NCBI RefSeq assembly: GCF_008065115.1
Contig: NZ_CP042913.1
Coordinates: forward strand, 594,338-658,337
Direction of reading: 5' to 3'
Source of the DNA: Bythopirellula goksoeyrii
GTDB taxonomy: Bacteria; Planctomycetota; Planctomycetia; Pirellulales; Lacipirellulaceae
DNA: 64,000 bases
A program made the translations under genes and the position numbers. This document shows positions 1 through 64,000 of the stretch, piece after piece. The notes under the pieces are model-generated. The model did not search any database. It was given only the letters and a program-made list of their open reading frames with translations, and was not told where the DNA came from. The first letter of the stretch is position 1. The number at the start of each line of letters is the position of its first letter.

Positions 1-130
1 CCATGCTTCCGTTTTCAGTACTTCCTGTTAAACTCGCCATCGTGGCAGTCTCCTTCGCTTGGGGGAATGAATCGTAACAATCCAATTCCTACCAAGCAGG
101 GGCTGCCCAAACAATCTGCGCAATAATTAG

Positions 131-376
131 GACGTTATCATTGTAGTTACGCATGACAAGGATTTCGGCGAACTTGCTTTTCGCTATGGCTTAACCTCGG
201 ATTGTGGAGTAGTCCTCATTCGCCTAGCAGGGAACAATCCGCAATCTGATAGCAACCATACGTTTGAGGTTCTCCAGAGTCGCGACGATTGGTCCGGGAA
301 TTTCAGCGTTATCGAGTATGGTAGAGTGCGAATGAGAAAGTTAACGACAGCCAGCCAAAGCAAGAAACCAAAGTGA
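131..376 (+). pseudogene. Remnant of a DUF5615 PIN-like protein
   Basis: Read from 131 in frame, the strand gives an 81-residue stretch starting DVIIVVTHDKDFGEL and ending at TGA 374-376. The THDKDFGELAFRYG block, the GVVLIRL strand and the FSVIEYGRVRMRKL tail match the C-terminal half of DUF5615 PIN-like (toxin-type) proteins. There is no start codon: an in-frame TAG sits at 128-130, and I could not find the usual N-terminal 40 or so residues in any frame upstream. I therefore read it as a decayed gene. No intact partner gene is visible before it, although the window edge limits that view. Confidence 0.6.
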
Positions 377-456
377 CTGTCTGGGCGACAACGTTGAACC
401 CCTGCGAGTTCATCCAGAAGCATGCGTTGGATGTGAAGAATTTGGATGTGTAGTTG

Positions 457-1185
457 TCACCCGATAAGCTCAACGAATCGCTTTAATAGAGTATTTGCTT
501 CTGGCGTTTCTCGACAGGTCGCGGCGAATTCGCCATACGGTATGCCGACAATTTGTTCGACGTATCGGGGATAGGCCTCCACGCGTTGCAAGAAGCCTGC
601 GCGATCGAGTTCTGGATGGAACTGCGTGCAATAGATGGGCAAATCTGCGAGGCGAAACGCCTGATTGCGAACTTCCGGAGTCGAAGCCAGCAGGACTGCA
701 CCGGGTGGCAGTGCAACGACGTGGTCCTCGTGTCCCGCATGGCCCAGAAAACTGTGCGGCAACTGTCCAAACAGGGGATCGGTTTGGCCCGCGACCGTCA
801 ATCCTAACTCGACGTTGCCCAGTTCCGCGTGGGCCGGATCGTGAATGCATTTTCCGCCGAGTGCCCGAGCGAAGGCTTGAAATCCCCAACACGAAGCAAA
901 GGTAGGCTTCGCCAGATCGGCCAATTGCCGCAGTGAATCGAGAATCCGCTCGAGCCAGGGCCCCTCATCCGTGACGGAGTAGTCCCCGCTGCCGCCCAGC
1001 AGAACAATGTCTGCTCGATCAAGGTCGGCTTTGGTGGGATTTGCGCGAAGCAGGTCAACGCGTTCGATGCTCTGCCTTGAGCAGGTGAGGGCTCGGGCAA
1101 AACAGTCGACCTCTTGCTCGCGCATATGATCGTCTTGATTTCGGACTTGCAACAACAAGAAATTGGGCAGTTGGTTCCGTGCCAT
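457..1185 (-). CDS. Class I glutamine amidotransferase-like protein
   Basis: This 242-residue protein has the class I glutamine amidotransferase fold. The nucleophile elbow FASCWGFQ places the catalytic Cys near residue 99, and the CTQFHPEL block supplies the His (about 190) and Glu (about 192) of the triad. No synthetase domain is attached, so it resembles stand-alone GMP-synthase-like amidotransferases (COG0518 type) whose substrates are mostly unknown. I start at ATG 1185; a TTG nine codons upstream would also be open. The gene is monocistronic here, with a dispersed repeat upstream at 1243-1320. Confidence 0.85.
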   Translation of the reverse strand: MARNQLPNFLLLQVRNQDDHMREQEVDCFARALTCSRQSIERVDLLRANPTKADLDRADIVLLGGSGDYSVTDEGPWLERILDSLRQLADLAKPTFASCWGFQAFARALGGKCIHDPAHAELGNVELGLTVAGQTDPLFGQLPHSFLGHAGHEDHVVALPPGAVLLASTPEVRNQAFRLADLPIYCTQFHPELDRAGFLQRVEAYPRYVEQIVGIPYGEFAATCRETPEANTLLKRFVELIG

Positions 1186-1242
1186 GCAATCGAACTCGCT
1201 TCGCGGGGGCAAACCATCGCGGTCATTAGCACCATTTATGAT

Positions 1243-1320
1243 AGTTTCTCGCGGAGACGCAGAGGCGCAGAGATTTCGGGTTTGCTACTCTGCTGTCTCA
1301 GTGCCTCTGCGAGAGACAAT
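1243..1320. repeat. Imperfect inverted repeat, CGCAGAGGCGCAGAG type
   Basis: The left arm contains TCTCGCGGAGACGCAGAGGC and the right arm GTGCCTCTGCGAGAGA, so the ends pair as an imperfect hairpin around a spacer of about 30 bases. The same word class recurs at 57053-57090. Similar CGCAGAGGCGCAGAG intergenic repeats are known from many unrelated bacterial genomes. It fills most of the space between the amidotransferase and the sigma-factor terminator. Confidence 0.55.
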
Positions 1321-1438
1321 TCCCTATTAAGCAAGACATAGGACAAGATTGCAAGCCACTTCATGATTTGTTGCGAGGGCTACTACCTGGCTTATCAAGA
1401 ATTCTTCTGCAGGGCTGCCACTTGGAGTCGCTTGATCA

Positions 1439-1476
1439 ACAAAAAAAGCCCCGACCATAGGGGGATGGTCGGGGCT
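1439..1476 (-). terminator. Rho-independent terminator of the sigma factor gene
   Basis: A perfect 12-bp stem (1447-1458 pairing with 1465-1476, six-base loop) is followed on the minus strand by a run of at least seven T. It lies about 28 bases beyond the sigma-factor stop codon, in the right orientation. Confidence 0.92.
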
Positions 1477-1503
1477 GGGTCGGAAATCTAGCTTGGGAGG
1501 TGA

Positions 1504-3165
1504 TTAGATTTCCAACGCGATCTTTTCTTCTTGGGCTGCGAGTCGCAGCTTGTTGAGCGCCCGGGCTTCGATCTGACGGATGCGTTCCTTGGTGACGCCC
1601 AGTTCCTCGCCGACCTGCTTCAAGGTCTGAGGTTCCTTGGAGTGGTCCAGGCCGAATCGGCCGACGATGATCTGACGTTCCCGTTCGTCAAGACGGCCGA
1701 GTACCCGTTGGATCTTCGAGACACGATCTTGCTGCAAGGTCTCCTCGACCATGGGGTTCGCGCGCTTTTCCTGAGTTGCGTCAAACAGTTCGTCGTAGCT
1801 CGTGCGGAACCGATCGCGCTGGCGATACTCGCCGGGGATCGTGCGGGCGAAGTTCTTCATGATTGCCCAGCTGGCATACGTGCTGAACTTGTTGCCGCGG
1901 GCAAAGTCGAACTTCTCCACCGCTCGCAGCAAGGACAAATTGCCATCGCTCACCAGCTCAAAGAAATTCTGATCAGGCTTCACGTGCCGTTTGGCGATTG
2001 AGACTACCAACCGCAAGTTGCAGCGGGCGATCTGATTTTTCAAGTCGACGATCTGCTCATGCAGCGACTCGATTTCGTCCATGAGCGTCGATTTGGGATG
2101 CTCGTAATCGAGCGTGTCGCGGAGCTTGTTCGCCTTGTATTTCAGGTAGTTGTACTTGCGGAACAAGTGCTGTTCTTGCTCGCGGGTCAACAACTGCATC
2201 TCATAGAGACTCGCCAGGTAGGGAGGCAAGCCCGAGGGACGCCGTGCTTTGCGCGTGGCGGTTTCTGCTTCGGGCATCGGTCCCAAGCAGGCATTGTCGG
2301 CACCCTTGCGCGAGAATCGTGGGTTGTCGATGTAGTCTAACGGCAACTCTTTGATGTGTTCGGCTCGCATGTCGTTGATCACACGATAAACGGTGGTCTT
2401 GGTACGATTGTAATCGCGGCAAAGCTTGTCCACGGACACACCACGACGGTAGGCGCGGAAGATGTTCTTCTTCTGCACGTCGGTGAGTGGACCGCTGCCG
2501 GCGGGGAAGATCGCATCGTCGGGATTTTCCGTGTCGAAAGTCCGCAGGGCTGCGCGGATCGTTTCCACGCTGCGTCCGGTACGCTCGGCCAATAGTCGAG
2601 AGATTTCGCCCTGGCCTTGACCGGCTTGGGCCATCTCACGGGCTCGTTGAATGAACTCTTCGCGCTGGTTGTCGGAGAGCTGGCTGAAGCGCGAACCGCG
2701 CTCCACACGCTCGGCGTTGTTCTTGACGAACCGGTCGACGCTGCTGCGCAGGAATCCGACTCGCTTGCGACCATCGAACACCAGGCGACGGCTTACCAGA
2801 CCCAGAGCCCGCCAACGCGAGATGGTTTTGGTCGAGACGTTGAATTGCTTCGCGAGTTCTTCGACCGTGAAAACTTGCTCGCCGACGGCTTCAGCTGCCA
2901 ACTCGACCATGTCGGACATATCTTCCACCAACAGGCGGAGATCGTTGAGCAGGTCGGTGCCGGAAATCTTGCGATTGCCCGCTTCGGGGAGTGGTCGCCC
3001 GTCGATTTGCGACAAGACCTCCGCCGCAGGGTAGGTCGCCTCGGCGTCGATGCTGGCAATGAGCCTTTCGGCAGTTTCAATGTGCGTAAGCATATCGGTG
3101 CGCGACGCCTGTTGTTGGGCATCGCGATACCATCGTATTGCGGGGCTTTTATAATCAGTATGCAT
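1504..3165 (-). CDS. Sigma-70 family factor with multi-HTH N-terminal extension
   Basis: The 553-residue protein directs RNA polymerase to promoters. The C-terminal part is sigma-70: region 2 at about 380-445 (SDGNLSLLRAVEKFD, GNKFSTYASWAI) and region 4 at about 490-545 (DERERQIIVGRFGLD, GVTKERIRQIEARAL). The first 280 residues are unusual and hold three helix-turn-helix-like stretches: a MerR/excisionase type near 97-147 (FTVEELAKQFNVSTKTISRW), one near 185-208 (GEISRLLAERTGRSVETIRA) and a resolvase-like one near 226-266. I start at ATG 3165 because AGAGGTGG lies just upstream; an upstream in-frame start at 3222 lacks a clear ribosome site. A strong terminator follows. Region 1.1 of a housekeeping RpoD is absent, so this is likely a planctomycete-specific group of unknown regulon. 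Confidence 0.9.
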   Translation of the reverse strand: MHTDYKSPAIRWYRDAQQQASRTDMLTHIETAERLIASIDAEATYPAAEVLSQIDGRPLPEAGNRKISGTDLLNDLRLLVEDMSDMVELAAEAVGEQVFTVEELAKQFNVSTKTISRWRALGLVSRRLVFDGRKRVGFLRSSVDRFVKNNAERVERGSRFSQLSDNQREEFIQRAREMAQAGQGQGEISRLLAERTGRSVETIRAALRTFDTENPDDAIFPAGSGPLTDVQKKNIFRAYRRGVSVDKLCRDYNRTKTTVYRVINDMRAEHIKELPLDYIDNPRFSRKGADNACLGPMPEAETATRKARRPSGLPPYLASLYEMQLLTREQEQHLFRKYNYLKYKANKLRDTLDYEHPKSTLMDEIESLHEQIVDLKNQIARCNLRLVVSIAKRHVKPDQNFFELVSDGNLSLLRAVEKFDFARGNKFSTYASWAIMKNFARTIPGEYRQRDRFRTSYDELFDATQEKRANPMVEETLQQDRVSKIQRVLGRLDERERQIIVGRFGLDHSKEPQTLKQVGEELGVTKERIRQIEARALNKLRLAAQEEKIALEI

Positions 3166-3730
3166 GGTCCACCTCTTCCCAATCTTCTCTGTTTCCAAGC
3201 GCGGTCTGCGTGCGTGATGCACTTTGATGTGGTGTTCCGTGCGAATCTTTCGCCCACAACGTCTTATTCATTCAGGCTGAATCGCAGCCTCTCTTTCCTT
3301 GCTCTCTCTGTCAGTTCGCCAGATGGCTAGCATTCTTGACCCGTTCGGGCAGTCTGCTAGCCCCTTTCTGGCCTACAGTTTGTACGCATATTAGTCGTTT
3401 TGGGTCGATAGAAAGTTCGTGGACATTCGAGTATTTTCCACATTGTTGCGGCACTCATGACCATCTAAGTATCTGGTAGCAAACAAGTTATGAAATATTT
3501 GGAAAATCTACAATTGCAGCTTTTGGGGCTTCTTTTCGGGCTTTTGGCGGATCTCCAGCAAAGTCCTCTGTGACCTGGGTGGCAGAGAACTGTCCAAAGA
3601 ACAAGGTGCCAAAGCCCCCAGACCGCCAAAATGTTCTGTTCCCGGCGCGGAAACACCGATACACTCCGCCGCATCTGACTGCTCTATTCCAACCGTATTT
3701 GTTGTCTTCGCTTAACGAGGTTCACCGTCT
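3166..3730. other. Divergent intergenic region
   Basis: This 565-base space lies between two divergently transcribed genes, the sigma factor and the secreted protein at 3731, and must hold both promoters. I see no gene, no strong hairpin and no clear -35/-10 pair. Confidence 0.6.
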
Positions 3731-5104
3731 ATGCGCGCCGCTCTTACCCTGTTGCTGTTCGCCGTTCAGGCCACTTCCCTGTTGGCCGAGGAGGGGGCGA
3801 CCTATTTGCTCAAATCTGAGATCTCGCCGGGTACTACGACGGAGGTGACCGTCAAACTCGAGGTGGGGGGCGAAATGCTTGTCGTCGGCGAGGAAGAGGA
3901 AAAACAGCTTCCGCTGAAAGTGTTAGGTAACTTTTCCTACCGCGAGAAAATCATTGCCTGGGACGCAGATTCGCAGCAGCCTGCTCGGTCGGTGCGGCAA
4001 TACGATCAAGCGGAGGCCCACATCGAAGTCGCCGAACAAGCAAGCGACCGCAAGTTGCCTGCCGATAATGCGTTGCTGCTCGCTGAAATCCGCGACGGTG
4101 AGAATACTTTGGCCGCCACAGGTCAGATGCTTACCCGCGAGCAGTTCGATCTGGTGAATATCGTCGCCAACTCACTTGCCATCGACCAATTGCTGCCCGG
4201 CAAGGAAATGGCCGAAGGAGAAAGTTGGGATCACGACAAGGCGACGTTGCAGTCGCTGTTGGCAATGGATCACGTGGCGGTTTGCGATGTCTCGAGTGTG
4301 GTGACCAAACTGAACAAGCGCGAAGTCCAGCTTCGCCTGGCCGGCACCGTGGATGGTACGGTCGATGGTGCGCCAACCGAGTTGCAATTGCGTGGAGCGT
4401 ATCTGTTCCACTTGGACGAGAAGCGGATCACGGCCTTCAACCTGGCGATCAAGGAATCGCGGAAGAGTACTGAGATCGTCCCCGGGCTCGACGTGGTGGC
4501 CAAGGCGTTTGTCACGTTGAAGCCGCGCGCCAAGTCGTTCAGCATGCCCGACGAGGTCGCCGCAGTTGCGGGGAAGATTCGTCAGCCCTTGGAGCGAAAG
4601 TTAGTATATCAATCGACCTCGGGGAGTTTCAGTTTTGAATACGACCCTGCCTGGTACATCACGGCCGAGCAGCGAGACATGTTTTCGTTTCGCTATCTGC
4701 ACGATCACCAGTTGGCCGCGCATTGCAATCTGACCGTATTGCCACCGCGGAGCGAAGGACGGCAGACAGCGCTCGACGAGTTCGAACGGGACGTCCGCGA
4801 CGCACTCAAGGACAAACTAGAAACCGTGTCGGCCTCGACCGAATGGGAAACCCCGCTCGGGTATCACTGCCTCGGCGTGATCGCCAACGGGACGGTCAAC
4901 GAGGTGCCGATCCAATGGCGCCACTACCTGGTCGCCGAAGACGATTGCCCGCGGTTGTCGCTCTCGGTGACGCTGGAAAGTTCCCAAGGCAAAAAGTTCG
5001 CCGATGCCGAGCGCCAGATGATCGACTCGCTGAAGCTCGTGCCGGTGGAGAAAAGCGCAACGACCGAGACGGCGGAGAAGGGGTTGGAAGGCGCTAGGCG
5101 CTAG
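3731..5104 (+). CDS. Secreted protein of unknown function
   Basis: The 457-residue product starts with a signal peptide (hydrophobic stretch about 3-17, likely cleavage after SLLAE), so it is exported. The body is rich in predicted beta strands. Two parts can be made out: about 20-280, with LLPGKEMAEGESW and a GAYLFHLDEKRITAFNLAI segment, and about 290-440, with a PsbP/MOG1-like look (FSFEYDPAWYI, then SLSVTLESSQGKKFADAERQ). The LPGKEMAEGESW pattern resembles LLGREIRVGDTL in the secreted protein at 52121-53032, so the two may be distant relatives. I do not recognise a function. The last codons and stop fall in a repetitive GGCGCTAGGCGCTAG segment. Confidence 0.75.
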   Translation: MRAALTLLLFAVQATSLLAEEGATYLLKSEISPGTTTEVTVKLEVGGEMLVVGEEEEKQLPLKVLGNFSYREKIIAWDADSQQPARSVRQYDQAEAHIEVAEQASDRKLPADNALLLAEIRDGENTLAATGQMLTREQFDLVNIVANSLAIDQLLPGKEMAEGESWDHDKATLQSLLAMDHVAVCDVSSVVTKLNKREVQLRLAGTVDGTVDGAPTELQLRGAYLFHLDEKRITAFNLAIKESRKSTEIVPGLDVVAKAFVTLKPRAKSFSMPDEVAAVAGKIRQPLERKLVYQSTSGSFSFEYDPAWYITAEQRDMFSFRYLHDHQLAAHCNLTVLPPRSEGRQTALDEFERDVRDALKDKLETVSASTEWETPLGYHCLGVIANGTVNEVPIQWRHYLVAEDDCPRLSLSVTLESSQGKKFADAERQMIDSLKLVPVEKSATTETAEKGLEGARR

Positions 5105-5111
5105 CAATTAG
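5089..5111. repeat. GGCGCTAG-type repeat at a gene end
   Basis: The word GGCGCTAGGCGCTAGCAATT spans the stop codon of the secreted protein at 3731-5104. Related words (GGCGCTAGTTGTTAGGCGCT near 9720-9741, GCGATTAGCGATTAGTTGTT near 16150-16170) occur in two other gaps. Confidence 0.5.
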
Positions 5112-6143
5112 ACCGGATCCATAGCCACGACGCAGCTTCGTGCATGGTAGGAACGTTTTCGATTGTCAAAGAGCTGGGGATAGAGGTTGGTGGACTGTGG
5201 TTGGTGGTGAGTGGAAAGCTCACGAATCTTTTTTGATCCTGCGCACCGCAGGTGGGGTTTTGTCGGCGTACATTTTGTCGCAAACTTTTTCTACAAAACA
5301 AAACCCCCTCTCAATCGGTCGGTCCGTTGGGCTTCAACTCGTTGGCGGATCACGACTTGCGCGAATCACGTTGCCTCGGGAGCGGCGAGGTTTTGTAAAC
5401 AGAACCCCACCAAACTGGCCGCTCCTTGCTCGTCCAAACCGCCAAACTCCTCCAGCGCGCGGACCTAGCGCGAGCAATCCCGCAATGCTTTGCGGGCGCT
5501 GGTAAGTTTCCATCACTTATCGCAAGCCCCATTATCTAGATGTCGCGAGGGATTTCCACAACTATTTTTGGGCCATCTCAAAAACAGCCGCGCAGCGATC
5601 ATTGGCCAGCCGCGAACGTGAGTGACCGGAAGGGGCTTGGGATCTAATGTAGCGCGACTCTCCGAGTCGCATCTGGTACTTAGTGCCTATCCCAAAACGT
5701 AGAATGGGACCCCGTCCCGTTTGGACGAATGCTCTAAATCTCGGGTCCGAGCCCCAAGCTACTTTTGAGCAAAGTCGGTTCTGGGATTGGATAGGTTCTT
5801 AGTTACGACTCGGAGAGTCGTGCTACAATGGGATGGGGTTTTCGAGTTTTTTCGTTTCGCCGGCGTAGCAGCGGACAAGTGAAGCGATACAGCGGGAGAG
5901 CATCACCTATGACGGCCACACCACGATGCAGCTTAGGACGATGATTTTGCAGGAGTTCGGAGGTTGATTCGTGATTTCGGTGTTTACGGCAAAACGCAGA
6001 TTCGAGTTGCCATGGATGGCATCTATCGTCAGATTGAAAATCTCCCCAACAATAGACAGTTGACTTCGACAAGTTATAAACCGGGCTTATCCAGAAGTTG
6101 GCTGCTTCTAGGCTTTTTTGTTTAATTCACGTAAGGGTGTGTC
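5105..6143. other. Long intergenic region with repeats
   Basis: About 1 kb without a convincing gene: open frames are short, overlap each other and match no family I know. It contains stem-forming G+C-rich segments near 5380-5500 and the CGACTCTCCGAGTCG inverted pair at 5648-5827. Confidence 0.6.
5648..5827. repeat. Inverted pair of CGACTCTCCGAGTCG palindromic units
   Basis: The unit TGTAGCGCGACTCTCCGAGT (from 5648) returns in reverse complement ending at 5827 (CTCGGAGAGTCGTGCTACA). Each unit is itself a short palindrome. The enclosed 130 bases also start and end with weakly inverted CCTATCC/GGATAGG words. This looks like a paired REP-type element. Confidence 0.7.
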
Positions 6144-7154
6144 ATGGCTTTAGCACGATTGACATCTGTTTTCTTTCTCTGCCTTGCATCATCTGTATCG
6201 TTTGCTGGCGATCCGGTTAACGTACTCAACTACGCCCGAGCGGAGACAGACCGGCAATTCAAGAGCTACGCCGATAAAGCCGGTGGCGTCGGAAAGCTGT
6301 TGCACATGCGGGAACCCTATTCCGTCCAAGATCAGGTCACCATCCGAGGTAATCGCGACACACTTTACTCGTTTGGCGTATACGACTTGGTCTCGCCAGT
6401 AACTGTCACCATGCCCGACTCCGAGGACCGCTTTCAATCGTTGCTCGTAATCGACCAGGACGAGTACAACCCGGTACTAAAAAACGGCGCCGGTGACGTG
6501 ATGCTGACTATCGACTCGGTCGGTACGCGTTATGCGATGGTGTTGGTCCGCACATTCGCCGACCCGAGCAGTGCGGAAGACATGAAGAAAGCACACACGC
6601 TGCAAGACGCGATTCAAGTAAAGCAAGCGTCGCCCGGCAAGTTGCAGGTTCCCGACTGGGATGAGAAGTCTCTGGTTGAGACGCGACAGCAACTCAACGC
6701 GATGGCCATGAAGTTGAATGGATTTTCCGATGCCTTTGGGCGTCGTGGCGAGGTGGACCCCATCGAGCACTTGCTTGGCTCCGCAGCTGGTTGGGGAGGC
6801 AACCCACAGCGTGGAGCGATGTACTTCAGCTTTACGCCGGAGAAAAACGATGGCAAGGTTGCCTACACCCTAACGATGGCTAAGGATGTGCCGGTAGAAG
6901 CATTTTGGTCGGTTACTGTCTATAACAAGGACGGGTTCTTCACGCCGAATGACCTTAATGCGTACTCGTTTAACAGCGTCACGGCCAAACGCAACGATGA
7001 TGGCACGGTGACCATTCATTTTGGCGGAGATCCATCGTCCGCTAACTATCTGCCGATCACTGCTGGGTGGAATTACGTTGTCCGCTGCTATCTTCCTGGC
7101 TGGCAGATCATCGAGGGAAACTGGACGCCTCCTGACCCGGAGCTGGTCAAATAA
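6144..7154 (+). CDS. Secreted DUF1254/DUF1214 protein
   Basis: The 336-residue product has a signal peptide (cleavage after about residue 21, VSFAG). An N-terminal DUF1254-like part (about 30-170: [22 protein letters not shown]) is followed by a DUF1214-like part (about 225-330: [18 protein letters not shown], ending [14 protein letters not shown]). These families are widespread exported proteins of unknown biochemistry. ATG 6144 is preceded by an AAGGG-type ribosome site. The next gene starts 47 bases on and a third overlaps that one, so the three form one transcription unit. Confidence 0.85.
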
Positions 7155-7201
7155 TACCAGGACGCAAGGGTAGTTGGGCAAGCGTTGTTAAGGAAATCGA
7201 A

Positions 7202-8728
7202 ATGAGCAAACATCAGGATAATTGGCAAAATAGCAGACTTAAACGCATTGGTGTGACCTCGATCTTGCTTGCTGCCGTCGTGGCATCGAGCGCTTCGGCG
7301 CAGACTCAGGGGGCCCCGGGGCATCCCTTGATTGTGCCGCCTTACCCAGTTCGGTTCGGCGACAGATCTCTGGAGAGCACTATTCGCACGGACGAGCGGT
7401 ATGGCCACGACGGGTTGTTCCAGGGTCCCAGAGGCTGGGTCTATTGGAACTACTTAGAAAACCCTCAACCGATTCAGAATCCGAACCTGTGGCCCGACAT
7501 GCGATCGACCTACTTTCTGGGACGATTCAGCATGCCAGCGGGAAGTTCCATGACGCTGCGCGGCGAATTTCCCTACGCGAGGTTTTTCCAGTTTGCGCTG
7601 TACAAGTGGGAGCACAACACGTTTGTTGCCATGGGAGAATCATTGCGGGGCCCGGATATCGTACCCGACTCGGGCTCGACCAATCCCTTTCGGGTAGGTG
7701 CCGATCGATTGAGGTCGGAGAGACGCTTTACCATTCATGTCATAGCAAAGGATCCGCCGCAAGACTCAGCAAGTCGCCCCGAAAATACGCTGTACGTTGG
7801 CACTGAGGGACGTGACATCCAGGCAGTGATCCGAATCTATCTGCCTGACCAGAATAAAGACGGTACCGGATGGGGGCCGCCGACCATTCCGTATGCTAAG
7901 AGGGGCCTGCCGAGCTACGATGCAGAACTCGCGGATGGAAGCAAGTTACCCGCCGAGGATGTGGTGTCGCAGTTTGCCAAGCCGTTTACGGAGGCAACGA
8001 AGCAGCCGATGACAACGGATCAGTGGGAAGAACTCGTGCATGCAAAGGACAACGACCCTAGTTTGACCCCAGCTACTGCACCCGCGCGAAACCCACCTCA
8101 GTGGGAGAAGTTTTGGACAATCGCATACTCGGTGGTCGGTGTGTTCAAGTCGCCGGAGGAACGAGCAAAAACTCCCTACGAAGGTGCGATGGAGGGAGGT
8201 GGAGAGGGGCCTTATCTCGTGACCTACCTTTCCCGCCACTATGGACCGGTGTATGTCATGCAGGGAAAAATGCCCACGTTCCCCAATACCTATGCGGGGA
8301 AGGACGGCCAAGGGGCTGCGACCATGCCAGCCGGGCAAACACAGTACTGGTCACTCGTTAGTTGTGAGGCGGTGCCCAGTGGCCAAGTCGTTGACGGGCT
8401 GACTGACTTTCAAGTTCCGCTGGACGAGGACCGCAACTACACGATTGTCGTCAGCCGGCCCGAAGATCGCCCCAGTAACGCAACGCACGAAAACGGTGTT
8501 GCCTGGGTGAAATGGAGCCCACGCGGCGAAGGGCTCCGCGATCCCCGCAACCGCTCTGATTTTGGTATGCTCATATTGCGAATCATGGGGAACAGTCCAA
8601 CCTGGAAACAACGGCCCGACAACATCACCAAGCCGGGTACCGGAGCGGAAGTTATGGGGCCCTACTTCCCTAAGGGCCATTACACCACCAAAGGACAGTT
8701 CGAAACACACCGAGCAACCAAACCATGA
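7202..8728 (+). CDS. Secreted protein of unknown function in the DUF1254 cluster
   Basis: The 508-residue protein has a signal peptide of about 34 residues (basic start, hydrophobic VTSILLAAVVASSASA). The body shows paired W/Y-rich segments (GPRGWVYWNYLENP; GEFPYARFFQFALYKWEHNT; TIPYAKRGLPSYDAELADG) and a late VKWSPRGEGL segment. The FFQFALY and YGPVYVMQGKMP stretches give it the feel of a distant DUF1214-type beta sandwich, but I would not assign a family. A good ribosome site (AAGGAA) precedes ATG 7202. Its TGA overlaps the next ATG in an ATGA, which points to translational coupling. Confidence 0.8.
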   Translation: MSKHQDNWQNSRLKRIGVTSILLAAVVASSASAQTQGAPGHPLIVPPYPVRFGDRSLESTIRTDERYGHDGLFQGPRGWVYWNYLENPQPIQNPNLWPDMRSTYFLGRFSMPAGSSMTLRGEFPYARFFQFALYKWEHNTFVAMGESLRGPDIVPDSGSTNPFRVGADRLRSERRFTIHVIAKDPPQDSASRPENTLYVGTEGRDIQAVIRIYLPDQNKDGTGWGPPTIPYAKRGLPSYDAELADGSKLPAEDVVSQFAKPFTEATKQPMTTDQWEELVHAKDNDPSLTPATAPARNPPQWEKFWTIAYSVVGVFKSPEERAKTPYEGAMEGGGEGPYLVTYLSRHYGPVYVMQGKMPTFPNTYAGKDGQGAATMPAGQTQYWSLVSCEAVPSGQVVDGLTDFQVPLDEDRNYTIVVSRPEDRPSNATHENGVAWVKWSPRGEGLRDPRNRSDFGMLILRIMGNSPTWKQRPDNITKPGTGAEVMGPYFPKGHYTTKGQFETHRATKP

Positions 8729-9507
8729 AAGTGCCGAATTCTTTCATCGCTATCATTTTGCTTTCCTTTTCTGTCGCAGCGGGCGGCTGCAAACAGGAGT
8801 CGGCTAATGACTCCAAATCTTCTTCGGTTTCTGAAAGCAAGACGGCGAGTCCTACATCTGCTGAGGCCGATAAAGCCAAGGTCGAGATGACCACCGGGCA
8901 GGGAAAGCAGATGACGCTCACGTTGCAGACCCTGCCCGACTCGCGCGGCTATCAATACTGCGAGCTGGTGTTCAACTATGGCGAAGTAGGCAACGACATC
9001 TACAGCACGTCGCCGTTAGCCCCCGCCAACCTCGAATGGTGGGACAACCTCGACGTCGAAGCACTCGCGAAAGAATTCGGGGCCGAGTCGGTCTACAAGA
9101 ACGGCCCGCAATGGTGGTCGATGGACGAAGTTGGTGTCATGGCATCTAAGCCAGTCGAGGTGGCGGGCATCGATATGGTGTTCGGTGCGCATCTTCCACC
9201 CGGCACGCTTAAGATCGCCCAATACAAGGTATTCAATCCTGCCAAATATCAGAACCTGACATGGGACGCCGGCAAACCAGTGTATGAAATCATTGACGCC
9301 GAAGGCCACGTTTACGTGCTGCAGGGACACAAGATTCCGACAGATGAGTTGGCTACGTTGGGTGAGAAATTTAAGCGGTTGCCAGAGGGTTGGAAGTATC
9401 GGGTGCGTGACTTGGAGAAAGACTTGGTTATGAATCTGACTCCTAAAGAGCCAATTCCCTCCGTTCAGGACGAATTTGACCAGATTTACATCCGAATTCC
9501 GGAGTAG
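8725..9507 (+). CDS. Lipoprotein of unknown function, third gene of the cluster
   Basis: The 260-residue product has a lipobox-type start: hydrophobic segment 7-19, then AAGGC with the acceptor Cys at about 22, followed by a Ser/Thr/Lys-rich linker to about residue 55. The folded part has motifs such as YQYCELVFNYGEVGNDIYST and a C-terminal half (VYEIIDAEGHVYVLQGHKIP, LPEGWKYRVRDL) seen in DUF1254-cluster proteins annotated only as hypothetical. It overlaps the upstream gene by four bases. All three products are exported, so the cluster probably acts in the periplasm or at the outer membrane. Confidence 0.8.
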   Translation: MKVPNSFIAIILLSFSVAAGGCKQESANDSKSSSVSESKTASPTSAEADKAKVEMTTGQGKQMTLTLQTLPDSRGYQYCELVFNYGEVGNDIYSTSPLAPANLEWWDNLDVEALAKEFGAESVYKNGPQWWSMDEVGVMASKPVEVAGIDMVFGAHLPPGTLKIAQYKVFNPAKYQNLTWDAGKPVYEIIDAEGHVYVLQGHKIPTDELATLGEKFKRLPEGWKYRVRDLEKDLVMNLTPKEPIPSVQDEFDQIYIRIPE

Positions 9508-10108
9508 GTTGCAGAAGGCAGAACCGCTAAATCGCAGAGGGTGTATCAACTTCGCAAACATTGAACGGTTCCTTCGCCGCAGAGGTCTTTTTCCACGCCC
9601 GCAGCTATGAACGATTCGCGCAGTCAAGCTGAGGATGCTTAGCGGCCTGTGAATGACTCGAACCGGCGGTGTTGCTGCGCTCAACCGCCGGCTAATGGCT
9701 GGGAGGTGATAAGGCGCTGGGCGCTAGTTGTTAGGCGCTAGTCAGAAAAGACGGGGATTGGTGTGGAAAGCACGCAGGAGGATCCTGGATTCGGTAGGTC
9801 AACCTAGCGACTGATTCCCGCCTGCGCGGGAATGACGGGATGGGCTTCCAGCGGCGATCTGTGGCCGCTTTGCTACGAAGCGCCTGCTGGGCAAGCCGAT
9901 ATGTGGCGCACGGGGAGTAGACACAAAGATCGGAGTGTGATTTGTGATCAGTGAGTCACTGGTTTTCTCTCATTCTGCTGAAATGCGACTGCGTACTCGC
10001 TGCGAGGCAAAAACGTCTGGAAAACTACTCCAGAAAGAATCGCAATTTCTGATTCGATTGATTAGACTTTAGGTTGGTAAATACCAAGGAGCTTTGGAGT
10101 AGTTTGCC
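9508..10108. other. Intergenic region with several palindromes
   Basis: Six hundred bases with no gene that I can support. It holds a hairpin with CCGGCGGT/ACCGCCGG arms (9661-9696), a GGCGCTAG repeat (9712-9741) and the hairpin ATTCCCGCCTGCGCGGGAAT (9814-9833), a word common between genes in many bacteria. Confidence 0.65.
9661..9696. repeat. REP-like hairpin, TAGCCGG family
   Basis: Arms CCGGCGGT and ACCGCCGG enclose a 13-base loop, followed by CTAATGG. Read on the minus strand it begins TTAGCCGGCGGT, matching the head [T/C]AGCCGG seen in units at 14256, 22574, 38611 and 43238. Confidence 0.55.
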
Positions 10109-12010
10109 ATGCACTACCGATCGGTCACTTGTCCCTATTGCAATTCAAAATTGCGATATCGTAGTTCGCAGACTGAATCAAAGATCAACTGCCCAGGTTG
10201 CCATCGGAAATTCTACTCGAACCAGAGTTCACTTTCCGGGCGAAGTAAGTCGCAGTCGGATGCCGACAATTTTTACGATGTCTCTTTTCGGGGAGGCAAA
10301 CTCTTTTCGCTGTTGATTCCATCCAAGCACGCGGACCGTTTGTATCTCGGAGGGATTGCTCTACTCTTGCTGTTGATTCTCGGTGGTGCGGTGCTGCTTG
10401 GTTCGATGCTTTCGCGTGGTAGCCCTTCTCTGGCAAATTCTCAGGCGAAACAGTTGACGCACACGGAAGTACCAACTGCCTCATCCAACCTTGATCCCAG
10501 AACGGCAGACGTTACTGATACAGCTAATCTCTTTTCATCCAAGATTTTGGGGAATCTCGTTCCGGTCAGTACGACCACTCCCTTCACCTATCGATTGGAA
10601 AAGGGGCGTCGCTTTGTTTACGATCTCGTCCTTCGTGCAAACAATGGACCTCGAAGTTACTCGATTGCGGGAGAACTCAGTTTCTCGATAAAGGCTGATG
10701 CGAAACCCCACGATGAAGAGGCCTTGGGTTCGGGCACTGCTTTTGTGATTTCGTCCAATGGTATCTTGGCAACTTGTGCGCACGTCGTGCAGGATGCAGA
10801 AGAAGTAAGTATTGTTATAGGTGAAGATACTTATAGCGCGGATGTTGTGGCTTTCGACCGCTTAAGAGACGTGGCATTGTTGCGAATCTCGGCCAACGGT
10901 CTTCCTGCTCTGCCGCTCGCTCAATCGGACGAGATTCAATTGGCGCAGCAAGTTCGTGTTATTGGTTATCCCCTTCCGGGCTTGCTGGGCACAGGTGTGA
11001 GAATCAATAGCGGTACTGTAACTGGTGGAGTGGAGGACTTGGGATCTGGCAAGCAGCGATTCCAAGTTGATGCCACCATCAACCCAGGAAATAGTGGTGG
11101 CCCTTTTGTAGATGACACTGGCGCAGTGATCGGGATCGCAATCGCTTTGTTTTCAGGCATTCGCGTGAACGAAGTTGGAATCGCAGTTCCTGTCGCTGAG
11201 GTGCGACATCTGTTGTCGGGACTCAATGTCTACTCAACTTCTGAAACTCAGAGGGGTGCCTTGTCCGGAACTGACCTCGCCCAGAAGGTGGTACGGTCTG
11301 TAGCCATGGTCAAAGTCAAGAGGAATGAGTCTGCCACCAATCGGTACCGTGTAATTTACAAGTGGGAACAGATCAAGGGACGAACGTCGAATCAGAATCG
11401 ATTTATCAGCACACTTTCTCCTTCGCTCCTTCTGGAAGCCAAGCGATTCCCTGAAACCGTAGTAGGCTCATTTGATGTTAATCACATGGGAGAGATCTCT
11501 GACTACGAAGGAAACATTGTTTTGCCGCTCTGCTACGAACAACTGGGCAAATTGGTTTTTGAGGAGCTTAGCGGTGCGGTGGAACCTGCTTGGGTTGCAA
11601 TGGACTTCGGACACATTGAAATAGCCCCTATTAGTCGGCCTTATGGATCAGAGAGTGAATACTCTCAGGGAAGTTCAACTCCGAAGAGCACCGATGTGGA
11701 AGAACGTTCCCAAGTGACTCGATTGCGTGGAGAAGATTGCGCTACGCTCGATAAAATAGATTACTCGATTGAAGAAGAAACGGAGTCGCTCGCAAAGATT
11801 TCAGCACTTCGGAAATTCAGCACCCTCGGAGAACAAAAGCCCCCTCGATTGATGCTTGAGGGTAAGCGCCAAATAGAATTCGACAAGGACTTAGGGCTCA
11901 TACGTCATGCAAAATTCGAGGCCGTTGTTCAGGAGCACATGAGAGATGATCGGCAACTCCAGATTCCTTACTCTGTTGAACTCAAGTTGAAACAACTTAG
12001 CTTGCAGTGA
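10109..12010 (+). CDS. Membrane-anchored zinc-ribbon, trypsin-like serine protease
   Basis: This 633-residue protein starts with a zinc ribbon (CPYC at 8-11, CPGC at 28-31) and a linker. A transmembrane segment lies at about 79-100, and then comes an HtrA-like trypsin domain (about 205-370). The triad is His225 (ATCAHVV), Asp254 (RLRDVALLRI) and Ser329 (NPGNSGGPF). No PDZ domain follows; instead about 240 residues of beta-rich sequence. The stretch just before the protease (YRLEKGRRFVYDLVL, then GELSFSIKA) and the part after it (YRVIYKWEQIKG) look like two halves of one domain, as if the protease were inserted into it. The ribbon would be cytoplasmic and the protease outside. The gene stands alone and converges on the glycosyltransferase at 12083. 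Confidence 0.85.
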   Translation: MHYRSVTCPYCNSKLRYRSSQTESKINCPGCHRKFYSNQSSLSGRSKSQSDADNFYDVSFRGGKLFSLLIPSKHADRLYLGGIALLLLLILGGAVLLGSMLSRGSPSLANSQAKQLTHTEVPTASSNLDPRTADVTDTANLFSSKILGNLVPVSTTTPFTYRLEKGRRFVYDLVLRANNGPRSYSIAGELSFSIKADAKPHDEEALGSGTAFVISSNGILATCAHVVQDAEEVSIVIGEDTYSADVVAFDRLRDVALLRISANGLPALPLAQSDEIQLAQQVRVIGYPLPGLLGTGVRINSGTVTGGVEDLGSGKQRFQVDATINPGNSGGPFVDDTGAVIGIAIALFSGIRVNEVGIAVPVAEVRHLLSGLNVYSTSETQRGALSGTDLAQKVVRSVAMVKVKRNESATNRYRVIYKWEQIKGRTSNQNRFISTLSPSLLLEAKRFPETVVGSFDVNHMGEISDYEGNIVLPLCYEQLGKLVFEELSGAVEPAWVAMDFGHIEIAPISRPYGSESEYSQGSSTPKSTDVEERSQVTRLRGEDCATLDKIDYSIEEETESLAKISALRKFSTLGEQKPPRLMLEGKRQIEFDKDLGLIRHAKFEAVVQEHMRDDRQLQIPYSVELKLKQLSLQ

Positions 12011-12082
12011 CGTTAGCCTGGCAAGATGTGTATAGATGTTCGTTGGTCTGAGACTCTTCGTCCGTGTTTTGGGCGTGCTCGA

Positions 12083-12952
12083 TCACCAGCCGTAGCGGGC
12101 TATGCACCAGAGGGCGTTGAGGCCGTCGCGGAGGCCGATTTTTTTGCCGGAGTCGTAGCTGCGCGAATCGTAGCGGATGGGGACTTCGGTGATGCGCTCG
12201 CCGGCCTTGGAGAGCTTGGCGGTGAATTCGGGTTCGAAACCGAAGCGGTTTTGCTCGAGGGAAAACTCGTCGAGCAACTCGCGGCGGAAAACCTTGTAGC
12301 AGGTTTCCATGTCGGTCAGTTTTTGACCTGTGAGTCGATTTGAGAGAGCGGTGAGCAGCCAATTGCCAAAGCGGTGCAAACGCGAAGGATCTTGCTGGGC
12401 GCCCTCCAGGAAACGTGAGCCGTAGACTACGTTGGTGGTTCCCTGCTCTAGTGGTTCCAGGAGCTTGGCATAGTCGTTTGGGTCGTATTCCAAGTCGGCA
12501 TCCTGGATGAGGATCACGTCGCCGCTGGCCGCGGCAAAGGCGGTTCGCAGCGCGGCACCTTTGCCGCGATTGTAGCCGTGCATCAGCACTTCGATGTCGG
12601 GTTCCTGGGCAAGCTGCAACAACATTCGCCGGGTACCGTCGAGGCTGTAGTCGTCGACGATGATGATCTCGGTGTGCATCTCGGCGGCTTGTACGCGTCG
12701 GACAATTTCGACAATCGTGTCGCGCTCGTTGTAGACGGGAATTACCACCGACACGGCGAGTGACGTTCTCTTACGCTTGTTGCTGGCAGGCAGCGTGGAG
12801 ATCGCGTCGGCCGTGGCCAGCGTCGACTCGGCCTCGCTGAGCATCGTTTCCATCCGCTTCAGGTATTCGGTGTCGCTGGTGGGTACCTGTGGAGCAGCCT
12901 TGTCATGCTGCTTGGTGGAAAAGAGCGTGAGTGATTCGAGTGTGTTGGCCAT
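12083..12952 (-). CDS. Glycosyltransferase family 2, polyprenyl-phosphate type
   Basis: The 289-residue product is a GT-A glycosyltransferase of the DPM1-like branch. About 60 hydrophilic N-terminal residues come first, then VSVVIPVYNERDTI, IIIVDDYSLDGT and the metal-binding QDADLEYDP. The ETCYKVFRRELL and RFGFEPEFTAKL blocks are typical of enzymes that charge a polyprenyl phosphate with a sugar. I start at ATG 12952 because upstream in-frame codons are encoded by an intergenic palindrome (12992-13102). The polytopic membrane protein immediately upstream on the same strand may be the acceptor-side transferase. Confidence 0.88.
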   Translation of the reverse strand: MANTLESLTLFSTKQHDKAAPQVPTSDTEYLKRMETMLSEAESTLATADAISTLPASNKRKRTSLAVSVVIPVYNERDTIVEIVRRVQAAEMHTEIIIVDDYSLDGTRRMLLQLAQEPDIEVLMHGYNRGKGAALRTAFAAASGDVILIQDADLEYDPNDYAKLLEPLEQGTTNVVYGSRFLEGAQQDPSRLHRFGNWLLTALSNRLTGQKLTDMETCYKVFRRELLDEFSLEQNRFGFEPEFTAKLSKAGERITEVPIRYDSRSYDSGKKIGLRDGLNALWCIARYGW

Positions 12953-12991
12953 GGTGATTCGTGTTGGTTTAGGTGTCGGTGAATCAATTAA

Positions 12992-13102
12992 GAAATAGGA
13001 CGCTGATGAACGCGGATTAGGCTGATATTCGCAGATCTGGGAATATGTTCTCTTCTGATCCGTGTGGATCCGCTTAATCCGCGTTTCTCCGCGGCCTATT
13101 TC
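12992..13102. repeat. Imperfect inverted repeat, ATCCGCGTT type
   Basis: Arms of about 45 bases begin GAAATAGG and carry AACGCGGATTA on each side. The left arm is 12992-13036 and the right arm runs to CCTATTTC ending at 13102. A half copy lies at 33009-33058, upstream of the MazG-like gene. Repeats with these words occur across unrelated phyla. Confidence 0.75.
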
Positions 13103-13127
13103 TTTTTGGGATGAATGATTGCAGTAC

Positions 13128-14966
13128 TTAAAGTTGTGCGTCGTTTGCCGGGGTTTGCGGTCGCTCACTGGCAAGTTGGTTGCCAGTGATGTGGATGGGT
13201 AGGGCTGGCCAAGGGACCGCACCATCGCGGGGGCCGGGGTCTTGGACTCTTAGTTCCTGCGGCAGGTAGTCGTGGCTGGTGGGGTCGTTGAATCGATCGC
13301 TGCTGCCCCACAATTCCGCCACGCGGTCGCGATAGAGCAGCACCCACTGGGGATTTGTTTTCTCGCTTTCGGCTTGCATGATGTTGCGGGGATTGTCGTA
13401 GAGGCGGTCGATCAGCACCAAATCGGGGTCGCCATGCTTCAGTACCCGCGTGCCGTCGATCGGACCCGAGTCGGGTCCTCGCCATCGCTTGCCATCGGCT
13501 TCGCCGAGTAAGAAATCAAAATGCATATCGACCACCTCGGTCGGATAGCAAGTGTCGTAGCGACCATCGAAGGCCAGTGTTACGTCGGGAGCGAGCGCCG
13601 CAATTGCGTACTGGGCCCAGTTGAATGAGGCGACCAGGCGGCCATCGAGTTGTCGGTCGGCCATGAATTGCAGCGCATCGACCGGGTAGCGGCCCCGATC
13701 GACGGGGAAACTCTTGAGCCGCTCGTCAATCGCGAAACTCTGCAACGCGATTACTGCCAGGAGGGCAACGACTGCACCTCGCCGCATCCGAGGGCTCAGC
13801 GCCACCAAACCGCCCTTGGCGGCACCACTTGGCAACAAATGGCCCAATGCGGATTGCAAATGGGGAGCGATCCAGTAGCCACACAGCAGCGCGACAAATG
13901 CAACATGCCGCAGGTGCATTGCCGACTGCCAGACGACCAACAGCAGAATAGCGATTTCGACCCAATCGCGGCGCCGAGTACTTGCCAGGAGACTCACTCC
14001 AGCGATAGTGATCATCGTTAGCCAGGGCCAGAAGACGGGATCTCCAGGATGAGGCGCAAGCCATTCGGTAATTTCGGGGCGCGGCTGACTAAGCGATGTG
14101 GCCAACCAGCGGTGCATTTCCAGGCCGTAGGGATTGACGAAAGTCGCAGCGAGGCAGGCGACTCCTACTAATGCCAAGAGAGCCACCTTCGACCGGTTGA
14201 TATTGCTAAGGGCGAGACGTGATGCCTCAGCCGGGGGCACACTTGCTTCCAGCATTCCCGGACCGCGTGGCGGTCCGGCTGAGGGATGCGATAGCAAGAG
14301 TTCGAGAATTCGCCCGCCCAAGTAGGCGCCAATAATTGCAAGTCCCGCGAGGAAGCCACCGTGGGAATTCACCCAGAGGGCCACCACCACAGGCAACAAC
14401 CACAACAGTCCCCAGCGAACTTCGCGTCGCTGTTGCCAGTGGCAAAATGCGCGGTCCAGGAGTACGAGCGTGACTGCGCAGTACACAAAGCTAAGCAACT
14501 GCGGGCGGAGCAGGAAGAATGGCTGCAAGTTGGTCGTTACGACCAGCATCCACACCCACGCAATGTAGGGATTCGTGCCTCGGAGCGTGGCGATCCAAAC
14601 CATCGATAGCACTACGGCCATCCCGATCAGGCACTTTGCAACCAACATGCCAGGTCCGCCTACGTTTTCGTAACCGTATGCCAAAGCAAGCTCGGCGATG
14701 TTTTCGTGATTGATCCAGCGAAATCCTTCCGCGGTGAAGGTGTGCGTCGCGGTGCGCGGCAACTGGCCCTCGGCGAGCCAGTCCTGTCCATACTGCACAT
14801 GGCCCCAAAGATCGGGATCCACCAAATTCAGCGTCAGTGGCCAGGCACATCCCAATGCCAAGGCCAAGATCGTTCCCCACTTGAACAGGCGAAACTCGCG
14901 TCGCGCAATTGCGTCGGATTTTGGCGGCGTGGCTGGCTCGGTGGAAGATTCGAAAGCTGAGGTCAT
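13128..14966 (-). CDS. Polytopic membrane protein, possible GT-C glycosyltransferase
   Basis: The 612-residue protein has about ten to twelve hydrophobic helices between residues 30 and 430, then a soluble tail of about 170 residues. Near the first loop stands NLVDPDLWGHVQYGQDWL. An acidic motif after the first helix is the usual place of the catalytic Asp in GT-C transferases, so I infer a lipid-sugar-dependent glycosyltransferase. This is consistent with the GT2 gene downstream, but I recognise no named family. The tail has DGRYDTCYPTEVVDMHFDF and DLVLIDRLYDN. A REP-like palindrome (14256-14286) is read through in frame within a cytoplasmic or loop segment. No clear ribosome site precedes ATG 14966. 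Confidence 0.75.
   Translation of the reverse strand: MTSAFESSTEPATPPKSDAIARREFRLFKWGTILALALGCAWPLTLNLVDPDLWGHVQYGQDWLAEGQLPRTATHTFTAEGFRWINHENIAELALAYGYENVGGPGMLVAKCLIGMAVVLSMVWIATLRGTNPYIAWVWMLVVTTNLQPFFLLRPQLLSFVYCAVTLVLLDRAFCHWQQRREVRWGLLWLLPVVVALWVNSHGGFLAGLAIIGAYLGGRILELLLSHPSAGPPRGPGMLEASVPPAEASRLALSNINRSKVALLALVGVACLAATFVNPYGLEMHRWLATSLSQPRPEITEWLAPHPGDPVFWPWLTMITIAGVSLLASTRRRDWVEIAILLLVVWQSAMHLRHVAFVALLCGYWIAPHLQSALGHLLPSGAAKGGLVALSPRMRRGAVVALLAVIALQSFAIDERLKSFPVDRGRYPVDALQFMADRQLDGRLVASFNWAQYAIAALAPDVTLAFDGRYDTCYPTEVVDMHFDFLLGEADGKRWRGPDSGPIDGTRVLKHGDPDLVLIDRLYDNPRNIMQAESEKTNPQWVLLYRDRVAELWGSSDRFNDPTSHDYLPQELRVQDPGPRDGAVPWPALPIHITGNQLASERPQTPANDAQL
14256..14286. repeat. REP-like palindrome inside a coding sequence
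   Basis: The unit runs TCCCGGACCGCGTGGCGGTC then CGGCTGAGGGA, nearly identical to the intergenic unit at 43267-43297. The two differ by compensated stem bases (CCGC/GCGG against CGGC/GCCG). Here it lies in frame in the membrane protein gene, encoding part of a Pro/Gly-rich loop. Confidence 0.75.
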
Positions 14967-15620
14967 GGCAAGGGATTGGCGATCTAGCTGTGGGTCAAAA
15001 TAGGAGGCTATGGGAGGCTGCGGTGTTCTCTTGTTTGGGGCTCAGACTTCAGGCTGTCTTATTGGAGGGGGCCTATTGGAAATGAAGGCATGCTAGATCC
15101 TGGACTCCATCATTCCCTGCTCTGCTCGCCAAACTTTACCCCATCGTTGGAGTCCGAGACGCCACCCCAGAGACTCGCCGGCGGCTTCTGTGAGTTCTTT
15201 ACTGGTCTAGCTGCTGCCACCGGATAAACCCTTACAACCGGTGGTGCTCTGGGTGAACTTTTCTGCACCAGGACGTCAATTTGGCCTACCCGCTAGCGAA
15301 TATTTCGGGCTGGTCGGTTGCGGTCCGAGTTTCTCGCTTGGCAGATTTGGAGGCATTTGGTAATTTCCTTTTCCACTCGTCGAGAAGTTCTAATCCAAGA
15401 AGCACGATGCGGCGGTGGAATGATGCGGCAGGATGGTCGCAATCCTCAGAGTAGTGTTTGGATGCCTCAGAAGGGGAAGCCTTCTGAAGGTTGGCTGGGC
15501 AAACTCTGTGATTGGGTTGCTTGCTTGAAAGCCTTGGATACGGCCCCACAGGACGAGGCCAGCACACCACTCAATCAGCAAAATCTGATTTCCGATAGGC
15601 TGACACGGAAGGAAGCCGCG
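14967..15620. other. Intergenic region without recognisable content
   Basis: About 650 bases between divergent genes. An open frame running into the acetyltransferase from 15318 has low-complexity, unlikely protein sequence, and I treat it as non-coding. I see no strong repeat or terminator. Confidence 0.5.
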
Positions 15621-16142
15621 ATGAGTCATAGTCAACAACAGCAGCTTCGTGTTCATATCCGCTGGATGATTCGGCGCGATATGCCCGAGGTACTTTCGAT
15701 CGAACGCGAAAGCTTCGAGTTCCCCTGGTTTGAGGAAGACTTCATCCGTTGCCTGCGGCAACGCAATTGCATCGGCATGGTCGCTGAGCAAGGCGAACGG
15801 GTTGTCGGCTTCATGATCTATGAGCTGCACAAGACGCGGTTGCACATTCTCAACTTTGCGGTGGCCGACAGCATGCGAATGCGCGGTGTCGGTCGGCAAA
15901 TGGCCGAGAAGCTCGAAGGCAAGCTCTCCAGCCAGCGTCGCACACGAATTACCCTCGAAGTCCGCGAAACCAACCTCGCGGCCCAGCTCTTCTTCAAGCA
16001 AGTCGGTTTTCGCGCGACCAATGTGTTGCGGTCCTACTACGAAGACTCCCCCGAAGATGCCTACGTGATGCAGTACCACTGCGCGGCAAACGAGTTTGTC
16101 GAACCAATGGTGAGCAATCGGATCGATCGCATGGCGGGGTAG
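15621..16142 (+). CDS. GNAT acetyltransferase, RimI-like
   Basis: The 173-residue product fits the RimI branch of the GNAT family, which acetylates N-terminal residues of ribosomal and other proteins. Seen are IRWMIRRDMPEVLSIERESF at the start, FEFPWFEEDFIRCL as in RimI, the acetyl-CoA loop MRGVGRQMAEKLE, and LEVRETNLAAQLFFKQVGF with the terminal RSYYEDSPEDAYVM. I choose ATG 15621, preceded by GGAAGGAAG, rather than the open start at 15318, which would add about 100 unconserved residues. It is not next to tsaB/tsaD, where rimI often sits, so the exact substrate is open. Confidence 0.85.
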   Translation: MSHSQQQQLRVHIRWMIRRDMPEVLSIERESFEFPWFEEDFIRCLRQRNCIGMVAEQGERVVGFMIYELHKTRLHILNFAVADSMRMRGVGRQMAEKLEGKLSSQRRTRITLEVRETNLAAQLFFKQVGFRATNVLRSYYEDSPEDAYVMQYHCAANEFVEPMVSNRIDRMAG

Positions 16143-16220
16143 GAAGAAGCGATTAGCGATTAGTTGTTAGCCATTAGCCAGATAGAATGCGCTATCGTCT
16201 GGAAGTTAGAGGTTAGACAA

Positions 16221-16472
16221 TTGTTGGTTCGGTTGTTTCTTGTCGTCTTGCTGTGCTTGACCAGTTTAGGTTGCCAGACGAGTTCAAGTTTCGGCGAATT
16301 CTTCGTAGATTCTGTATTCGATTCACTCCTAAACTCTGATGAGACCCCTCATGAGCGGATGGCTCGAAGAGACCGAGAAGAGGATATAGAACGAACAGAA
16401 AAAAAGTGGAAGCAGTACTGGATTGCCAATCCAGAAGTGAATCCCAAAATGACCGAGGCATTCACGAATTAG
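16221..16472 (+). CDS. Small lipoprotein
   Basis: From TTG 16221 (AGAGG eight bases upstream) the gene encodes 83 residues. They begin with a hydrophobic stretch and a lipobox LTSLGC, with Cys at about 18, so the product should be lipidated. The rest is short and charged (DETPHERMARRDREEDIER). A longer frame from TTG 16164 starts inside a repeat and would place the signal too far in. No family is recognised. Confidence 0.6.
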   Translation: MLVRLFLVVLLCLTSLGCQTSSSFGEFFVDSVFDSLLNSDETPHERMARRDREEDIERTEKKWKQYWIANPEVNPKMTEAFTN

Positions 16473-16907
16473 TTGTTTGGTAAGATTGGCCTTCGTGAAG
16501 AGAATGGAACGGTTCTCAGTTTACACGGATATTCGACCCGCACCGTTTCACCTCTCCTCCGTTTTTACCTTTTCTGGAACGAATTGGAAAAATCGCTCCG
16601 CTTTGCCGAGCTCTACTTGGCGGGCGCATGGCGGCTACATTTCGTGTGCTCAGCCCACCGTTGGGCGCTGCCAGGGATTGCGGTATTCGCGATTGGGGAG
16701 TGAAATTCTGCAACGATTGTTGGGCCAATGGGAGAAAAGGCGCAAGGCGCTGGTCAGAGGAAAGCGGCTAGAGACTGGGTGGGGCAAAGGTATGCAGTAA
16801 AATGCCAGTTCTGGACGGAGGACACTGCTTGCTATAATGATTGGCACGGCAAGCTTGGAGCGGTTCCAGACTCATCCTGCAGGGAAATGTCGGCCCAAAG
16901 GACCATC
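16473..16907. other. Intergenic region, possible gene debris
   Basis: Short frames here overlap each other and look non-coding. On the minus strand, bases near 16655-16690 encode REYRNPWQRP, close to the last residues RDYRDPWQRPK of the Gfo/Idh oxidoreductase at 21112-22491. This may be debris of such a gene or coincidence. Confidence 0.4.
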
Positions 16908-17996
16908 ATGCTAGGCATCCCTTATTGCAACGAAAGCCGACATCGGCCATGCCTAAGTGGACTTGCATTTTGCGCCTTGCTTACCTTCAGCGCGCAACCC
17001 GCAGCAGCTTGGTGGACTCACGGGCATTCGCATATTACTGCGGGGGCCATTGAACATCTTCCTCAACCACTTCGAGAGTTTTTTGATGAGCATGGTGACT
17101 ATTTGAGCGCGCAGGCAGCGTCGGAGCCTCCTGGGTCTCACTGGATTGACATCGATAACTATCCTTCGTTTTTCGAGGGTAACTTTCCGCGCGATTATGA
17201 CGACGTGGTTGCGATGTATGGTGAATCGCACGTTCAGTCTCAAGGGACCGCGCCTTGGACGTTCGCTGCATATATTGATACGCTTTCTGATCAGATGGCT
17301 GCTGCTGTAGATGGGAACGATTGGATAGAACTCTTGGATGTTGCGGCGGCACAAGCGCACTACATCGAAGATTTGCACAACCCGTTTCATCTTACGAGGA
17401 ATTACAACGGACAGTATACCGGCAACGGTGGGATTCATGCTCGTTACGAAGGGGAAATGATTGTGCGACACCTCGATGAGTTGACTTTTTCTCCGACCAG
17501 CGCCGAGTATCTGACGTCAGTTCTCGATTTCGTCTTCGACGGAATCGACCTGTATTACCCCTTCGTCGCAGATGTGTTGGCCGCCGACGATCTCTATGCA
17601 GGGCTTCCGACCGAGGAGTACTACTCAGGCATGTGGAACGATACCGGCGCGATCACTCAAGTCTTGTTTCAAGAGGCTTCTGAAGCGGTTGCCAATTCCT
17701 GGTACACGGCCTGGATCAACGCGGGATCGCCGACGACCTTTCTGGACGACAACGCTGATTTCGATGGCGATTTGGACGTAGACGGCGCCGACTTTCTGGC
17801 ATGGCAACGCGACCCGAGCGTCGGGGATCTGACCAATTGGCAAGGGAACTACGGTACAACGCCAACTACGATTGCCGGGGCAACGAGCGTTCCCGAGCCC
17901 TCGACTTTTCCCTTGCTTGGAACTGTGGGGATGTTGTTGGTAGCCAGTCGTCGATTCGGTGAGGCTGCGGTAATAGTTAAACGGTCACCCTCGTGA
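16908..17996 (+). CDS. PEP-CTERM protein with zinc phospholipase C / S1-P1 nuclease domain
   Basis: The 362-residue product has a signal peptide (cleaved near AQPAAA), and the mature chain begins WWTHGHSHITAGAIEHLP. That start, SHWIDIDNYP, and AHYIEDLHNPFHL followed by GIHARYEGEMI, give the Trp/His/Asp zinc ligands of the zinc-dependent phospholipase C / S1-P1 nuclease fold. After it comes a calcium-loop, dockerin-like stretch (DFDGDLDVDGADFLAWQRD). The C-terminus is a PEP-CTERM anchor: SVPEPS, hydrophobic helix, then SRRFGE. ATG 16908 has AAGGA upstream. The 3' end overlaps the convergent hydrolase by 12 bases. Confidence 0.88.
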   Translation: MLGIPYCNESRHRPCLSGLAFCALLTFSAQPAAAWWTHGHSHITAGAIEHLPQPLREFFDEHGDYLSAQAASEPPGSHWIDIDNYPSFFEGNFPRDYDDVVAMYGESHVQSQGTAPWTFAAYIDTLSDQMAAAVDGNDWIELLDVAAAQAHYIEDLHNPFHLTRNYNGQYTGNGGIHARYEGEMIVRHLDELTFSPTSAEYLTSVLDFVFDGIDLYYPFVADVLAADDLYAGLPTEEYYSGMWNDTGAITQVLFQEASEAVANSWYTAWINAGSPTTFLDDNADFDGDLDVDGADFLAWQRDPSVGDLTNWQGNYGTTPTTIAGATSVPEPSTFPLLGTVGMLLVASRRFGEAAVIVKRSPS

Positions 17997-19454
17997 GCAG
18001 CTTGCGGATAGGCATAATGTTCCGACTAGGAGGAGCAGTGCTGTTGGCTCGGGCACGGATTGAGAGGCGATGGTTGCCATGGAACTGAGGCTAACCTGTC
18101 TTTGCCACGCAAGAAAATCTTGCCCGTCAGAATCGCCGTCGCCATCGGCGTCACCGAACGAGCGACCGTCAGCGTAAGCAAGTTGCCAGAAGGAGAGGTC
18201 TTCGTCATTGACCAAACCGTCGGTGTTGAAGTCCGCGCTCAGAAAACTATCCACATCGCGAATATCAGTAGATGGCCAGGCTGCAATCTGACCCGTATCG
18301 AAGATGCCATCGAAGATACTGCGTATTTGGCTGGCGTAGGAATTGCTCGAACTGCGTTTGTTAAAGAATACAACGTAATTGATTCCGTCGCCTCTTTGTC
18401 TCGCCAGCGTCTGCACACCGCTCAGGCTGCCTGTGTGATTCCACCTCCAGGTGCCTGGCGCAGGTCGAGGTCCACCAATGGCATCGCCGCTCACTTGATA
18501 GGTGTCCAAGTATTCCAAGATTGCTAGCGGATCGGCAACAACCCCGCCTTGCCCTATGCGAGCTTCGTGATCCCAACCGCCATAGGGGCTTGGGACAAAA
18601 GGTTGAGCACTGTGGTCGGGATAAAATACGTTTGACGAAATCGAGCCGGCAGAATCATAGTAGGGCTCGCGGCTATCTTGATCCTCAGAGAATGTGCGCC
18701 CAGCGACAATTTTCTCGGCGGTAACACCCAATGGGGCAAAAAGATCTTGTTGGAGCTGGTCAATGAGGGGTTTTCCGATAACGCTCTCCGCTATCAAGCC
18801 CAATAAGAGGTAGCCGATGTTGGAGTACCGATCGAGGGCACCTGGATTGAACTGCAGCGGTTTTCCCATGATCCACCGAGTCGTGGCGTCGCGACCGGGC
18901 GGGGTGGATAGACCCATGTCAGATGCGACTTGCTGTTCGAGGTAGGTCAAATCGAGGTATGTGCCCCCTGGTCCAGCGGTGTTCCGATCCCACCCACCTC
19001 GATGACGCAATAAATGATCCACAGTAATACTCTGCAAGCGAGGATCCGGCGTCCCGAATGGTACGTAGTTCAAGAGTCCCGTACCAGGAGTGCCAAGGCT
19101 GAAGACGCGATCGTTCAGATTCAGCATTCCATCTGCGATGAGATTGCGAACCAAAGCTGCCGTTAGTGGTTTCGTGACGCTCGCTAATCGAAAGACCGCG
19201 TCCGGGCCGAGAGGTGTCGCTTGCGCCGCATCCTGCCAGCCGAAAGCTCTACGATACACGGGAACCCCATCCTTCATTATTGCAGCGACACCTGCGCTGA
19301 TACCATTGAGCTGCATGAAGTTCTGCATGGTCGCATCAAATACGTCCAGCTCGGATACCTTCAATCCAGACACCGGCAGAGGATCGGCTGAGGCATTCAG
19401 CGCAAAGAACAAGCTTAGACTGGTGGCTAGTAGCCACTGTGATCTTTGCGCCAT
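17985..19454 (-). CDS. PEP-CTERM serine hydrolase of the beta-lactamase family
   Basis: The 489-residue exported protein has a signal peptide (FFALNASA) and a class C beta-lactamase / D-peptidase fold at about 30-385. The SxxK motif is FRLASVTKPL, the YxN motif YSNIGYLLLG, and the third motif HTGSLSGV. Such S12-family enzymes include esterases and peptidases, and the substrate cannot be told. Residues about 405-460 form dockerin-like loops (DFNTDGLVNDEDL, DADGDGDSDGQDFLAWQRQ). The chain ends with a PEP-CTERM signal (SVPEPTALLLL, then SCSRG). It faces the other PEP-CTERM enzyme tail to tail. Confidence 0.88.
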   Translation of the reverse strand: MAQRSQWLLATSLSLFFALNASADPLPVSGLKVSELDVFDATMQNFMQLNGISAGVAAIMKDGVPVYRRAFGWQDAAQATPLGPDAVFRLASVTKPLTAALVRNLIADGMLNLNDRVFSLGTPGTGLLNYVPFGTPDPRLQSITVDHLLRHRGGWDRNTAGPGGTYLDLTYLEQQVASDMGLSTPPGRDATTRWIMGKPLQFNPGALDRYSNIGYLLLGLIAESVIGKPLIDQLQQDLFAPLGVTAEKIVAGRTFSEDQDSREPYYDSAGSISSNVFYPDHSAQPFVPSPYGGWDHEARIGQGGVVADPLAILEYLDTYQVSGDAIGGPRPAPGTWRWNHTGSLSGVQTLARQRGDGINYVVFFNKRSSSNSYASQIRSIFDGIFDTGQIAAWPSTDIRDVDSFLSADFNTDGLVNDEDLSFWQLAYADGRSFGDADGDGDSDGQDFLAWQRQVSLSSMATIASQSVPEPTALLLLVGTLCLSASCSRG

Positions 19455-19977
19455 AAAGGAACTCTTATCTTATTAGAATCAGCAACACAGGGTCGACCCC
19501 GCGCGTCTTGCAATCAGTCTGGTCACTCCCACTATTCGGATTCGTTATGTGCGATCGTGTTGCAAAAGTTATCGGATATCAGAACACCGGGATGTCTATC
19601 ATTTTACTTTCGCTGCCTAAAACCGCAATCGTGGCCGCCTGTCCTAGCCAGGATCTGGCCAAGCCTACTCTTTGTATGTGGCGGAGATGGCAAGTCTATG
19701 GTACTTCTAGTCAGTTCTTGTCCGATTTCCGCCCTGTGGCGAGAGATCAGATGGAGCTTGGAGACGAGTTAGTGGAGTCGGTGGTTCTAGAAGGCGAGAA
19801 AGACCCCACATCAAGAGATTTCTTTGATTGGGTGGTCTAGGGAATTGAGCTTGTAGCGGGCTGTGTCTTACCCACCCTACGTGCACCAATATTCTTGGTT
19901 GACTTTTTTCTCTGCCGGGAGGACATTGCAAGCGACGACTATTAGTACAAGCCGGGAGATGACCAGCAGATCAGTTT
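19455..19977. other. Intergenic region, no supported gene
   Basis: Two overlapping short frames on the plus strand (19446-19840) resemble no family. Near 19853-19890 lies TAGCGGGCTGTGTCTTACCC then ACCCTACG, a word class found as a dispersed repeat in other genomes. Confidence 0.45.
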
Positions 19978-21084
19978 TTGGCGTCAGGTGGAGTTGTGCA
20001 AACAATTGCTAAGGAGAATGAGCGGCGGGGGACCTGGTGGCAGCGGGTGCTGATCGGGGCGTTTAGTGTCTTGCTAACGTTGTTGATTTATTGGCTGCTT
20101 GGGTTTGTGCTTCGAGATATTGGGAGATTGCCGGGGCCCGACTGGAATGAGTTTGAGACGGCCCGCATCGATCCGGAGCTGCGCACTGCTGGGAAGGAAA
20201 TCGAAACCTCGATCACCGAAGTTAAGAGGCAAATTGACAATGTTCAGCGGCGGCAGAAGCTCCTACGCGACAGCACGGCCAGTTCGCAGAAGACGTTGAA
20301 TCAACTCCTTGAGCTCTTGCGAATCAGCATCGAGCGACAAGCGGATCTTCCGGAAGAACAACAACAGGCTCTCTCAGAGAGCCAGCAATTATTCCTGAAG
20401 AATCAAAAGCAAGATCAAGAATACAATGAATCGCTTTCTGCTTTACAAGAGCAGCTAGCCGACCTGCAGGAACAGCAGCGACTACATCGCCAGCGACTCG
20501 ATACTGCCTTGAAGCCTGTGAGGGAAGAGTTTTCGCAACTTCAGCGGAAACATGATTGGCGACTGGCAGCGATCAAAATTGGCGTGTTGACCCCGCTGTT
20601 GATTTTGGGTGGGTTTCTGTTTGCTAAGTATCGCAACGGCAATTACGTGGCGATGATCTGCGCGCTGGACTTAGCCTTACTGGCAAAAGTATTTCTGGTG
20701 ATGCACGAATACTTTCCGGCCGATTATTTCAAGTACGTACTCATCTTGTCTTCCTTAGTAGTGATTGGCTTTCTGCTCGCGAGATTGTTGAAGATGGTGG
20801 CGGAGCCCAGTCGAGATGCACGGCTCAAACAGTCGCGTGAAGCTTATGAATCATTCTTTTGCCCCGTGTGTCAGTTTCCAATACGCCGTGGCCCGCTCAA
20901 GTTCATGTCCTGGTCGACACGGAGTCTCCGCAAGCGGTCGCAACCGATCGCCAACGTGGCCGACGAGCCCTACACTTGTCCTGCTTGTGCTACCGCGCTC
21001 TTCGAGAAGTGTGACAGCTGTGGAGCAATCCGCTACGGACTCTTGCCGGCCTGCGAACATTGTGGTGCGTCGAAAGAGGTGTGA
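19978..21084 (+). CDS. Membrane coiled-coil protein with two C-terminal zinc ribbons
   Basis: The 368-residue protein has a transmembrane helix near 24-45. A long Gln/Glu/Arg-rich coiled coil follows (about 60-195, with QEQLADLQEQQRLHRQRL), then two or three further hydrophobic segments (about 200-285). A cysteine-rich tail (about 305-368) holds four CxxC pairs: CPVC, CPAC, CDSC and CEHC, enough for two zinc sites. I recognise no named family. The start is uncertain, TTG 19978 or GTG 19996 (the latter close behind AGGTGGAG). The design suggests a membrane-bound scaffold with a cytoplasmic ribbon domain, which is inference only. Confidence 0.75.
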   Translation: MASGGVVQTIAKENERRGTWWQRVLIGAFSVLLTLLIYWLLGFVLRDIGRLPGPDWNEFETARIDPELRTAGKEIETSITEVKRQIDNVQRRQKLLRDSTASSQKTLNQLLELLRISIERQADLPEEQQQALSESQQLFLKNQKQDQEYNESLSALQEQLADLQEQQRLHRQRLDTALKPVREEFSQLQRKHDWRLAAIKIGVLTPLLILGGFLFAKYRNGNYVAMICALDLALLAKVFLVMHEYFPADYFKYVLILSSLVVIGFLLARLLKMVAEPSRDARLKQSREAYESFFCPVCQFPIRRGPLKFMSWSTRSLRKRSQPIANVADEPYTCPACATALFEKCDSCGAIRYGLLPACEHCGASKEV

Positions 21085-21086
21085 AC

Positions 21087-21114
21087 AAAGGTTCCCGTTC
21101 GGCAGAGGGACCTA
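21087..21114. repeat. REP-like unit, TAGGTCCC family, overlapping a stop codon
   Basis: On the minus strand the unit reads TAGGTCCCTCTGCCGAACGG then GAACCTT. Its first three bases (21112-21114) are the stop codon of the Gfo/Idh oxidoreductase. The same unit occurs as an inverted pair at 35023-35100. Confidence 0.75.
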
Positions 21115-22491
21115 TTTTGGGCGCTGCCAGGGATCACGATAATCGCGGCTCAACCGCTGGGTGGCTTCTTCGTCTTCGACGATGATTTTTCGCGTTGGGT
21201 CGTAAACTAGTGGGCGGCCCAGCTCCATCGCCACGTTTGCCAGGATACAACTTGCGGCGGAGATGTGACCATCTTCGATGTCTGCCACAGGGCGGGTGCG
21301 CTGGTCGATTGCAGTGAGAAAATCCTGCATGTGGCGGCGAGTAGCGGGAGCGGCGTTTAGTTCGATGTCTTTTTCAGCCAGATCCTCTGGATATTGTTCG
21401 CGTTCAAATACGCAATCAAAGTGGATTGGTTTGGCGGAGTCGCCTAGCGGAATAAAGTCCGCCTGCTTGGTGCTTGCCTTGAGGGTTCCCTTATCTCCAT
21501 AGATGAACAGCGCCCACGGGTAGTCGGGATCGGTAGCTGCTCCCCAGGTGTTGTGCTCCCAGACGGCATTGAAATTGTCGAACTCGAAAATTGCTGTTTG
21601 GGTGTCGGAGATGTTTGATTTGCCGTCGGTCTGCACGTAGATGCCGCCGGTGGAAGTGATGCGATTGGGCCATTTTAATTCGAGCATCCAGCGGGCCGTG
21701 TCGAGCATATGGACACACATGTCACCGACGATGCCGTTGCCGTACTGCATAAAGGTCCGCCACCACCGCCGATGGGGCAGACCATCATAGGGTCGCAGCG
21801 GTGCCGGGCCAGTCCACATTTCATAGTCGAAGAAATCGGGCACCGGCTCGACCGGCGGATTGCCATTGGCTCGCATGTGGTAGTAGCAACACATCTCCAC
21901 GTGACCAACATCACCCAAGAGTCCTGCATCGACTACCTCCTGTTTGGCACGAATCAAATGCGGGGTACTCTTGCGCTGGGTGCCGACTTGCACAATGCGG
22001 TTCTGCTTGCGGGCCGCTGCGAGAATGGCTTCCCCTTCGAGCACATCGACACTGATGGGTTTTTGCAAGTAGACGTCAGCACCCGCTTCGATTGCCGCAA
22101 TGGCCTGCAACGCGTGCCAGTGATCGGGCGAGCCGATCAGCACGATGTCCAGCTCGTGCTCGCCGAGCATCTGGCGATAGTCTTTGTAGGTCTGTGGCTT
22201 GTTGTGCGATGGCTGACGCTCTTGCGCGATATTTACGGCGCTGGCGAGCATGTGTTGGTCAGGATCGCAAAGTGCGACGACTTCTACTGGAGCGACCTGG
22301 ATCAACCGCCACAAATCGCTGGGGCCATACCAACCACAGCCGATGAGCCCGACTCGGCGGGTTTTGCCATGGTCGAACTTCAGGGCATCGGTGCCTAGTG
22401 CCGGCAGAGCCGTCAGCGCGGTGGTGGCTGCCGCTGCTTGTAGGAAGCGGCGGCGGCTGGGATGAAATAGTGATGTTGATGTGTTATTCAA
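21112..22491 (-). CDS. Gfo/Idh/MocA family oxidoreductase with Tat signal
   Basis: The protein is about 459 residues, an NAD(P)-dependent sugar-type oxidoreductase. A twin-arginine signal (SRRRFLQAAAATTAL) precedes the Rossmann domain, with VGLIGCGWYGPSDLW as nucleotide-binding start and YLQKPISVDVLEGE holding the conserved Lys-Pro. The C-terminal part (WWRTFMQYGNGIVGDMCVHM) is typical of secreted planctomycete members. I prefer TTG 22491, with GAGGAA seven bases upstream, over the longer start at 22530. The TAG stop belongs to a palindromic repeat. The substrate is unknown; planctomycetes carry many paralogues. Confidence 0.9.
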   Translation of the reverse strand: MNNTSTSLFHPSRRRFLQAAAATTALTALPALGTDALKFDHGKTRRVGLIGCGWYGPSDLWRLIQVAPVEVVALCDPDQHMLASAVNIAQERQPSHNKPQTYKDYRQMLGEHELDIVLIGSPDHWHALQAIAAIEAGADVYLQKPISVDVLEGEAILAAARKQNRIVQVGTQRKSTPHLIRAKQEVVDAGLLGDVGHVEMCCYYHMRANGNPPVEPVPDFFDYEMWTGPAPLRPYDGLPHRRWWRTFMQYGNGIVGDMCVHMLDTARWMLELKWPNRITSTGGIYVQTDGKSNISDTQTAIFEFDNFNAVWEHNTWGAATDPDYPWALFIYGDKGTLKASTKQADFIPLGDSAKPIHFDCVFEREQYPEDLAEKDIELNAAPATRRHMQDFLTAIDQRTRPVADIEDGHISAASCILANVAMELGRPLVYDPTRKIIVEDEEATQRLSRDYRDPWQRPK

Positions 22492-22573
22492 TTGAAGATT
22501 CCTCGAAGTGACCTGCCATATTGATTGCAATCTCCAGCTGGAGGCACAGCTGCCTGCGGTTGCGCAGCAGTAC

Positions 22574-22602
22574 TCTCCCGGACCAAGGTGTTGGTCCGGC
22601 TA
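22574..22602. repeat. REP-like unit, TAGCCGG family, overlapping a stop codon
   Basis: The unit TCTCCCGGACCAAGGTGTTG then GTCCGGCTA forms a stem with CCGGACC/GGTCCGG arms. On the minus strand it begins TAGCCGGACC, and that TAG (22600-22602) is the stop codon of the XRE regulator. Confidence 0.75.
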
Positions 22603-23781
22603 GGGGAGTTGTGGAACCGGCTCGCTTTTCTCAAACAACAACTGCTGCCGTGGTTCTTCTTGTACTTCGAACCAATCCACCGGCGGTAGTTCGAATTCTT
22701 CTGCCGCCAGGGCTTGAGCGATGCGACCGTAGACGTGGCAGGGCCAGCGGACCAGTCGTGTGTGGACCAAGAGTGGGGGCACCGCGAATTGTTCGGCCAA
22801 GCGATTGCGGACGGCACAGGCCGCGGTATCGGTTTCGACCCAACCTTGTTGTTCGACCACTTCGCGGTAAGCAGAAGAGGCGGCCGAGAGAACTGGTGCG
22901 GCTGGCAATAGCATGGAGAGGGCAAACCGTTCGCAATCTCGCAAAAGTTGCGGCCAATCTTCAGTCTGCTGTAGTTCCAAAAACCAATCCGCCGGAAGAT
23001 CCTTAGCCGCATCGATCCACAAAGCCCGAGGCGCGTAGCAGCGGGCCAACAGTTCCCGATATGAGGCGAGCGGCCTGGAGTCGGCGACGATTCGATCTAC
23101 CAACAGAGTGATCTCGCCCGAGCGCATCACAGCACAAGCTTGCACGCTGAAATGGGGAATCAGTCCGGGGATGATCTCCAGACGCACACCGGCCTGGTTT
23201 TCTAGCACCGCCTCGACGTCAACCGGTGCGGCGGCAAACTGCGCCTCGCGTCGACCGAGCAATTTGCGCACGCGCCATTCAGCGGCAAGTTCGGTGAGTG
23301 CTGGATAGCGGGTCAGCTCGCGGGCAGCTGTGGCCGTTTCGTCGGCTGAATACTCTGCAGAAATACCACTTGTTGCACCTATGAATTCGGCCAGATCTTG
23401 AATCGCCCTCTGGTCCAGGGCAGAAGCGTGGTCCGTAGTCCACCACCAACCCAGCATGCCAGGAGGGGGTTGTTTGACGGATCCACCATCCGAATTCGTG
23501 TTGCGTGCCGATTGGAAAAATTCATCACAGAAAGGCGAACTCGAGACTAAGCCTAATACATCAGCTACCAATGAGAGCGTTTCTTGACGATGCCAGGGGG
23601 TACGCATGCCGCATTCGATGGCACTCACCGTCGAAGCACGCTCATCCACGAGCTCGGCAAAAGTTCGCAGGCCCAAGCCGGCACGGCGGCGCAGTTGCCC
23701 AAGGAGTTGTCCGAAAGGAGTTATCAAGAGAAAGCGTCCCAAATTACGTTTGCGCAAAGTGCAAGTCGAGAGGCTACCCAT
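22600..23781 (-). CDS. XRE-family regulator with degenerate ImmA/IrrE-like domain
   Basis: The 393-residue protein has an XRE helix-turn-helix at about 22-62 (FGQLLGQLRRRAGLGLRTFA, then STVSAIECG). From about 180 it follows the ImmA/IrrE metallopeptidase layout: VDVEAVLENQAGVRLEIIPG, a middle segment, then CERFALSMLLPAAPVL and AVRNRLAEQFAVP, which match the helix and LLMP region after the active site. The zinc-binding HExxH expected after the RYRFTLAH-like position is replaced by ARCYAPRA, so it should not cleave proteins. I infer a regulator that keeps the fold for sensing or binding. No partner gene is adjacent. The TAG stop lies in a repeat. Confidence 0.75.
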   Translation of the reverse strand: MGSLSTCTLRKRNLGRFLLITPFGQLLGQLRRRAGLGLRTFAELVDERASTVSAIECGMRTPWHRQETLSLVADVLGLVSSSPFCDEFFQSARNTNSDGGSVKQPPPGMLGWWWTTDHASALDQRAIQDLAEFIGATSGISAEYSADETATAARELTRYPALTELAAEWRVRKLLGRREAQFAAAPVDVEAVLENQAGVRLEIIPGLIPHFSVQACAVMRSGEITLLVDRIVADSRPLASYRELLARCYAPRALWIDAAKDLPADWFLELQQTEDWPQLLRDCERFALSMLLPAAPVLSAASSAYREVVEQQGWVETDTAACAVRNRLAEQFAVPPLLVHTRLVRWPCHVYGRIAQALAAEEFELPPVDWFEVQEEPRQQLLFEKSEPVPQLP

Positions 23782-23838
23782 GATACAGAATTTGGACGCC
23801 GCTGGCAGCCACCCCCCCTGCCCACGGCTTGTTCCGGC

Positions 23839-24699
23839 CTACAGCTTTGTAGCGGTTCGGGCGGCATTGAGGGTATTAATGAGTAACATTACTCGGGTGA
23901 GGGGCCCGACGCCGCCTGGAACGGGCGTAATGTGTCCGGCGACCTTACTAACCGCGTCGAAATCGACGTCACCCACCAGCCCCGCGTCGGTCCGGTTGAT
24001 ACCCACATCGACTACCACTGCTCCGGGACGCACCATGTCAGCGGTGATGAAGTTTGGCCTGCCGATGGCCACCACCAGGATGTCGGCTAGCAGAGTTACC
24101 GCTGGCAAATCTTGAGTGCGGCTATGGCAAATCGTCACGGTCGCATCGGCCCCCTTCTGCGCGAGCATGATCGACAGGGGCTTGCCGACAATGTCGCTAC
24201 GACCAACTACGACAACGTGTTTGCCGGCGGTTGAGATATTGTTGCGCTTCAAGAGCTCGACCACGCCGTGTGGAGTACAGGGGAGAAACACCGGACGGCC
24301 TTGTACCAGTCGACCGACATTTTCTGGATGGAAGGCATCGACGTCTTTGCAGGGCGCAATCGCTTCGAGGACTTGTTCAGTATCGATCTGGTTGGGAAGC
24401 GGCAATTGCACAAGGATACCGTGAACCTGTGGGTCGGAATTGAGCTTTTCGATCAGCGCGAGTAGTTCTGTCTGAGTAGTGTCTGCTCCAAGCCGATGAA
24501 GCACGCTTTCGATCCCGACTTCGGTACAATCGCGGCGCTTGTTGCGCACGTAGACATCGCTGGCCGGGTCGTCTCCCACCAGTACCGCGGCAAGTGTGGG
24601 CGTGACATTTGATTCGGATTTGAACTTGGCAACCTGCTCGGCCAACTCGGCGCGGATTTGTTTGGCGAGCGATTTACCATCGAGGAGTTGTGCGGTCAT
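23839..24699 (-). CDS. folD: Methylenetetrahydrofolate dehydrogenase/cyclohydrolase
   Basis: The 286-residue product interconverts 5,10-methylene-, methenyl- and 10-formyl-tetrahydrofolate in one-carbon metabolism. Visible are the active-site segment SDVYVRNKRRDCTEVGIES with its lysine, VHGILVQLPLPNQID, the dehydrogenase motif VVVGRSDIVGKPLSIML, and the C-terminal PVPGGVGPLTRVML signature. Length is normal for the family. It is transcribed with the XRE regulator downstream and possibly pgpA upstream, separated by a palindromic pair at 24719-24779. Confidence 0.97.
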   Translation of the reverse strand: MTAQLLDGKSLAKQIRAELAEQVAKFKSESNVTPTLAAVLVGDDPASDVYVRNKRRDCTEVGIESVLHRLGADTTQTELLALIEKLNSDPQVHGILVQLPLPNQIDTEQVLEAIAPCKDVDAFHPENVGRLVQGRPVFLPCTPHGVVELLKRNNISTAGKHVVVVGRSDIVGKPLSIMLAQKGADATVTICHSRTQDLPAVTLLADILVVAIGRPNFITADMVRPGAVVVDVGINRTDAGLVGDVDFDAVSKVAGHITPVPGGVGPLTRVMLLINTLNAARTATKL

Positions 24700-24718
24700 G
24701 GCGGGATGATCTTAGTAG

Positions 24719-24779
24719 TAGCCGTGGGCGGGAGCCCATGGTTGACATTTGGAAAACCATGGGCCTGGCGCCCAAGGCT
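24719..24779. repeat. Inverted pair of GCCC/GGGC palindromic units
   Basis: AGCCGTGGGCGGGAGCCCAT then GGTT is answered by AACCATGGGCCTGGCGCCCA then AGGCT. The two units are themselves hairpins and together form a larger imperfect palindrome between pgpA and folD. Confidence 0.7.
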
Positions 24780-24811
24780 ATAAGGTTGTTTTTTCGATTA
24801 AACCAAAGATT

Positions 24812-25339
24812 CTAACCCGAAGCGACAGTCGTGAGCAGTCCCCAATCCCATGCCTTGTCGAGCCACGCTAATCCCCACAAGGCGGCACAGGCGTAGAGTG
24901 CGGCGACCACGTCGTCGGCCATGATACCCAACCCAGCAGGGAGCGATTCCACCTGTCGTGCTGGGGGAGGCTTGGTGATATCGAACACCCGAAATAGGAG
25001 CCACCCTGCGAGCAGAACTCGCCAATTGGCAATTCCTGTGGCCAGGAAGACGACAGGCAGCACGGCGATTTCATCCAGAACAATTTCCTGGGGGTCTTTT
25101 TTACCGAGCAGCCTACTGGCGTGTGTACAGATGCCCACGGAGACAATGAGAATCGCAAGTATCGCCAATAGCTGCCAGCCAATCTCCGGCAGGTAACTGA
25201 CAGCCCAGACCAATGGGATTCCCCACAGGCCTCCCACGGTTCCCGGAGCAGGGCTGACGCAACCGATGCCCAAACCAGTGGCAATCCAGACGGCAATTCG
25301 GTTGCTGAGTGAGAAATCGCTCGGTTGGTTGTGTTTCAT
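24812..25339 (-). CDS. pgpA: Phosphatidylglycerophosphatase A
   Basis: The 175-residue membrane enzyme removes phosphate from phosphatidylglycerol phosphate. Seen are SPAPGTVGGLWGIP, the acidic EIVLDEIAVLPVVF, and FRVFDITKPPPARQVESLPA with GLGIMADDVVAALYA, all diagnostic for PgpA, plus about four hydrophobic helices. I start at ATG 25339, which has AGGATG six bases upstream; the frame is open to 25456 but the added residues are not family-like. Confidence 0.92.
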   Translation of the reverse strand: MKHNQPSDFSLSNRIAVWIATGLGIGCVSPAPGTVGGLWGIPLVWAVSYLPEIGWQLLAILAILIVSVGICTHASRLLGKKDPQEIVLDEIAVLPVVFLATGIANWRVLLAGWLLFRVFDITKPPPARQVESLPAGLGIMADDVVAALYACAALWGLAWLDKAWDWGLLTTVASG

Positions 25340-25433
25340 GCAGGGCATCCTAGACCCAGATTCATGCTGATTCAACTCTTTCACAGCCCACTCGGTCAGG
25401 TGAACTGCGAAGTTCGTCAGCAATTGTGGGAGA

Positions 25434-25515
25434 AATGACCAATGTACAATTACCAATGACCAGTTTCAGCAGAAAACCCGACTGTTCTGGTCATTGGTCC
25501 TTGGAAATTGGGCAT
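25434..25515. repeat. Imperfect inverted repeat of CCAATGACCA words
   Basis: AATGACCAATGTACAATTAC then CAATGACCAG on the left is answered by CTGGTCATTGGTCCTTGGAA then ATTGGGCATT on the right. It belongs to the same class as 29431-29512 and a half copy at 42257-42280. It sits between the divergent pgpA and sulfite reductase genes. Confidence 0.65.
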
Positions 25516-25662
25516 TTGCAGTTCCGTGATTTTTGACTTTATAGTTCTTCTGGAGTACTGGGGGTCAATATGGTCGAAACCCGTTCGGGCGAGTATCATA
25601 GATTCTTCTGGGGTTTTGACTGAAATAGGTAAACTGTGCCGAGCAGGCGAACGAAGATTCTG

Positions 25663-27369
25663 ATGAGTGACGATAAGAGCAAGAAAGTGAGTGCCGTCGA
25701 GAAGATCAAGCTGGCGAGCAACTATCTCCTCGAGCCGATTCCGCAGGAATTGGCCGATGGCACGGACCATTTTGGTAAGGAGAGTATCCAGCTACTCAAG
25801 CACCACGGCACCTACCAGCAAGATAACCGCGACGAGCGGTCCAAAGAAGGCAAGTCCTATAGCTTCATGCTGCGAACTGCCATTCCAGGTGGCATCATTT
25901 CGAGCGAGCAACTGCTAGCCGAAATGGATCTGGGCGACGAGGTTGCCAACAGTACGCTGCGCATTACGACCCGTCAGGGATTGCAACTGCATGGTGTTCT
26001 CAAGAAGAATTTGAAGCAGGCTATCCGCCGGATCAACGATGTGAAGCTCACTACCATCGCCGCCTGCGGCGACGTGAAGCGCAATGTGATGTGCTCGCCG
26101 TGCCCCTATAAGGGTGACCCCGTCTACGACCAGATGCAGGATCTGGCCGAGCGACTGGCAATTCACCTGACACCCCATACGGGTGCCTACTACGAACTTT
26201 GGCTCACGGATGAGGAAACGGGGGAGAAGCATCAGGCGGGTGGCAGTAACGGACAAGTCGTGGAACCGATCTACGGACCAACTTACCTCCCTCGGAAATT
26301 TAAGTTCGCGATTGGTCTGCCCGGCGACAACAGTGCCGACGTTTACACCAACGATGTCGGTCTATTGGCCATCTGCGAAAACTGGAGAATCGTCGGTTAC
26401 AACATACTCGTCGGTGGTAGTTTTGGTGTCACTCCCAGCGCGAAAAAGACCTTTGCGGCAGTTGCACAGGCGATGTGCTTTGTCACTCCGAATCAGGCGA
26501 TCGATGTCGCGACGGCAATCGTCAAAGTACAGCGCGATTTTGGCAATCGCGCGGATCGCAAGGTTGCCCGCATGAAATACCTGATCCATGATTGGGGTCT
26601 CGACCGGTTCAAGCAAAAGGTCGAAGAGTACTATGGCGCAAATCTACCCGACCCGCGTCCCGTCGTTGTCCACGGCTTCAATGATGGAATGGGCTGGCAG
26701 GCCCAGGGGGACGGCAAGTGGTTCTATGGCCTTAACGTGGAAAACGGACGAATCAAGGACGAGGGAGATTTTCGTCTCAAGACGGCGCTGCGTGAGATTT
26801 GCTCCACTATGGCGCCACCCTTGCGATTGACTCCCCATCAAAGCATTATTTTCTGCGATCTCGCAGAGAAAGATCGTCCCAAGCTGTTCGAGATCTTGCG
26901 CCGCCATGGGGTGCCGCTTAGCGAAGATATCTCCAACGCCCGGCGGTGGTCGATGGCTTGCCCGGCTCTGCCGACCTGTGGTTTGGCGATTACCGAAAGC
27001 GAACGGGTGCTCCCAAGTATCATTGACCAACTTGACGTTGAACTGGACAAACTAGATCTGAAGGACGAAGTGTTTACGTTCCGCATGACCGGTTGCCCCA
27101 ATGGGTGCGCTCGGCCTTACAACTCCGACATTGGCTTGGTTGGCAAGACGGCTGGCAAATACACGATCTTCCTGGGAGGTCGTGTCTGTGGCGATCGGCT
27201 CAACTTCATCTACAAAGACTTGGTACCCGAAGAGGAAGTCATTCCCGATCTGGTGAACGTCTTCCGCTATTTCAAAGAGGCCCGAGAGCAAGAGGAGTCG
27301 TTTGGCGATTTCTGCCATCGGCAAGGTGTAGAAAAACTCCTGGCTGCTTGCGACACGGTGCCAAAGTAG
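25663..27369 (+). CDS. Sulfite reductase, siroheme [4Fe-4S] hemoprotein
   Basis: About 568 residues. The enzyme reduces sulfite to sulfide with six electrons in assimilatory sulfur metabolism. The substrate and siroheme pocket is seen in RITTRQGLQLHGVLKKN and CGDVKRNVMCSP. The cluster cysteines are CPALPTCGLAITESER and RMTGCPNGCARPYNSDIGLV. The CARPY form is that of sulfite rather than nitrite reductases, and is closer to ferredoxin-type Sir than to E. coli CysI. No flavoprotein subunit is adjacent, consistent with ferredoxin as donor, but that is inference. I start at ATG 25663; a GTG at 25636 is also open. Confidence 0.92.
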   Translation: MSDDKSKKVSAVEKIKLASNYLLEPIPQELADGTDHFGKESIQLLKHHGTYQQDNRDERSKEGKSYSFMLRTAIPGGIISSEQLLAEMDLGDEVANSTLRITTRQGLQLHGVLKKNLKQAIRRINDVKLTTIAACGDVKRNVMCSPCPYKGDPVYDQMQDLAERLAIHLTPHTGAYYELWLTDEETGEKHQAGGSNGQVVEPIYGPTYLPRKFKFAIGLPGDNSADVYTNDVGLLAICENWRIVGYNILVGGSFGVTPSAKKTFAAVAQAMCFVTPNQAIDVATAIVKVQRDFGNRADRKVARMKYLIHDWGLDRFKQKVEEYYGANLPDPRPVVVHGFNDGMGWQAQGDGKWFYGLNVENGRIKDEGDFRLKTALREICSTMAPPLRLTPHQSIIFCDLAEKDRPKLFEILRRHGVPLSEDISNARRWSMACPALPTCGLAITESERVLPSIIDQLDVELDKLDLKDEVFTFRMTGCPNGCARPYNSDIGLVGKTAGKYTIFLGGRVCGDRLNFIYKDLVPEEEVIPDLVNVFRYFKEAREQEESFGDFCHRQGVEKLLAACDTVPK

Positions 27370-27468
27370 TTAAGTTTTTGGGAGAATCCCAACGCAAGGC
27401 TCATTTCAACATAGTCGCGATTCTACGATTCGCCCGGGGTCCTTAATTGTTAGTGACAAGGTAAGAAC

Positions 27469-27714
27469 ATGGAATGGCTCTTTGAACGCATGATCGAACT
27501 CGCCGCCTGGGTGGCGTTCATCCTGGGACTGTTTTTTCTCTGCGAAGCGGTTTGGATGCTTGTTCAATGGTTTATCAATCGAGCCGATGTGGACAGCACC
27601 CTTTTTCTGATGAACAGTGCCCAAGCTGCCGGCGCGTTTGTCGCATCTGCCCTCGCAGTCGGTGCGCTGGCCTGTATCGATCGCTACGTGTTTGATTTTG
27701 ACGATCCAAAGTAG
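27469..27714 (+). CDS. Small membrane protein before the ClC gene
   Basis: The 81-residue protein has two hydrophobic helices (about 10-32 and 47-67) and ends in a short acidic tail (DFDDPK). It lies five bases before the ClC transporter on the same strand, so the two are surely co-transcribed. It might be an accessory or stability subunit, but I recognise no family. A reasonable ribosome site (AAGGTAAGAAC) precedes ATG 27469. Confidence 0.7.
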   Translation: MEWLFERMIELAAWVAFILGLFFLCEAVWMLVQWFINRADVDSTLFLMNSAQAAGAFVASALAVGALACIDRYVFDFDDPK

Positions 27715-27719
27715 CGTTC

Positions 27720-29030
27720 ATGTCGATTCGCAAGCCAATCAGCTCGGCAACGGATCAACAGCAATGTCACCTTTTGATATTAGCGCTCGCTTCCCATGTG
27801 GCTGGTGCCTGCGCGGGCTTGGTTGGGGCCCTTTTCCGACTTTCTTTGGATCATGCAGATCGCTTTCGGGATTCTGTTCTTTCTTCTTCTCAAAGTTATG
27901 GCGCAGGGGGACTTCTGCTGGTCGTTGCCGCATGTGCGTTTGCAACCGCGATTGCGGCGTGGCTCGTTGAGCGGTTTTCTCCAGAGGCCTCAGGAAGTGG
28001 CATTCCCCATGTGGAAGCCGTCTTGCTTGATGAGCGGCCACCAACTCGGATGAAGCTCGTTCCCGTTAAATTCCTCGGCGGACTGTTGGCTATTGGCTCG
28101 GGTCTAGCACTCGGGCGCGAAGGTCCCACCGTGCAGATGGGAGCGAGCATTTCTCATCTGCTTGGCAGAAAGCTTGGTCTGAGCGGAGTGGACAATCGTT
28201 CGTTGCTCGCTGCCGGGGCCGGTGCTGGTTTGGCCACAGCATTCAATGCTCCTATTGCAGGCGCGGTGTTTGTGTTGGAGGAGTTGGTGCGAAAATTTGA
28301 TACTCGCATGACGATTGCGACCTTCGGTGCTTCAACAGGTGCCATCACAGTCGCAAGATTGCTGTTGGGGGATCGGCCTGATTTTGATGTCGAAATGCTC
28401 CCCTTTCCTACCACTTTTTCGGTGAGTGCTTCGATGGTACTCGGTGTGGTGCTGGGAGTACTTGGCGTTGCGTACAATCGTGCAATTCTGGGTGCAATTT
28501 CGCTGAGTAAAAAGCTACAGTCCTGGCCAGTGGTCATGCGCGCAGCAGCGATTGGGGGGTCGGTAGGATTACTCGCCTGGTACGCTCCTCAGATCGTGGG
28601 AGGGGGGGACCCGATTACTCAGAACGCCTTAAATCTGAAAACGGTTGCCTTCATGTTGCCTCTAGCGTTTCTCATCCGGTTCGGCCTGGGAGCTATCTCC
28701 TACGCCGCAGCAACACCGGGCGGGCTGTTTGCACCGATGTTGGTGCTGGGCGCACAAGCAGGATTGATGTTTGGCAATCTTTGTCAAACCTGGGTCCCAG
28801 CAGTGACGACAAACCCTACGACGTATGCCGTGACGGCGATGGCCGCCTTTTTCACAGCGGTGGTGCGAGCCCCCCTCACGGGAATCATCCTGGTGATCGA
28901 ACTCACCGGAAGCTACACCCAGTTGCTGCCGATGCTCGCCGCGTGCTTCTCGGCGATGTTGATCCCCACGTTGTGGAAGGATCCACCGATCTACGATTCG
29001 TTGAAGCCACCAGTGGTGAATGACGAATGA
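27720..29030 (+). CDS. ClC-family chloride channel/antiporter
   Basis: The 436-residue polytopic protein has the three ClC selectivity-filter motifs: SGSGIPHVEAVL, GREGPTVQMGASIS with the gating Glu, and TPGGLFAPMLVLG. The internal proton glutamate is kept in FVLEELVRKF, which argues for a proton/chloride exchanger rather than a passive channel. It lacks cytoplasmic CBS domains, as E. coli ClcA does. Its likely role is chloride movement across the inner membrane, for example under acid stress. Confidence 0.93.
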   Translation: MSIRKPISSATDQQQCHLLILALASHVAGACAGLVGALFRLSLDHADRFRDSVLSSSQSYGAGGLLLVVAACAFATAIAAWLVERFSPEASGSGIPHVEAVLLDERPPTRMKLVPVKFLGGLLAIGSGLALGREGPTVQMGASISHLLGRKLGLSGVDNRSLLAAGAGAGLATAFNAPIAGAVFVLEELVRKFDTRMTIATFGASTGAITVARLLLGDRPDFDVEMLPFPTTFSVSASMVLGVVLGVLGVAYNRAILGAISLSKKLQSWPVVMRAAAIGGSVGLLAWYAPQIVGGGDPITQNALNLKTVAFMLPLAFLIRFGLGAISYAAATPGGLFAPMLVLGAQAGLMFGNLCQTWVPAVTTNPTTYAVTAMAAFFTAVVRAPLTGIILVIELTGSYTQLLPMLAACFSAMLIPTLWKDPPIYDSLKPPVVNDE

Positions 29031-29091
29031 CGAAATACCCAAGCACGAAGGAATGACTAAATCCCAATGGCAAAGGGGATATTACTAATCG

Positions 29092-29367
29092 TCATTCATA
29101 CCTCACGGGACCTTCGACAAGTTGGCGAATTTCAGCACGACGTGCCAGTCGGCGTCGATGGTGGCCCATTGCTAGATAGCAGGCCTGTGCATTGTGCCCT
29201 TTTCTCCAGGCTGCTTTCGTGCGGCGGTTGAGTTGCGAGCCGTCTGCCAAGAGCCGTAGCTGAGCAACCGACTCTTGTAGAAAATCCTGAACGAAGCCGA
29301 CGAAGGAAGCTTTCCAACTAGGGAGATATTTATCCATGAATAAAGTGCCCATCCTGTGCATGCGCAA
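29092..29367 (-). CDS. Small basic hypothetical protein
   Basis: A 91-residue frame with the segment MDKYLPSWKASFVGFVQDFL and a basic C-terminal half (MGHHRRRLARRAEIRQLV). The Met at residue 11 (29337) is an equally good start. No family is recognised. It lies between the ClC gene and a palindromic repeat, and only its clean amphipathic composition supports it as a gene. Confidence 0.45.
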   Translation of the reverse strand: MRMHRMGTLFMDKYLPSWKASFVGFVQDFLQESVAQLRLLADGSQLNRRTKAAWRKGHNAQACYLAMGHHRRRLARRAEIRQLVEGPVRYE

Positions 29368-29430
29368 AACCGGTTAATTGAATAGGTTGCCTAATTGTAG
29401 ACGGCTGCGCAGCCAGGGCAAGAAAAGGAA

Positions 29431-29512
29431 ATGACCAATTTCCAAGGCCCAATGACCAAGGGTTGGAAGAGATTTCAACCCTTGGTCATTGGGCCTTGTT
29501 CATTGTAAATTG
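29431..29512. repeat. Palindrome with perfect 22-bp arms
   Basis: AAGGCCCAATGACCAAGGGT then TG (29444-29465) is repeated exactly in reverse complement at 29476-29497 with a 10-base loop, and weaker pairing extends outwards. It belongs to the CCAATGACCA class also seen at 25434 and 42257. It lies just upstream of the dehydrogenase at 29550. Confidence 0.85.
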
Positions 29513-29549
29513 GCAATTGAGTTCTTTTTCCCCTTCCCATGAGTAACCC

Positions 29550-30470
29550 ATGACCCTCTCCATTTCCCCCGAGAAAACCCGTATCGGCTGGATCGGCACC
29601 GGCGTAATGGGCCAGAGTATGTGTCGCCACCTTGTGAAAGCAGGCTACACGACGACCGTATTCAACCGTACTCGTGCCAAGGCGGAGCCGCTTTTGGAAC
29701 TCGGGGCAACTTGGGCCGACTCACCTCGCGAAGTGGCTCAGGCGAGCGATGTGGTGTTTTCCATCGTCGGCTTTCCTGCCGATGTCCAGCAGACAATCTT
29801 AGGTGAGAACGGCGCACTGGCTGGCTCGAAGCCGGGCAACGTATTGGTGGACATGACGACGAGTCGCCCCAGTCTGGCCATCGAAATCGCCGAGCAGGCT
29901 GCCCTGCGGGAAGTTGTCAACATCGACGCGCCCGTTTCCGGCGGGGATGTCGGGGCGCGTAATGGCACGTTGTCGATCATGATCGGTGGCGACGAAGCGC
30001 AGGTTGAAGCCTTGGCCCCCTGCTGGGAAATCATGGGCACCACCTGGGTCTGGCAAGGAGGACCGGGTGCGGGCCAGCACACCAAGATGGTCAACCAAAC
30101 CTTGATCGCCTCGAACATGGTCGGCGTCTGTGAGGGGTTGCTCTACGCCCACCGAGCGGGCCTCGACCTGGAACGTGTGATGCAATCGGTTGCCTCGGGA
30201 GCTGCAGGGAGCTGGTCCTTATCCAACCTGGGACCGCGCATCATCGCAGGCAATTTCGATCCCGGATTTTTCGTTGAGCATTTTGTCAAAGACATGGGCA
30301 TCGCCCTGGCCGAGGCCGAGCGGATGGGACTGAAGTTGCCCGGGCTTGCGCTGGCAAACGAGCTTTATGGCAAGCTTGTCGAGCAAGGGCATGCTCGTAG
30401 TGGAACGCACGCGTTGATGCTGGCACTTGCGGGGATGAGCGGCGTTGATTGGTCGGAGCGAGACGGGTGA
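29550..30470 (+). CDS. NAD(P)-dependent dehydrogenase, 3-hydroxyisobutyrate dehydrogenase-like
   Basis: The 306-residue enzyme belongs to the beta-hydroxyacid dehydrogenases. It has a Rossmann start [20 protein letters not shown], the substrate loop [19 protein letters not shown], and the catalytic Lys in [18 protein letters not shown]. It also has the C-terminal helix [20 protein letters not shown]. Members act on 3-hydroxyisobutyrate, tartronate semialdehyde or related small acids, and the sequence does not decide which. Confidence 0.9.
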
Positions 30471-30534
30471 GTCGGAGATTTTTCTCACGCCCAGCTTGTA
30501 GAAAACCAAACAACACAGAACTATCACCTCGCTT

Positions 30535-30564
30535 TTGACTAACTGATTCAATTCGATGTATACT
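30535..30564 (+). promoter_or_regulatory. Sigma-70-type promoter of the toxin-antitoxin pair
   Basis: TTGACT (30535-30540) and TATACT (30559-30564) are separated by 18 bases. The antitoxin ATG follows 23 bases after the -10 box, with AGAGGAGAA as ribosome site. Confidence 0.7.
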
Positions 30565-30586
30565 GAAGCGTAGAGGAGAACCAGCA

Positions 30587-30802
30587 ATGAGAATGATTGA
30601 AATCTCTGATGAAGCGTATCAGACCTTGGCGAAATTCCACGGTGACGTGAACTTGTATGTCGAAAAGCTCGCGGCCGAAGCCCGTGAAGTCGCAGCCGTG
30701 CAAGAAGGAATTGACGCCTATAATGCGGGGGATTGTCGACCACTCGCAGAATTTGGCGGGGAACTTCAAGAACGCTTTGGCATCGACACTTCCCAGGCAT
30801 GA
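30587..30802 (+). CDS. Antitoxin of a ParDE/RelBE-like pair
   Basis: The 71-residue protein starts with a short strand and helix (MIEISDEAYQTLAKFHGDVN) as in ribbon-helix-helix antitoxins. The C-terminal part EGIDAYNAGDCRPLAEFGG resembles the toxin-binding tails of ParD-like proteins. Its TGA overlaps the toxin ATG (ATGA), the usual antitoxin-first coupling. It probably represses its own promoter, as such antitoxins do. Confidence 0.75.
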   Translation: MRMIEISDEAYQTLAKFHGDVNLYVEKLAAEAREVAAVQEGIDAYNAGDCRPLAEFGGELQERFGIDTSQA

Positions 30803-31125
30803 AACGCCGCGTTGTCATCACCGGTCCAGCCGAAACCGATACTCTTTCCAATCACCGCTGGTGGGCCGATAACCATTCGCCAGAGCAAGCCCTTCGCTGG
30901 CTAGAGGGGATTTATGCGGCGATGTTCAAGCTGGCCTCTACGGCCGAGACGAATCCGCCAGCAGACGAGAAGTCACTACGCAAGGCAGGCATTCAGCAAG
31001 TCAGTTTTGGTCTCGGCAGCAGGCCAACCCATCGAATTATTTACACGATCGATGGCAGCTATGTGGTTATATACCGCGTCCGGGCATTCAAGCAGGATGA
31101 ACTCGATTTGAGTAACCTGGAATAG
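30799..31125 (+). CDS. ParE/RelE-like toxin
   Basis: The 108-residue protein matches the plasmid-stabilisation ParE/RelE superfamily. An N-terminal helix pair contains WWADNHSPEQALRWLEGI, and the core strands are FGLGSRPTHRIIYTIDGSYV then VIYRVRAFKQDEL. I start at ATG 30799, overlapping the antitoxin stop; the open frame to 30733 is out of register with family length. Whether it cleaves mRNA or blocks gyrase cannot be told from sequence. Confidence 0.82.
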   Translation: MKRRVVITGPAETDTLSNHRWWADNHSPEQALRWLEGIYAAMFKLASTAETNPPADEKSLRKAGIQQVSFGLGSRPTHRIIYTIDGSYVVIYRVRAFKQDELDLSNLE

Positions 31126-31264
31126 ATTCGATTATCGCATTTATTAACGGACCACTAATAGAGAAAGGGAACGAAACAAGTTTCTCACAAATCCTTCTGC
31201 CCCATGTTCCTATTAATCTTAGGCACTCTCGCTTAGTCACTAGCGGCACTGTAAAATTGTAAGA

Positions 31265-31801
31265 ATGGAATCCTCTACTCAATGTAGAACCTGGCGATTT
31301 TCTATACGTGAATTGCTTCTCTTGATGGCGCTGATTGCAGTGCTTTTAGCTCTTTACGTAACCAATAGGCCATACTCACCCACGGCATTTATTTCCACGC
31401 TTGAGGAAAGATCAATTCTAGCAACGCTTTGCGCTGATTTGAGCGTGCCGATTGAATTTGGAGGAACCAGCATCGGAAGTGGAAATTCCAGTTGGAGCGG
31501 AGGTGAAAGAGAATCAAGTCTCATACTCACCGTACCTGACATCAAAAACTTTCAAGAAGTTGTGATGCCAAGATTCCGTGAATACATCGAACGGAAAGTA
31601 AGAGGTTTCGGCGGTACTATTGTTGGTCAATCTCAGGGGGGAACGAATGATGGCGGAACTTCCAACTCTGAGGTTTTTAAACGATTGCAACAGTTCAGCT
31701 TCCTATATCGCATCAAAGGGACTCGAGGGGCAATTCGAGTTTACTCCTTTGAACACTCGGAAAGGCAGCTGCGGATACTGATTCTTGTGGATGAACATTG
31801 A
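31265..31801 (+). CDS. Membrane-anchored hypothetical protein
   Basis: The 178-residue product starts with WRFSIRELLLLMALIAVLLA, an N-terminal anchor pattern common in planctomycete hypothetical proteins, followed by a soluble domain outside the membrane. The domain contains a Gly/Ser-rich loop and no recognisable motif. The gene stands alone. Confidence 0.6.
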   Translation: MESSTQCRTWRFSIRELLLLMALIAVLLALYVTNRPYSPTAFISTLEERSILATLCADLSVPIEFGGTSIGSGNSSWSGGERESSLILTVPDIKNFQEVVMPRFREYIERKVRGFGGTIVGQSQGGTNDGGTSNSEVFKRLQQFSFLYRIKGTRGAIRVYSFEHSERQLRILILVDEH

Positions 31802-31837
31802 GAGGCGGAGAGACGATTAGAGCTCAGCTGAAGGATG

Positions 31838-31864
31838 TTCGGGGTCGGGGACGACCCGGCTCGC
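31838..31864. repeat. Palindromic unit shared with 51931-51958
   Basis: TTCGGGGTCGGGGACGACCC then GGCTCGC is, in reverse complement, the same as the segment that follows the stop codon at 51931-51933, apart from one extra G. It lies upstream of the pseudo-receiver gene, and an open frame that starts inside it is spurious. Confidence 0.75.
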
Positions 31865-31960
31865 TGCAGTTTTGCTAGCATTGCACTTCTCTTGACGCCC
31901 CCGCGGTGCCGTTCTACAGTTCGCGCGGCAATTGCTCTTCCTCTCGCACTCTTTCTCGCT

Positions 31961-32974
31961 ATGAACAACGCTGCCAAAAAAACTGAGCCGACTTCACCCA
32001 GCCGCCCTATGAAGGGCTCGCTGCCGCCGCGGATGAAGGTGCTGTACATCACTACGCTCAATCGCACGGGTGGTTGGTTGGCTGAGGCCTTTGCCGCCGA
32101 TAGCGCGACGCAGATATTGCTTGAAGAAGTGGTCGGAGTCACGTCAGCACTTGCCAAGCTCCGCGATGAAGTGTTCGATGCCGTGATCGTCAGTCATGAG
32201 CCACCCGTGCTCGACGCTTTGGATCTGGTCGAAGGCCTGCGGGCTGGTGGGAACGAGGAGCCGATGATACTGCTGGGTTCGCAGCGACCACATGAGATCG
32301 ATGCCCTCTGTTACGAGGTAGGAGCCGACGATTATTGCTGTGTCGCTGAGACTACAGTCCGGGGCCTGCTCTGGAAGTTTGCCCGAGCAATCGAACGCCA
32401 TCAACTCCAGCGCGAAAACCGGCGGATGGTCCAAGCCGACCGGCAACGACTCAAGCAGGAGCATCTCGAAGCACAGCGTCTGCTTGAGCAACAACGCTTG
32501 TTGATCGCCGACCTGGAAGTGCTGAAGAACCCCACGGCCACCTCGGAGCAAGGAGACGTGCTGACCGAGTTCGACGATTGCCTCGCCAAAGCCGCCACCG
32601 CAGCGGTTGATGTGCCACTGAATTTGCCTGAGCCACTCGTCAACCACTATCGAGAGTTGTTGCGAACTTACGTGATCATGGGCGTCGGCAACTTGACCAA
32701 CGAGATGGCCGAGCTGAGCGAATTGCTTGCCGCGTCGGAGGTTTCTGCGCAACGCGCGCTGCAATTGCATGTGACGGTCCTTGAGGATCTGGTCCAGGGA
32801 CTTGGCTCGCGGAGTGCCCGGCATGTAATGAATCGGGCCGATCTGTTGGTGCTGGAGGTGATGGGACACCTGGCCGACGGTTATCGCCAGCGCTACTTCG
32901 AGCGTCGCAATCCCCCCCGCCAAAAGTCGCTGCCCGGCTTCGATTCTGGTTCGGCAATTCGCGTCGCGGCATGA
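31961..32974 (+). CDS. Protein with receiver-like domain lacking the phospho-acceptor
   Basis: About 337 residues. An N-terminal response-regulator-like fold (about 25-145: MKVLYITTLN, FDAVIVSHEPP, EEPMILLGSQRP, GADDYCCVAE) is followed by a coiled coil (about 145-190). A helical C-terminal domain (about 220-320) comes last. The acidic cluster, the Asp at the end of strand 3 and the conserved Lys of true receivers are replaced (TT, S/H, C), so phosphorylation is unlikely. I take ATG 31961, the first Met beyond a repeat; ATG 32009 is also possible and neither has a clear ribosome site. Function unknown. Confidence 0.7.
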   Translation: MNNAAKKTEPTSPSRPMKGSLPPRMKVLYITTLNRTGGWLAEAFAADSATQILLEEVVGVTSALAKLRDEVFDAVIVSHEPPVLDALDLVEGLRAGGNEEPMILLGSQRPHEIDALCYEVGADDYCCVAETTVRGLLWKFARAIERHQLQRENRRMVQADRQRLKQEHLEAQRLLEQQRLLIADLEVLKNPTATSEQGDVLTEFDDCLAKAATAAVDVPLNLPEPLVNHYRELLRTYVIMGVGNLTNEMAELSELLAASEVSAQRALQLHVTVLEDLVQGLGSRSARHVMNRADLLVLEVMGHLADGYRQRYFERRNPPRQKSLPGFDSGSAIRVAA

Positions 32975-33008
32975 TTGAGCAATTCTTGCTACAATCTCTC
33001 CAAGTTTG

Positions 33009-33058
33009 ATCTGCGTCAATCAGCCCCATCCGCGTTTATCCGCGTCCCATTTCTTAAT
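33009..33058. repeat. Half copy of the 12992-13102 element
   Basis: GATCTGCGTCAATCAGCCCC then ATCCGCGTTTATCCGCGTCC matches the reverse complement of the left arm at 12985-13036 in most positions. It precedes the MazG-like gene by about 20 bases. Confidence 0.65.
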
Positions 33059-33080
33059 CAGTACCCAGCAAAGAGCTTCC

Positions 33081-33452
33081 ATGGACGACACCCAAACCAC
33101 CCTTGCCGACTTGCGCGAACTGGTCCGCCAGTTTGTCGACGAGCGCGACTGGCAGCAGTTTCACTCCCCCAAGAATCTTGCCATGGCCCTGGCAGTCGAG
33201 GCTGCCGAGTTGATGGAACACTTCCAATGGGTTGACCTTCCTGAGTCGCGCAAGGTCACCTCTGATGAGGAAAAGCTCACGGCCATTGGCGAAGAACTGG
33301 CTGACGTGCTGAGTTACACGCTCGCCCTGGCCAATTCGCTGGGGATCGATATCGCCACCGCCCACCGGCGCAAGATGGTGTTGAACGCGGAGAAATATCC
33401 GGCTGACGAATTCCGCGGCCGATTTGGCGGCAAGAATTCACAGGCGGATTGA
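33081..33452 (+). CDS. MazG-like nucleotide pyrophosphohydrolase
   Basis: The 123-residue protein belongs to the small all-alpha NTP pyrophosphohydrolases (RS21-C6/dCTPase-like) that cleave (d)NTPs to monophosphates. The metal site is seen as EAAELMEHFQW and GEELADVLSYTLALAN, with KYPADEFRGRFGG at the end. I start at ATG 33081; codons upstream lie in a dispersed repeat. The next gene starts seven bases after its stop, so it is co-transcribed with the ATP-grasp gene. Confidence 0.9.
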   Translation: MDDTQTTLADLRELVRQFVDERDWQQFHSPKNLAMALAVEAAELMEHFQWVDLPESRKVTSDEEKLTAIGEELADVLSYTLALANSLGIDIATAHRRKMVLNAEKYPADEFRGRFGGKNSQAD

Positions 33453-33459
33453 GTATGTG

Positions 33460-34530
33460 ATGGTAGAGCGCAGCAGGATAGCCGTAGTTGGTGCCAGTGC
33501 TCGGGCAGCGGCATTTTCCTTGCTTCGCCAGGGCCACGCCGTCGTCGCGGCAGATCTGTTTGCCGATGCCGACCTGCGGCGAGTTTGTGATGTCGAGCAG
33601 GTGACCAACTATCCGCACGGTTTGGCCGAATGGCTCTCACGCACCAAGTGCGATGAATGGCTCTATACGGGTGCTTTAGAGAACTATCCAGATCTCGTTG
33701 ACCGAATGGCTGCTTTGAGACCCCTGCGAGGTAGCGCCGGTTCGATGCTGCGAGCGGTGCGCGATCCACTCTTGTTACAAATAGCTCTCACCTCAGTTGG
33801 GCTCAACTTTCCTGAAACTCACCTCTGCCATGGTCAGCCCCCCGGTTCGGGCGATTGGCTGCACAAGACGGGCCAAGGGGCCAGCGGCAGTGGAGTGAGC
33901 GAACTTGATCCCAGCAGCCTGTCAACTCAAGGTTATTGGCAGCGTCGAGTGCCTGGGTTGTCAGGCTCCGCCATGTTCTTGGCGTCAGATCCGAGCTGCT
34001 CATTGCTCGGCATCACACGCCAACTAGTCGGCGAAACTTGGACCGGGGCGCGCCAATTTCAATACGCAGGTACACTTTCGCCTTGGCGGCTTCCTGAAGC
34101 GGGAGTAGCAGAGCTCGTTCGCATGGGTGAATTCTTAATGCAAGAGTTCAAACTCAGCGGACCGTTTGGAGTGGATTTTATCTACGACGATTCCCATGTG
34201 TGGCCCGTCGAAGTCAACCCTCGTACCTCCGCCGCGGCAGAAGTGGTAGAGAGGGTCACCAGCACCCACGCCTGCGCCGGCAAAGCTGTTCTCTACGCAA
34301 AACGCCCACTTGCGATTTCGCGCGACATCAGCGAAGGACTCCTCCACCGCGCCGGTTCAATCGAAAACCCAGAGCTGGCGGACATTCCCAACACGGATAC
34401 ACAAATTGCGACCGGGGAACCTATTCTCACCGTTCTTGCTGACGGAGATTGCCTGGCCGAGGTCGAAGAAAATCTTCGTGAGCGAGTCGCCAGGCTGGAG
34501 TCAGAACTCTATGTTACTATGGTACTATAA
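33460..34530 (+). CDS. ATP-grasp family protein
   Basis: About 356 residues. After an N-terminal Rossmann-like domain (RIAVVGASARAAAFSLLRQG) comes an ATP-grasp domain with a short Gly/Ser-rich loop (GQGASGSGVSE). The metal-binding block FGVDFIYDDSHVWPVEVNPR carries the typical Glu and Asn. Enzymes of this superfamily ligate an acid to an amine or thiol using ATP. It resembles the COG2232-type ATP-grasp proteins that occur with tetrahydromethanopterin-linked C1 genes in some planctomycetes, but no such genes are in this window. It is 12 bases upstream of the phosphoesterase gene, in one operon. Confidence 0.8.
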   Translation: MVERSRIAVVGASARAAAFSLLRQGHAVVAADLFADADLRRVCDVEQVTNYPHGLAEWLSRTKCDEWLYTGALENYPDLVDRMAALRPLRGSAGSMLRAVRDPLLLQIALTSVGLNFPETHLCHGQPPGSGDWLHKTGQGASGSGVSELDPSSLSTQGYWQRRVPGLSGSAMFLASDPSCSLLGITRQLVGETWTGARQFQYAGTLSPWRLPEAGVAELVRMGEFLMQEFKLSGPFGVDFIYDDSHVWPVEVNPRTSAAAEVVERVTSTHACAGKAVLYAKRPLAISRDISEGLLHRAGSIENPELADIPNTDTQIATGEPILTVLADGDCLAEVEENLRERVARLESELYVTMVL

Positions 34531-34542
34531 GGAACTCTTCTC

Positions 34543-35025
34543 ATGCGAATCGGTGTAGTCAGCGACACCCATGCCCATGTGGCTAATACCCAGGCCGCGA
34601 TCACGTTGCTTGAGAGTCTGTCCGTCGAACGGGTACTTCACTGTGGCGACATCTGCTCGACCGTCGTGGCAAAGCTGTTTGCCGAGTGGCCAACCGATTT
34701 CGTTTTCGGCAATTGCGACCATGATCGCGAAGAACTTGCTGCGGCAATCGCCGAGGCGGGGCAAACTTGTCACGGTGTATTTGGTGATTTGAAAATCGCC
34801 GGTCGCCGGATTGCGCTGCTGCACAGCGACGATCACCGCAAGTTTCAACAGGTCACCACCAGCGGTGAATTCGATCTGGTCTGTTATGGACACACCCACG
34901 TCGCCAAGATTGAGAAAGTAGGCGACACACTGGTATTGAATCCCGGTGCCCTCTACCGTGCCAACCCGCACTCTTTGGCGGTGGTCGAGCTAGCGACGAT
35001 GGATGCAGAGATTGTGAATTTGTAG
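34543..35025 (+). CDS. YfcE/MJ0936-type metallophosphoesterase
   Basis: The 160-residue enzyme has all calcineurin-like metal-binding motifs: VVSDTHAHV, VLHCGDICS, FGNCDHD, ALLHSDDH and CYGHTHVAKIE. Members hydrolyse phosphodiesters in vitro, with physiological substrates mostly unknown. It follows the ATP-grasp gene by 12 bases. Its stop TAG (35023-35025) is the first three bases of an inverted repeat shared with the convergent TPR gene. Confidence 0.9.
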   Translation: MRIGVVSDTHAHVANTQAAITLLESLSVERVLHCGDICSTVVAKLFAEWPTDFVFGNCDHDREELAAAIAEAGQTCHGVFGDLKIAGRRIALLHSDDHRKFQQVTTSGEFDLVCYGHTHVAKIEKVGDTLVLNPGALYRANPHSLAVVELATMDAEIVNL

Positions 35026-35100
35026 GTCAGTTTTGCCGAAAGGGAACCTGGCTTCGGATCAATATCGAACAAAAGGTTCCCGCTCGGCAAGCGGGACCTA
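35023..35100. repeat. Inverted REP pair exactly spanning two convergent stop codons
   Basis: Left unit: TAGGTCAGTTTTGCCGAAAG then GGAACCT. Right unit on the minus strand: TAGGTCCCGCTTGCCGAGCG then GGAACCT. The TAG of each unit is the stop codon of the gene on its side (35023-35025 plus strand, 35098-35100 minus strand). It may also act as a bidirectional terminator. Confidence 0.9.
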
Positions 35101-36501
35101 CTCACCCTCGTAAGCCGCCTGCGAAACAACCGCTACTGGTTGGGTACGGAAGGGGGTGCCCGATTCATAAAGTTTGATTCGTGCTAGATAATCACCGCGG
35201 CTTGCCGAGGGGGCCACTTCGATGGCCTCTTCCAATGTTTGTATCGCTTCATCGTAGTTGCCGGCATTTGCCAATGCGGCGGCGAGGGTGTCGAGCGCTA
35301 CATGGCGGTCGCCGTACTCAAATTCGAGTGCCTGGCGTGCACCCAACACGGCGTTTTCCGAATCACGAAAAGTTTCGTCCGGACAGGTGGCCAGCAGCCA
35401 GGCACCGTTGCGATAGGCATGGGCAAAGCTCGGTTTGATTTCGATCGCGTCGGCGTAATCAGCCAGTGCCTCGGCATAGCGGCCCATGTCTGCCAGCAAA
35501 TCACCACGACTGCAGAGGATTGCCGGATTCTCGGGAGCTAGTTCCGCGGCGGCGGTGAAATGAGCGTAGGCTTCATCCCAACGTCCGCCGATGTGACAGA
35601 CTCGTGCTAGACCCAATCGGGCCGAGGAGAGCTTTTTATCCAAGCGGCAGGCCTGTTGGTAGTCTTGTTCAGCACTACTAAGGTCACCTGCCTGCACGAA
35701 CAGCGTGGCCCGGTTGGTGTAGGCCTTGCCAAACTCTGGATTCATTTCGAGGACCAGATTGAAATCATCAAACGCCTCGGCGAATTGCCCCGTCTCGGCG
35801 TAGGAGACACCCCGATTGTGAAGGGCTCGCCAGTTCTTGGGATCGAACTTGAGTGCTTCATGAAAATCGGCGTCTGCAAGGTCGCTCTTTCCCTCTTCGG
35901 AATAAAGCTGTCCGCGGCGATTCAACGCCCAGGAAATCAACTGATTGGCGTACTGTTTGTTCTCGCCCTTGGCTCCAAGTTGGATGGCCTCCACACCGAG
36001 ATCGATGACGTCTGAGTAGTCGGTCGTGGTGCCGGCAGTCTGCGACAGAAAATGGGCATCCACCAGCAGTTGTCCCACAGCATTGAGCGGAGCAGGCTTG
36101 GAAACTTTGATTTTGTTTGCAGCGGGCTGCTTGATTGTAGGTTGACGCCTGACTGGCTTTGATATCGCCGACTGCGATACTTCGAGCTGGGTCGCTTCTT
36201 GATAAATCGCCTGCTCTTCGGATATATCGCTGACCAGCTTGATATCGCCGCGCTTTGGTGGCGCAACGGTCTGCGCTGGTGCGGAGGTTTCTTCGACGAA
36301 GACGAACGAATCCCCGTTGCGAGATGCTGGCGAGTCTTGCGCATGCGAAGCCTCAACAACCGAGGTATCTTCGACAAACGTAAACGACCCGTCGTCAGCA
36401 CTAGCAGTGGCAGCACCCACGAGGCAACCGACTACGCAGAGCGTGTGGTAGATCGAGTTGCAGAGTTTATGAACGAAACAGGTAGGTAAAGAGCTTTTCA
36501 T
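35098..36501 (-). CDS. Exported tetratricopeptide-repeat protein
   Basis: About 467 residues. A signal peptide (hydrophobic CVVGCLVGAATASA) is followed by a Ser/Pro-rich region holding two copies of a SFxFVEDTS/SFVFVEETS motif (about 40 and 70). Six or seven TPR units follow from about 170 to 430 (for example NWRALHNRGVSYAETGQFAE and AILCSRGDLLADMGRYAEAL). TPRs mediate protein binding, here in the periplasm. I start at ATG 36501, where the signal peptide begins, not at the open start 36621. Confidence 0.82.
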   Translation of the reverse strand: MKSSLPTCFVHKLCNSIYHTLCVVGCLVGAATASADDGSFTFVEDTSVVEASHAQDSPASRNGDSFVFVEETSAPAQTVAPPKRGDIKLVSDISEEQAIYQEATQLEVSQSAISKPVRRQPTIKQPAANKIKVSKPAPLNAVGQLLVDAHFLSQTAGTTTDYSDVIDLGVEAIQLGAKGENKQYANQLISWALNRRGQLYSEEGKSDLADADFHEALKFDPKNWRALHNRGVSYAETGQFAEAFDDFNLVLEMNPEFGKAYTNRATLFVQAGDLSSAEQDYQQACRLDKKLSSARLGLARVCHIGGRWDEAYAHFTAAAELAPENPAILCSRGDLLADMGRYAEALADYADAIEIKPSFAHAYRNGAWLLATCPDETFRDSENAVLGARQALEFEYGDRHVALDTLAAALANAGNYDEAIQTLEEAIEVAPSASRGDYLARIKLYESGTPFRTQPVAVVSQAAYEGE

Positions 36502-36721
36502 GATTTCCGATCCGCAAGTGTGGGGACTTTGCAGAGCCAATAAACTAACCGGGCGCCTGAACGTAGAGCGCCTCGATCCTAGGTATCGTCTGCAGCGGCA
36601 AAGTCGCTGTAATCGAATCATTCAAAAGAATCGGAATTACCTGGGTGGATTGCCTATTCACCCAGCAAAGCTGGGCTTGGTGCTAGCAAAGGCCTACCAA
36701 AGCAGGATCCCAACAAGGCTC

Positions 36722-38134
36722 TTACGCCTGCGGGCGAGTCATGCTATCCGGGTCGAGCGCCTTGTCGAGTTCTGCCTCGGGCAAGATCTTGCGGTCGAGG
36801 CATAATTGGCGGATCGTGGTGCCCTGCTTGAAGGCGTCTTTGGCCAGGGTGGCTGCTTGCTCGTAACCCACCACGGGTGCTAGCGAAGTGACCATCATCA
36901 GTGATTGGTCAATTAACTCGCGGCAACGTTCCTCGTTGACTTCCAGATCTTTCACGAGCTTATCAACGAACACTCCGGCCGAGTTGGCCAAGAGCTTGAT
37001 CGATTCCAGGAACGCGTCGATCATCACCGGCATGGCGACATTGAGCTCAAACAGTGAACCCACGCCACCCAAGCCAGCGGTGGTGACGGTTGCATCGTTG
37101 CCGATCACCCGGCAGGCTACCTGCATGACCGACTCGCAAATGACCGGGTTTACTTTGCCGGGCATGATCGAGGAGCCGGGCTGCGTGGCGGGCAGCGACA
37201 ACTCAAAAATACTGCAGCGCGGGCCGGAACCCAAGAGGCGGATGTCGTTGGCGATCTTGGTTAGCGAGACGGCTATCGTTTTCAGTTCGCCGTGGGCGCT
37301 CACGAAGGCATCCTTGGCGGCTTGGGCCTCGGGGTGGTTGGCTGCTTCTTCGAACTCGATGCCGAGTTGCTTTGAAAGGGCTGCGCACACCTTGGCAGCG
37401 AACTGTGGATGTGTGTTGATGCCCGTGCCGACGGCGGTGCCGCCAATTTCCAGATTTGTGCGTAAATTAAGAGCCTGCTTTGCCCGTACCACCGCGTATT
37501 CAGCCTGGGCAGCATAGCCCCCGAAGACCTGGCCCACGCGGATCGGGGTGGCATCCATTAAGTGAGTTCGGCCAATCTTGACGATCTTGTCCCAGGCGGT
37601 CGCTTTCTCGGCGAGCGCCTGTTGGAGCCGCTCCAAGTTGGGGATCAAATTCTCCTTGATCACCTTGGCCGCGGCGATGTGCATCGCAGTAGGAAACGTG
37701 TCGTTCGAGGATTGACCCATGTTGACATGGTCGTTGGGATGCACGGCCCCTTCGGTCCCCTTGGCGCCGACCCCGAAACCCAGCTTTTCGTTTGCCAGAT
37801 TGGCGATCACTTCGTTGGCGTTCATGTTGGTCGAAGTGCCGGATCCGGTCTGATAGATATCGACGGGGAACTGCTGGTCGTGCTTCCCTTCGGCAACTTC
37901 ATTGGCGGCAGCGATGATCGCGTCGGCCCGTTTGCCGTCGAGCTTGCCGAGCTGGCGATTCGCTTCAGCGCATGCCGCTTTGAGATGCCCAAAAGCATGG
38001 ATCATCGCGGCGGGAACTGGTTCGAAGGAGATCGGGAAATTATCAACCGCGCGGGCGGTGGAAGCTCCATACAGGGCATCGGCGGGAACTTGCATCTCGC
38101 CCATCGTATCGCGTTCGGTGCGGAATTGTGGCAT
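36722..38134 (-). CDS. fumC: Class II fumarate hydratase
   Basis: The 470-residue enzyme interconverts fumarate and malate in the TCA cycle. The family signature GSSIMPGKVNP, the substrate-binding TGSGTSTNMNANEV and GQSSNDTFPTAMH blocks, and full length put it clearly in the iron-independent class II group. It is probably monocistronic; the cupin gene upstream on the same strand is 80 bases away. Confidence 0.97.
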   Translation of the reverse strand: MPQFRTERDTMGEMQVPADALYGASTARAVDNFPISFEPVPAAMIHAFGHLKAACAEANRQLGKLDGKRADAIIAAANEVAEGKHDQQFPVDIYQTGSGTSTNMNANEVIANLANEKLGFGVGAKGTEGAVHPNDHVNMGQSSNDTFPTAMHIAAAKVIKENLIPNLERLQQALAEKATAWDKIVKIGRTHLMDATPIRVGQVFGGYAAQAEYAVVRAKQALNLRTNLEIGGTAVGTGINTHPQFAAKVCAALSKQLGIEFEEAANHPEAQAAKDAFVSAHGELKTIAVSLTKIANDIRLLGSGPRCSIFELSLPATQPGSSIMPGKVNPVICESVMQVACRVIGNDATVTTAGLGGVGSLFELNVAMPVMIDAFLESIKLLANSAGVFVDKLVKDLEVNEERCRELIDQSLMMVTSLAPVVGYEQAATLAKDAFKQGTTIRQLCLDRKILPEAELDKALDPDSMTRPQA

Positions 38135-38214
38135 CGTCAGTTGTCCGTTGTTGGTTGTCTGTGGTTTGATATTGGCGAGCCGGATGCGTCAGCTTCCGGC
38201 ATATGTTCCATCTT

Positions 38215-38589
38215 CTACGCCGGCCAGTCGTCGACCAGGATGGTGTCTTCGTGCTCGTAGGCGGGGGCGCAACAACAGAGGAACCTAAGTGTCTCGCTGC
38301 CGGTGTTCGTGATTTGATGGCGTGCTCCTGGCGGGATGGCGATGGCGTCGCCTGGAGAAACGTCTTGCACGTCGTCCTCTATCTGCATTCTGCCCGATCC
38401 TTCGAGTAAATAGTATATTTCCTCGCAGAGCGGATGATAGTGCGGGTCCGTACGTTCGCCAACTGGCAGCCGTGCTTCGGCCAGGCTCTGGTTTGTGATG
38501 CACGAATTGCGATGGGCTAGCAATTCGCGGATCTCCGAACCATCCTTGGTAGTAAAAGCCGGGACGGATTCCAGGTTGTGAACGTCCAT
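38215..38589 (-). CDS. Cupin-domain protein
   Basis: The 124-residue single-domain cupin has the first motif TDPHYHPLCEEIYYLLEGSG, with metal-binding His/His/Glu. The second is PGDAIAIPPGARHQITNTG, with the last His. Such small cupins range from isomerases to sensors, and the substrate is unknown. Same strand as fumC downstream. Confidence 0.88.
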   Translation of the reverse strand: MDVHNLESVPAFTTKDGSEIRELLAHRNSCITNQSLAEARLPVGERTDPHYHPLCEEIYYLLEGSGRMQIEDDVQDVSPGDAIAIPPGARHQITNTGSETLRFLCCCAPAYEHEDTILVDDWPA

Positions 38590-38610
38590 TGAGATATTCC
38601 CCGCTTGAGG

Positions 38611-38677
38611 TGGCCCCTAGCCGGTCCGCCACGCGATCCGGGAGATTCCCCGGAGGTATGTGTACCTCCGGCTAAGG
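38611..38677. repeat. Tail-to-tail pair of TAGCCGG REP units
   Basis: First unit: CTAGCCGGTCCGCCACGCGA then TCCGGGAG, with a degenerate stem. Second unit: CCCCGGAGGTATGTGTACCT then CCGGCTAAGG, with perfect CCGGAGGTA/TACCTCCGG arms. The layout matches 43238-43297. It lies between the cupin and MscS genes. Confidence 0.75.
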
Positions 38678-38728
38678 TTTTCTTAACAGGCAAGCTTTAG
38701 GCTAACGCCCAAAGGGCTCAGCGGCAAG

Positions 38729-39676
38729 TTAGGCCGCCTTTTCGTCACCACTGGTTGGTTGGAGATGCACATCCATCTGCGGGAAGGGAATGCCGATTTG
38801 AGAGCGGTCGAGTTCCATTTTTACCGCCCGGATGAGGGCCTGTTTGGCGTCCCCGAAGTCGTCGCGATTGACCCACACCCGCACCGACCAATTGACGCTC
38901 GAAGCACCCAGTTCTAAGAGCACTGCGGCCGGCTCCGGATCCTGAAGTGCATGCGGGACGATGGCCATGGCGCGTTCCAAGGCTTGGCGGGTCTCGTCGA
39001 TGTCGGCAGAGTAGTCGGTTCCTACCGCGATATCGACGCGGCGGGAGCGGTGGTAGGTGATATTTTCGATCACCGCACCATAGATCGAGCTATTGGGAAT
39101 AATGATCCGCCGCCCGTCGAAGGTATCGATCTCGGTAGTGAATAGCGCGATCTCGTTCACTTTGCCCAAGTGGTTGGCAATGTTCACCGTATCGCCGACT
39201 TTGTAGGGACGAAAAATCAGCAGCATCGCCCCTGCGGCAAAGTTGGAAAGCGTCCCCTGAAACGCTAAACCGACGGCCAAGCCCGCAGCACCGATCAAGG
39301 CAGCAAAGCTGGTGGTCTCCACGCCGAAGAAACTCAGGCAAGTCAGGGCTGTGAGCAGCAGGGCGGCCCAGCGGACCAATTTAGCCAGGAATTTTGTAAG
39401 CGTCTCGTCAAATCGGATACGTGTGAGGCCGCGACGCACCCCGCTGGAGAGCCAGCCGGACAGAGTCCAGGCCAGGATCATCAGCACCACGACGAGCATC
39501 GCCCGAAAGCCGTAGTACTGGGCCGCGAAGAGCCACTCACTTCCTTCGATCGTCTTCCAGTTCATTGTCCAGAACTTCTGCCAAAACTGCTTGAGTGCTA
39601 TCTCTGTGGCATTGAGTTTCGTGGCTGATTCACTGGCGGCCGTGGAGGCAGCTTGGGCGAGTAAGTGAAGATTCAT
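38729..39676 (-). CDS. MscS-family mechanosensitive ion channel
   Basis: The 315-residue channel has three N-terminal helices. The third is the pore-lining stretch AGLAVGLAFQGTLSNFAAGA, followed by FRPYKVGDTVNI and the cytoplasmic beta domain (IIIPNSSIYGAVIENITYH). It opens on membrane tension to release solutes after hypo-osmotic shock. Size and layout are those of the small-conductance MscS group. Confidence 0.93.
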   Translation of the reverse strand: MNLHLLAQAASTAASESATKLNATEIALKQFWQKFWTMNWKTIEGSEWLFAAQYYGFRAMLVVVLMILAWTLSGWLSSGVRRGLTRIRFDETLTKFLAKLVRWAALLLTALTCLSFFGVETTSFAALIGAAGLAVGLAFQGTLSNFAAGAMLLIFRPYKVGDTVNIANHLGKVNEIALFTTEIDTFDGRRIIIPNSSIYGAVIENITYHRSRRVDIAVGTDYSADIDETRQALERAMAIVPHALQDPEPAAVLLELGASSVNWSVRVWVNRDDFGDAKQALIRAVKMELDRSQIGIPFPQMDVHLQPTSGDEKAA

Positions 39677-39826
39677 AGACTCTGAAAAATTGAGAGGGAA
39701 ATTGATTGAAATTCACCGATTTTTAGCTCAGGCACTTTCCACGTGTCGAGCCCAGACTCGAATGCTAGCATCGAGATCAATACCGCCCTTGCTGCTCGCA
39801 CACGATGAGTACTATTATTCTCAGCG

Positions 39827-40579
39827 ATGTCCAAATCCCCGCAGACTGATTCTGGAAAGAACTCTGCAGACAAAGTGGCTGCGCCTGAGGATGCTGCGAG
39901 CAGATTCTCGCTCCAGCGCCTGTCGGCTGCCTTTGCTCGTTTGACTGCTTCGGACTCCGGCGAGCCAGCGGATCCAGAAGCCACCAATCGTGAGTTGGCC
40001 CAGTCGCTCGATGAGGTTCAGCAAGGGCAGTCCGATGACGCATGTGAGAAGCAAGTTCTGTCCCCCCGGATGATTGTCGAAGGGATGCTGTTCGTGGGCC
40101 AAGAAGATGGGCGCCCCTTGAGCAATCGTTCCATGGCAGCACATATCCGCGATGTCTCCCCGCAGGAAGTCGATTCACTGATCGAAGAACTCAATGAAGT
40201 CTACGCCGAGACCAACTGCTGCTATCGGATCGTGAGCGAAGGTGCCGGCTATCGCATGCAGCTTAGTGCTGAACAGGAAGCAGTGCGGCAACGCCTCAGC
40301 GGCAATACTCGCCAAGTGCGACTGTCACCGCATGCCATCGAAGTGCTTTCGATTGTGGCCTACCGTCAGCCGGTGAGTGCCGAAGACGTAGCGAAAGTGC
40401 GCGGCTCGCGGAGCACAGCGCTACTGAATCAGTTGATTCGCCGAGGGCTGTTGCAATTGGATCGCCCTACAGAAAATGCCAACGGGCGCGTCTATCGCAC
40501 GACAGATCGCTTCAACCATTTGCTGAATATCAAATCACCAGCGGAACTACCACAGAGTGAGGATCTGGACGACAATTAG
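39827..40579 (+). CDS. scpB: Segregation and condensation protein ScpB
   Basis: The 250-residue protein has about 75 poorly conserved N-terminal residues and then the two winged-helix domains of ScpB: MIVEGMLFVGQEDGRPLSNR and RLSPHAIEVLSIVAYRQPVS, followed by KVRGSRSTALLNQLIRRGLL. ScpB binds ScpA and SMC in chromosome condensation. No scpA is adjacent. The region downstream to 40820 shows no gene. Confidence 0.92.
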   Translation: MSKSPQTDSGKNSADKVAAPEDAASRFSLQRLSAAFARLTASDSGEPADPEATNRELAQSLDEVQQGQSDDACEKQVLSPRMIVEGMLFVGQEDGRPLSNRSMAAHIRDVSPQEVDSLIEELNEVYAETNCCYRIVSEGAGYRMQLSAEQEAVRQRLSGNTRQVRLSPHAIEVLSIVAYRQPVSAEDVAKVRGSRSTALLNQLIRRGLLQLDRPTENANGRVYRTTDRFNHLLNIKSPAELPQSEDLDDN

Positions 40580-40820
40580 TCCGGCAATGGCCCCCTACGG
40601 CCGGATTTCTTGCAGGAAGAGATTCGTCGTAAAGTGTTACACACAAATAAGTAACGTAAATAATGCCATTTCCCCGACGTAAGTCCCCGTAGAGATTGTC
40701 CGGGGAGATTGCTAGAATCTGCCCCCTGTTGAAGATCCCCGCCTATTGTCGGCCAAAAACGAATTACTTTTTGATTTGTACGTAGCCTGATCCTGCCGAC
40801 TCAATCTATTGCTAAGCCCT

Positions 40821-41513
40821 ATGAGTAACGGATTAACGTTTGCCCAGTTGCGCGCCACGCGTCCGGTGATCTTGCCGTCGATGCTGCTTTGCGATTTTGG
40901 CAATTTAGAGCGAGAGGTCAGGGCGGTCGAAGAGGCTGGGGCGCGGGCTCTGCATTTGGACATCATGGACGGGCATTTCGTCCCCAACATCACCTATGGG
41001 TTCACGATCATCGAAGCGGTGCGACGTGTCACCGAGTTGCCGTTGGACGTGCACCTGATGATCACGAATCCCGAAAAGTACATTCCACAGTTTGTCGAGT
41101 CGGGTGCAGGGCTCATCTCGATTCACATTGAGGCGGTCGAAGATCCGCGGCCCTTGCTCGAACAGATTCGGTCCCTCGGTTCCGCGGCCGGGCTAGTTCT
41201 GAATCCCCCCACGCCAGTTTCGGCTGTTGAACCCTATCTCGAAGCCTGCGACTATGTGCTGGCCATGACAGTGATGCCGGGATACGGCGGGCAGAAATTT
41301 GATGAAAGCGTTCTGAGCAAAGTGCGTGAATTGCGCGCGATGCTCCCCCCCGAGGTGCTTGTTGAAGTCGATGGTGGAGTGAGTGCTGAAACGATCGCCG
41401 CGTGTGCTGAAGCCGGGGCTGAGATGTTTGTCACAGGCTCGGCCATTTTCCGCACACCCGATTACGCAGCAAGTCTCGTTGAACTGCAGCGATTGGCCCA
41501 AGTGAATCGCTAA
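40821..41513 (+). CDS. rpe: Ribulose-phosphate 3-epimerase
   Basis: The 230-residue TIM-barrel enzyme interconverts ribulose 5-phosphate and xylulose 5-phosphate in the pentose phosphate pathway. Visible: ILPSMLLCDFGNLE, ALHLDIMDGHFVPNITYG (metal-binding His/Asp), DVHLMITNPEKYI, MTVMPGYGGQKFDES and VEVDGGVSAET. I start at ATG 40821; a TTG four codons upstream is open. It is followed 61 bases later by the phosphatase-fold gene on the same strand. Confidence 0.95.
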   Translation: MSNGLTFAQLRATRPVILPSMLLCDFGNLEREVRAVEEAGARALHLDIMDGHFVPNITYGFTIIEAVRRVTELPLDVHLMITNPEKYIPQFVESGAGLISIHIEAVEDPRPLLEQIRSLGSAAGLVLNPPTPVSAVEPYLEACDYVLAMTVMPGYGGQKFDESVLSKVRELRAMLPPEVLVEVDGGVSAETIAACAEAGAEMFVTGSAIFRTPDYAASLVELQRLAQVNR

Positions 41514-41574
41514 CATACACAGTCAAACGGTAAAACCAACCAAGAACTACCACACGGTAAACTACCAAAGAACT

Positions 41575-42174
41575 ATGCTAAACATCTTACTCATACGAAC
41601 TGGACAGACGGATTACGACACACAAGGTCGAATCCAAGGGACCATCGATCTCCCCTTAAGTGATGAAGGGCGCCAGAAGGTGGCTGGACTTGCAGGAGAG
41701 CTGAGTCAGATCCCTGTGGAAGCGATCTTTGCGGGTCCCGGCGTGGCGACGCAGCAGACGGCCGAGTTGGTTGCGGATTTTCTGAATCAGAAAGTGAAAT
41801 CGAACAAAAACCTTAGGAATCTTGATCTGGGTTTGTGGCAGGGAATGCTCATCGCCGACGTAAAGAGCAACCAGCCGAAGGTGTATCGCAAATGGTTGGA
41901 GAATCCCGAGACGGTCTGCCCCCCTGAGGGAGAAACCCTGCAAGCAGCTCAGGAAAGATTGCAGGACGTAGTCGCCAAACTGAGCAAGAAACACAAGGAG
42001 GGGACCGTCGCATTTGTGGTTCCAGAGCCGCTGGCAAGCATACTTGTTCACGTGTTGCGGGACGCCGACTTTGGCAATCTTTGGCAGTCCTGTTGCCAGT
42101 CTCGCCCAGCCTGGGAGTTGATCCCCGCACCCCAGCCCCTGGCAATCGCAGGCAGTACGCCGAGCGCAGAGTAA
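41575..42174 (+). CDS. Histidine-phosphatase fold protein lacking catalytic histidines
   Basis: The 199-residue protein clearly follows the histidine (phosphoglycerate mutase-like) phosphatase family: NILLIRTGQTDYDTQGRIQG, LPLSDEGRQKVAGLAGEL, ATQQTAELVADFL, then PPEGETLQAAQERLQDVV. The nucleophile motif RHG is RTG (His to Thr at residue 9). The usual Arg of the SSPLxRAxQTA motif is missing (AGPGVATQQTA). The second histidine (VxHG) is replaced by VVPEPLAS. It should therefore be inactive as a phosphatase and may bind a ligand or protein. It lies between rpe and accD. Confidence 0.85.
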   Translation: MLNILLIRTGQTDYDTQGRIQGTIDLPLSDEGRQKVAGLAGELSQIPVEAIFAGPGVATQQTAELVADFLNQKVKSNKNLRNLDLGLWQGMLIADVKSNQPKVYRKWLENPETVCPPEGETLQAAQERLQDVVAKLSKKHKEGTVAFVVPEPLASILVHVLRDADFGNLWQSCCQSRPAWELIPAPQPLAIAGSTPSAE

Positions 42175-42256
42175 GCACCTTCGGAGCAGGCCAACCGACA
42201 CCTCGGCGTCCTCATAGGAATGCACAAAGTTGGGGAGGCAGGAAACTCGAATTTAT

Positions 42257-42280
42257 TGGTCATTGGGCATTGGACATTCA
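42257..42280. repeat. Half copy of the CCAATGACCA repeat class
   Basis: ATTGGTCATTGGGCATTGGA then CATT, the same word class as at 25434-25515 and 29431-29512, between the phosphatase-fold gene and accD. Confidence 0.5.
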
Positions 42281-42378
42281 GGCCTCGGCATGGTTAGCAA
42301 ATGTCACCCTTGGTATACTAGTCTGACTATCGGAAAAGAATAGCAAACCCCTCTGGTATCGACCGAGAACCTGCCAGC

Positions 42379-43230
42379 ATGGCAACCGGCGAAACAAAAA
42401 TGGCGAAAGAACAGGCGAAGCCGGCTCGGGAGAAGCGCGGAGTCCCCAGTGGACTGTGGCTCAGTTGCGAAGATTGCGGAGCGATGATCTTCCGCAAAGA
42501 GTGTGAACGGCTGATGAACGTTTGCCCGGAGTGTGGTTTCCACATGTATCTGAGTGCGCGGGGTCGCATCGAAGCCGTTCTCGATGCCGGCACTTTCGAG
42601 GAATGGGATGCCGATCTCAGCCCCACCGATCCGCTCGGCTTTGAAGACAAGAAAAAATACAGCGACCGAATTGTTGCAGAACAAAAGCGCACCGGCCTCC
42701 GCGATGCTGCCCTCACCGGCACCGGGATGGTCCGGGCACGACGAGTGGCGTTTGGCGTCACCGACTCGGCGTTCATCATGGGAAGCATGGGATCGGTCGT
42801 GGGAGAGAAACTCACGCGACTCGTGGAACGTGCAACGGCGGAACGCCTTCCGTTGATTATTATCAGCGGATCGGGGGGTGGGGCGCGGATGCACGAGGGG
42901 ATTTATTCGCTCATGCAGATGGCAAAAGTCTCTGCCGCACTGGCCCGCTATGACGAAGCCCAAGGGCTCTTTATCTCTGTGCTCACGAACCCCACGATGG
43001 GTGGCGTGGCGGCGAGTTTTGCATCGCTAGGCGATATCATCTTCGCTGAGCCGAAAGCGCTGATTGGCTTCGCGGGGCCGCGAACCATTAAAGCCACGAT
43101 TCGCATTGAACTCCCCAAGGGATTTCAGACCAGCGAGTTCCTACTCGAACATGGGTACATCGACCGGATCGTCGAGCGGTCGGATCTCAAGAGTGAGATC
43201 GCTCGAATTATTGACTATTGTGGCAAGTGA
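42379..43230 (+). CDS. accD: Acetyl-CoA carboxylase carboxyltransferase subunit beta
   Basis: The 283-residue subunit transfers the carboxyl group from carboxybiotin to acetyl-CoA in the first step of fatty-acid synthesis, together with AccA. The N-terminal zinc ribbon is CEDC and CPEC (about 31-53). The crotonase-like body shows [38 protein letters not shown] and [18 protein letters not shown] second Met at 42400 could be the start. accA is not in the window. Confidence 0.96.
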
Positions 43231-43237
43231 TCTTCTT

Positions 43238-43297
43238 GGCCGGAGGACCACGTCCTCCGGGATCAATCCCGGACGGCGTGGCCGTCCGGCTGAGGGA
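43238..43297. repeat. Tail-to-tail pair of TAGCCGG-family REP units
   Basis: GGCCGGAGGACCACGTCCTC then CGGGA is followed after four bases by TCCCGGACGGCGTGGCCGTC then CGGCTGAGGGA. Each unit has a perfect stem of different sequence between conserved ends. The second unit is almost the same as the one inside the gene at 14256-14286. Confidence 0.85.
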
Positions 43298-43302
43298 GAG
43301 TA

Positions 43303-43974
43303 TCACTCCACCAATATCGCTTCAGCCCAGCAGCTGGGGTCTTCTTCATAAGGAAACTCGGGACCGCTTGAGAAGGTTTGCAGACCCTGTTCGCGATCCA
43401 AGAGAGCGTACGTAAATCCCAACCGGGGCGAACCGACGGGGTCAAAGCCATAGAGGGCCACCACCGGTGCAAAGGCTGACAGCTCGTAGCCTGATTTGGT
43501 TACCTTCGCTTTCACCTGCAGCTCGCGGGGGCGAATCGGGCGGGCATTTTCGCGAGCTCGATTGATCAGCAACTGATCTGCCACCGGTTCTTCGGCCGTG
43601 TGCCCCCCTCCGCGTGGCAGGAAGGTATAGCGATGGCAATAACGGCTGGCTCGATGCACATTGGTCGTCGCACGGGTATCGACCCACACCTGCAGCCCAT
43701 CGCTGTCTTCGAGGCGCGAATCCCGGCACCAGGGGAGTTGGCTCTTTCCTTCGACACGAACCCACCAGGCTAAACCCTGCGAGCTCCATCCCATCCGCAC
43801 CTCGGCCAGTTGGCGCTGGCCATCAAGTTCCGCAAGCATGGGGAGCGCATATTTCTCGTCCAACGAAACTCCTGCAGCACTCCATAGGGGTTCGCAGCGA
43901 TGGATCTCGACAGCGAAGCGAAACAGAAACCGCGGCGGAATGAGCGACGAGTCGGGGGTGATTGAGTTGGGCAT
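43303..43974 (-). CDS. Hypothetical protein with CBM9/DOMON-like sandwich
   Basis: The 223-residue protein has no signal peptide. The stretch AWWVRVEGKSQLPW, then SDGLQVWVDTRATTNVHRAS and the late KVTKSGYELSAFAPVVALYG, follows the pattern of family 9-like carbohydrate-binding sandwiches (expected wild-type motif DxxxxWxDT). It ends PYEEDPSCWAEAILVE. I infer a beta-sandwich, function unknown, of a kind common in planctomycetes. Confidence 0.65.
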   Translation of the reverse strand: MPNSITPDSSLIPPRFLFRFAVEIHRCEPLWSAAGVSLDEKYALPMLAELDGQRQLAEVRMGWSSQGLAWWVRVEGKSQLPWCRDSRLEDSDGLQVWVDTRATTNVHRASRYCHRYTFLPRGGGHTAEEPVADQLLINRARENARPIRPRELQVKAKVTKSGYELSAFAPVVALYGFDPVGSPRLGFTYALLDREQGLQTFSSGPEFPYEEDPSCWAEAILVE

Positions 43975-44041
43975 GGTGTTTTGTGATATTTAATGTTACT
44001 GAAAACTTCGAGGCAGTCGAATTGAGTTGAGCCGTTTGGGT

Positions 44042-44153
44042 GAGTAGGGGAGTGAGTAAGTGAAAGGTGAGTAGGTGAGTAGGTGAGTAGGTAGTGCTAG
44101 AAACCCACTCACTTACTCACTTACTCACTTACTCACTTACTCACTCCCCCTCT
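44042..44153. repeat. Inverted array of GTGAGTAG/AAGTGAGT tandem words
   Basis: The left arm holds tandem GTGAGTAG words and starts GAGTAGGGGAGTGAGTAAGT. The right arm holds tandem CACTTACT words and ends TACTCACTCCCCCTC. The arms are separated by about nine bases, so the whole can fold into a hairpin with about 45 paired positions. The same words occur at 50917-50962. It ends at the stop codon of the CPBP protease. Confidence 0.85.
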
Positions 44154-45105
44154 ACATCAACTGCCATTGGTCGAATAGCACGACGTAAATCCCCAGCAAC
44201 AGGTTTGTCACTCCATGGGCGACCACGCAGTCCCAGATGTTGCGGGTGCGGAGCATTAGCCAGGTAATCATACTGAACCATACCGCCGCGGCAAACAGTT
44301 CCCCCATATGCATCATCATGGGGACCAGCGTACCAACCAGCAAGGCGGTGGCATCGGCTTCGCCAAATGGCACCTTCCACCACTGTTGATGCATGACGAA
44401 TCGCATCAGGAATCCGCGGAGAAAAAACTCCTCGATGATCGGCACGATCAAGGCCAGACCGATAAAGCGAACGATTAGAAAGGCCCAAGCCGCGACGGGT
44501 TGGCCCGCCATCTGAGTGAGTGGATCGTACGCACTTCGCTCGCCAGTTCCCAGGAGATCCAGGAGGTGGATCGTAGGAATTTCCCCCGGTTCACGACCTG
44601 GAATAAAACTCCCCAGGAAGCGGTCCACTGGGCCGATGATTCTTGGTTCCAGCCTGAGATGGCAGAGCGCGACCCACAGAACGACTCCCACTACCCCTAC
44701 GGCGACGCTCAGCCAGCTCACCCGAAAAGGAAACGTGCGATAGCCGGGCCAAACGAGTGCCATCGCAACCAAGGTCAGCACAATTTTCAGTGTGTAGACC
44801 CAGGGATAGTATGCATAGGGAATCTTGGGAAGCAGGCCCCCCTCTTCGGGCGAGAAATCGTCGATTGCAGGCGAATCGATGACTTCATCCAGGGACTCGG
44901 TCTCAAGGACAGCCTCCCCTAGATTGTCACTCTGGGAAGATTTCGGAGGAGTCGGCTCCAGGCTTCCCACCAGCATGAATACAGCAAACGGCAGGAGAAA
45001 CGTAACCGCCGGCCAGCGAGAGAGCCAGCCCGCAGGGAGCGGCGTTGCCGTCTGGTTCACAGAATCTTCATTTGGTGCAGACATGCCAGCATTCCTTGAA
45101 CTCAC
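44152..45105 (-). CDS. CPBP-family intramembrane glutamic protease
   Basis: The 317-residue membrane protein has about seven or eight helices. The three CPBP (CAAX protease/bacteriocin-processing) motifs are VPIIEEFFLRGFLMRF (EExxxR), the His of MHMGELFAAAVWF, and CVVAHGVTNLLLG. Some family members belong to the PEP-CTERM/exosortase system. PEP-CTERM proteins do occur in this window, but no exosortase does, so that link is only possible. A stretch of about 100 acidic, non-membrane residues separates helices 1 and 2. Confidence 0.85.
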   Translation of the reverse strand: MSSRNAGMSAPNEDSVNQTATPLPAGWLSRWPAVTFLLPFAVFMLVGSLEPTPPKSSQSDNLGEAVLETESLDEVIDSPAIDDFSPEEGGLLPKIPYAYYPWVYTLKIVLTLVAMALVWPGYRTFPFRVSWLSVAVGVVGVVLWVALCHLRLEPRIIGPVDRFLGSFIPGREPGEIPTIHLLDLLGTGERSAYDPLTQMAGQPVAAWAFLIVRFIGLALIVPIIEEFFLRGFLMRFVMHQQWWKVPFGEADATALLVGTLVPMMMHMGELFAAAVWFSMITWLMLRTRNIWDCVVAHGVTNLLLGIYVVLFDQWQLM

Positions 45106-45569
45106 ATTGGATCGAGCTTCGTTGCGTATCTCACTACAAACAAAGCACTTAACGCTATAGCAATCAGTTTTCTAAGGACGTAGCTAGTGGGCCGAACAGT
45201 GTACTCCAGAGCCTGGAGGGGCTAGGAAGCTTGGGTCAGACGAAAATCGGTATTCGCGCAAGTGCCGCCGATGCCTAATCTTGTGCGGTGCTGGACCGAA
45301 CAAGTGTCCAGCAGTGGCAAGAGATTAATGCACGGGAAAAACCGCATTTGCACTAGCTAATCGAGTTCTAACGAGTCAGAATAGCAGTCTACCCCGCCTA
45401 GCGACAGGGTGACTCTAAGTTGCCCTTGTTGGAATTCTGAGTATTAGCCTGGAGGGCTGTCGCCTTTCGGGAGTTCCTCTGCGACACCTCCTCGTGGTTT
45501 GGTCTACGTGGTATTGGTGTTTGATTTATTAATTCATGGGATTGTTGATTGTTTGGTTGAGGCTTAATT
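45106..45569. other. Intergenic region upstream of fusA
   Basis: About 460 bases between the divergent protease gene and fusA. I see no gene or strong hairpin. The fusA start is preceded by a TTGAGG-type ribosome site, and the promoter could not be placed with confidence. Confidence 0.55.
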
Positions 45570-47669
45570 ATGGACCTTCGCAACGTACGAAACATCGGTA
45601 TATCGGCGCACATCGATTCGGGTAAAACCACCCTCAGTGAGCGCATCCTCTTTTATGCTGGTCGCATTCACAAGATTGAGGACGTGCGCGGAGGTGGCGA
45701 TGGCGCAACCATGGATCACATGGAGCTCGAAAAAGAGCGCGGCATCACGATCACCAGTGCTGCCACCTCGGTCAAATGGAAAGGGGTCGATATCAATCTG
45801 ATCGACACCCCGGGCCACGTCGACTTTACTGTCGAAGTGGAGCGCAGCTTGCGCGTCCTCGACGGTGCCGTCTTGGTGCTTTGTTCGGTAGGTGGTGTTC
45901 AGTCGCAATCGATGACCGTTGATCGTCAGATGAAGCGTTACAACGTGCCGCGCCTTGCCTTCATCAATAAGATGGACCGCACGGGTGCCAATCCTGATTC
46001 GGTTGTCAAGCAAGTTCGCGATAAGTTGGGTGCAGACGCGGTAGCCATGCAGTTGCCGATTGGCAAGGAAGACAATTTCAAGGGCATTGTCGACTTCATT
46101 ACGATGACGGCGATTTACAATGACGGCGTCCATGGCGAAATCATTCGCGAAGAACCGATCCCTGCCGAATTGCAGGCGGCGGCCGATGAGGGCCGACATC
46201 ATCTGCTCGAATCGCTTTCGATGTATAGCGACGAATTGATGGAACTGTTGCTCTCCGAGGAAGAGGTTCCCGCGGAACTCATTCACAAGATCATCCGCGA
46301 TGCTACGATCAATCAAGGTTTTACGCCCGTTTATATGGGTTCGGCATTCAAGAACAAGTCCGTCCAGCCGCTTCTGGACGCCATCAATCGCTATCTCCCC
46401 TGTCCATTAGATCGCCAGTTTGTGGCTCTCGACCCTTCGGAAGAGGGGAAGAAAATCCCTCTCACCAGCGACGCCAAAGATCCTTTTGTCGGCATGGCGT
46501 TCAAGATCGTCGACGACGAATATGGTCAGCTAACCTACACCCGCGTTTATCAAGGGACCGTGGTCAAAGGCGAGCAGTACTACAACCAACGTACTGGCAG
46601 AAAAGAACGCTTCAGCCGCATTGTGAAGATGCACAGCGACAAGCGCGAAGAAGTCGACAAGGCCGAGGCAGGTGACATCGTGGCGATCATGGGTATCGAC
46701 TGCGCTAGTGGTGATACCTACTGTGCGCAGCCGAACTACTGCACGTTGGAAAGCATGTTTGTCGCAGCACCGGTGATCAAGATGTCGATCAATCCCCTCT
46801 CGCGCGACAATGCCGACAAGCTGGGCAAAGCCCTTCAGCGCTTCCGTAAGGAAGATCCAACCTTCCAGGTTGCCACGGACGAAGAAACCGGCGAGACGTG
46901 TATCGCAGGCATGGGCGAGTTGCACTTGGAAATCTACGTCGAACGTATTCGCCGCGAATATGGCGTGGATGTTGAAGTGGGTGCCCCCAAGGTGAGCTAC
47001 CGCGAGAGCGGCACGGTTCCGTTTGCCTACGATCACAAACGCAAGAAGCAGACGGGCGGTTCCGGTCAGTATGGTCACATTGTTGGTACGATCAGCCCAA
47101 TGACCGACGAAGATCGCGAAGAAGCCGAAGGAGGAGAGTTCCTCTTCATCGACAAAGTCACCGGCGGCAAGATTCCCAAGAACTTCATTCCGGCCATCGA
47201 AAAAGGCTTCCGCAACATGACCGAGAAGGGCCCACTGGCTGGCTATCCGGTTGTGGGGATCAAAGTTGAGTTGGTTGAAGGTTCCTACCACGATGTCGAC
47301 TCTTCCGACATGGCCTTCATGCTCACCGCCCAGGAATGCTTCCGCGAGAATTTCTCACGAATGAAGCCTGTGCTCCTTGAGCCGATCATGCTCACCGAAA
47401 TCGAATGCCCTGAAACATTCCAAGGGCCCGTGGTAGGTCAGATTTCCAGCAAGCGTGGCATGGTGGTCTCGACCGACACCCAGAATGGCATCTGCAAGAT
47501 CATCGCCGAAGTGCCTCTGGCGGAAACCTTCGGGTACTCGACCGAACTGCGGAGTCAGACGCAGGGTCAAGGCACGTTCACGATGGAACTGTGCAAGTAC
47601 GCTCCCGTTCCTGGCAATATCCAGACGGACATCATCGCCGAACGTAAAGCCGAACTGCAACCGGCGTAA
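45570..47669 (+). CDS. fusA: Elongation factor G, mitochondrial-EF-G1-like (spd type)
   Basis: The 699-residue GTPase moves tRNAs and mRNA through the ribosome. G motifs: [23 protein letters not shown] and NKMDRTGA. Domains II-V are complete ([37 protein letters not shown]). The form [20 protein letters not shown], then [17 protein letters not shown] and [20 protein letters not shown], is like that of the spirochaete/planctomycete/delta-proteobacterial spdEFG1 and of mitochondrial EF-G1 rather than canonical bacterial EF-G. It is not in a str operon (no rpsL, rpsG or tuf nearby). A good terminator follows. Confidence 0.96.
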
Positions 47670-47698
47670 AGCTTCTTGCACAAGTCAGACTCTCCTTC

Positions 47699-47728
47699 AA
47701 CGCTCAGGGGTTGCAACCCCTGAGCGTT
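47699..47728 (+). terminator. Terminator hairpin of fusA
   Basis: AACGCTCAGGGG pairs perfectly with CCCCTGAGCGTT across a six-base loop, about 30 bases after the fusA stop, followed by a short T run (GTTTTCC). Confidence 0.8.
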
Positions 47729-47994
47729 GGCGTTTTCCTAGGAAGTCTGCCGCACTCATTGGTGTGTTTCACACCTTATTTCTGTGGAGTGGAGTCACCG
47801 AACACCTTACTAACCGCAAACTTCGGCCCCCATCACGCCGCTACTATCGGCAGCCTCGGCTAAGTTCCGAGGTTTGGCACGGGTATGATGGTTACGGCTA
47901 GCTCCACAAACTGCCTCGGAGTTTCACTCCGACGCCTCGTAGCGTTAAGGAAAGTTTCGTCCATTAGGCGATGTGACAGCACCGTGAGCACGGT
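47729..47994. other. Intergenic region, no gene seen
   Basis: A frame at 47455-47901 overlaps fusA in another phase and is spurious. There is a small hairpin CGGAGTTTCACTCCG near 47915; otherwise nothing is recognised. Confidence 0.45.
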
Positions 47995-48300
47995 TCATTC
48001 GAGGTTGGCCCTGCCAAAAGGCCTGTCAAAATCTCTCTTTCGAACAAGCCCTTTGCCTTCGTATTCAGCATTTAGCATCACGTCTCTCGTGTCCTGCAGG
48101 CACATCTCAATGTACTCATCTAAGCGAACCTCGTCGCCTTCCGACAGGTAAAGAATACAGCGAAGATGTCGATGACGCGTGCCGTTCGCTAACCCGTCAG
48201 GAATTTTATCCAGCAAGTGTTGCAGAATCCTAGTGGCGTGTTCATGGCCAAAATCGTCAATGACTCGCTGGGTAATGTCGCTGGGAAGTTTCTCAGGCAT
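47995..48300 (-). CDS. Small hypothetical protein
   Basis: The 101-residue soluble protein begins MPEKLPSDITQRVIDDFGHE and has an acidic middle part (LSEGDEVRLDEYIEMCLQDT). No family or motif is recognised. Composition is plausible for a real gene, but no clear ribosome site precedes the ATG, and it stands alone, convergent with fusA. Confidence 0.5.
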   Translation of the reverse strand: MPEKLPSDITQRVIDDFGHEHATRILQHLLDKIPDGLANGTRHRHLRCILYLSEGDEVRLDEYIEMCLQDTRDVMLNAEYEGKGLVRKRDFDRPFGRANLE

Positions 48301-48578
48301 AATGTTGCTTAGTTCTTGTTGAACTTAAACCGACTTCAGGCTTACTGCTGAGTCAAATATATCTCAATTCCTACTTATAGGTACACGTTGAACGTCACGC
48401 AACCTGTGTCGGCTTCATCCTCCTGAGCAGTTTAGCGTGCCCCCTATGTTCTGCGGCTTTGTCGACCGCCGCTAGAAAAATGTCCGATAACTAGCGATTA
48501 CGCTCATTCGAATTGCAGGTAACGCTTCCGCATGATTGATACAATCGTACCTCGCGCCGGGTGACCTACACTTTCCGT

Positions 48579-49730
48579 ATGACGGAAGCCCTCTTTGCAC
48601 CCACTGAGCCGCTCGCATCTGCGATCTCAACGCAGCGAATCCTGCATGTCATCAATGGCGAACATTATTCCGGTGCGGAACGCGTGCAAGATCTGCTTGC
48701 CCAGGAGTTGCCGCAGTTTGGGTTTGATGTGACGTTTGCCTGTGTGAAGCCGGATCGGTTTCCTGAGGCGCGCGTGTCGCAATCGGTGCAGCTCTATCGC
48801 ACTCCGATGCGGAGTCGGTTCGATTGGCAATGTGGTCGCAAGCTGGCCGAGCTAATTCGTCAGGAAGATTTTGCCCTGGTTCACGCCCATACGCCCCGCT
48901 CGCTGATGGCTGGGGCGATTGCCGCCCGGCTGGCGGACGTGCCACTTGTTTATCATGTTCACAGCCCCACGGGCAGGGATTCCACGCGGTGGCTGCAAAA
49001 CCTGGTCAACGAGCGCTTGGAGCGGTGGCTGCTCAGGCGGGCCACACGCTTAATCACCGTATCACCAAGCCTGCAAGAGTTGATGGTTGCCCATGGATTC
49101 TCTCCAGCACGAGTCGCCTACGTCGCCAATGGGGTACCGGGTGTAGAATTCATATCCCGTGTTCGACCCACGGGCCGTTGGACACTCGGCATGGCGGCTC
49201 TCTTCCGGCCACGCAAGGGAATCGAGGTGTTGCTCGAATCGCTAGCGTTGCTGCGAGGCAAAGGTCACGATGTGCATCTACGAGCGATCGGGCCTTTTGA
49301 AACTACTGCCTACGAGTCCGAGGTCATGGGACTTGTTGAGAAACTGGGGATTGCGGACCAGATCACTTGGACTGGCTTTGTGAGCGACATCCATGCGGAA
49401 CTGCGTAAGGTCGATCTCTTCGTGCTGCCGAGCCTATTTGGTGAAGGGCTGCCGATGGTGGTGCTGGAGGCGATGGCAGCGGGGTTGCCTGTGGTGGCGA
49501 GTGCGGTGGAAGGAATTCCTGTCGCGGTGCGCGAGGGAGTGGATGGGTTATTAGTTGAGCCCGGCAGTGCTGAAGCACTTGCCGCCGCCGTGGGTGAGAT
49601 CATCCGAGAAGATAGTTACTACGACTATGGTTCGCTCAGTGAGCAGGCTCGGAGTCAGCACGGGGCTAATTTCTCAGCCCGGACGATGGCGCGCAATGTC
49701 GCGGAAGTGTATCGCGACATACTGGGCTGA
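48579..49730 (+). CDS. Glycosyltransferase family 4
   Basis: About 383 residues, a GT-B enzyme with a retaining mechanism. The N-terminal domain has RILHVINGEHYSGAERVQDL and ALVHAHTPRSLMAG. The C-terminal domain has the donor-binding GMAALFRPRKGIEVLLESL and the family ExxxxxxxE motif in GEGLPMVVLEAMAAGLPVVA. It is likely involved in envelope polysaccharide or glycolipid assembly, with sugar and acceptor unknown. I start at ATG 48579 rather than GTG 48561. Confidence 0.9.
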   Translation: MTEALFAPTEPLASAISTQRILHVINGEHYSGAERVQDLLAQELPQFGFDVTFACVKPDRFPEARVSQSVQLYRTPMRSRFDWQCGRKLAELIRQEDFALVHAHTPRSLMAGAIAARLADVPLVYHVHSPTGRDSTRWLQNLVNERLERWLLRRATRLITVSPSLQELMVAHGFSPARVAYVANGVPGVEFISRVRPTGRWTLGMAALFRPRKGIEVLLESLALLRGKGHDVHLRAIGPFETTAYESEVMGLVEKLGIADQITWTGFVSDIHAELRKVDLFVLPSLFGEGLPMVVLEAMAAGLPVVASAVEGIPVAVREGVDGLLVEPGSAEALAAAVGEIIREDSYYDYGSLSEQARSQHGANFSARTMARNVAEVYRDILG

Positions 49731-49737
49731 TGCCTGG

Positions 49738-50781
49738 CTACTTCAACTGCGTGTCCGCAGGCTGAGCCGCTTGAGGAGCGGTCGGTAGTTCTTCGACGAC
49801 CCGCGTCCAACCCAGCGGGGTCCGTGGTGAATTGAACAAGGCGCCGAACAGTTGATTCAGTGCGCCGTTCACCGAGGGCTTTTCAAACATGTAAACGGCC
49901 CGATTGCGGCCATTGGGCATGTGAATCTGAATTGCTTCGGGCATCATTGTTTTGCGCTCGAGCATCACGTCGACATGGTGGTAGTTGGCGGCATCGGCTT
50001 GCGTGCGAGGGTAGGCTTCGAGCCAGATTTGTGAAGCGTTGCCCTGCCGACTCCGAATCCAGTAGCGGGCCTTCAGCTTGGCGGCCTCGGCACCAAACAA
50101 GAAGGGGAGCGGTCCATCGACGATTGATTTTCCGCGCATATCTTCGGGGAGCGCTTGCACCACAAGTTGCTTCTTTTCGTGCTTGTATTCGTAGATCGCC
50201 TTGCCATCGCAGACCCAGTGTTCACCCACTTCGTCTTTCTGCAGGACATATTCGCCCGGCTTCTCGGGATCTTTCTGCACGAAGCGTCGGATATCGTTGA
50301 TCTTGAAACTCCCCTTGTCCGGCTTGGCGTAGGTGAGTTGGCCGGTGCACTTGATTGCCGGGTCGTTGGGGGGACCAAACACGGGGTCGTATTCCCAGCG
50401 CTCGAAGTGGCAATCATAAGTCTTGATATCTGCCCCGGCATTTTCCCACATCTGCAAAATCTGATCGACGAACTGCTGCTCGACTGCGTCGAGTTGGAAC
50501 GGAGGACCAAACCCCTGCTGTTCGGTGGGGGAAGTAGGTTGCTGCTGGCTGGGGACCGAGGCCACTTGCGCAAGGGGAGCGCCAGCCGATTGATTCTGCT
50601 GCAAAACGGGTTGGATTTGACTTGGTTGTTGCAGGTCCCCTAACGACGCCGATTGTTCGGCGGGAAGCTGTTGGGGGCTCGTTGCCGTGGGATCGGGCAG
50701 TTGTGTCTGGGCAACCCCACTAGCCACGGGAACCAAGCAGGTTATTAAAGCGAGGGTCAACACTCTCTTCGACAAGGGCAT
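49738..50781 (-). CDS. TIGR03009-like planctomycete secreted protein
   Basis: About 347 residues. A signal peptide (RVLTLALITCLVPVASGVAQ) and a Gln/Pro-rich low-complexity stretch (about 25-95) precede a conserved domain. That domain runs VEQQFVDQILQMWENAG, ADIKTYDCHFERWEYDP, DGKAIYEYKHEKKQLVVQAL and PFLFGAEAAKLKARYWIR. The pattern is that of the TIGR03009 family, known from planctomycetes and resembling outer-membrane lipoprotein-sorting folds, function unknown. I start at ATG 50781, the first Met of the signal peptide. It converges on the GT4 gene. Confidence 0.85.
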   Translation of the reverse strand: MPLSKRVLTLALITCLVPVASGVAQTQLPDPTATSPQQLPAEQSASLGDLQQPSQIQPVLQQNQSAGAPLAQVASVPSQQQPTSPTEQQGFGPPFQLDAVEQQFVDQILQMWENAGADIKTYDCHFERWEYDPVFGPPNDPAIKCTGQLTYAKPDKGSFKINDIRRFVQKDPEKPGEYVLQKDEVGEHWVCDGKAIYEYKHEKKQLVVQALPEDMRGKSIVDGPLPFLFGAEAAKLKARYWIRSRQGNASQIWLEAYPRTQADAANYHHVDVMLERKTMMPEAIQIHMPNGRNRAVYMFEKPSVNGALNQLFGALFNSPRTPLGWTRVVEELPTAPQAAQPADTQLK

Positions 50782-50916
50782 AGGAAATATCTCTTTTTGG
50801 TGCGGAACGAGGTACCGCAGAGTTCTGCTATCGAAGCACCGACGCGAGGTCTGGTCGGCAACGGGGCGGGGATCATAGCAATCGCTTCCCATGCTTACCA
50901 GGGCGAAATGGGAGGG

Positions 50917-50962
50917 GGGAGTTAGGAGGTGAGTAAGTTAGTAAGTGAGTAGGTTGGTGAGT
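50917..50962. repeat. GTGAGTAG-word repeat
   Basis: A short stretch of GGTGAGTAAGTTAGTAAGTG then AGTAGGTTGGTGAG, the same tandem word class as the left arm at 44042-44093, between two divergent genes. Confidence 0.6.
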
Positions 50963-51042
50963 TTGCTTGCTGTGCTCCTTCCTCAGCCAATTGCTAATAT
51001 CTCCCTTGACGTTCTGCCAGCACTGCGCGCACTATTGTCCTC

Positions 51043-51933
51043 ATGAGTACCATGAATCTTCGTTGGAAGGCTAGTCTCTCTGCCAGTTCGTTGCATGCGG
51101 TGTTGTGCGCGGTGGAGGGTTTGCCAGCTGCCAACAATTCATTTGCGGAGATTCTGCACGAACCGGGTGACTGTCTTATTCAAAGCATCGAGGGATGCGG
51201 CCTGGAAGTGGCTGCGGTTCTCGAAATGCTCGTCTGTCAGTCTGCGGACTATGAAAACAATCGCCAACTGGTCGAGGTGTCACTTTCTCGTTTGCATGGC
51301 CGAGAGTCAGCGACTGAAGAGCGAGTCAGCGTTCTAGCGGCGGCAATTAGTGGCTTGGAAACCCGCACGCTGGCTGAGCGGCCGGAGTTGGTCGACGAAC
51401 TGGCCCTGCGAGCTCGACCTTTGCACGAGCAATGGGAAGCCCGTGGACCCGGCTTGATGCACATGTTGGCTCAGTTGACCGAAGATTCCTTCGTTGCCGA
51501 GACCGCTGAGGTCGTGCTTGTCGCTCCCTATGTTGGCGGGTATGGGCGAGCGTATCTCCGTGCGAATCGGGTCGTTTTGGAAGGCCTTCTCGCCAATCCC
51601 CACGCAGATCTCCCGGAGGCTTTGCGTCTGGGTTGGCTGCTGGCCCAACTCCAAGCCGACGCGCCGATCTATGCTGACGCCGTCTCCGGCGAGCGATTGG
51701 CGTTGTTGGCACAGATGGCAACGATTCCCGCAGTACTCACAGCGGCTGAAAGCGTGGAATGGGCAAAATGCGATGCGTCCACGATCACCCGAGCCTTGCA
51801 GTGCTGGTGCTTCGAACAAGATGCTCCTGCCGATCTTGCTGAGAAGCTACTCGGATGGTGGGAAACCTACCACCAAGGCACCTCCTCTTGGCAGGTCGCC
51901 TGGCGAGCGCTCGATGCGCTGCTTTCGCAGTAG
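51043..51933 (+). CDS. Hypothetical alpha-helical protein
   Basis: The 296-residue soluble protein has no signal peptide and is mostly predicted helix, with several HEAT-like segments (RLALLAQMATIPAVLTAAES, ADLPEALRLGWLLAQLQ). I recognise no family. It ends TCGCAG then TAG, after which a palindromic repeat begins immediately. Confidence 0.65.
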   Translation: MSTMNLRWKASLSASSLHAVLCAVEGLPAANNSFAEILHEPGDCLIQSIEGCGLEVAAVLEMLVCQSADYENNRQLVEVSLSRLHGRESATEERVSVLAAAISGLETRTLAERPELVDELALRARPLHEQWEARGPGLMHMLAQLTEDSFVAETAEVVLVAPYVGGYGRAYLRANRVVLEGLLANPHADLPEALRLGWLLAQLQADAPIYADAVSGERLALLAQMATIPAVLTAAESVEWAKCDASTITRALQCWCFEQDAPADLAEKLLGWWETYHQGTSSWQVAWRALDALLSQ

Positions 51934-52012
51934 GCGAGCCGGGTCGTCCCCGACCCCCGAAAGGGGATGGTCGAGTCTTGTTGAACCCTCCCCTTCCGGG
52001 GACGGCTATTAG
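51931..52012. repeat. Palindromic pair starting at a stop codon
   Basis: TAGGCGAGCCGGGTCGTCCC then CGACCCCCGAAAGGGG begins with the stop codon of the gene at 51043 and ends near CCCCTTCCGGGGACGGCT. The first part is shared, in reverse complement, with 31838-31864. Confidence 0.7.
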
Positions 52013-52120
52013 AGAGAGTTCAAAGTGCTAGCGGACGAATCGCTGTTGACTTCAGACTGTAGTTGCACGAATCTCCCGAGTCGTACAACCCTCTACTTAC
52101 GTCTAGCTTGGACAGATGCT

Positions 52121-53032
52121 ATGCGCATAAAATCGCTGTTCTTTCTTTTGTTTTTCCTGGCAAGGTATCTATCTCAACCCACCATTGCCGCTGAGTCCGT
52201 TGTTCAGCAGGCCACTCACAATGCATCCGCATCACGCCGGGTTTTTTCTTCTGGGGAAGTAGTCACATTCTCACAGCAACCCACGCAAGTAGGAGATCGA
52301 GTAGCCCAGCGGGTCGGCATGGAGCTTGACCTTCGCACAGTGATCAAACAAGCGGGCCAAGTCGCAAACGACAGTTCGACGGCAATGCGAACTCGCCAGC
52401 AGCGCCAAATTGAAGTGATGGAAGTTTCCGGCGGTCAGGCACGTCGCGCGCGAGTTTCCTATCCCCTGGCCAAGCAAATGTCTCCAGGGAACCCTGATCC
52501 CACGACCGAAATAGCCCAAGTCGTTGAGGGCAAGACGTATTTCATCAGTCGTGTGGGGGAGCAACTTCAAGTCACCGATGACACAGGGGCGATTCCTTCG
52601 AAGCAAGAATTTGAAATCGTCGTAGGAAGTATGGAAAACTTTGGCAAACCCAATCCGCTCGCCGAGTACTTGCTTGGTCGCGAGATCCGCGTAGGAGACA
52701 CACTCGACGTTCCACTAGAAATCGCGGCCGGGATGATGGGGTTCGACAAGATGGGAAGCGTCGAGAAATTTGAGTTGCAACTTGAAGACCTGCGGGACGT
52801 CGACGAAACACCTTGTGCGATATTTAGTGCTACGATCTTCACCACTGGAAGTGCAGAGTCTCCGCTGCATATCGAGACGACTGGCAGCGTTGCGATCGAG
52901 ATTGGCACAGCCCGTACGATTGAAGCCACCCTCGAGGGACCCGTGACGATGACCGCCATCGATAACGGCGTTCACTACAAAACCACGGGGAGACTCCTCA
53001 TGGCGGTTCATTCCTACTATGGTTCGCCGTAG
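52121..53032 (+). CDS. Secreted protein of unknown function
   Basis: About 303 residues. A signal peptide (KSLFFLLFFLARYL, cleaved near TIAAES) is followed by a beta-rich domain with the segments YLLGREIRVGDTLDVPLEIA and GPVTMTAIDNGVHYKTTGRL. It shares general layout and a G-x-x-x-x-x-G-[DE]-[ST] pattern with the protein at 3731-5104. I start at ATG 52121, where the signal peptide begins. Function unknown. Confidence 0.7.
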   Translation: MRIKSLFFLLFFLARYLSQPTIAAESVVQQATHNASASRRVFSSGEVVTFSQQPTQVGDRVAQRVGMELDLRTVIKQAGQVANDSSTAMRTRQQRQIEVMEVSGGQARRARVSYPLAKQMSPGNPDPTTEIAQVVEGKTYFISRVGEQLQVTDDTGAIPSKQEFEIVVGSMENFGKPNPLAEYLLGREIRVGDTLDVPLEIAAGMMGFDKMGSVEKFELQLEDLRDVDETPCAIFSATIFTTGSAESPLHIETTGSVAIEIGTARTIEATLEGPVTMTAIDNGVHYKTTGRLLMAVHSYYGSP

Positions 53033-53056
53033 GTCCTCTCCAACCTGCGGACCACG

Positions 53057-53094
53057 AAAAAAACCCGGCCGACGCGTTCCACGCGCCGACCGGG
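53057..53094 (-). terminator. Strand-specific terminator of the barrel-like protein gene
   Basis: A 13-bp stem (53064-53076 with 53082-53094) precedes a run of seven T on the minus strand. Two of its pairs are G-U only when read on the minus strand and would be A-C mismatches on the plus strand, which shows it serves the minus-strand gene. Confidence 0.9.
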
Positions 53095-53142
53095 TAGTCG
53101 CAGGAGACTATCAACTCCCTGGCCAGGCCAGGGTTGATGCGC

Positions 53143-54801
53143 CTAGTAGCAGAACTCGAAACCGCTCTGCAAGCCGTGCAGGAAGATCGAGCCATTGCAG
53201 TCGATGTTGCCAATTTGGCCCAGGCTCGTGAAAGCCCCAGGAATCTGATTGGCGGACAGAGCAACGCCGGTGACACCCAACGCACGGTATCCAGCATAGA
53301 ACCGGCAATTGCAGGTGCATTGGTAGCTGGCCCCGAGGCGGAATTCACCCAAGAAGGCGACTCGGTCATCGTTGGAGCTTGAATTGAACACATCACCCGT
53401 AGGATTCACGGTGATATCTCCACTACCAACGAGTCCATTCATCCATTGATCCACTTCAATGTGATTGAGGTAGATGCCGGCATTCGTGCCACACTGCAAG
53501 GCAAACCGACCGCCACAACACATGTAGTAGGCACCGTTGGCTCCCATTTGGAAACCAACCAGGTTGTTTTCTGACTCGACGTTGTAGCCCAAGTAGCCAT
53601 AGTTACCGGAGTTCATCCACTCGAAGTCACTACGAAGGTAGAGATCTTCGTCGAAACGCATGTAGCGGACACCGATCATGGTCGTTAATTGGCAACAGCA
53701 AGGCTTACAGCAGCCTCCGCCACATGCTCCACCGCCGCAGGAATTGTCGCAACTTGAACCAACACCACATGACCCGCCACCACAGCAGCCTGCGAATCCA
53801 CCTCCAAGCAGAGGCAAGCGGAGTAGATTCAACTCCAGATTCTGAGCAGAGAAACTATTCCTGGCTTGTAGCTGACGAATTTCGACGTCGCCGCCAACTG
53901 AGTTGTCCGTGGTTGGTGGACCGTAGTCGAAGTAATCATTCACGGGGCGGCCGTCGTAAACCAGACCGCGGAAATCGACCATACCGTAGGTACGTTCGCC
54001 GTCACCGTTGTTGTCTACGATGGTGGCAGTTTGAGTGTCTTCAGCCAAACCCCAGTAAGCCGCTTCCCAAGCTAGGGGACCACAACCACCACAGCTATCG
54101 CCGCAGGTGCCACAGCCGCCGTAGCCACCGCAGCCACCATGAGAAGCACAAGTTGCACCAAAGCGGAATTCTGCACCACCCATGACATCGTTCTCGATGT
54201 CAGAAGTGGTCAGGACAACCTCATCATCGGTCGGATAGTAGCCTACACCGGGGGTCGTGGTCACGAATCCCAGCGGAGTGCTCCCGCAACCCACACGGTC
54301 CATGAGCAGTCCGTAAACGCCACCGAACCAATGACGACGAGGGCAGCAAGGATCGCAGACTCCATAACAAACGTTCCCACCGTTGACATACGGTGGGCAA
54401 CCACCGCTAAAGGTGTCGTAGGTGTTCCCACAGTTTCCTGTAGGGCAATCAGCCGAGTAGCTCTCGTAGTTATTGGGACTTGGTGAGGGAACAGGTTCGG
54501 CACTGGCCATTCGATAACTGGGTTGCATCGGCGCCGACTGGGCTGCAGGCTGGGGAGCCTGCTGCATCGGTCCGGGAGGGACCGATTCCAGATTGTTGTA
54601 CGAAGGCATATTCACCCCATTGGGCTGATAAGCCGCCACGTATTGCGGGGCGTACGTCTGCTGGGGTTGCTGCGAGGATTGCGTTTGTGGTGAGGTATAA
54701 CCATACGCCGCATACTGCTGGGCCAACACGGTCCCAGTCGGTGCGGCCAAGACTGCTGCCAACACGGTCAGTCTGTGCAGATGGGTAGTCGAGAGTTTCA
54801 T
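53143..54801 (-). CDS. Cysteine-rich outer-membrane beta-barrel-like protein
   Basis: The 552-residue product has a signal peptide (VLAAVLAAPTGTVLAQ), a Gln/Pro/Tyr-rich linker to about 110, then a body with about 33 cysteines. The cysteines include clusters such as CCGGGSCGVGSSC and CGGGCCKPCCCQ. Alternating strands (RFGATCASHGGCGG, GYLGYNVESENNLVGFQMG, AFLGEFRLGASYQCTCNCRF) suggest a BBP7-type beta-barrel porin family of planctomycetes. A strong ribosome site (AAAGGAGA) and a strong terminator suggest high expression. The many cysteines may form disulfide cross-links in the envelope, as proposed for planctomycete wall proteins. Confidence 0.8.
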   Translation of the reverse strand: MKLSTTHLHRLTVLAAVLAAPTGTVLAQQYAAYGYTSPQTQSSQQPQQTYAPQYVAAYQPNGVNMPSYNNLESVPPGPMQQAPQPAAQSAPMQPSYRMASAEPVPSPSPNNYESYSADCPTGNCGNTYDTFSGGCPPYVNGGNVCYGVCDPCCPRRHWFGGVYGLLMDRVGCGSTPLGFVTTTPGVGYYPTDDEVVLTTSDIENDVMGGAEFRFGATCASHGGCGGYGGCGTCGDSCGGCGPLAWEAAYWGLAEDTQTATIVDNNGDGERTYGMVDFRGLVYDGRPVNDYFDYGPPTTDNSVGGDVEIRQLQARNSFSAQNLELNLLRLPLLGGGFAGCCGGGSCGVGSSCDNSCGGGACGGGCCKPCCCQLTTMIGVRYMRFDEDLYLRSDFEWMNSGNYGYLGYNVESENNLVGFQMGANGAYYMCCGGRFALQCGTNAGIYLNHIEVDQWMNGLVGSGDITVNPTGDVFNSSSNDDRVAFLGEFRLGASYQCTCNCRFYAGYRALGVTGVALSANQIPGAFTSLGQIGNIDCNGSIFLHGLQSGFEFCY

Positions 54802-55197
54802 TTCGCGGGTCTCCTTTGCGATTTATCAAATCCCAAATCCTTTCGGGATCGTGTCGAGCTCAAATTAAGCTTGTCACCGGTGGCGAACCGGCTCAACAAA
54901 CTAGGCAGGACAATCGGCGGGGTGTAGTTTCCGCCCTAAATCCCAATCGACCGTTACAGGTGGACAAGTTGCAGGAGGTAACCAGCTGCACAAAAGAATT
55001 TTTAGGTGCAAGAGATACGACCGTTGCAATCGTTAAAGTTCAACACGCACGGTCTTCCAAGTCGGTAAAGTTTGCCAGACCGGAATAGGATATCAGGGAC
55101 TTGCTGGCACCGTAGAAGGGGGCGTTGTCGCCCAAGGTGAGGTAGGCAGACTATTGAGCCACGAATCGGGCAGGAGTTCCCGATCTGCATAGTTTCT
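54802..55197. other. Intergenic region, leader of the barrel-like protein gene
   Basis: Almost 400 bases between the barrel-like gene and parA-like gene, both on the minus strand. It should hold the promoter of the former. I see no gene and no clear regulatory hairpin. Confidence 0.5.
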
Positions 55198-56028
55198 TCA
55201 AGCAGCCTGTCGCAGCGGTTCTGGCTGAATTTGCTTGCCATCGGCAACCGCTAGCATCTCATCTGCCAGTGCCAGATAGTCTTCCGCACCCGCTGATTGG
55301 GGCGAGTACTGGAAGATCGACTGCCCGAAGCTGGGAGCCTCAGCCAGGCGAATGTTGCGGCGGATCCGCGTCTCAAACAAGTGCACTTCTTGCCAGATGC
55401 CCGGTTTATTGCGGGCGTCCTGAAAGAACGCTTCGACATCAGCAGAAACTTCGGTAGCGAGCCGTGTGCCGGTATCGAACAGGCAGAAAAGCACCCCGGC
55501 CAGCCGCAGGCGATCGTTGAGCCGCTGGGCGACAAGATTGATCGTTTGCAGCAATTTACTCAGGCCGTGCAGTGCCAGGAAGTGTGGTTGTAGCGGGAGA
55601 AACACATCGTCGACTGCCGAAAGGGCATTGATTGTGAGAATGCCCAACGAAGGAGGGCAATCGATCAGCACAAAATCAAAATCCTCACTCGATTGAGCCA
55701 GTTTATCTCGTAAAATCAGTTCGCGACCAACCACGCCGGCTAGTTCTACTTCAGCGGCGGCCAAGTCGATGTGTGATGGTGCCACGCGCAGATTCGGACC
55801 CGCATCTTGCCAAACTTCCGAGAGGTCCACATCGCTGGTAAGCAAATCGTAAACCGTTTTGCACTCTGGTTGGTGACCCAGTCCCAGATGCAGGGAGGCA
55901 TGGGCTTGTGGATCCATATCGATGAGTCCGACGCGCAGCCCACGGTCAGCCAATGCAGCGCTCAGATTGACCGCCGTTGTAGTCTTGCCAACTCCACCCT
56001 TTTGATTGATGATCGCGATCGATCTCAT
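55198..56028 (-). CDS. ParA/MinD-family ATPase
   Basis: The 276-residue P-loop ATPase has the deviant Walker A IINQKGGVGKTTTAVNLSA, Walker A' LIDMDPQAH and Walker B FVLIDCPPSLG. Proteins of this type position chromosomes, plasmids or large complexes by ATP-dependent dimerisation on DNA. No parB lies beside it, so it is not the usual parAB pair and its cargo is unknown. I start at ATG 56028 (AAAGGTG upstream). Confidence 0.9.
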   Translation of the reverse strand: MRSIAIINQKGGVGKTTTAVNLSAALADRGLRVGLIDMDPQAHASLHLGLGHQPECKTVYDLLTSDVDLSEVWQDAGPNLRVAPSHIDLAAAEVELAGVVGRELILRDKLAQSSEDFDFVLIDCPPSLGILTINALSAVDDVFLPLQPHFLALHGLSKLLQTINLVAQRLNDRLRLAGVLFCLFDTGTRLATEVSADVEAFFQDARNKPGIWQEVHLFETRIRRNIRLAEAPSFGQSIFQYSPQSAGAEDYLALADEMLAVADGKQIQPEPLRQAA

Positions 56029-56103
56029 GCCACGCACCTTTTTCGTTGAACAAATGCTCAAAATGGGCGCGGAGTATAGTTGCTCGGCAATTGCATAAAC
56101 AGG

Positions 56104-56637
56104 TCATTCTGAGGTTTTGCTAGCATCGAACAGCTTGGCACTGGTGCAGTATTGGCGCAATGTTTCCGCCATAGGTTGGCAATCGACGGCACGGAGTCGT
56201 GCGCTTTCCAATATCCCCACCACAGTGAAATCCTTGGAAAACAGCAGCCGAGATTCCTGGCCATCTTCGGCAAACAACAGACAATAGTGCCAGTGGGGAG
56301 ACTTCACTTCACGGTGCCAAGCGTAGTTTCTGTCCGTAAGCAGCGATTTTCTGAGAAGCAGCATACCGGGGACTTTCGTCACATCATGCACTCGAATCGG
56401 GATGAATTGTTCGTCGTCCAGGACAAGTAATTCAGCTTCTTCGTCCGCCGTTGCCTCGGTCGCTGGGGCCAACGTCGATGCAGTCACATGCGAGGATTGG
56501 TTAATCAATTCGGCTGCCGTGGGCCCCCAGAATTCGGTGCTGCGATGGGCCGATTCAAATCGGTACCACCACGAAACGACCCCCAAGGTCAGGGCCAAAA
56601 CGGCGAGTCCCGCGACCAGTTTGGTTCCAGTTGGCAT
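56104..56637 (-). CDS. Membrane-anchored hypothetical protein
   Basis: About 177 residues, with one N-terminal helix (KLVAGLAVLALTLGVVSWW), a linker and a small alpha/beta domain (YCLLFAEDGQESRLLFSKDF). No family is recognised. It lies 75 bases upstream of the ParA gene on the same strand and may share its transcript. Confidence 0.6.
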   Translation of the reverse strand: MPTGTKLVAGLAVLALTLGVVSWWYRFESAHRSTEFWGPTAAELINQSSHVTASTLAPATEATADEEAELLVLDDEQFIPIRVHDVTKVPGMLLLRKSLLTDRNYAWHREVKSPHWHYCLLFAEDGQESRLLFSKDFTVVGILESARLRAVDCQPMAETLRQYCTSAKLFDASKTSE

Positions 56638-56778
56638 CGCTAAGCTCACAAATCCTCAATTTCCTGCCACAAGTTGGGTCGCCAGCGAGGAGACTTTCCC
56701 GCACCGCAAGGGTCAGTATACTAGGAGTGCTGCACTTTTGCACACGAGTCCGAATTTCTAGAAGGAAACCCATCGTCC

Positions 56779-57009
56779 ATGGCCGACAAGTTTGATCCCT
56801 ATCGCGAAGCATTGGTCGTAGAAACTTCCACCATCTGGCCCGAAGACTGTGAGCTCGATCCCGAGCGTCAGTACCAAATCGCGTCTGCGCTGCACGCCCA
56901 TCCCGAAGAAATTGCCAACCTAGAGTACGTGCGAGTCCACTCAGGGTTCTGTCGTATCATCCACGTAACCGACGAAGACATCGAGCGGGCATCGGAGTTG
57001 GTGGGATAG
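56779..57009 (+). CDS. Small conserved-looking acidic protein
   Basis: The 76-residue soluble protein (MADKFDPYREALVVETSTIW, ending DEDIERASELVG) has a clean ribosome site (AGAAGGAAA) before ATG 56779. No motif or family is recognised. Downstream lie a dispersed repeat and aroB. Confidence 0.65.
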   Translation: MADKFDPYREALVVETSTIWPEDCELDPERQYQIASALHAHPEEIANLEYVRVHSGFCRIIHVTDEDIERASELVG

Positions 57010-57052
57010 GATTTAGCTCAGAGGTCGCCGAGGACTGTCGTTGAACGACTAC

Positions 57053-57090
57053 TCCCAAAATCTCTGCGCCTCCGCGTGCTCTGCGTTTAA
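57053..57090. repeat. Repeat of the CTCTGCGCCTCCGCG class
   Basis: AAAATCTCTGCGCCTCCGCG then TGCTCTGCGTTTAACA, related in words to the inverted repeat at 1243-1320. It is directly upstream of aroB. Confidence 0.5.
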
Positions 57091-57109
57091 CAAATAAGAG
57101 GTTTATGTT

Positions 57110-58213
57110 GTGGCCGAGTCCCCCCTGATCACACGTGTCAATCTTGCTGACCGCAGCTACGACATCCAGATTGGCAGCGGCAATCTTGCCGAACTTTCTT
57201 CTTTCATGCGCGATCGGTGCCAGGGTTCCCACGTGGTGATTGTCACCGATGATCAGGTCGATCCCTTGTATGCCGACAAGTTAGGAGATCAGCTCGCAGG
57301 TGACGAGTGGGAAGTTCACGTGCTAGTTGTCGATGCTGGCGAGCAATCCAAGAGCGTTGAGGATGTTCATGAACTCTGGGAGACAATGCTCGAGGAGGGT
57401 GCCGACCGCCAGAGCATCGTGCTGGCCATCGGTGGTGGCGTCGTCGGCGATCTGGCTGGTTTCGCGGCCGCTGCATTTGCACGCGGCTTGCAGTTCTTCC
57501 AAGTCCCCACGACGCTGCTGGCGCAGGTGGATAGCTCGGTAGGTGGCAAAGTCGGCGTCAATCTTCCCGGCGCAAAGAACATGGTCGGCGCTTTCTGGCA
57601 ACCACGCGGTGTACTGATCGATGTCGATGTACTCGCCACCCTGCCCGAACGTGAATATTGGGCCGGACTGGCGGAGGTCGTCAAGTACGGCGTCATTCTC
57701 GATGCCGAGTTCTTCGCGTATCTCGAACAACACGTCGACACGATCAACGCCCGTGATCCCGCCGTCCTCACGTATGTGATCGAGCGCTGCTGTCGCCTGA
57801 AGGCTGATGTGGTTGAGCAAGACGAATGTGAAACCACGGGGCTGCGAGCTGTGCTCAACTACGGCCACACTTTTGCCCACGCCTTCGAAGCCGCCAGCAA
57901 GTATGGCCTGCTCTTGCATGGCGAAGCAGTAGCCATTGGCATGGAATGCGCCGCCCGCCTGGCCCACCAGCTGGATCGCATTGATGATGATTTTCTGCGT
58001 CGTCAGACGGCCTTGCTCAAATCGCTTCATCTGCCAACTGAGGTGCCCGAGTTCGACGGCGACGAACTGGTCCGCATCATGCGCCGCGACAAAAAAGCCG
58101 ACGAAGGTCGCCTGCGCTTTGTGCTGCCCACCAAGTTGGGGCATGTAGAACTGGTGAAGGATGTGCGAGTGGACGACGTGCTGGCGGCGTTGAAGGCAGC
58201 TAATGCTGGCTAG
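57110..58213 (+). CDS. aroB: 3-Dehydroquinate synthase
   Basis: The 367-residue enzyme converts DAHP to 3-dehydroquinate, the second step of the shikimate pathway. Visible: the NAD site GGGVVGDLAGFAAAAFARG, VPTTLLAQVDSSVGGKVGVN, and the zinc ligands in EVVKYGVI, LNYGHTFAHAFE and LLHGEAVAIGM. The start is a GTG with GAGG upstream. Full length for the family. Confidence 0.96.
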   Translation: MAESPLITRVNLADRSYDIQIGSGNLAELSSFMRDRCQGSHVVIVTDDQVDPLYADKLGDQLAGDEWEVHVLVVDAGEQSKSVEDVHELWETMLEEGADRQSIVLAIGGGVVGDLAGFAAAAFARGLQFFQVPTTLLAQVDSSVGGKVGVNLPGAKNMVGAFWQPRGVLIDVDVLATLPEREYWAGLAEVVKYGVILDAEFFAYLEQHVDTINARDPAVLTYVIERCCRLKADVVEQDECETTGLRAVLNYGHTFAHAFEAASKYGLLLHGEAVAIGMECAARLAHQLDRIDDDFLRRQTALLKSLHLPTEVPEFDGDELVRIMRRDKKADEGRLRFVLPTKLGHVELVKDVRVDDVLAALKAANAG

Positions 58214-58302
58214 GCGATAAGTTCCTCTTGTACCAGGAGGAGACAAGCTTCATGATACGTTCTTGCCAAGCTGTCTAGCTGTTATTTGAGGAGAAGGATC
58301 TC

Positions 58303-59052
58303 ATGCGAATTTGTAGTCTATTGTTGTTTTCTGGACTACTTGGGATGCCAAACTTGCTTCATGGCGCTGTTCATGAGCGAGACTTTCTAACTGCCGGTGA
58401 CGGCCTGCTCACCTACGACGACGTGAACAACCGCGAGTGGCTTGATTTGACTGAAACACTCGATTTGGCATTCACAAAAGTCGAGGAACACTTTTCAATG
58501 GGCGGATATCTAAATGGGTTCACTCTTGCCACAGTTGAAGATCTTGAAGGCCTAGCCGATTCGGCAGGTGTGTCATGGGCATCCACTCCAGAATTTCCCG
58601 GAGTTGAGGGCGCTTTTGCTTGGGAGTTGATAGAGCTTGTGGGAGAATTGCCTCGGAATAATTCTCCACAGTCACAATGCTGCGTTGTCTCAAATGGTGT
58701 GGATTACTCTGACGTACACATCATTGATATTCTAGATGCGTTAGGATTCCGACAATCTATCGGACACGTCGCAGAATACGGAATCGAAAACGCATCAGAG
58801 TTCTCCAAAATGGTGTCAGTTTTCAGCTTCGGGGAGTATGGTGCAGAGCCAGTAAATTTGCCAGTTAATTCTCCTCCTCATAGAGATTACAGGTCTGGTG
58901 GAATCACCCTGATTGATGTCACTTCTGCGGAGAATTCCTCGGTTGTGGGGCCGTATTGGTTATACCGTCATGCAATCCCTGAACCTTCCTGCTTAACGCT
59001 ACTTTCATGCTGCATGGCTCCTTTGCTCTGTGTTCGGCGCCGAATATGTTGA
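58303..59052 (+). CDS. PEP-CTERM-anchored secreted protein
   Basis: The 249-residue product has a signal peptide (SLLLFSGLLGMPNLLHGA) and begins its mature part ERDFLTAGDGLLTYDDVNNR with EWLDLTET, a pattern seen at the start of PEP-CTERM proteins. The C-terminus is a PEP-CTERM signal: IPEPSCLTLLSCCMAPLLCV followed by RRRIC. No enzymatic motif is seen. It should be exported, processed by an exosortase and anchored or released. Confidence 0.82.
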   Translation: MRICSLLLFSGLLGMPNLLHGAVHERDFLTAGDGLLTYDDVNNREWLDLTETLDLAFTKVEEHFSMGGYLNGFTLATVEDLEGLADSAGVSWASTPEFPGVEGAFAWELIELVGELPRNNSPQSQCCVVSNGVDYSDVHIIDILDALGFRQSIGHVAEYGIENASEFSKMVSVFSFGEYGAEPVNLPVNSPPHRDYRSGGITLIDVTSAENSSVVGPYWLYRHAIPEPSCLTLLSCCMAPLLCVRRRIC

Positions 59053-59104
59053 ATCAATAAAAGCGATCCATGTGAAGCAGGTATGATATTCAGGTGTTTC
59101 GAAC

Positions 59105-59380
59105 TCAAGATTGAGTCTGCCTCTTCTCCAGCCACCGGGCTAACGACGCATCGCTTTCTGCTGAGCGCCGGCCCGCCAGAAGCCCTTCGATGCTGATATC
59201 CTCATCGAGCGCCGGCCAGTGAATTCCTTCGCCATCGCCGATCAACTTGCAGTTTTCCCGCTCCTGTTGACTGCCCGCGAGAAGCCTTGGATACCAAGCT
59301 AGAGGCACGGAAAGTGCTCGACCGTCGTCGAGAGTGACAGTCAATGATTCTTCGGAGATTTCTATCAACTCAGTAAACAT
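59105..59380 (-). CDS. DUF2442 protein
   Basis: The 91-residue protein fits DUF2442: DGRALSVPLAWYPRLLAGSQ and GIHWPALDEDISIEGLLAG are the family hallmarks. Such proteins often stand beside DUF4160 proteins in small two-gene units of unknown role. Here the neighbour upstream on the same strand is a different small protein. Confidence 0.88.
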   Translation of the reverse strand: MFTELIEISEESLTVTLDDGRALSVPLAWYPRLLAGSQQERENCKLIGDGEGIHWPALDEDISIEGLLAGRRSAESDASLARWLEKRQTQS

Positions 59381-59417
59381 GCATCAATGAATTGTTCTGC
59401 TTGCCCATCTGCTGTGG

Positions 59418-59645
59418 CTAGTTTACACCCACAGCGGCGTAGACTTTGCCATTCTTCAGCAACCAATCCAATTCTTGTCGTTCCGCACGCTCTTTGACCT
59501 CTTTCAAGAATGAGACCGTTTCTGCCTCATAGCATGGTTCGCTGGTATCCTCATTAGGGACAACCATTTCGACCTCGACTGCCACAACTAACTTATCGGT
59601 CTGGATAAATCGTGTCCGTTTGAATCGTCCGCCTTCGATTCTCAT
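59418..59645 (-). CDS. Small hypothetical protein upstream of the DUF2442 gene
   Basis: About 75 residues: MRIEGGRFKRTRFIQTDKLV and a charged C-terminal helix (LKEVKERAERQELDWLLKNG). Start is ATG 59645 (AAAGGTGG about 11 bases upstream) or GTG 59660, which would overlap the upstream gene stop. It is in an apparent three-gene operon. No family is recognised. It might be the functional partner of the DUF2442 protein. Confidence 0.6.
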   Translation of the reverse strand: MRIEGGRFKRTRFIQTDKLVVAVEVEMVVPNEDTSEPCYEAETVSFLKEVKERAERQELDWLLKNGKVYAAVGVN

Positions 59646-59649
59646 TGTT

Positions 59650-61014
59650 CTAAGTCCCACCTTTCGCCCGTTGCCGCGCTTGCCACCAACCCTCGCTAAC
59701 CTTAATCAGCGCGGTGCGATCTTCCAGATTTGGGCGGAAAATCGTCAGCAACAACAGTGGCAGGAACCAGGCGATGAACACGCCCCCGTCGTAAGCATGC
59801 CAGAATTGGGCGGCGACCATGATTGCTGCTGAGCACGAGATCAGGGTGGCCAAATTCTTTTGAAATGGCCAGATCGTGAAACTAAACGACAGTGCCACAA
59901 ACGCGGCGAGCACTGGGTAGCGAAACACGGGATTCCAAAACTGCCAGATCCCTTGCAGGTTCGCGGTGGTCGGCAATCGCAGGCCGAACATCTGCAACAG
60001 GTGATCGAGAAACCGCTGGGTGTCGGTCGCTGTGAATGCCAGCGTCAGAACCAGGATGCCAATCATCAATACCACACCAGTGGCAAAACGCTTGATGCCC
60101 CGATCCCAATAAAAGCTGCACCACAGTGGAATCAGAAACGCCGGATAATAGATTGTCCCCGATGCCAGACCAATCAACATTCCCGCCAGCAGCGGTCGAC
60201 GATAAAGGACGATTGCCCAAACCAACAGCGCAGCCGGCATGGCGTGCTCGACACTACCTGTCCACAACGCTGTGTAAGGAAGCAACAAATAGGTGGTCGC
60301 TGCCGAGATACCCATCGTGATGTTGTCGAAATGCAAATAGCCAACGAGCACCAGGCCCACGACGATCAGCACATGCGATAGAATTGCCATCACGCGAGCG
60401 GTGGCCTCTTGGATGATCCGTTCGCGGCGGTCAAGCTCTTTGGTCGTCGGGCGTTCGGTCTGGGGAGCCGCACCGATGAGTGTCTGCGTGGAAATCCGCG
60501 GCATGCGATAGAGCAGAAAGAAGCCTGGTCCATCGGTAGCAAAACTGTCTTGCTCATCACCGATTGTTTCCTCGATGCGGACTTCTTCTGCCTGCCGCGC
60601 CGGCAGTAGATCTTCCATGTTGGGTTCGCCTGTGACGACATTAGCCATCAAGAAGAACAAGAGCGAACTCCCCATGAAGAGCAGACCCGCCGCATTGAGG
60701 TTCGGTTCCAGCAGGGGTCGGCGGACCATCCAGGTATCCATGAGCAGCCTGGTGAGCCACAAGAGTTCGACGGTCAACAACCAGAGAAATCCCAGATACT
60801 CGATCTGCAAGGCGTTCTCAGCAACCCCTGCGTTTTCCCAGGACCACTGCACGAGCAAGAGTCCAGGGGCAAACAGGATCAACAAGAACAGGTCGAAATT
60901 GCGCACGCTGAAAACGCGATTGAACTTGAAATAGAGCGCCAACATCAAGAGCGACGAAAGATAAGCCCAACTCGTGGGATTGACGCGCTCGTAGTGGAAA
61001 AGGATTTCTGGCAT
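59650..61014 (-). CDS. Polytopic membrane protein
   Basis: The 454-residue protein has about ten hydrophobic helices in two blocks (about 18-125 and 205-440), separated by a charged stretch that contains LLPARQAEEVRIEET. The loop TALWTGSVEHAMPAAL and the repeated aromatic pairs suggest a transporter- or GT-C-like fold, but I recognise no family. It heads the operon with the two small proteins downstream. Confidence 0.7.
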   Translation of the reverse strand: MPEILFHYERVNPTSWAYLSSLLMLALYFKFNRVFSVRNFDLFLLILFAPGLLLVQWSWENAGVAENALQIEYLGFLWLLTVELLWLTRLLMDTWMVRRPLLEPNLNAAGLLFMGSSLLFFLMANVVTGEPNMEDLLPARQAEEVRIEETIGDEQDSFATDGPGFFLLYRMPRISTQTLIGAAPQTERPTTKELDRRERIIQEATARVMAILSHVLIVVGLVLVGYLHFDNITMGISAATTYLLLPYTALWTGSVEHAMPAALLVWAIVLYRRPLLAGMLIGLASGTIYYPAFLIPLWCSFYWDRGIKRFATGVVLMIGILVLTLAFTATDTQRFLDHLLQMFGLRLPTTANLQGIWQFWNPVFRYPVLAAFVALSFSFTIWPFQKNLATLISCSAAIMVAAQFWHAYDGGVFIAWFLPLLLLTIFRPNLEDRTALIKVSEGWWQARQRAKGGT

Positions 61015-61154
61015 GCGGTACTTGCAATCTAGTGCCGGTGGCGTCAGGCAACGAACTCACCGGCGAAGGATATCCCCTAGTTTACCAAGAATGGTACGTA
61101 CAGGGAATGACCGTTTACCCCTACACCCAGGGATTGCAATCCCCGGGCGTCGAG

Positions 61155-62147
61155 TCATTCCACTACAGAGATGCCTAGCCGGACACGTGCCGTTTCGGCC
61201 CAAGGGCTTTCTGGTGAGAGTTCCAAGAATCGACGCCAATGCTGCTCAGCAATAATGGGTTTCGCGAGCTGCTCAAGAACCCCCGCTAGATGATAATGCA
61301 CGTCGGCATAGTCGCCATGAAAACTGAGTGCCCCTTCAAATGCAGCGACTGCCAGATCAAGTTCGTTATTCTCTGAAAGCACACACCCTAACATCGCGCG
61401 GGCTTCGACAAACTCTTCATCCAATTCCACGGCCATGTAGAAACGTTCCCGGGCTGCCGCCAAGTCGCGCATGCGATAGAGTACATCGGCCAGTGAGAAA
61501 TTCACATCTGCCGAGGGACCATCTACGACCAGCATCATGCGGTACGTTTCCGCAGCCCGCGCCAGTTCTCCTTGTTCCTCCCATGTCAGAGCCTCCTGCT
61601 GTAAGCCGGACAGGTGAAATTCGGAGGGGACGGATCGAATAGGGATCGTACCAGCAGCAACTTCCGCCGAAGGTTGTTCCAGGGCAAGCACACTCGGCTC
61701 ATCAGCGGGATCCCGCTCACTTACTTCATCGATGGAATCGAAGTCGATAAGCAACTGCCCACCGAGTTCGCTCAGATCGTCACCTCGTCGCAGAATCAAC
61801 TTGCGATCTACCACCACCAGTGCCGGATTAGCCAACGGACGCTCATCCTCCGGAAGATGGCGCTCGAGTTCTCTGAGCTGGCGATCGATTGAACTCAATG
61901 AGCAACCGGCGTGAAAGAGTTCCGCCAGCAATCGAGCAGTCGTAACCTCGGTGAAGTCGAAGTAGGAAAGCCGCCGTACGGAGTGGCACTCCTTGAGAAT
62001 TCCCCGCCGCTGCCAACGCCGAATCGTGGCTACCGGAACGTGTACCAACTCAGCGAGCATCGCCAGTGTGTACCACCGGGCTACACTGGGAGGATGCGTC
62101 TCGGCGTCGAGGACTGAGGTGTGGGGAGTGCGAACCATCACGGGCAA
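61155..62147 (-). CDS. MerR-type HTH protein with tetratricopeptide repeats
   Basis: The 330-residue protein has a MerR-like DNA-binding domain at about 25-95 (YTLAMLAELVHVPVATIRRW, then SYFDFTEVTTARLLAELFHA). A linker follows, and then three or four TPR units (about 180-320: SADVNFSLADVLYRMRDLAA, AVAAFEGALSFHGDYADVH). The MerR/TPR pairing suggests a regulator that responds to protein partners rather than to a small molecule. No target gene can be named. The region upstream contains no adjacent operon partner. Confidence 0.8.
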   Translation of the reverse strand: MPVMVRTPHTSVLDAETHPPSVARWYTLAMLAELVHVPVATIRRWQRRGILKECHSVRRLSYFDFTEVTTARLLAELFHAGCSLSSIDRQLRELERHLPEDERPLANPALVVVDRKLILRRGDDLSELGGQLLIDFDSIDEVSERDPADEPSVLALEQPSAEVAAGTIPIRSVPSEFHLSGLQQEALTWEEQGELARAAETYRMMLVVDGPSADVNFSLADVLYRMRDLAAARERFYMAVELDEEFVEARAMLGCVLSENNELDLAVAAFEGALSFHGDYADVHYHLAGVLEQLAKPIIAEQHWRRFLELSPESPWAETARVRLGISVVE

Positions 62148-62283
62148 ACCTACGGGGCAGAGGTGCTGAAGCGACCTGTAGTTTCTGCTCGTCTGGTCCC
62201 GATGTCAACGCACCGGAAATAGTCGCCTTTCGCTCCGCGAAAGTAGCGCAACTTCTGCAGAGCACAAGGCGACAAGAATAGAT

Positions 62284-63549
62284 TCAGTCGTTAATGGCTG
62301 CGACCAACTGCAAGTCATCGGCCGGCTCGTTGGAATCGGCAGGGGTGGCCACCTCAGCCAGGGGCTCGGCAGGAATCGGCGTCGACGCAACTGGCTCAAC
62401 AATCGTACCGCCACAGGGAACCTTGAGCATGATCGTACGTGGGACGCGAACCGTGTAGGTCACTGGTACCTTCTTGCAGACCGTGCGCGGGATTTGAACG
62501 GTTTCCTGTTTTTCAACCATCCGACAAACGCGCACCTGGTATGGGACAACCTTTTCTTCCTGCACATAGCGACAAACAGTCACAGGAATCTGACGGACTC
62601 GCTCTTCCTGCACATACTTGCAGACTTGCACGGGCACCTGCTTCTCGACTCGCTCCACCACTTGGCGACAAGTCGTCACAGGCACCATCCGGACTTGTTC
62701 TTCCTGGACGGTCCGGCAGACCTGCACGGGCACCTTACGTACCATTTCCTGAGGAACTTGACGGCAGACCTGGACGGGAACTCGTTCGATAACTTCCTCG
62801 GGGCACATGCTCGTCACGGCAACCTGCTGGGCAACCACATTGGGTTTCCAAGCTTGGGTCACAACTTGTTGGGGAGGAGTCTGGATATTAGCCCAGACAA
62901 GACCTGGTCGTTGAACCTGAATCTGACCCGTCACCGGATTCATTACCTGGGTGGCGGGCATCCAGGTAAGACCTCGTCGCACGAGCTGACCTGGCACAGT
63001 GGATACTTGGTTCACAAAACAGCCCTGATCGGCGAAACGAGTTTCCATACGTGTTACGGGTCGCATGACAGTAACGCGGCGTTCCTGCTCCACGGTTTCC
63101 GTCACGGGACGCATCACCGTATAGCGTTCTTCCCGTTCGGCGGTCTCCCATACTTGGCGTTGGACAGTAAAATGTTCTTCGCGCTGGCTAGTCTCGACAA
63201 CGTTGCGGACTTGGTTGTAGCTGGCATCCCGCATCTGTGTCTCGTAGACAGGCCGCGAAACCATGTAGCGCTCTTCGCGGACGCTTGTTTCATTCACGGG
63301 GCGTGTGACCGTGTAGCGATGCTCGCGCTGCTCGGTATCCCAAACGGGGATCTTGCGCACGACTTGCCGCTCTTCGTAGACAGTTTCCGATTCAAGCTTG
63401 TAGGCAGTGACTTGCTTTTCTTCGTAAACCGTCTGACACTGCAGCGTGTAGCTCGGCTCACAGCACACCTCACACTGCGCAGCGACAGTGCCGAGCAGCG
63501 AACAGCTGGAAACAATAACGGCCAATGCAAACCAAATGTGGCGTTTCAT
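62284..63549 (-). CDS. YTV-type repeat envelope protein with cysteines every 16 residues
   Basis: The 421-residue product has a signal peptide (IWFALAVIVSSCSLLGTVAA) and is almost entirely repetitive. In the N-terminal half RYTVTRPV-like motifs place an aromatic or Val at 79, 95, 111, 127, 143 and 159. In the C-terminal half PVQVC[RK]xV-like motifs place Cys at 262, 278, 294, 310, 326, 342 and 358. Both are exactly 16-residue periods, linked by a non-repetitive part (about 170-250). YTV-domain proteins were described from the detergent-resistant wall fraction of Rhodopirellula, where cysteine cross-links are thought to matter. The tail is Pro/Ala/Glu-rich. Confidence 0.88.
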   Translation of the reverse strand: MKRHIWFALAVIVSSCSLLGTVAAQCEVCCEPSYTLQCQTVYEEKQVTAYKLESETVYEERQVVRKIPVWDTEQREHRYTVTRPVNETSVREERYMVSRPVYETQMRDASYNQVRNVVETSQREEHFTVQRQVWETAEREERYTVMRPVTETVEQERRVTVMRPVTRMETRFADQGCFVNQVSTVPGQLVRRGLTWMPATQVMNPVTGQIQVQRPGLVWANIQTPPQQVVTQAWKPNVVAQQVAVTSMCPEEVIERVPVQVCRQVPQEMVRKVPVQVCRTVQEEQVRMVPVTTCRQVVERVEKQVPVQVCKYVQEERVRQIPVTVCRYVQEEKVVPYQVRVCRMVEKQETVQIPRTVCKKVPVTYTVRVPRTIMLKVPCGGTIVEPVASTPIPAEPLAEVATPADSNEPADDLQLVAAIND

Positions 63550-63780
63550 GCCAAGTATCCTGATTCAAATTGTGGATAAGAATGATCTGGAGAAACGGCG
63601 TACGTTTCTCGACAAACAAGACCCTCTACAACAGTGTTGCGGACAAAGTGCGCCGAGGCAAATAATTCTTCTAAAGTAAAGCGTTGCTAGCACCGACAAC
63701 GTTGCAAAAAAACAACACCTGCTCCGACTAGCGAGTTTTTGCTTTCACTTTCAATGTGGCCAGAAAACAACACGACAGCA
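63550..63780. other. Intergenic region upstream of the YTV gene
   Basis: Divergent space of about 230 bases, A-rich (AAAAAACAACACC and AGAAAACAACACG words near 63700-63770). It holds the promoter of the YTV gene, which I could not place. Confidence 0.45.
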
Positions 63781-63882
63781 ATGGGTGAAATGACCTCGGA
63801 CAAGAAAAGCGACAAGTGCCCGTTCTGCAGTCACTACAACCCGCAAAGTTTGAAGCGCCAGGGACTCCTGAGCTTCCGCTAA
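63781..63882 (+). CDS. Possible 33-residue zinc-knuckle peptide
   Basis: ATG 63781 opens 33 codons that include KCPFCSHYN, a single CxxC, and a basic end (SLKRQGLLSFR). No clear ribosome site is visible, and it is below the usual size for a call. It could be a real microprotein or the broken N-terminus of a longer protein. Confidence 0.35.
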   Translation: MGEMTSDKKSDKCPFCSHYNPQSLKRQGLLSFR

Positions 63883-63898
63883 AGGTTCTACGTTTACC

Positions 63899-64000
63899 GT
63901 GGTAGATGTGTTTACAGTTACTGTAAAATCTGGCGGTGAATCTCCTAAACGGCGTCGCGAAGAGCTGGACGATACTCTGCAGACAACGGGTTTTAACGGG
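63899..64000 (+). CDS. Possible partial gene running off the window
   Basis: From GTG 63899 a frame stays open to the end: VVDVFTVTVKSGGESPKRRR followed by EELDDTLQTTG. The stop in frame upstream is at 63869-63871. It is too short to judge. A palindrome TTTACAGTTACTGTAAA (63911-63927) lies within it, which speaks against this start. Confidence 0.25.
   Translation, partial: MVDVFTVTVKSGGESPKRRREELDDTLQTTGFNG

Follow-up and report, generated by a model that had tools for sequence, protein, structure and literature searches.

What does it mean for a gene to end on the first letters of a repeat, and which of the two came first, the stop codon or the repeat? The question is raised by a window of 64,000 nucleotides (the whole stretch of DNA analyzed here), in which four genes have as their stop codon a TAG that forms the foot of a palindromic repeat, as read from the window sequence and its open reading frames (ORFs). 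The repeats are REP elements of two families, here called F1 and F2, both with a TAG-type tag at the 5' foot (Table 1).

Gene ends and repeat units in the window

The four stops coincide exactly with the feet of the units, as the first-pass annotation had reported. A Gfo/Idh/MocA oxidoreductase gene (21112-22530, minus strand) has its stop at 21114-21112, the first three bases of an F1 unit, and reads CCC AAA TAG/GTCCC at its end, the slash marking the end of the gene. The next gene on that strand to end in this way (22600-23781, product with only a sub-threshold helix-turn-helix match) uses the TAG of an F2 unit at 22602-22600 (CTC CCC TAG/CCGGACC). In addition, a YfcE-type phosphodiesterase gene (34543-35025, plus strand; AAT TTG TAG/GTCAG) and a TPR protein gene (35098-36621, minus strand; GGT GAG TAG/GTCCC) stop at 35023-35025 and 35100-35098, respectively, each on the TAG of an F1 unit. 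All four units had been described as palindromes, which is well justified at 35100 and 22602 (DNA fold z -4.47 and -5.12), whereas those at 21114 and 35023 are decayed (z -0.19 and -0.45). Two further genes (stops 51931-51933 and 5102-5104) do run by a TAG into repeat-like sequence, as had been noticed, but this sequence belongs to neither F1 nor F2.

Table 1. Repeat units discussed in the text; positions are those of the window, except in the last line, where they are those of the genome that contains it (G000)
Feature	Position	Strand	Evidence or remark
F1 unit, GTAG-type REP, here ATAG	21084..21114	-	F1 model E 4.4e-7
F2 unit, CCTAG-CCGG REP	22572..22602	-	F2 model E 1.0e-8; strong hairpin
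F1 unit	35023..35054	+	F1 model E 8.3e-9
F1 unit	35068..35100	-	F1 model E 4.4e-11
F2 inverted pair, TAG feet outward	38618..38674	both	F2 model
F2 inverted pair, feet TGG and CAG; flanking genes convergent	43237..43292	both	F2 model
F2 unit within ORF 13128-14966	14252..14287	-	foot CAG
F2 units around the 160-aa Y1 ORF	G000 5355878-, 5355923+, 5356556-, 5356600+	as marked	inverted copies

The remaining F2 units of the window lie in other positions. In the first inverted pair the minus-strand unit (foot 38674) is 57 nt behind a gene stop, and for its plus-strand partner no same-strand called gene end was found within 400 nt on the foot side; in the second pair the distances to the stops are 9 and 13 nt. 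The ORF that contains the single unit (612 codons) reads it in frame. Elsewhere in the genome, two genes with PEP-CTERM-like tails, labeled as such by eye, continue into F2 units (G000 5522816 and 6209576).

The neighborhood itself has been rearranged. Relative to the TPR gene, the block from gene 22600 to the YfcE gene (35025) has the opposite orientation from that in a relative of the same genus (G004), and the breakpoints are located at repeat units: G004 has gene 22600 and the TPR gene convergent, with one F2 unit between them, while here the TPR gene faces the YfcE gene with two F1 units between them.

Two families of REP elements

A pattern search for F2 in the 6.47 Mb genome gave 78 matches against 39 with the reversed control. 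From it 58 copies were extracted, 37 of which were aligned for a covariance model. With this model there were at least 105 matches at E<=1, and at least 95 were kept at E<0.1; the search scored the best 150 of 2380 first-look candidates, so that weak copies may be missing, and some of the 10 matches left out (E>0.1) look like true partners of kept units. F2 is a short palindrome, repeated and dispersed throughout the genome, as REPs in the broad sense are. Furthermore, 62 of the 95 kept units form 31 inverted pairs with the feet outward, which is the BIME arrangement.

Conservation in F2 begins at -2 and follows the tag C-Y-[TC]-A-G, with C at -2 in 89/95 units and T at 0 in 71/95. The full TAG foot is present in 67/95, a count that is partly a product of construction, as are those for F1 below, given that 37 of the TAG-footed F2 units and three of the F1 units served to build the models. 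Taking the units of F1 and F2 together, a stop in either of the remaining forward frames is rare close to the foot, with 6 of 204 unit-frames containing one within 27 nt.

The F1 model was built from five copies and found at least 8 matches at E<=10, at least 7 of which were kept (one, E 1.68, was left out). This is a low copy number for a REP, among the best 150 of 1209 first-look candidates that were scored, and weak copies may be missing here as well. All seven units carry TAG, preceded by G in five of them, and conservation begins at about -2/-1 (A, G, TAG). There is one inverted pair, 35023/35100. F1-like units at E<=0.01 were found in 5 of 58 other genomes searched; G004 has two, neither at the sites compared here.

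Both families recall the GTAG superfamily of REPs, described in the sections of Di Nocera et al. 2013 (PMC3733652) that deal with it as hairpins of 20-40 nt with a tag ending in TAG, arranged in inverted pairs 3' of genes, with a transposase nearby in many species. The same sections report GTAG-tagged REPs mostly close behind genes in many phyla, with Planctomycetes named and R. baltica mentioned. F1 fits this type, of which 24 families are published, by its tag. In contrast, F2 is not filed in the superfamily because its tag, YYAG, lacks the G before TAG, which is present at -1 in only 1/95 copies.

The first-pass annotation knew of no described REP family whose units regularly close genes. 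In fact, the text on GTAG termini in PMC3733652 states that they "often provide" ORFs on their flanks with the TAG stop. The overlap is a known phenomenon, seen here in further REP families, and it is mostly explained.

A Y1 transposase gene among F2 units

The genome has 15 Y1_Tnp matches, 14 of which exceed the Pfam cut-off. One ORF of 160 aa (G000 5356059-5356541) has two F2 units on each side, in inverted copies. This is the layout of a REPtron, in which, as far as the descriptions in PMC2817692 and PMC8266576 go, a RAYT or TnpA-REP gene of the Y1 type is bracketed by inverted REPs of its own genome. Unlike those proteins, the one found here is only 160 aa long and matches Pfam Y1_Tnp marginally (23.4 bits, cut-off 23); it scores below the NCBIfam IS200 cut-off (19.3 vs 55), and an HVH was seen in it by eye. 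No relative was confirmed in one scan of the genome contigs, and F2 units at E<0.1 were not found in the other 14 Y1 loci (about 3 kb each).

For F1, no Y1 transposase could be tied to the family among the 15 Y1 loci searched. The best F1 match there scores 18.9 bits (E 0.0041) and is found 319 nt past a Y1 gene which is bordered by its own 23-nt inverted repeats. At locus L092 (1411-2139), a Y1_Tnp gene (ORF 1465-1983, E 1.5e-13) is enclosed by perfect 23-nt inverted repeats and in this closely resembles the "TIRYT" genes of PMC3733652.

Distances between units and stop codons

For 102 units (95 F2 and 7 F1) we measured the distance from the same-strand gene stop to the unit foot, using our own gene calls. 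These came from a six-frame model of fourth order, for which 207 called genes served as training set and 10 as threshold; the codon model that it replaced had passed over the YfcE gene in favor of an ORF on the opposite strand. Two genes used below score just above the threshold (YfcE 12, the gene at 6267433 11), and the final model lacks one or more long ORFs, among them 12083-13225, of which the first model had called a shorter form.

The distance was 0 in 7/102 units and 1-40 nt in 26 more, none of them at 1-5 nt, while for 29/102 the range from -60 to 100 nt contained a called gene end on neither side. These data support REP-type palindromic units with a TAG-containing foot, close behind genes and in excess exactly at the stop, but the overlap is not regular: the seven comprise 4 of the 9 units in the window and 3 of the 93 outside it. 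From the rate at 1-40 nt, 0.65 units would be expected at distance 0 (P 5.5e-6), although this includes the window, which had been picked out because of its overlaps. With the window excluded, 3/93 were observed against 0.6 expected (P 0.023). The excess over position-blind placement is present both with the window (P about 5e-6) and without it (0.02).

Another test starts from the opposite assumption. If units made random use of pre-existing TAGs, about 48% of the TAG-footed units near gene ends should lie at distance 0; there were 7/26, and pure TAG targeting gives P(<=7) 0.022. Taking both tests together, 7/102 units at a stop places the truth between blind placement and pure TAG targeting. 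In addition, 7 units lie at a stop and just 2 with a TAG foot are read through by long genes; read-through is thus less frequent than a random frame predicts (P 0.008 for a 1:2 expectation). The stop used most often by the 129 called genes that have no unit close by is TAG (55 TAG, 46 TGA, 28 TAA).

Stops and units in relatives

We compared the junctions with those of relatives, in G004 for 35 further genes adjoining F2 units (one without a hit) and for the sites told singly here. Where the unit is separated from the stop by more than 0 nt, the noncoding sequence has diverged too far from that of G004 to tell whether the TAG existed. At the junctions themselves the histories are mixed.

For YfcE, the loci of 13 relatives were used, leaving aside weaker hits (L146, L147, L148, L150). 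The stop is at the same codon position in 12/13, and the 13 stops are 6 TAG, 2 TAA and 5 TGA. G004, whose protein is 84% identical, has TAG at the same codon in the context CTG-TAG, that is, GTAG, and no F1 match was present at any of the 13 loci, G004 included. For the TPR gene, G004 stops with TGA at the same codon; the 18 loci from relatives include one truncated by the end of its contig, two that stop at the same codon, nine that do so two codons later and six later still, and none has an F1 match. Since in both cases the stop position is shared by a relative that lacks the unit, the comparison shows that at these two F1 sites the stop position is older than the unit.

The F2 junctions look different. 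At gene 22600-23781, G004 carries the same F2 unit together with its TAG stop, and in seven relatives, where F2 gave no match, the gene is shorter, with its stop 2 to 9 codons upstream. The tail of uvrA (G000 6276080) differs from that in G004 and ends at the TAG of the unit, whereas in G004 an F2 unit (E 0.0037) lies 24 nt past a separate TAA; 4/13 relatives have the same length as here. We infer that a small deletion here or an insertion in G004 changed this junction. For a small gene at G000 6267433, the unit-free homologue in G004 is two codons longer; a shared stop codon in G004, considered for this gene, was rejected on that account. At these three F2 sites the unit may have supplied the stop, although ordinary drift of gene ends may also account for the differences.

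At two sites the order of stop and unit is undecided from the sequences compared. For Gfo/Idh (F1), the best homologue in G004 is only 34% identical; the nearest homologues come from another family (about 70-75% identical, two codons longer), and the best ones of the same genus, G006 and G009, are 47-49% identical and four codons longer. No F1 match was found at the nearest four. For a redoxin gene (F2, G000 1661319), G004 stops with TAG at the same codon and has next to it an apparent decayed F2 unit that scores no more than 11.3 bits (E 0.61); in the single other relative inspected (40% identical) the gene extends 12 codons further.

The first-pass annotation had supposed either insertion at TAG or at gene ends, or selection for units that close a frame. 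A repeat-less orthologue with the same TAG, by the annotation's own standard evidence against its reading, is present at YfcE and nearly so at TPR, where it has TGA, and is absent at the F2 sites tested.

Discussion

We consider it probable that the overlap of stop codons and repeats is a by-product of the sequence and location of the tag, and not the work of a dedicated frame-closing system. The units are short hairpins whose 5' foot bears a conserved tag, complete with its final TAG or decayed, and F2 would belong with the IS200-like (Y1) transposase gene that it brackets in REPtron-like fashion. By analogy with the published model of tag and hairpin recognition by TnpA-REP/RAYT proteins, units may be mobilized as single strands, settling mainly just behind genes; both mobility by the Y1 protein and a part for selection are inferred. 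The spread of REPs is still described as unresolved in the account given in PMC8266576. A unit that landed in, or drifted onto, the frame of the upstream gene would end the gene at the tag, because the tag holds TAG at or near its outer edge, and a unit slightly downstream could become the stop after a small deletion. The TAG would then be kept, because a stop is seldom present in either of the hairpin's remaining forward frames. Several observations count against this explanation. The YfcE and TPR stops predate their units, which is not predicted if the unit plainly supplies the stop; in addition, there are the deficit of read-through, the YYAG tag, the marginal Y1 match, the missing F1 transposase and the small excess outside the window.

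For IS200/IS605 elements the insertion point is on the 3' side of a short sequence identical to the left flank of the element. F1, and perhaps F2, might similarly insert 3' of a pre-existing (G)TAG, TAG stops being frequent and harmless targets. For F1 the likeness is suggested by two sites only, YfcE, where the unit-free G004 has GTAG at the shared codon, and TPR; the start of F1 conservation at about (A)(G)TAG and the frequency of TAG among stops also speak for it. Against it, fewer units lie at distance 0 than it predicts, the conserved motif of F2 starts 2 nt upstream of TAG, three F2 genes have altered tails, the TPR gene in G004 has TGA and not TAG, and the four homologues closest to Gfo/Idh exceed it by 2 to 4 codons. 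We regard insertion at existing TAGs as unlikely, and equally doubt the narrower proposal that F1 inserts specifically 3' of an existing GTAG, the stop of the gene becoming the tag of the repeat. The two junctions favor such a choice by F1; the genome-wide counts do not require it.

Chance is less likely again. About 100 tagged units, dense behind genes, would be bound to hit a few stops, and the window was noticed for having four; the modest excess outside the window leaves room for this, but the excess with the window included speaks against it, even though that window was chosen for its overlaps. Least probable of all is that the units serve to terminate transcription or to structure mRNA 3' ends and that selection on expression retains them at the stop: the unit 35096-35078 fits an intrinsic-terminator pattern with a T-rich tail (the stretch has 24 such patterns vs 15.5, sd 3.4, in shuffles), the hairpins at 35100 and 22602 are strong, and work cited in the relevant part of PMC12306157 reports ribosome stalling at REPs within 15 nt of a stop, but the other two F1 units of the window fold no better than shuffles, neither they nor the F2 unit at 22602 are among the pattern matches, many units have no gene end nearby, and Rfam gave zero matches at gathering score in 20900-36700.

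The junctions of units and stops are exact and can be compared across relatives, which makes them useful for learning whether REPs have a target site. If F1 does target GTAG, REPs would gain a defined target site, and TAG stops that follow a G would be landing sites for these elements.
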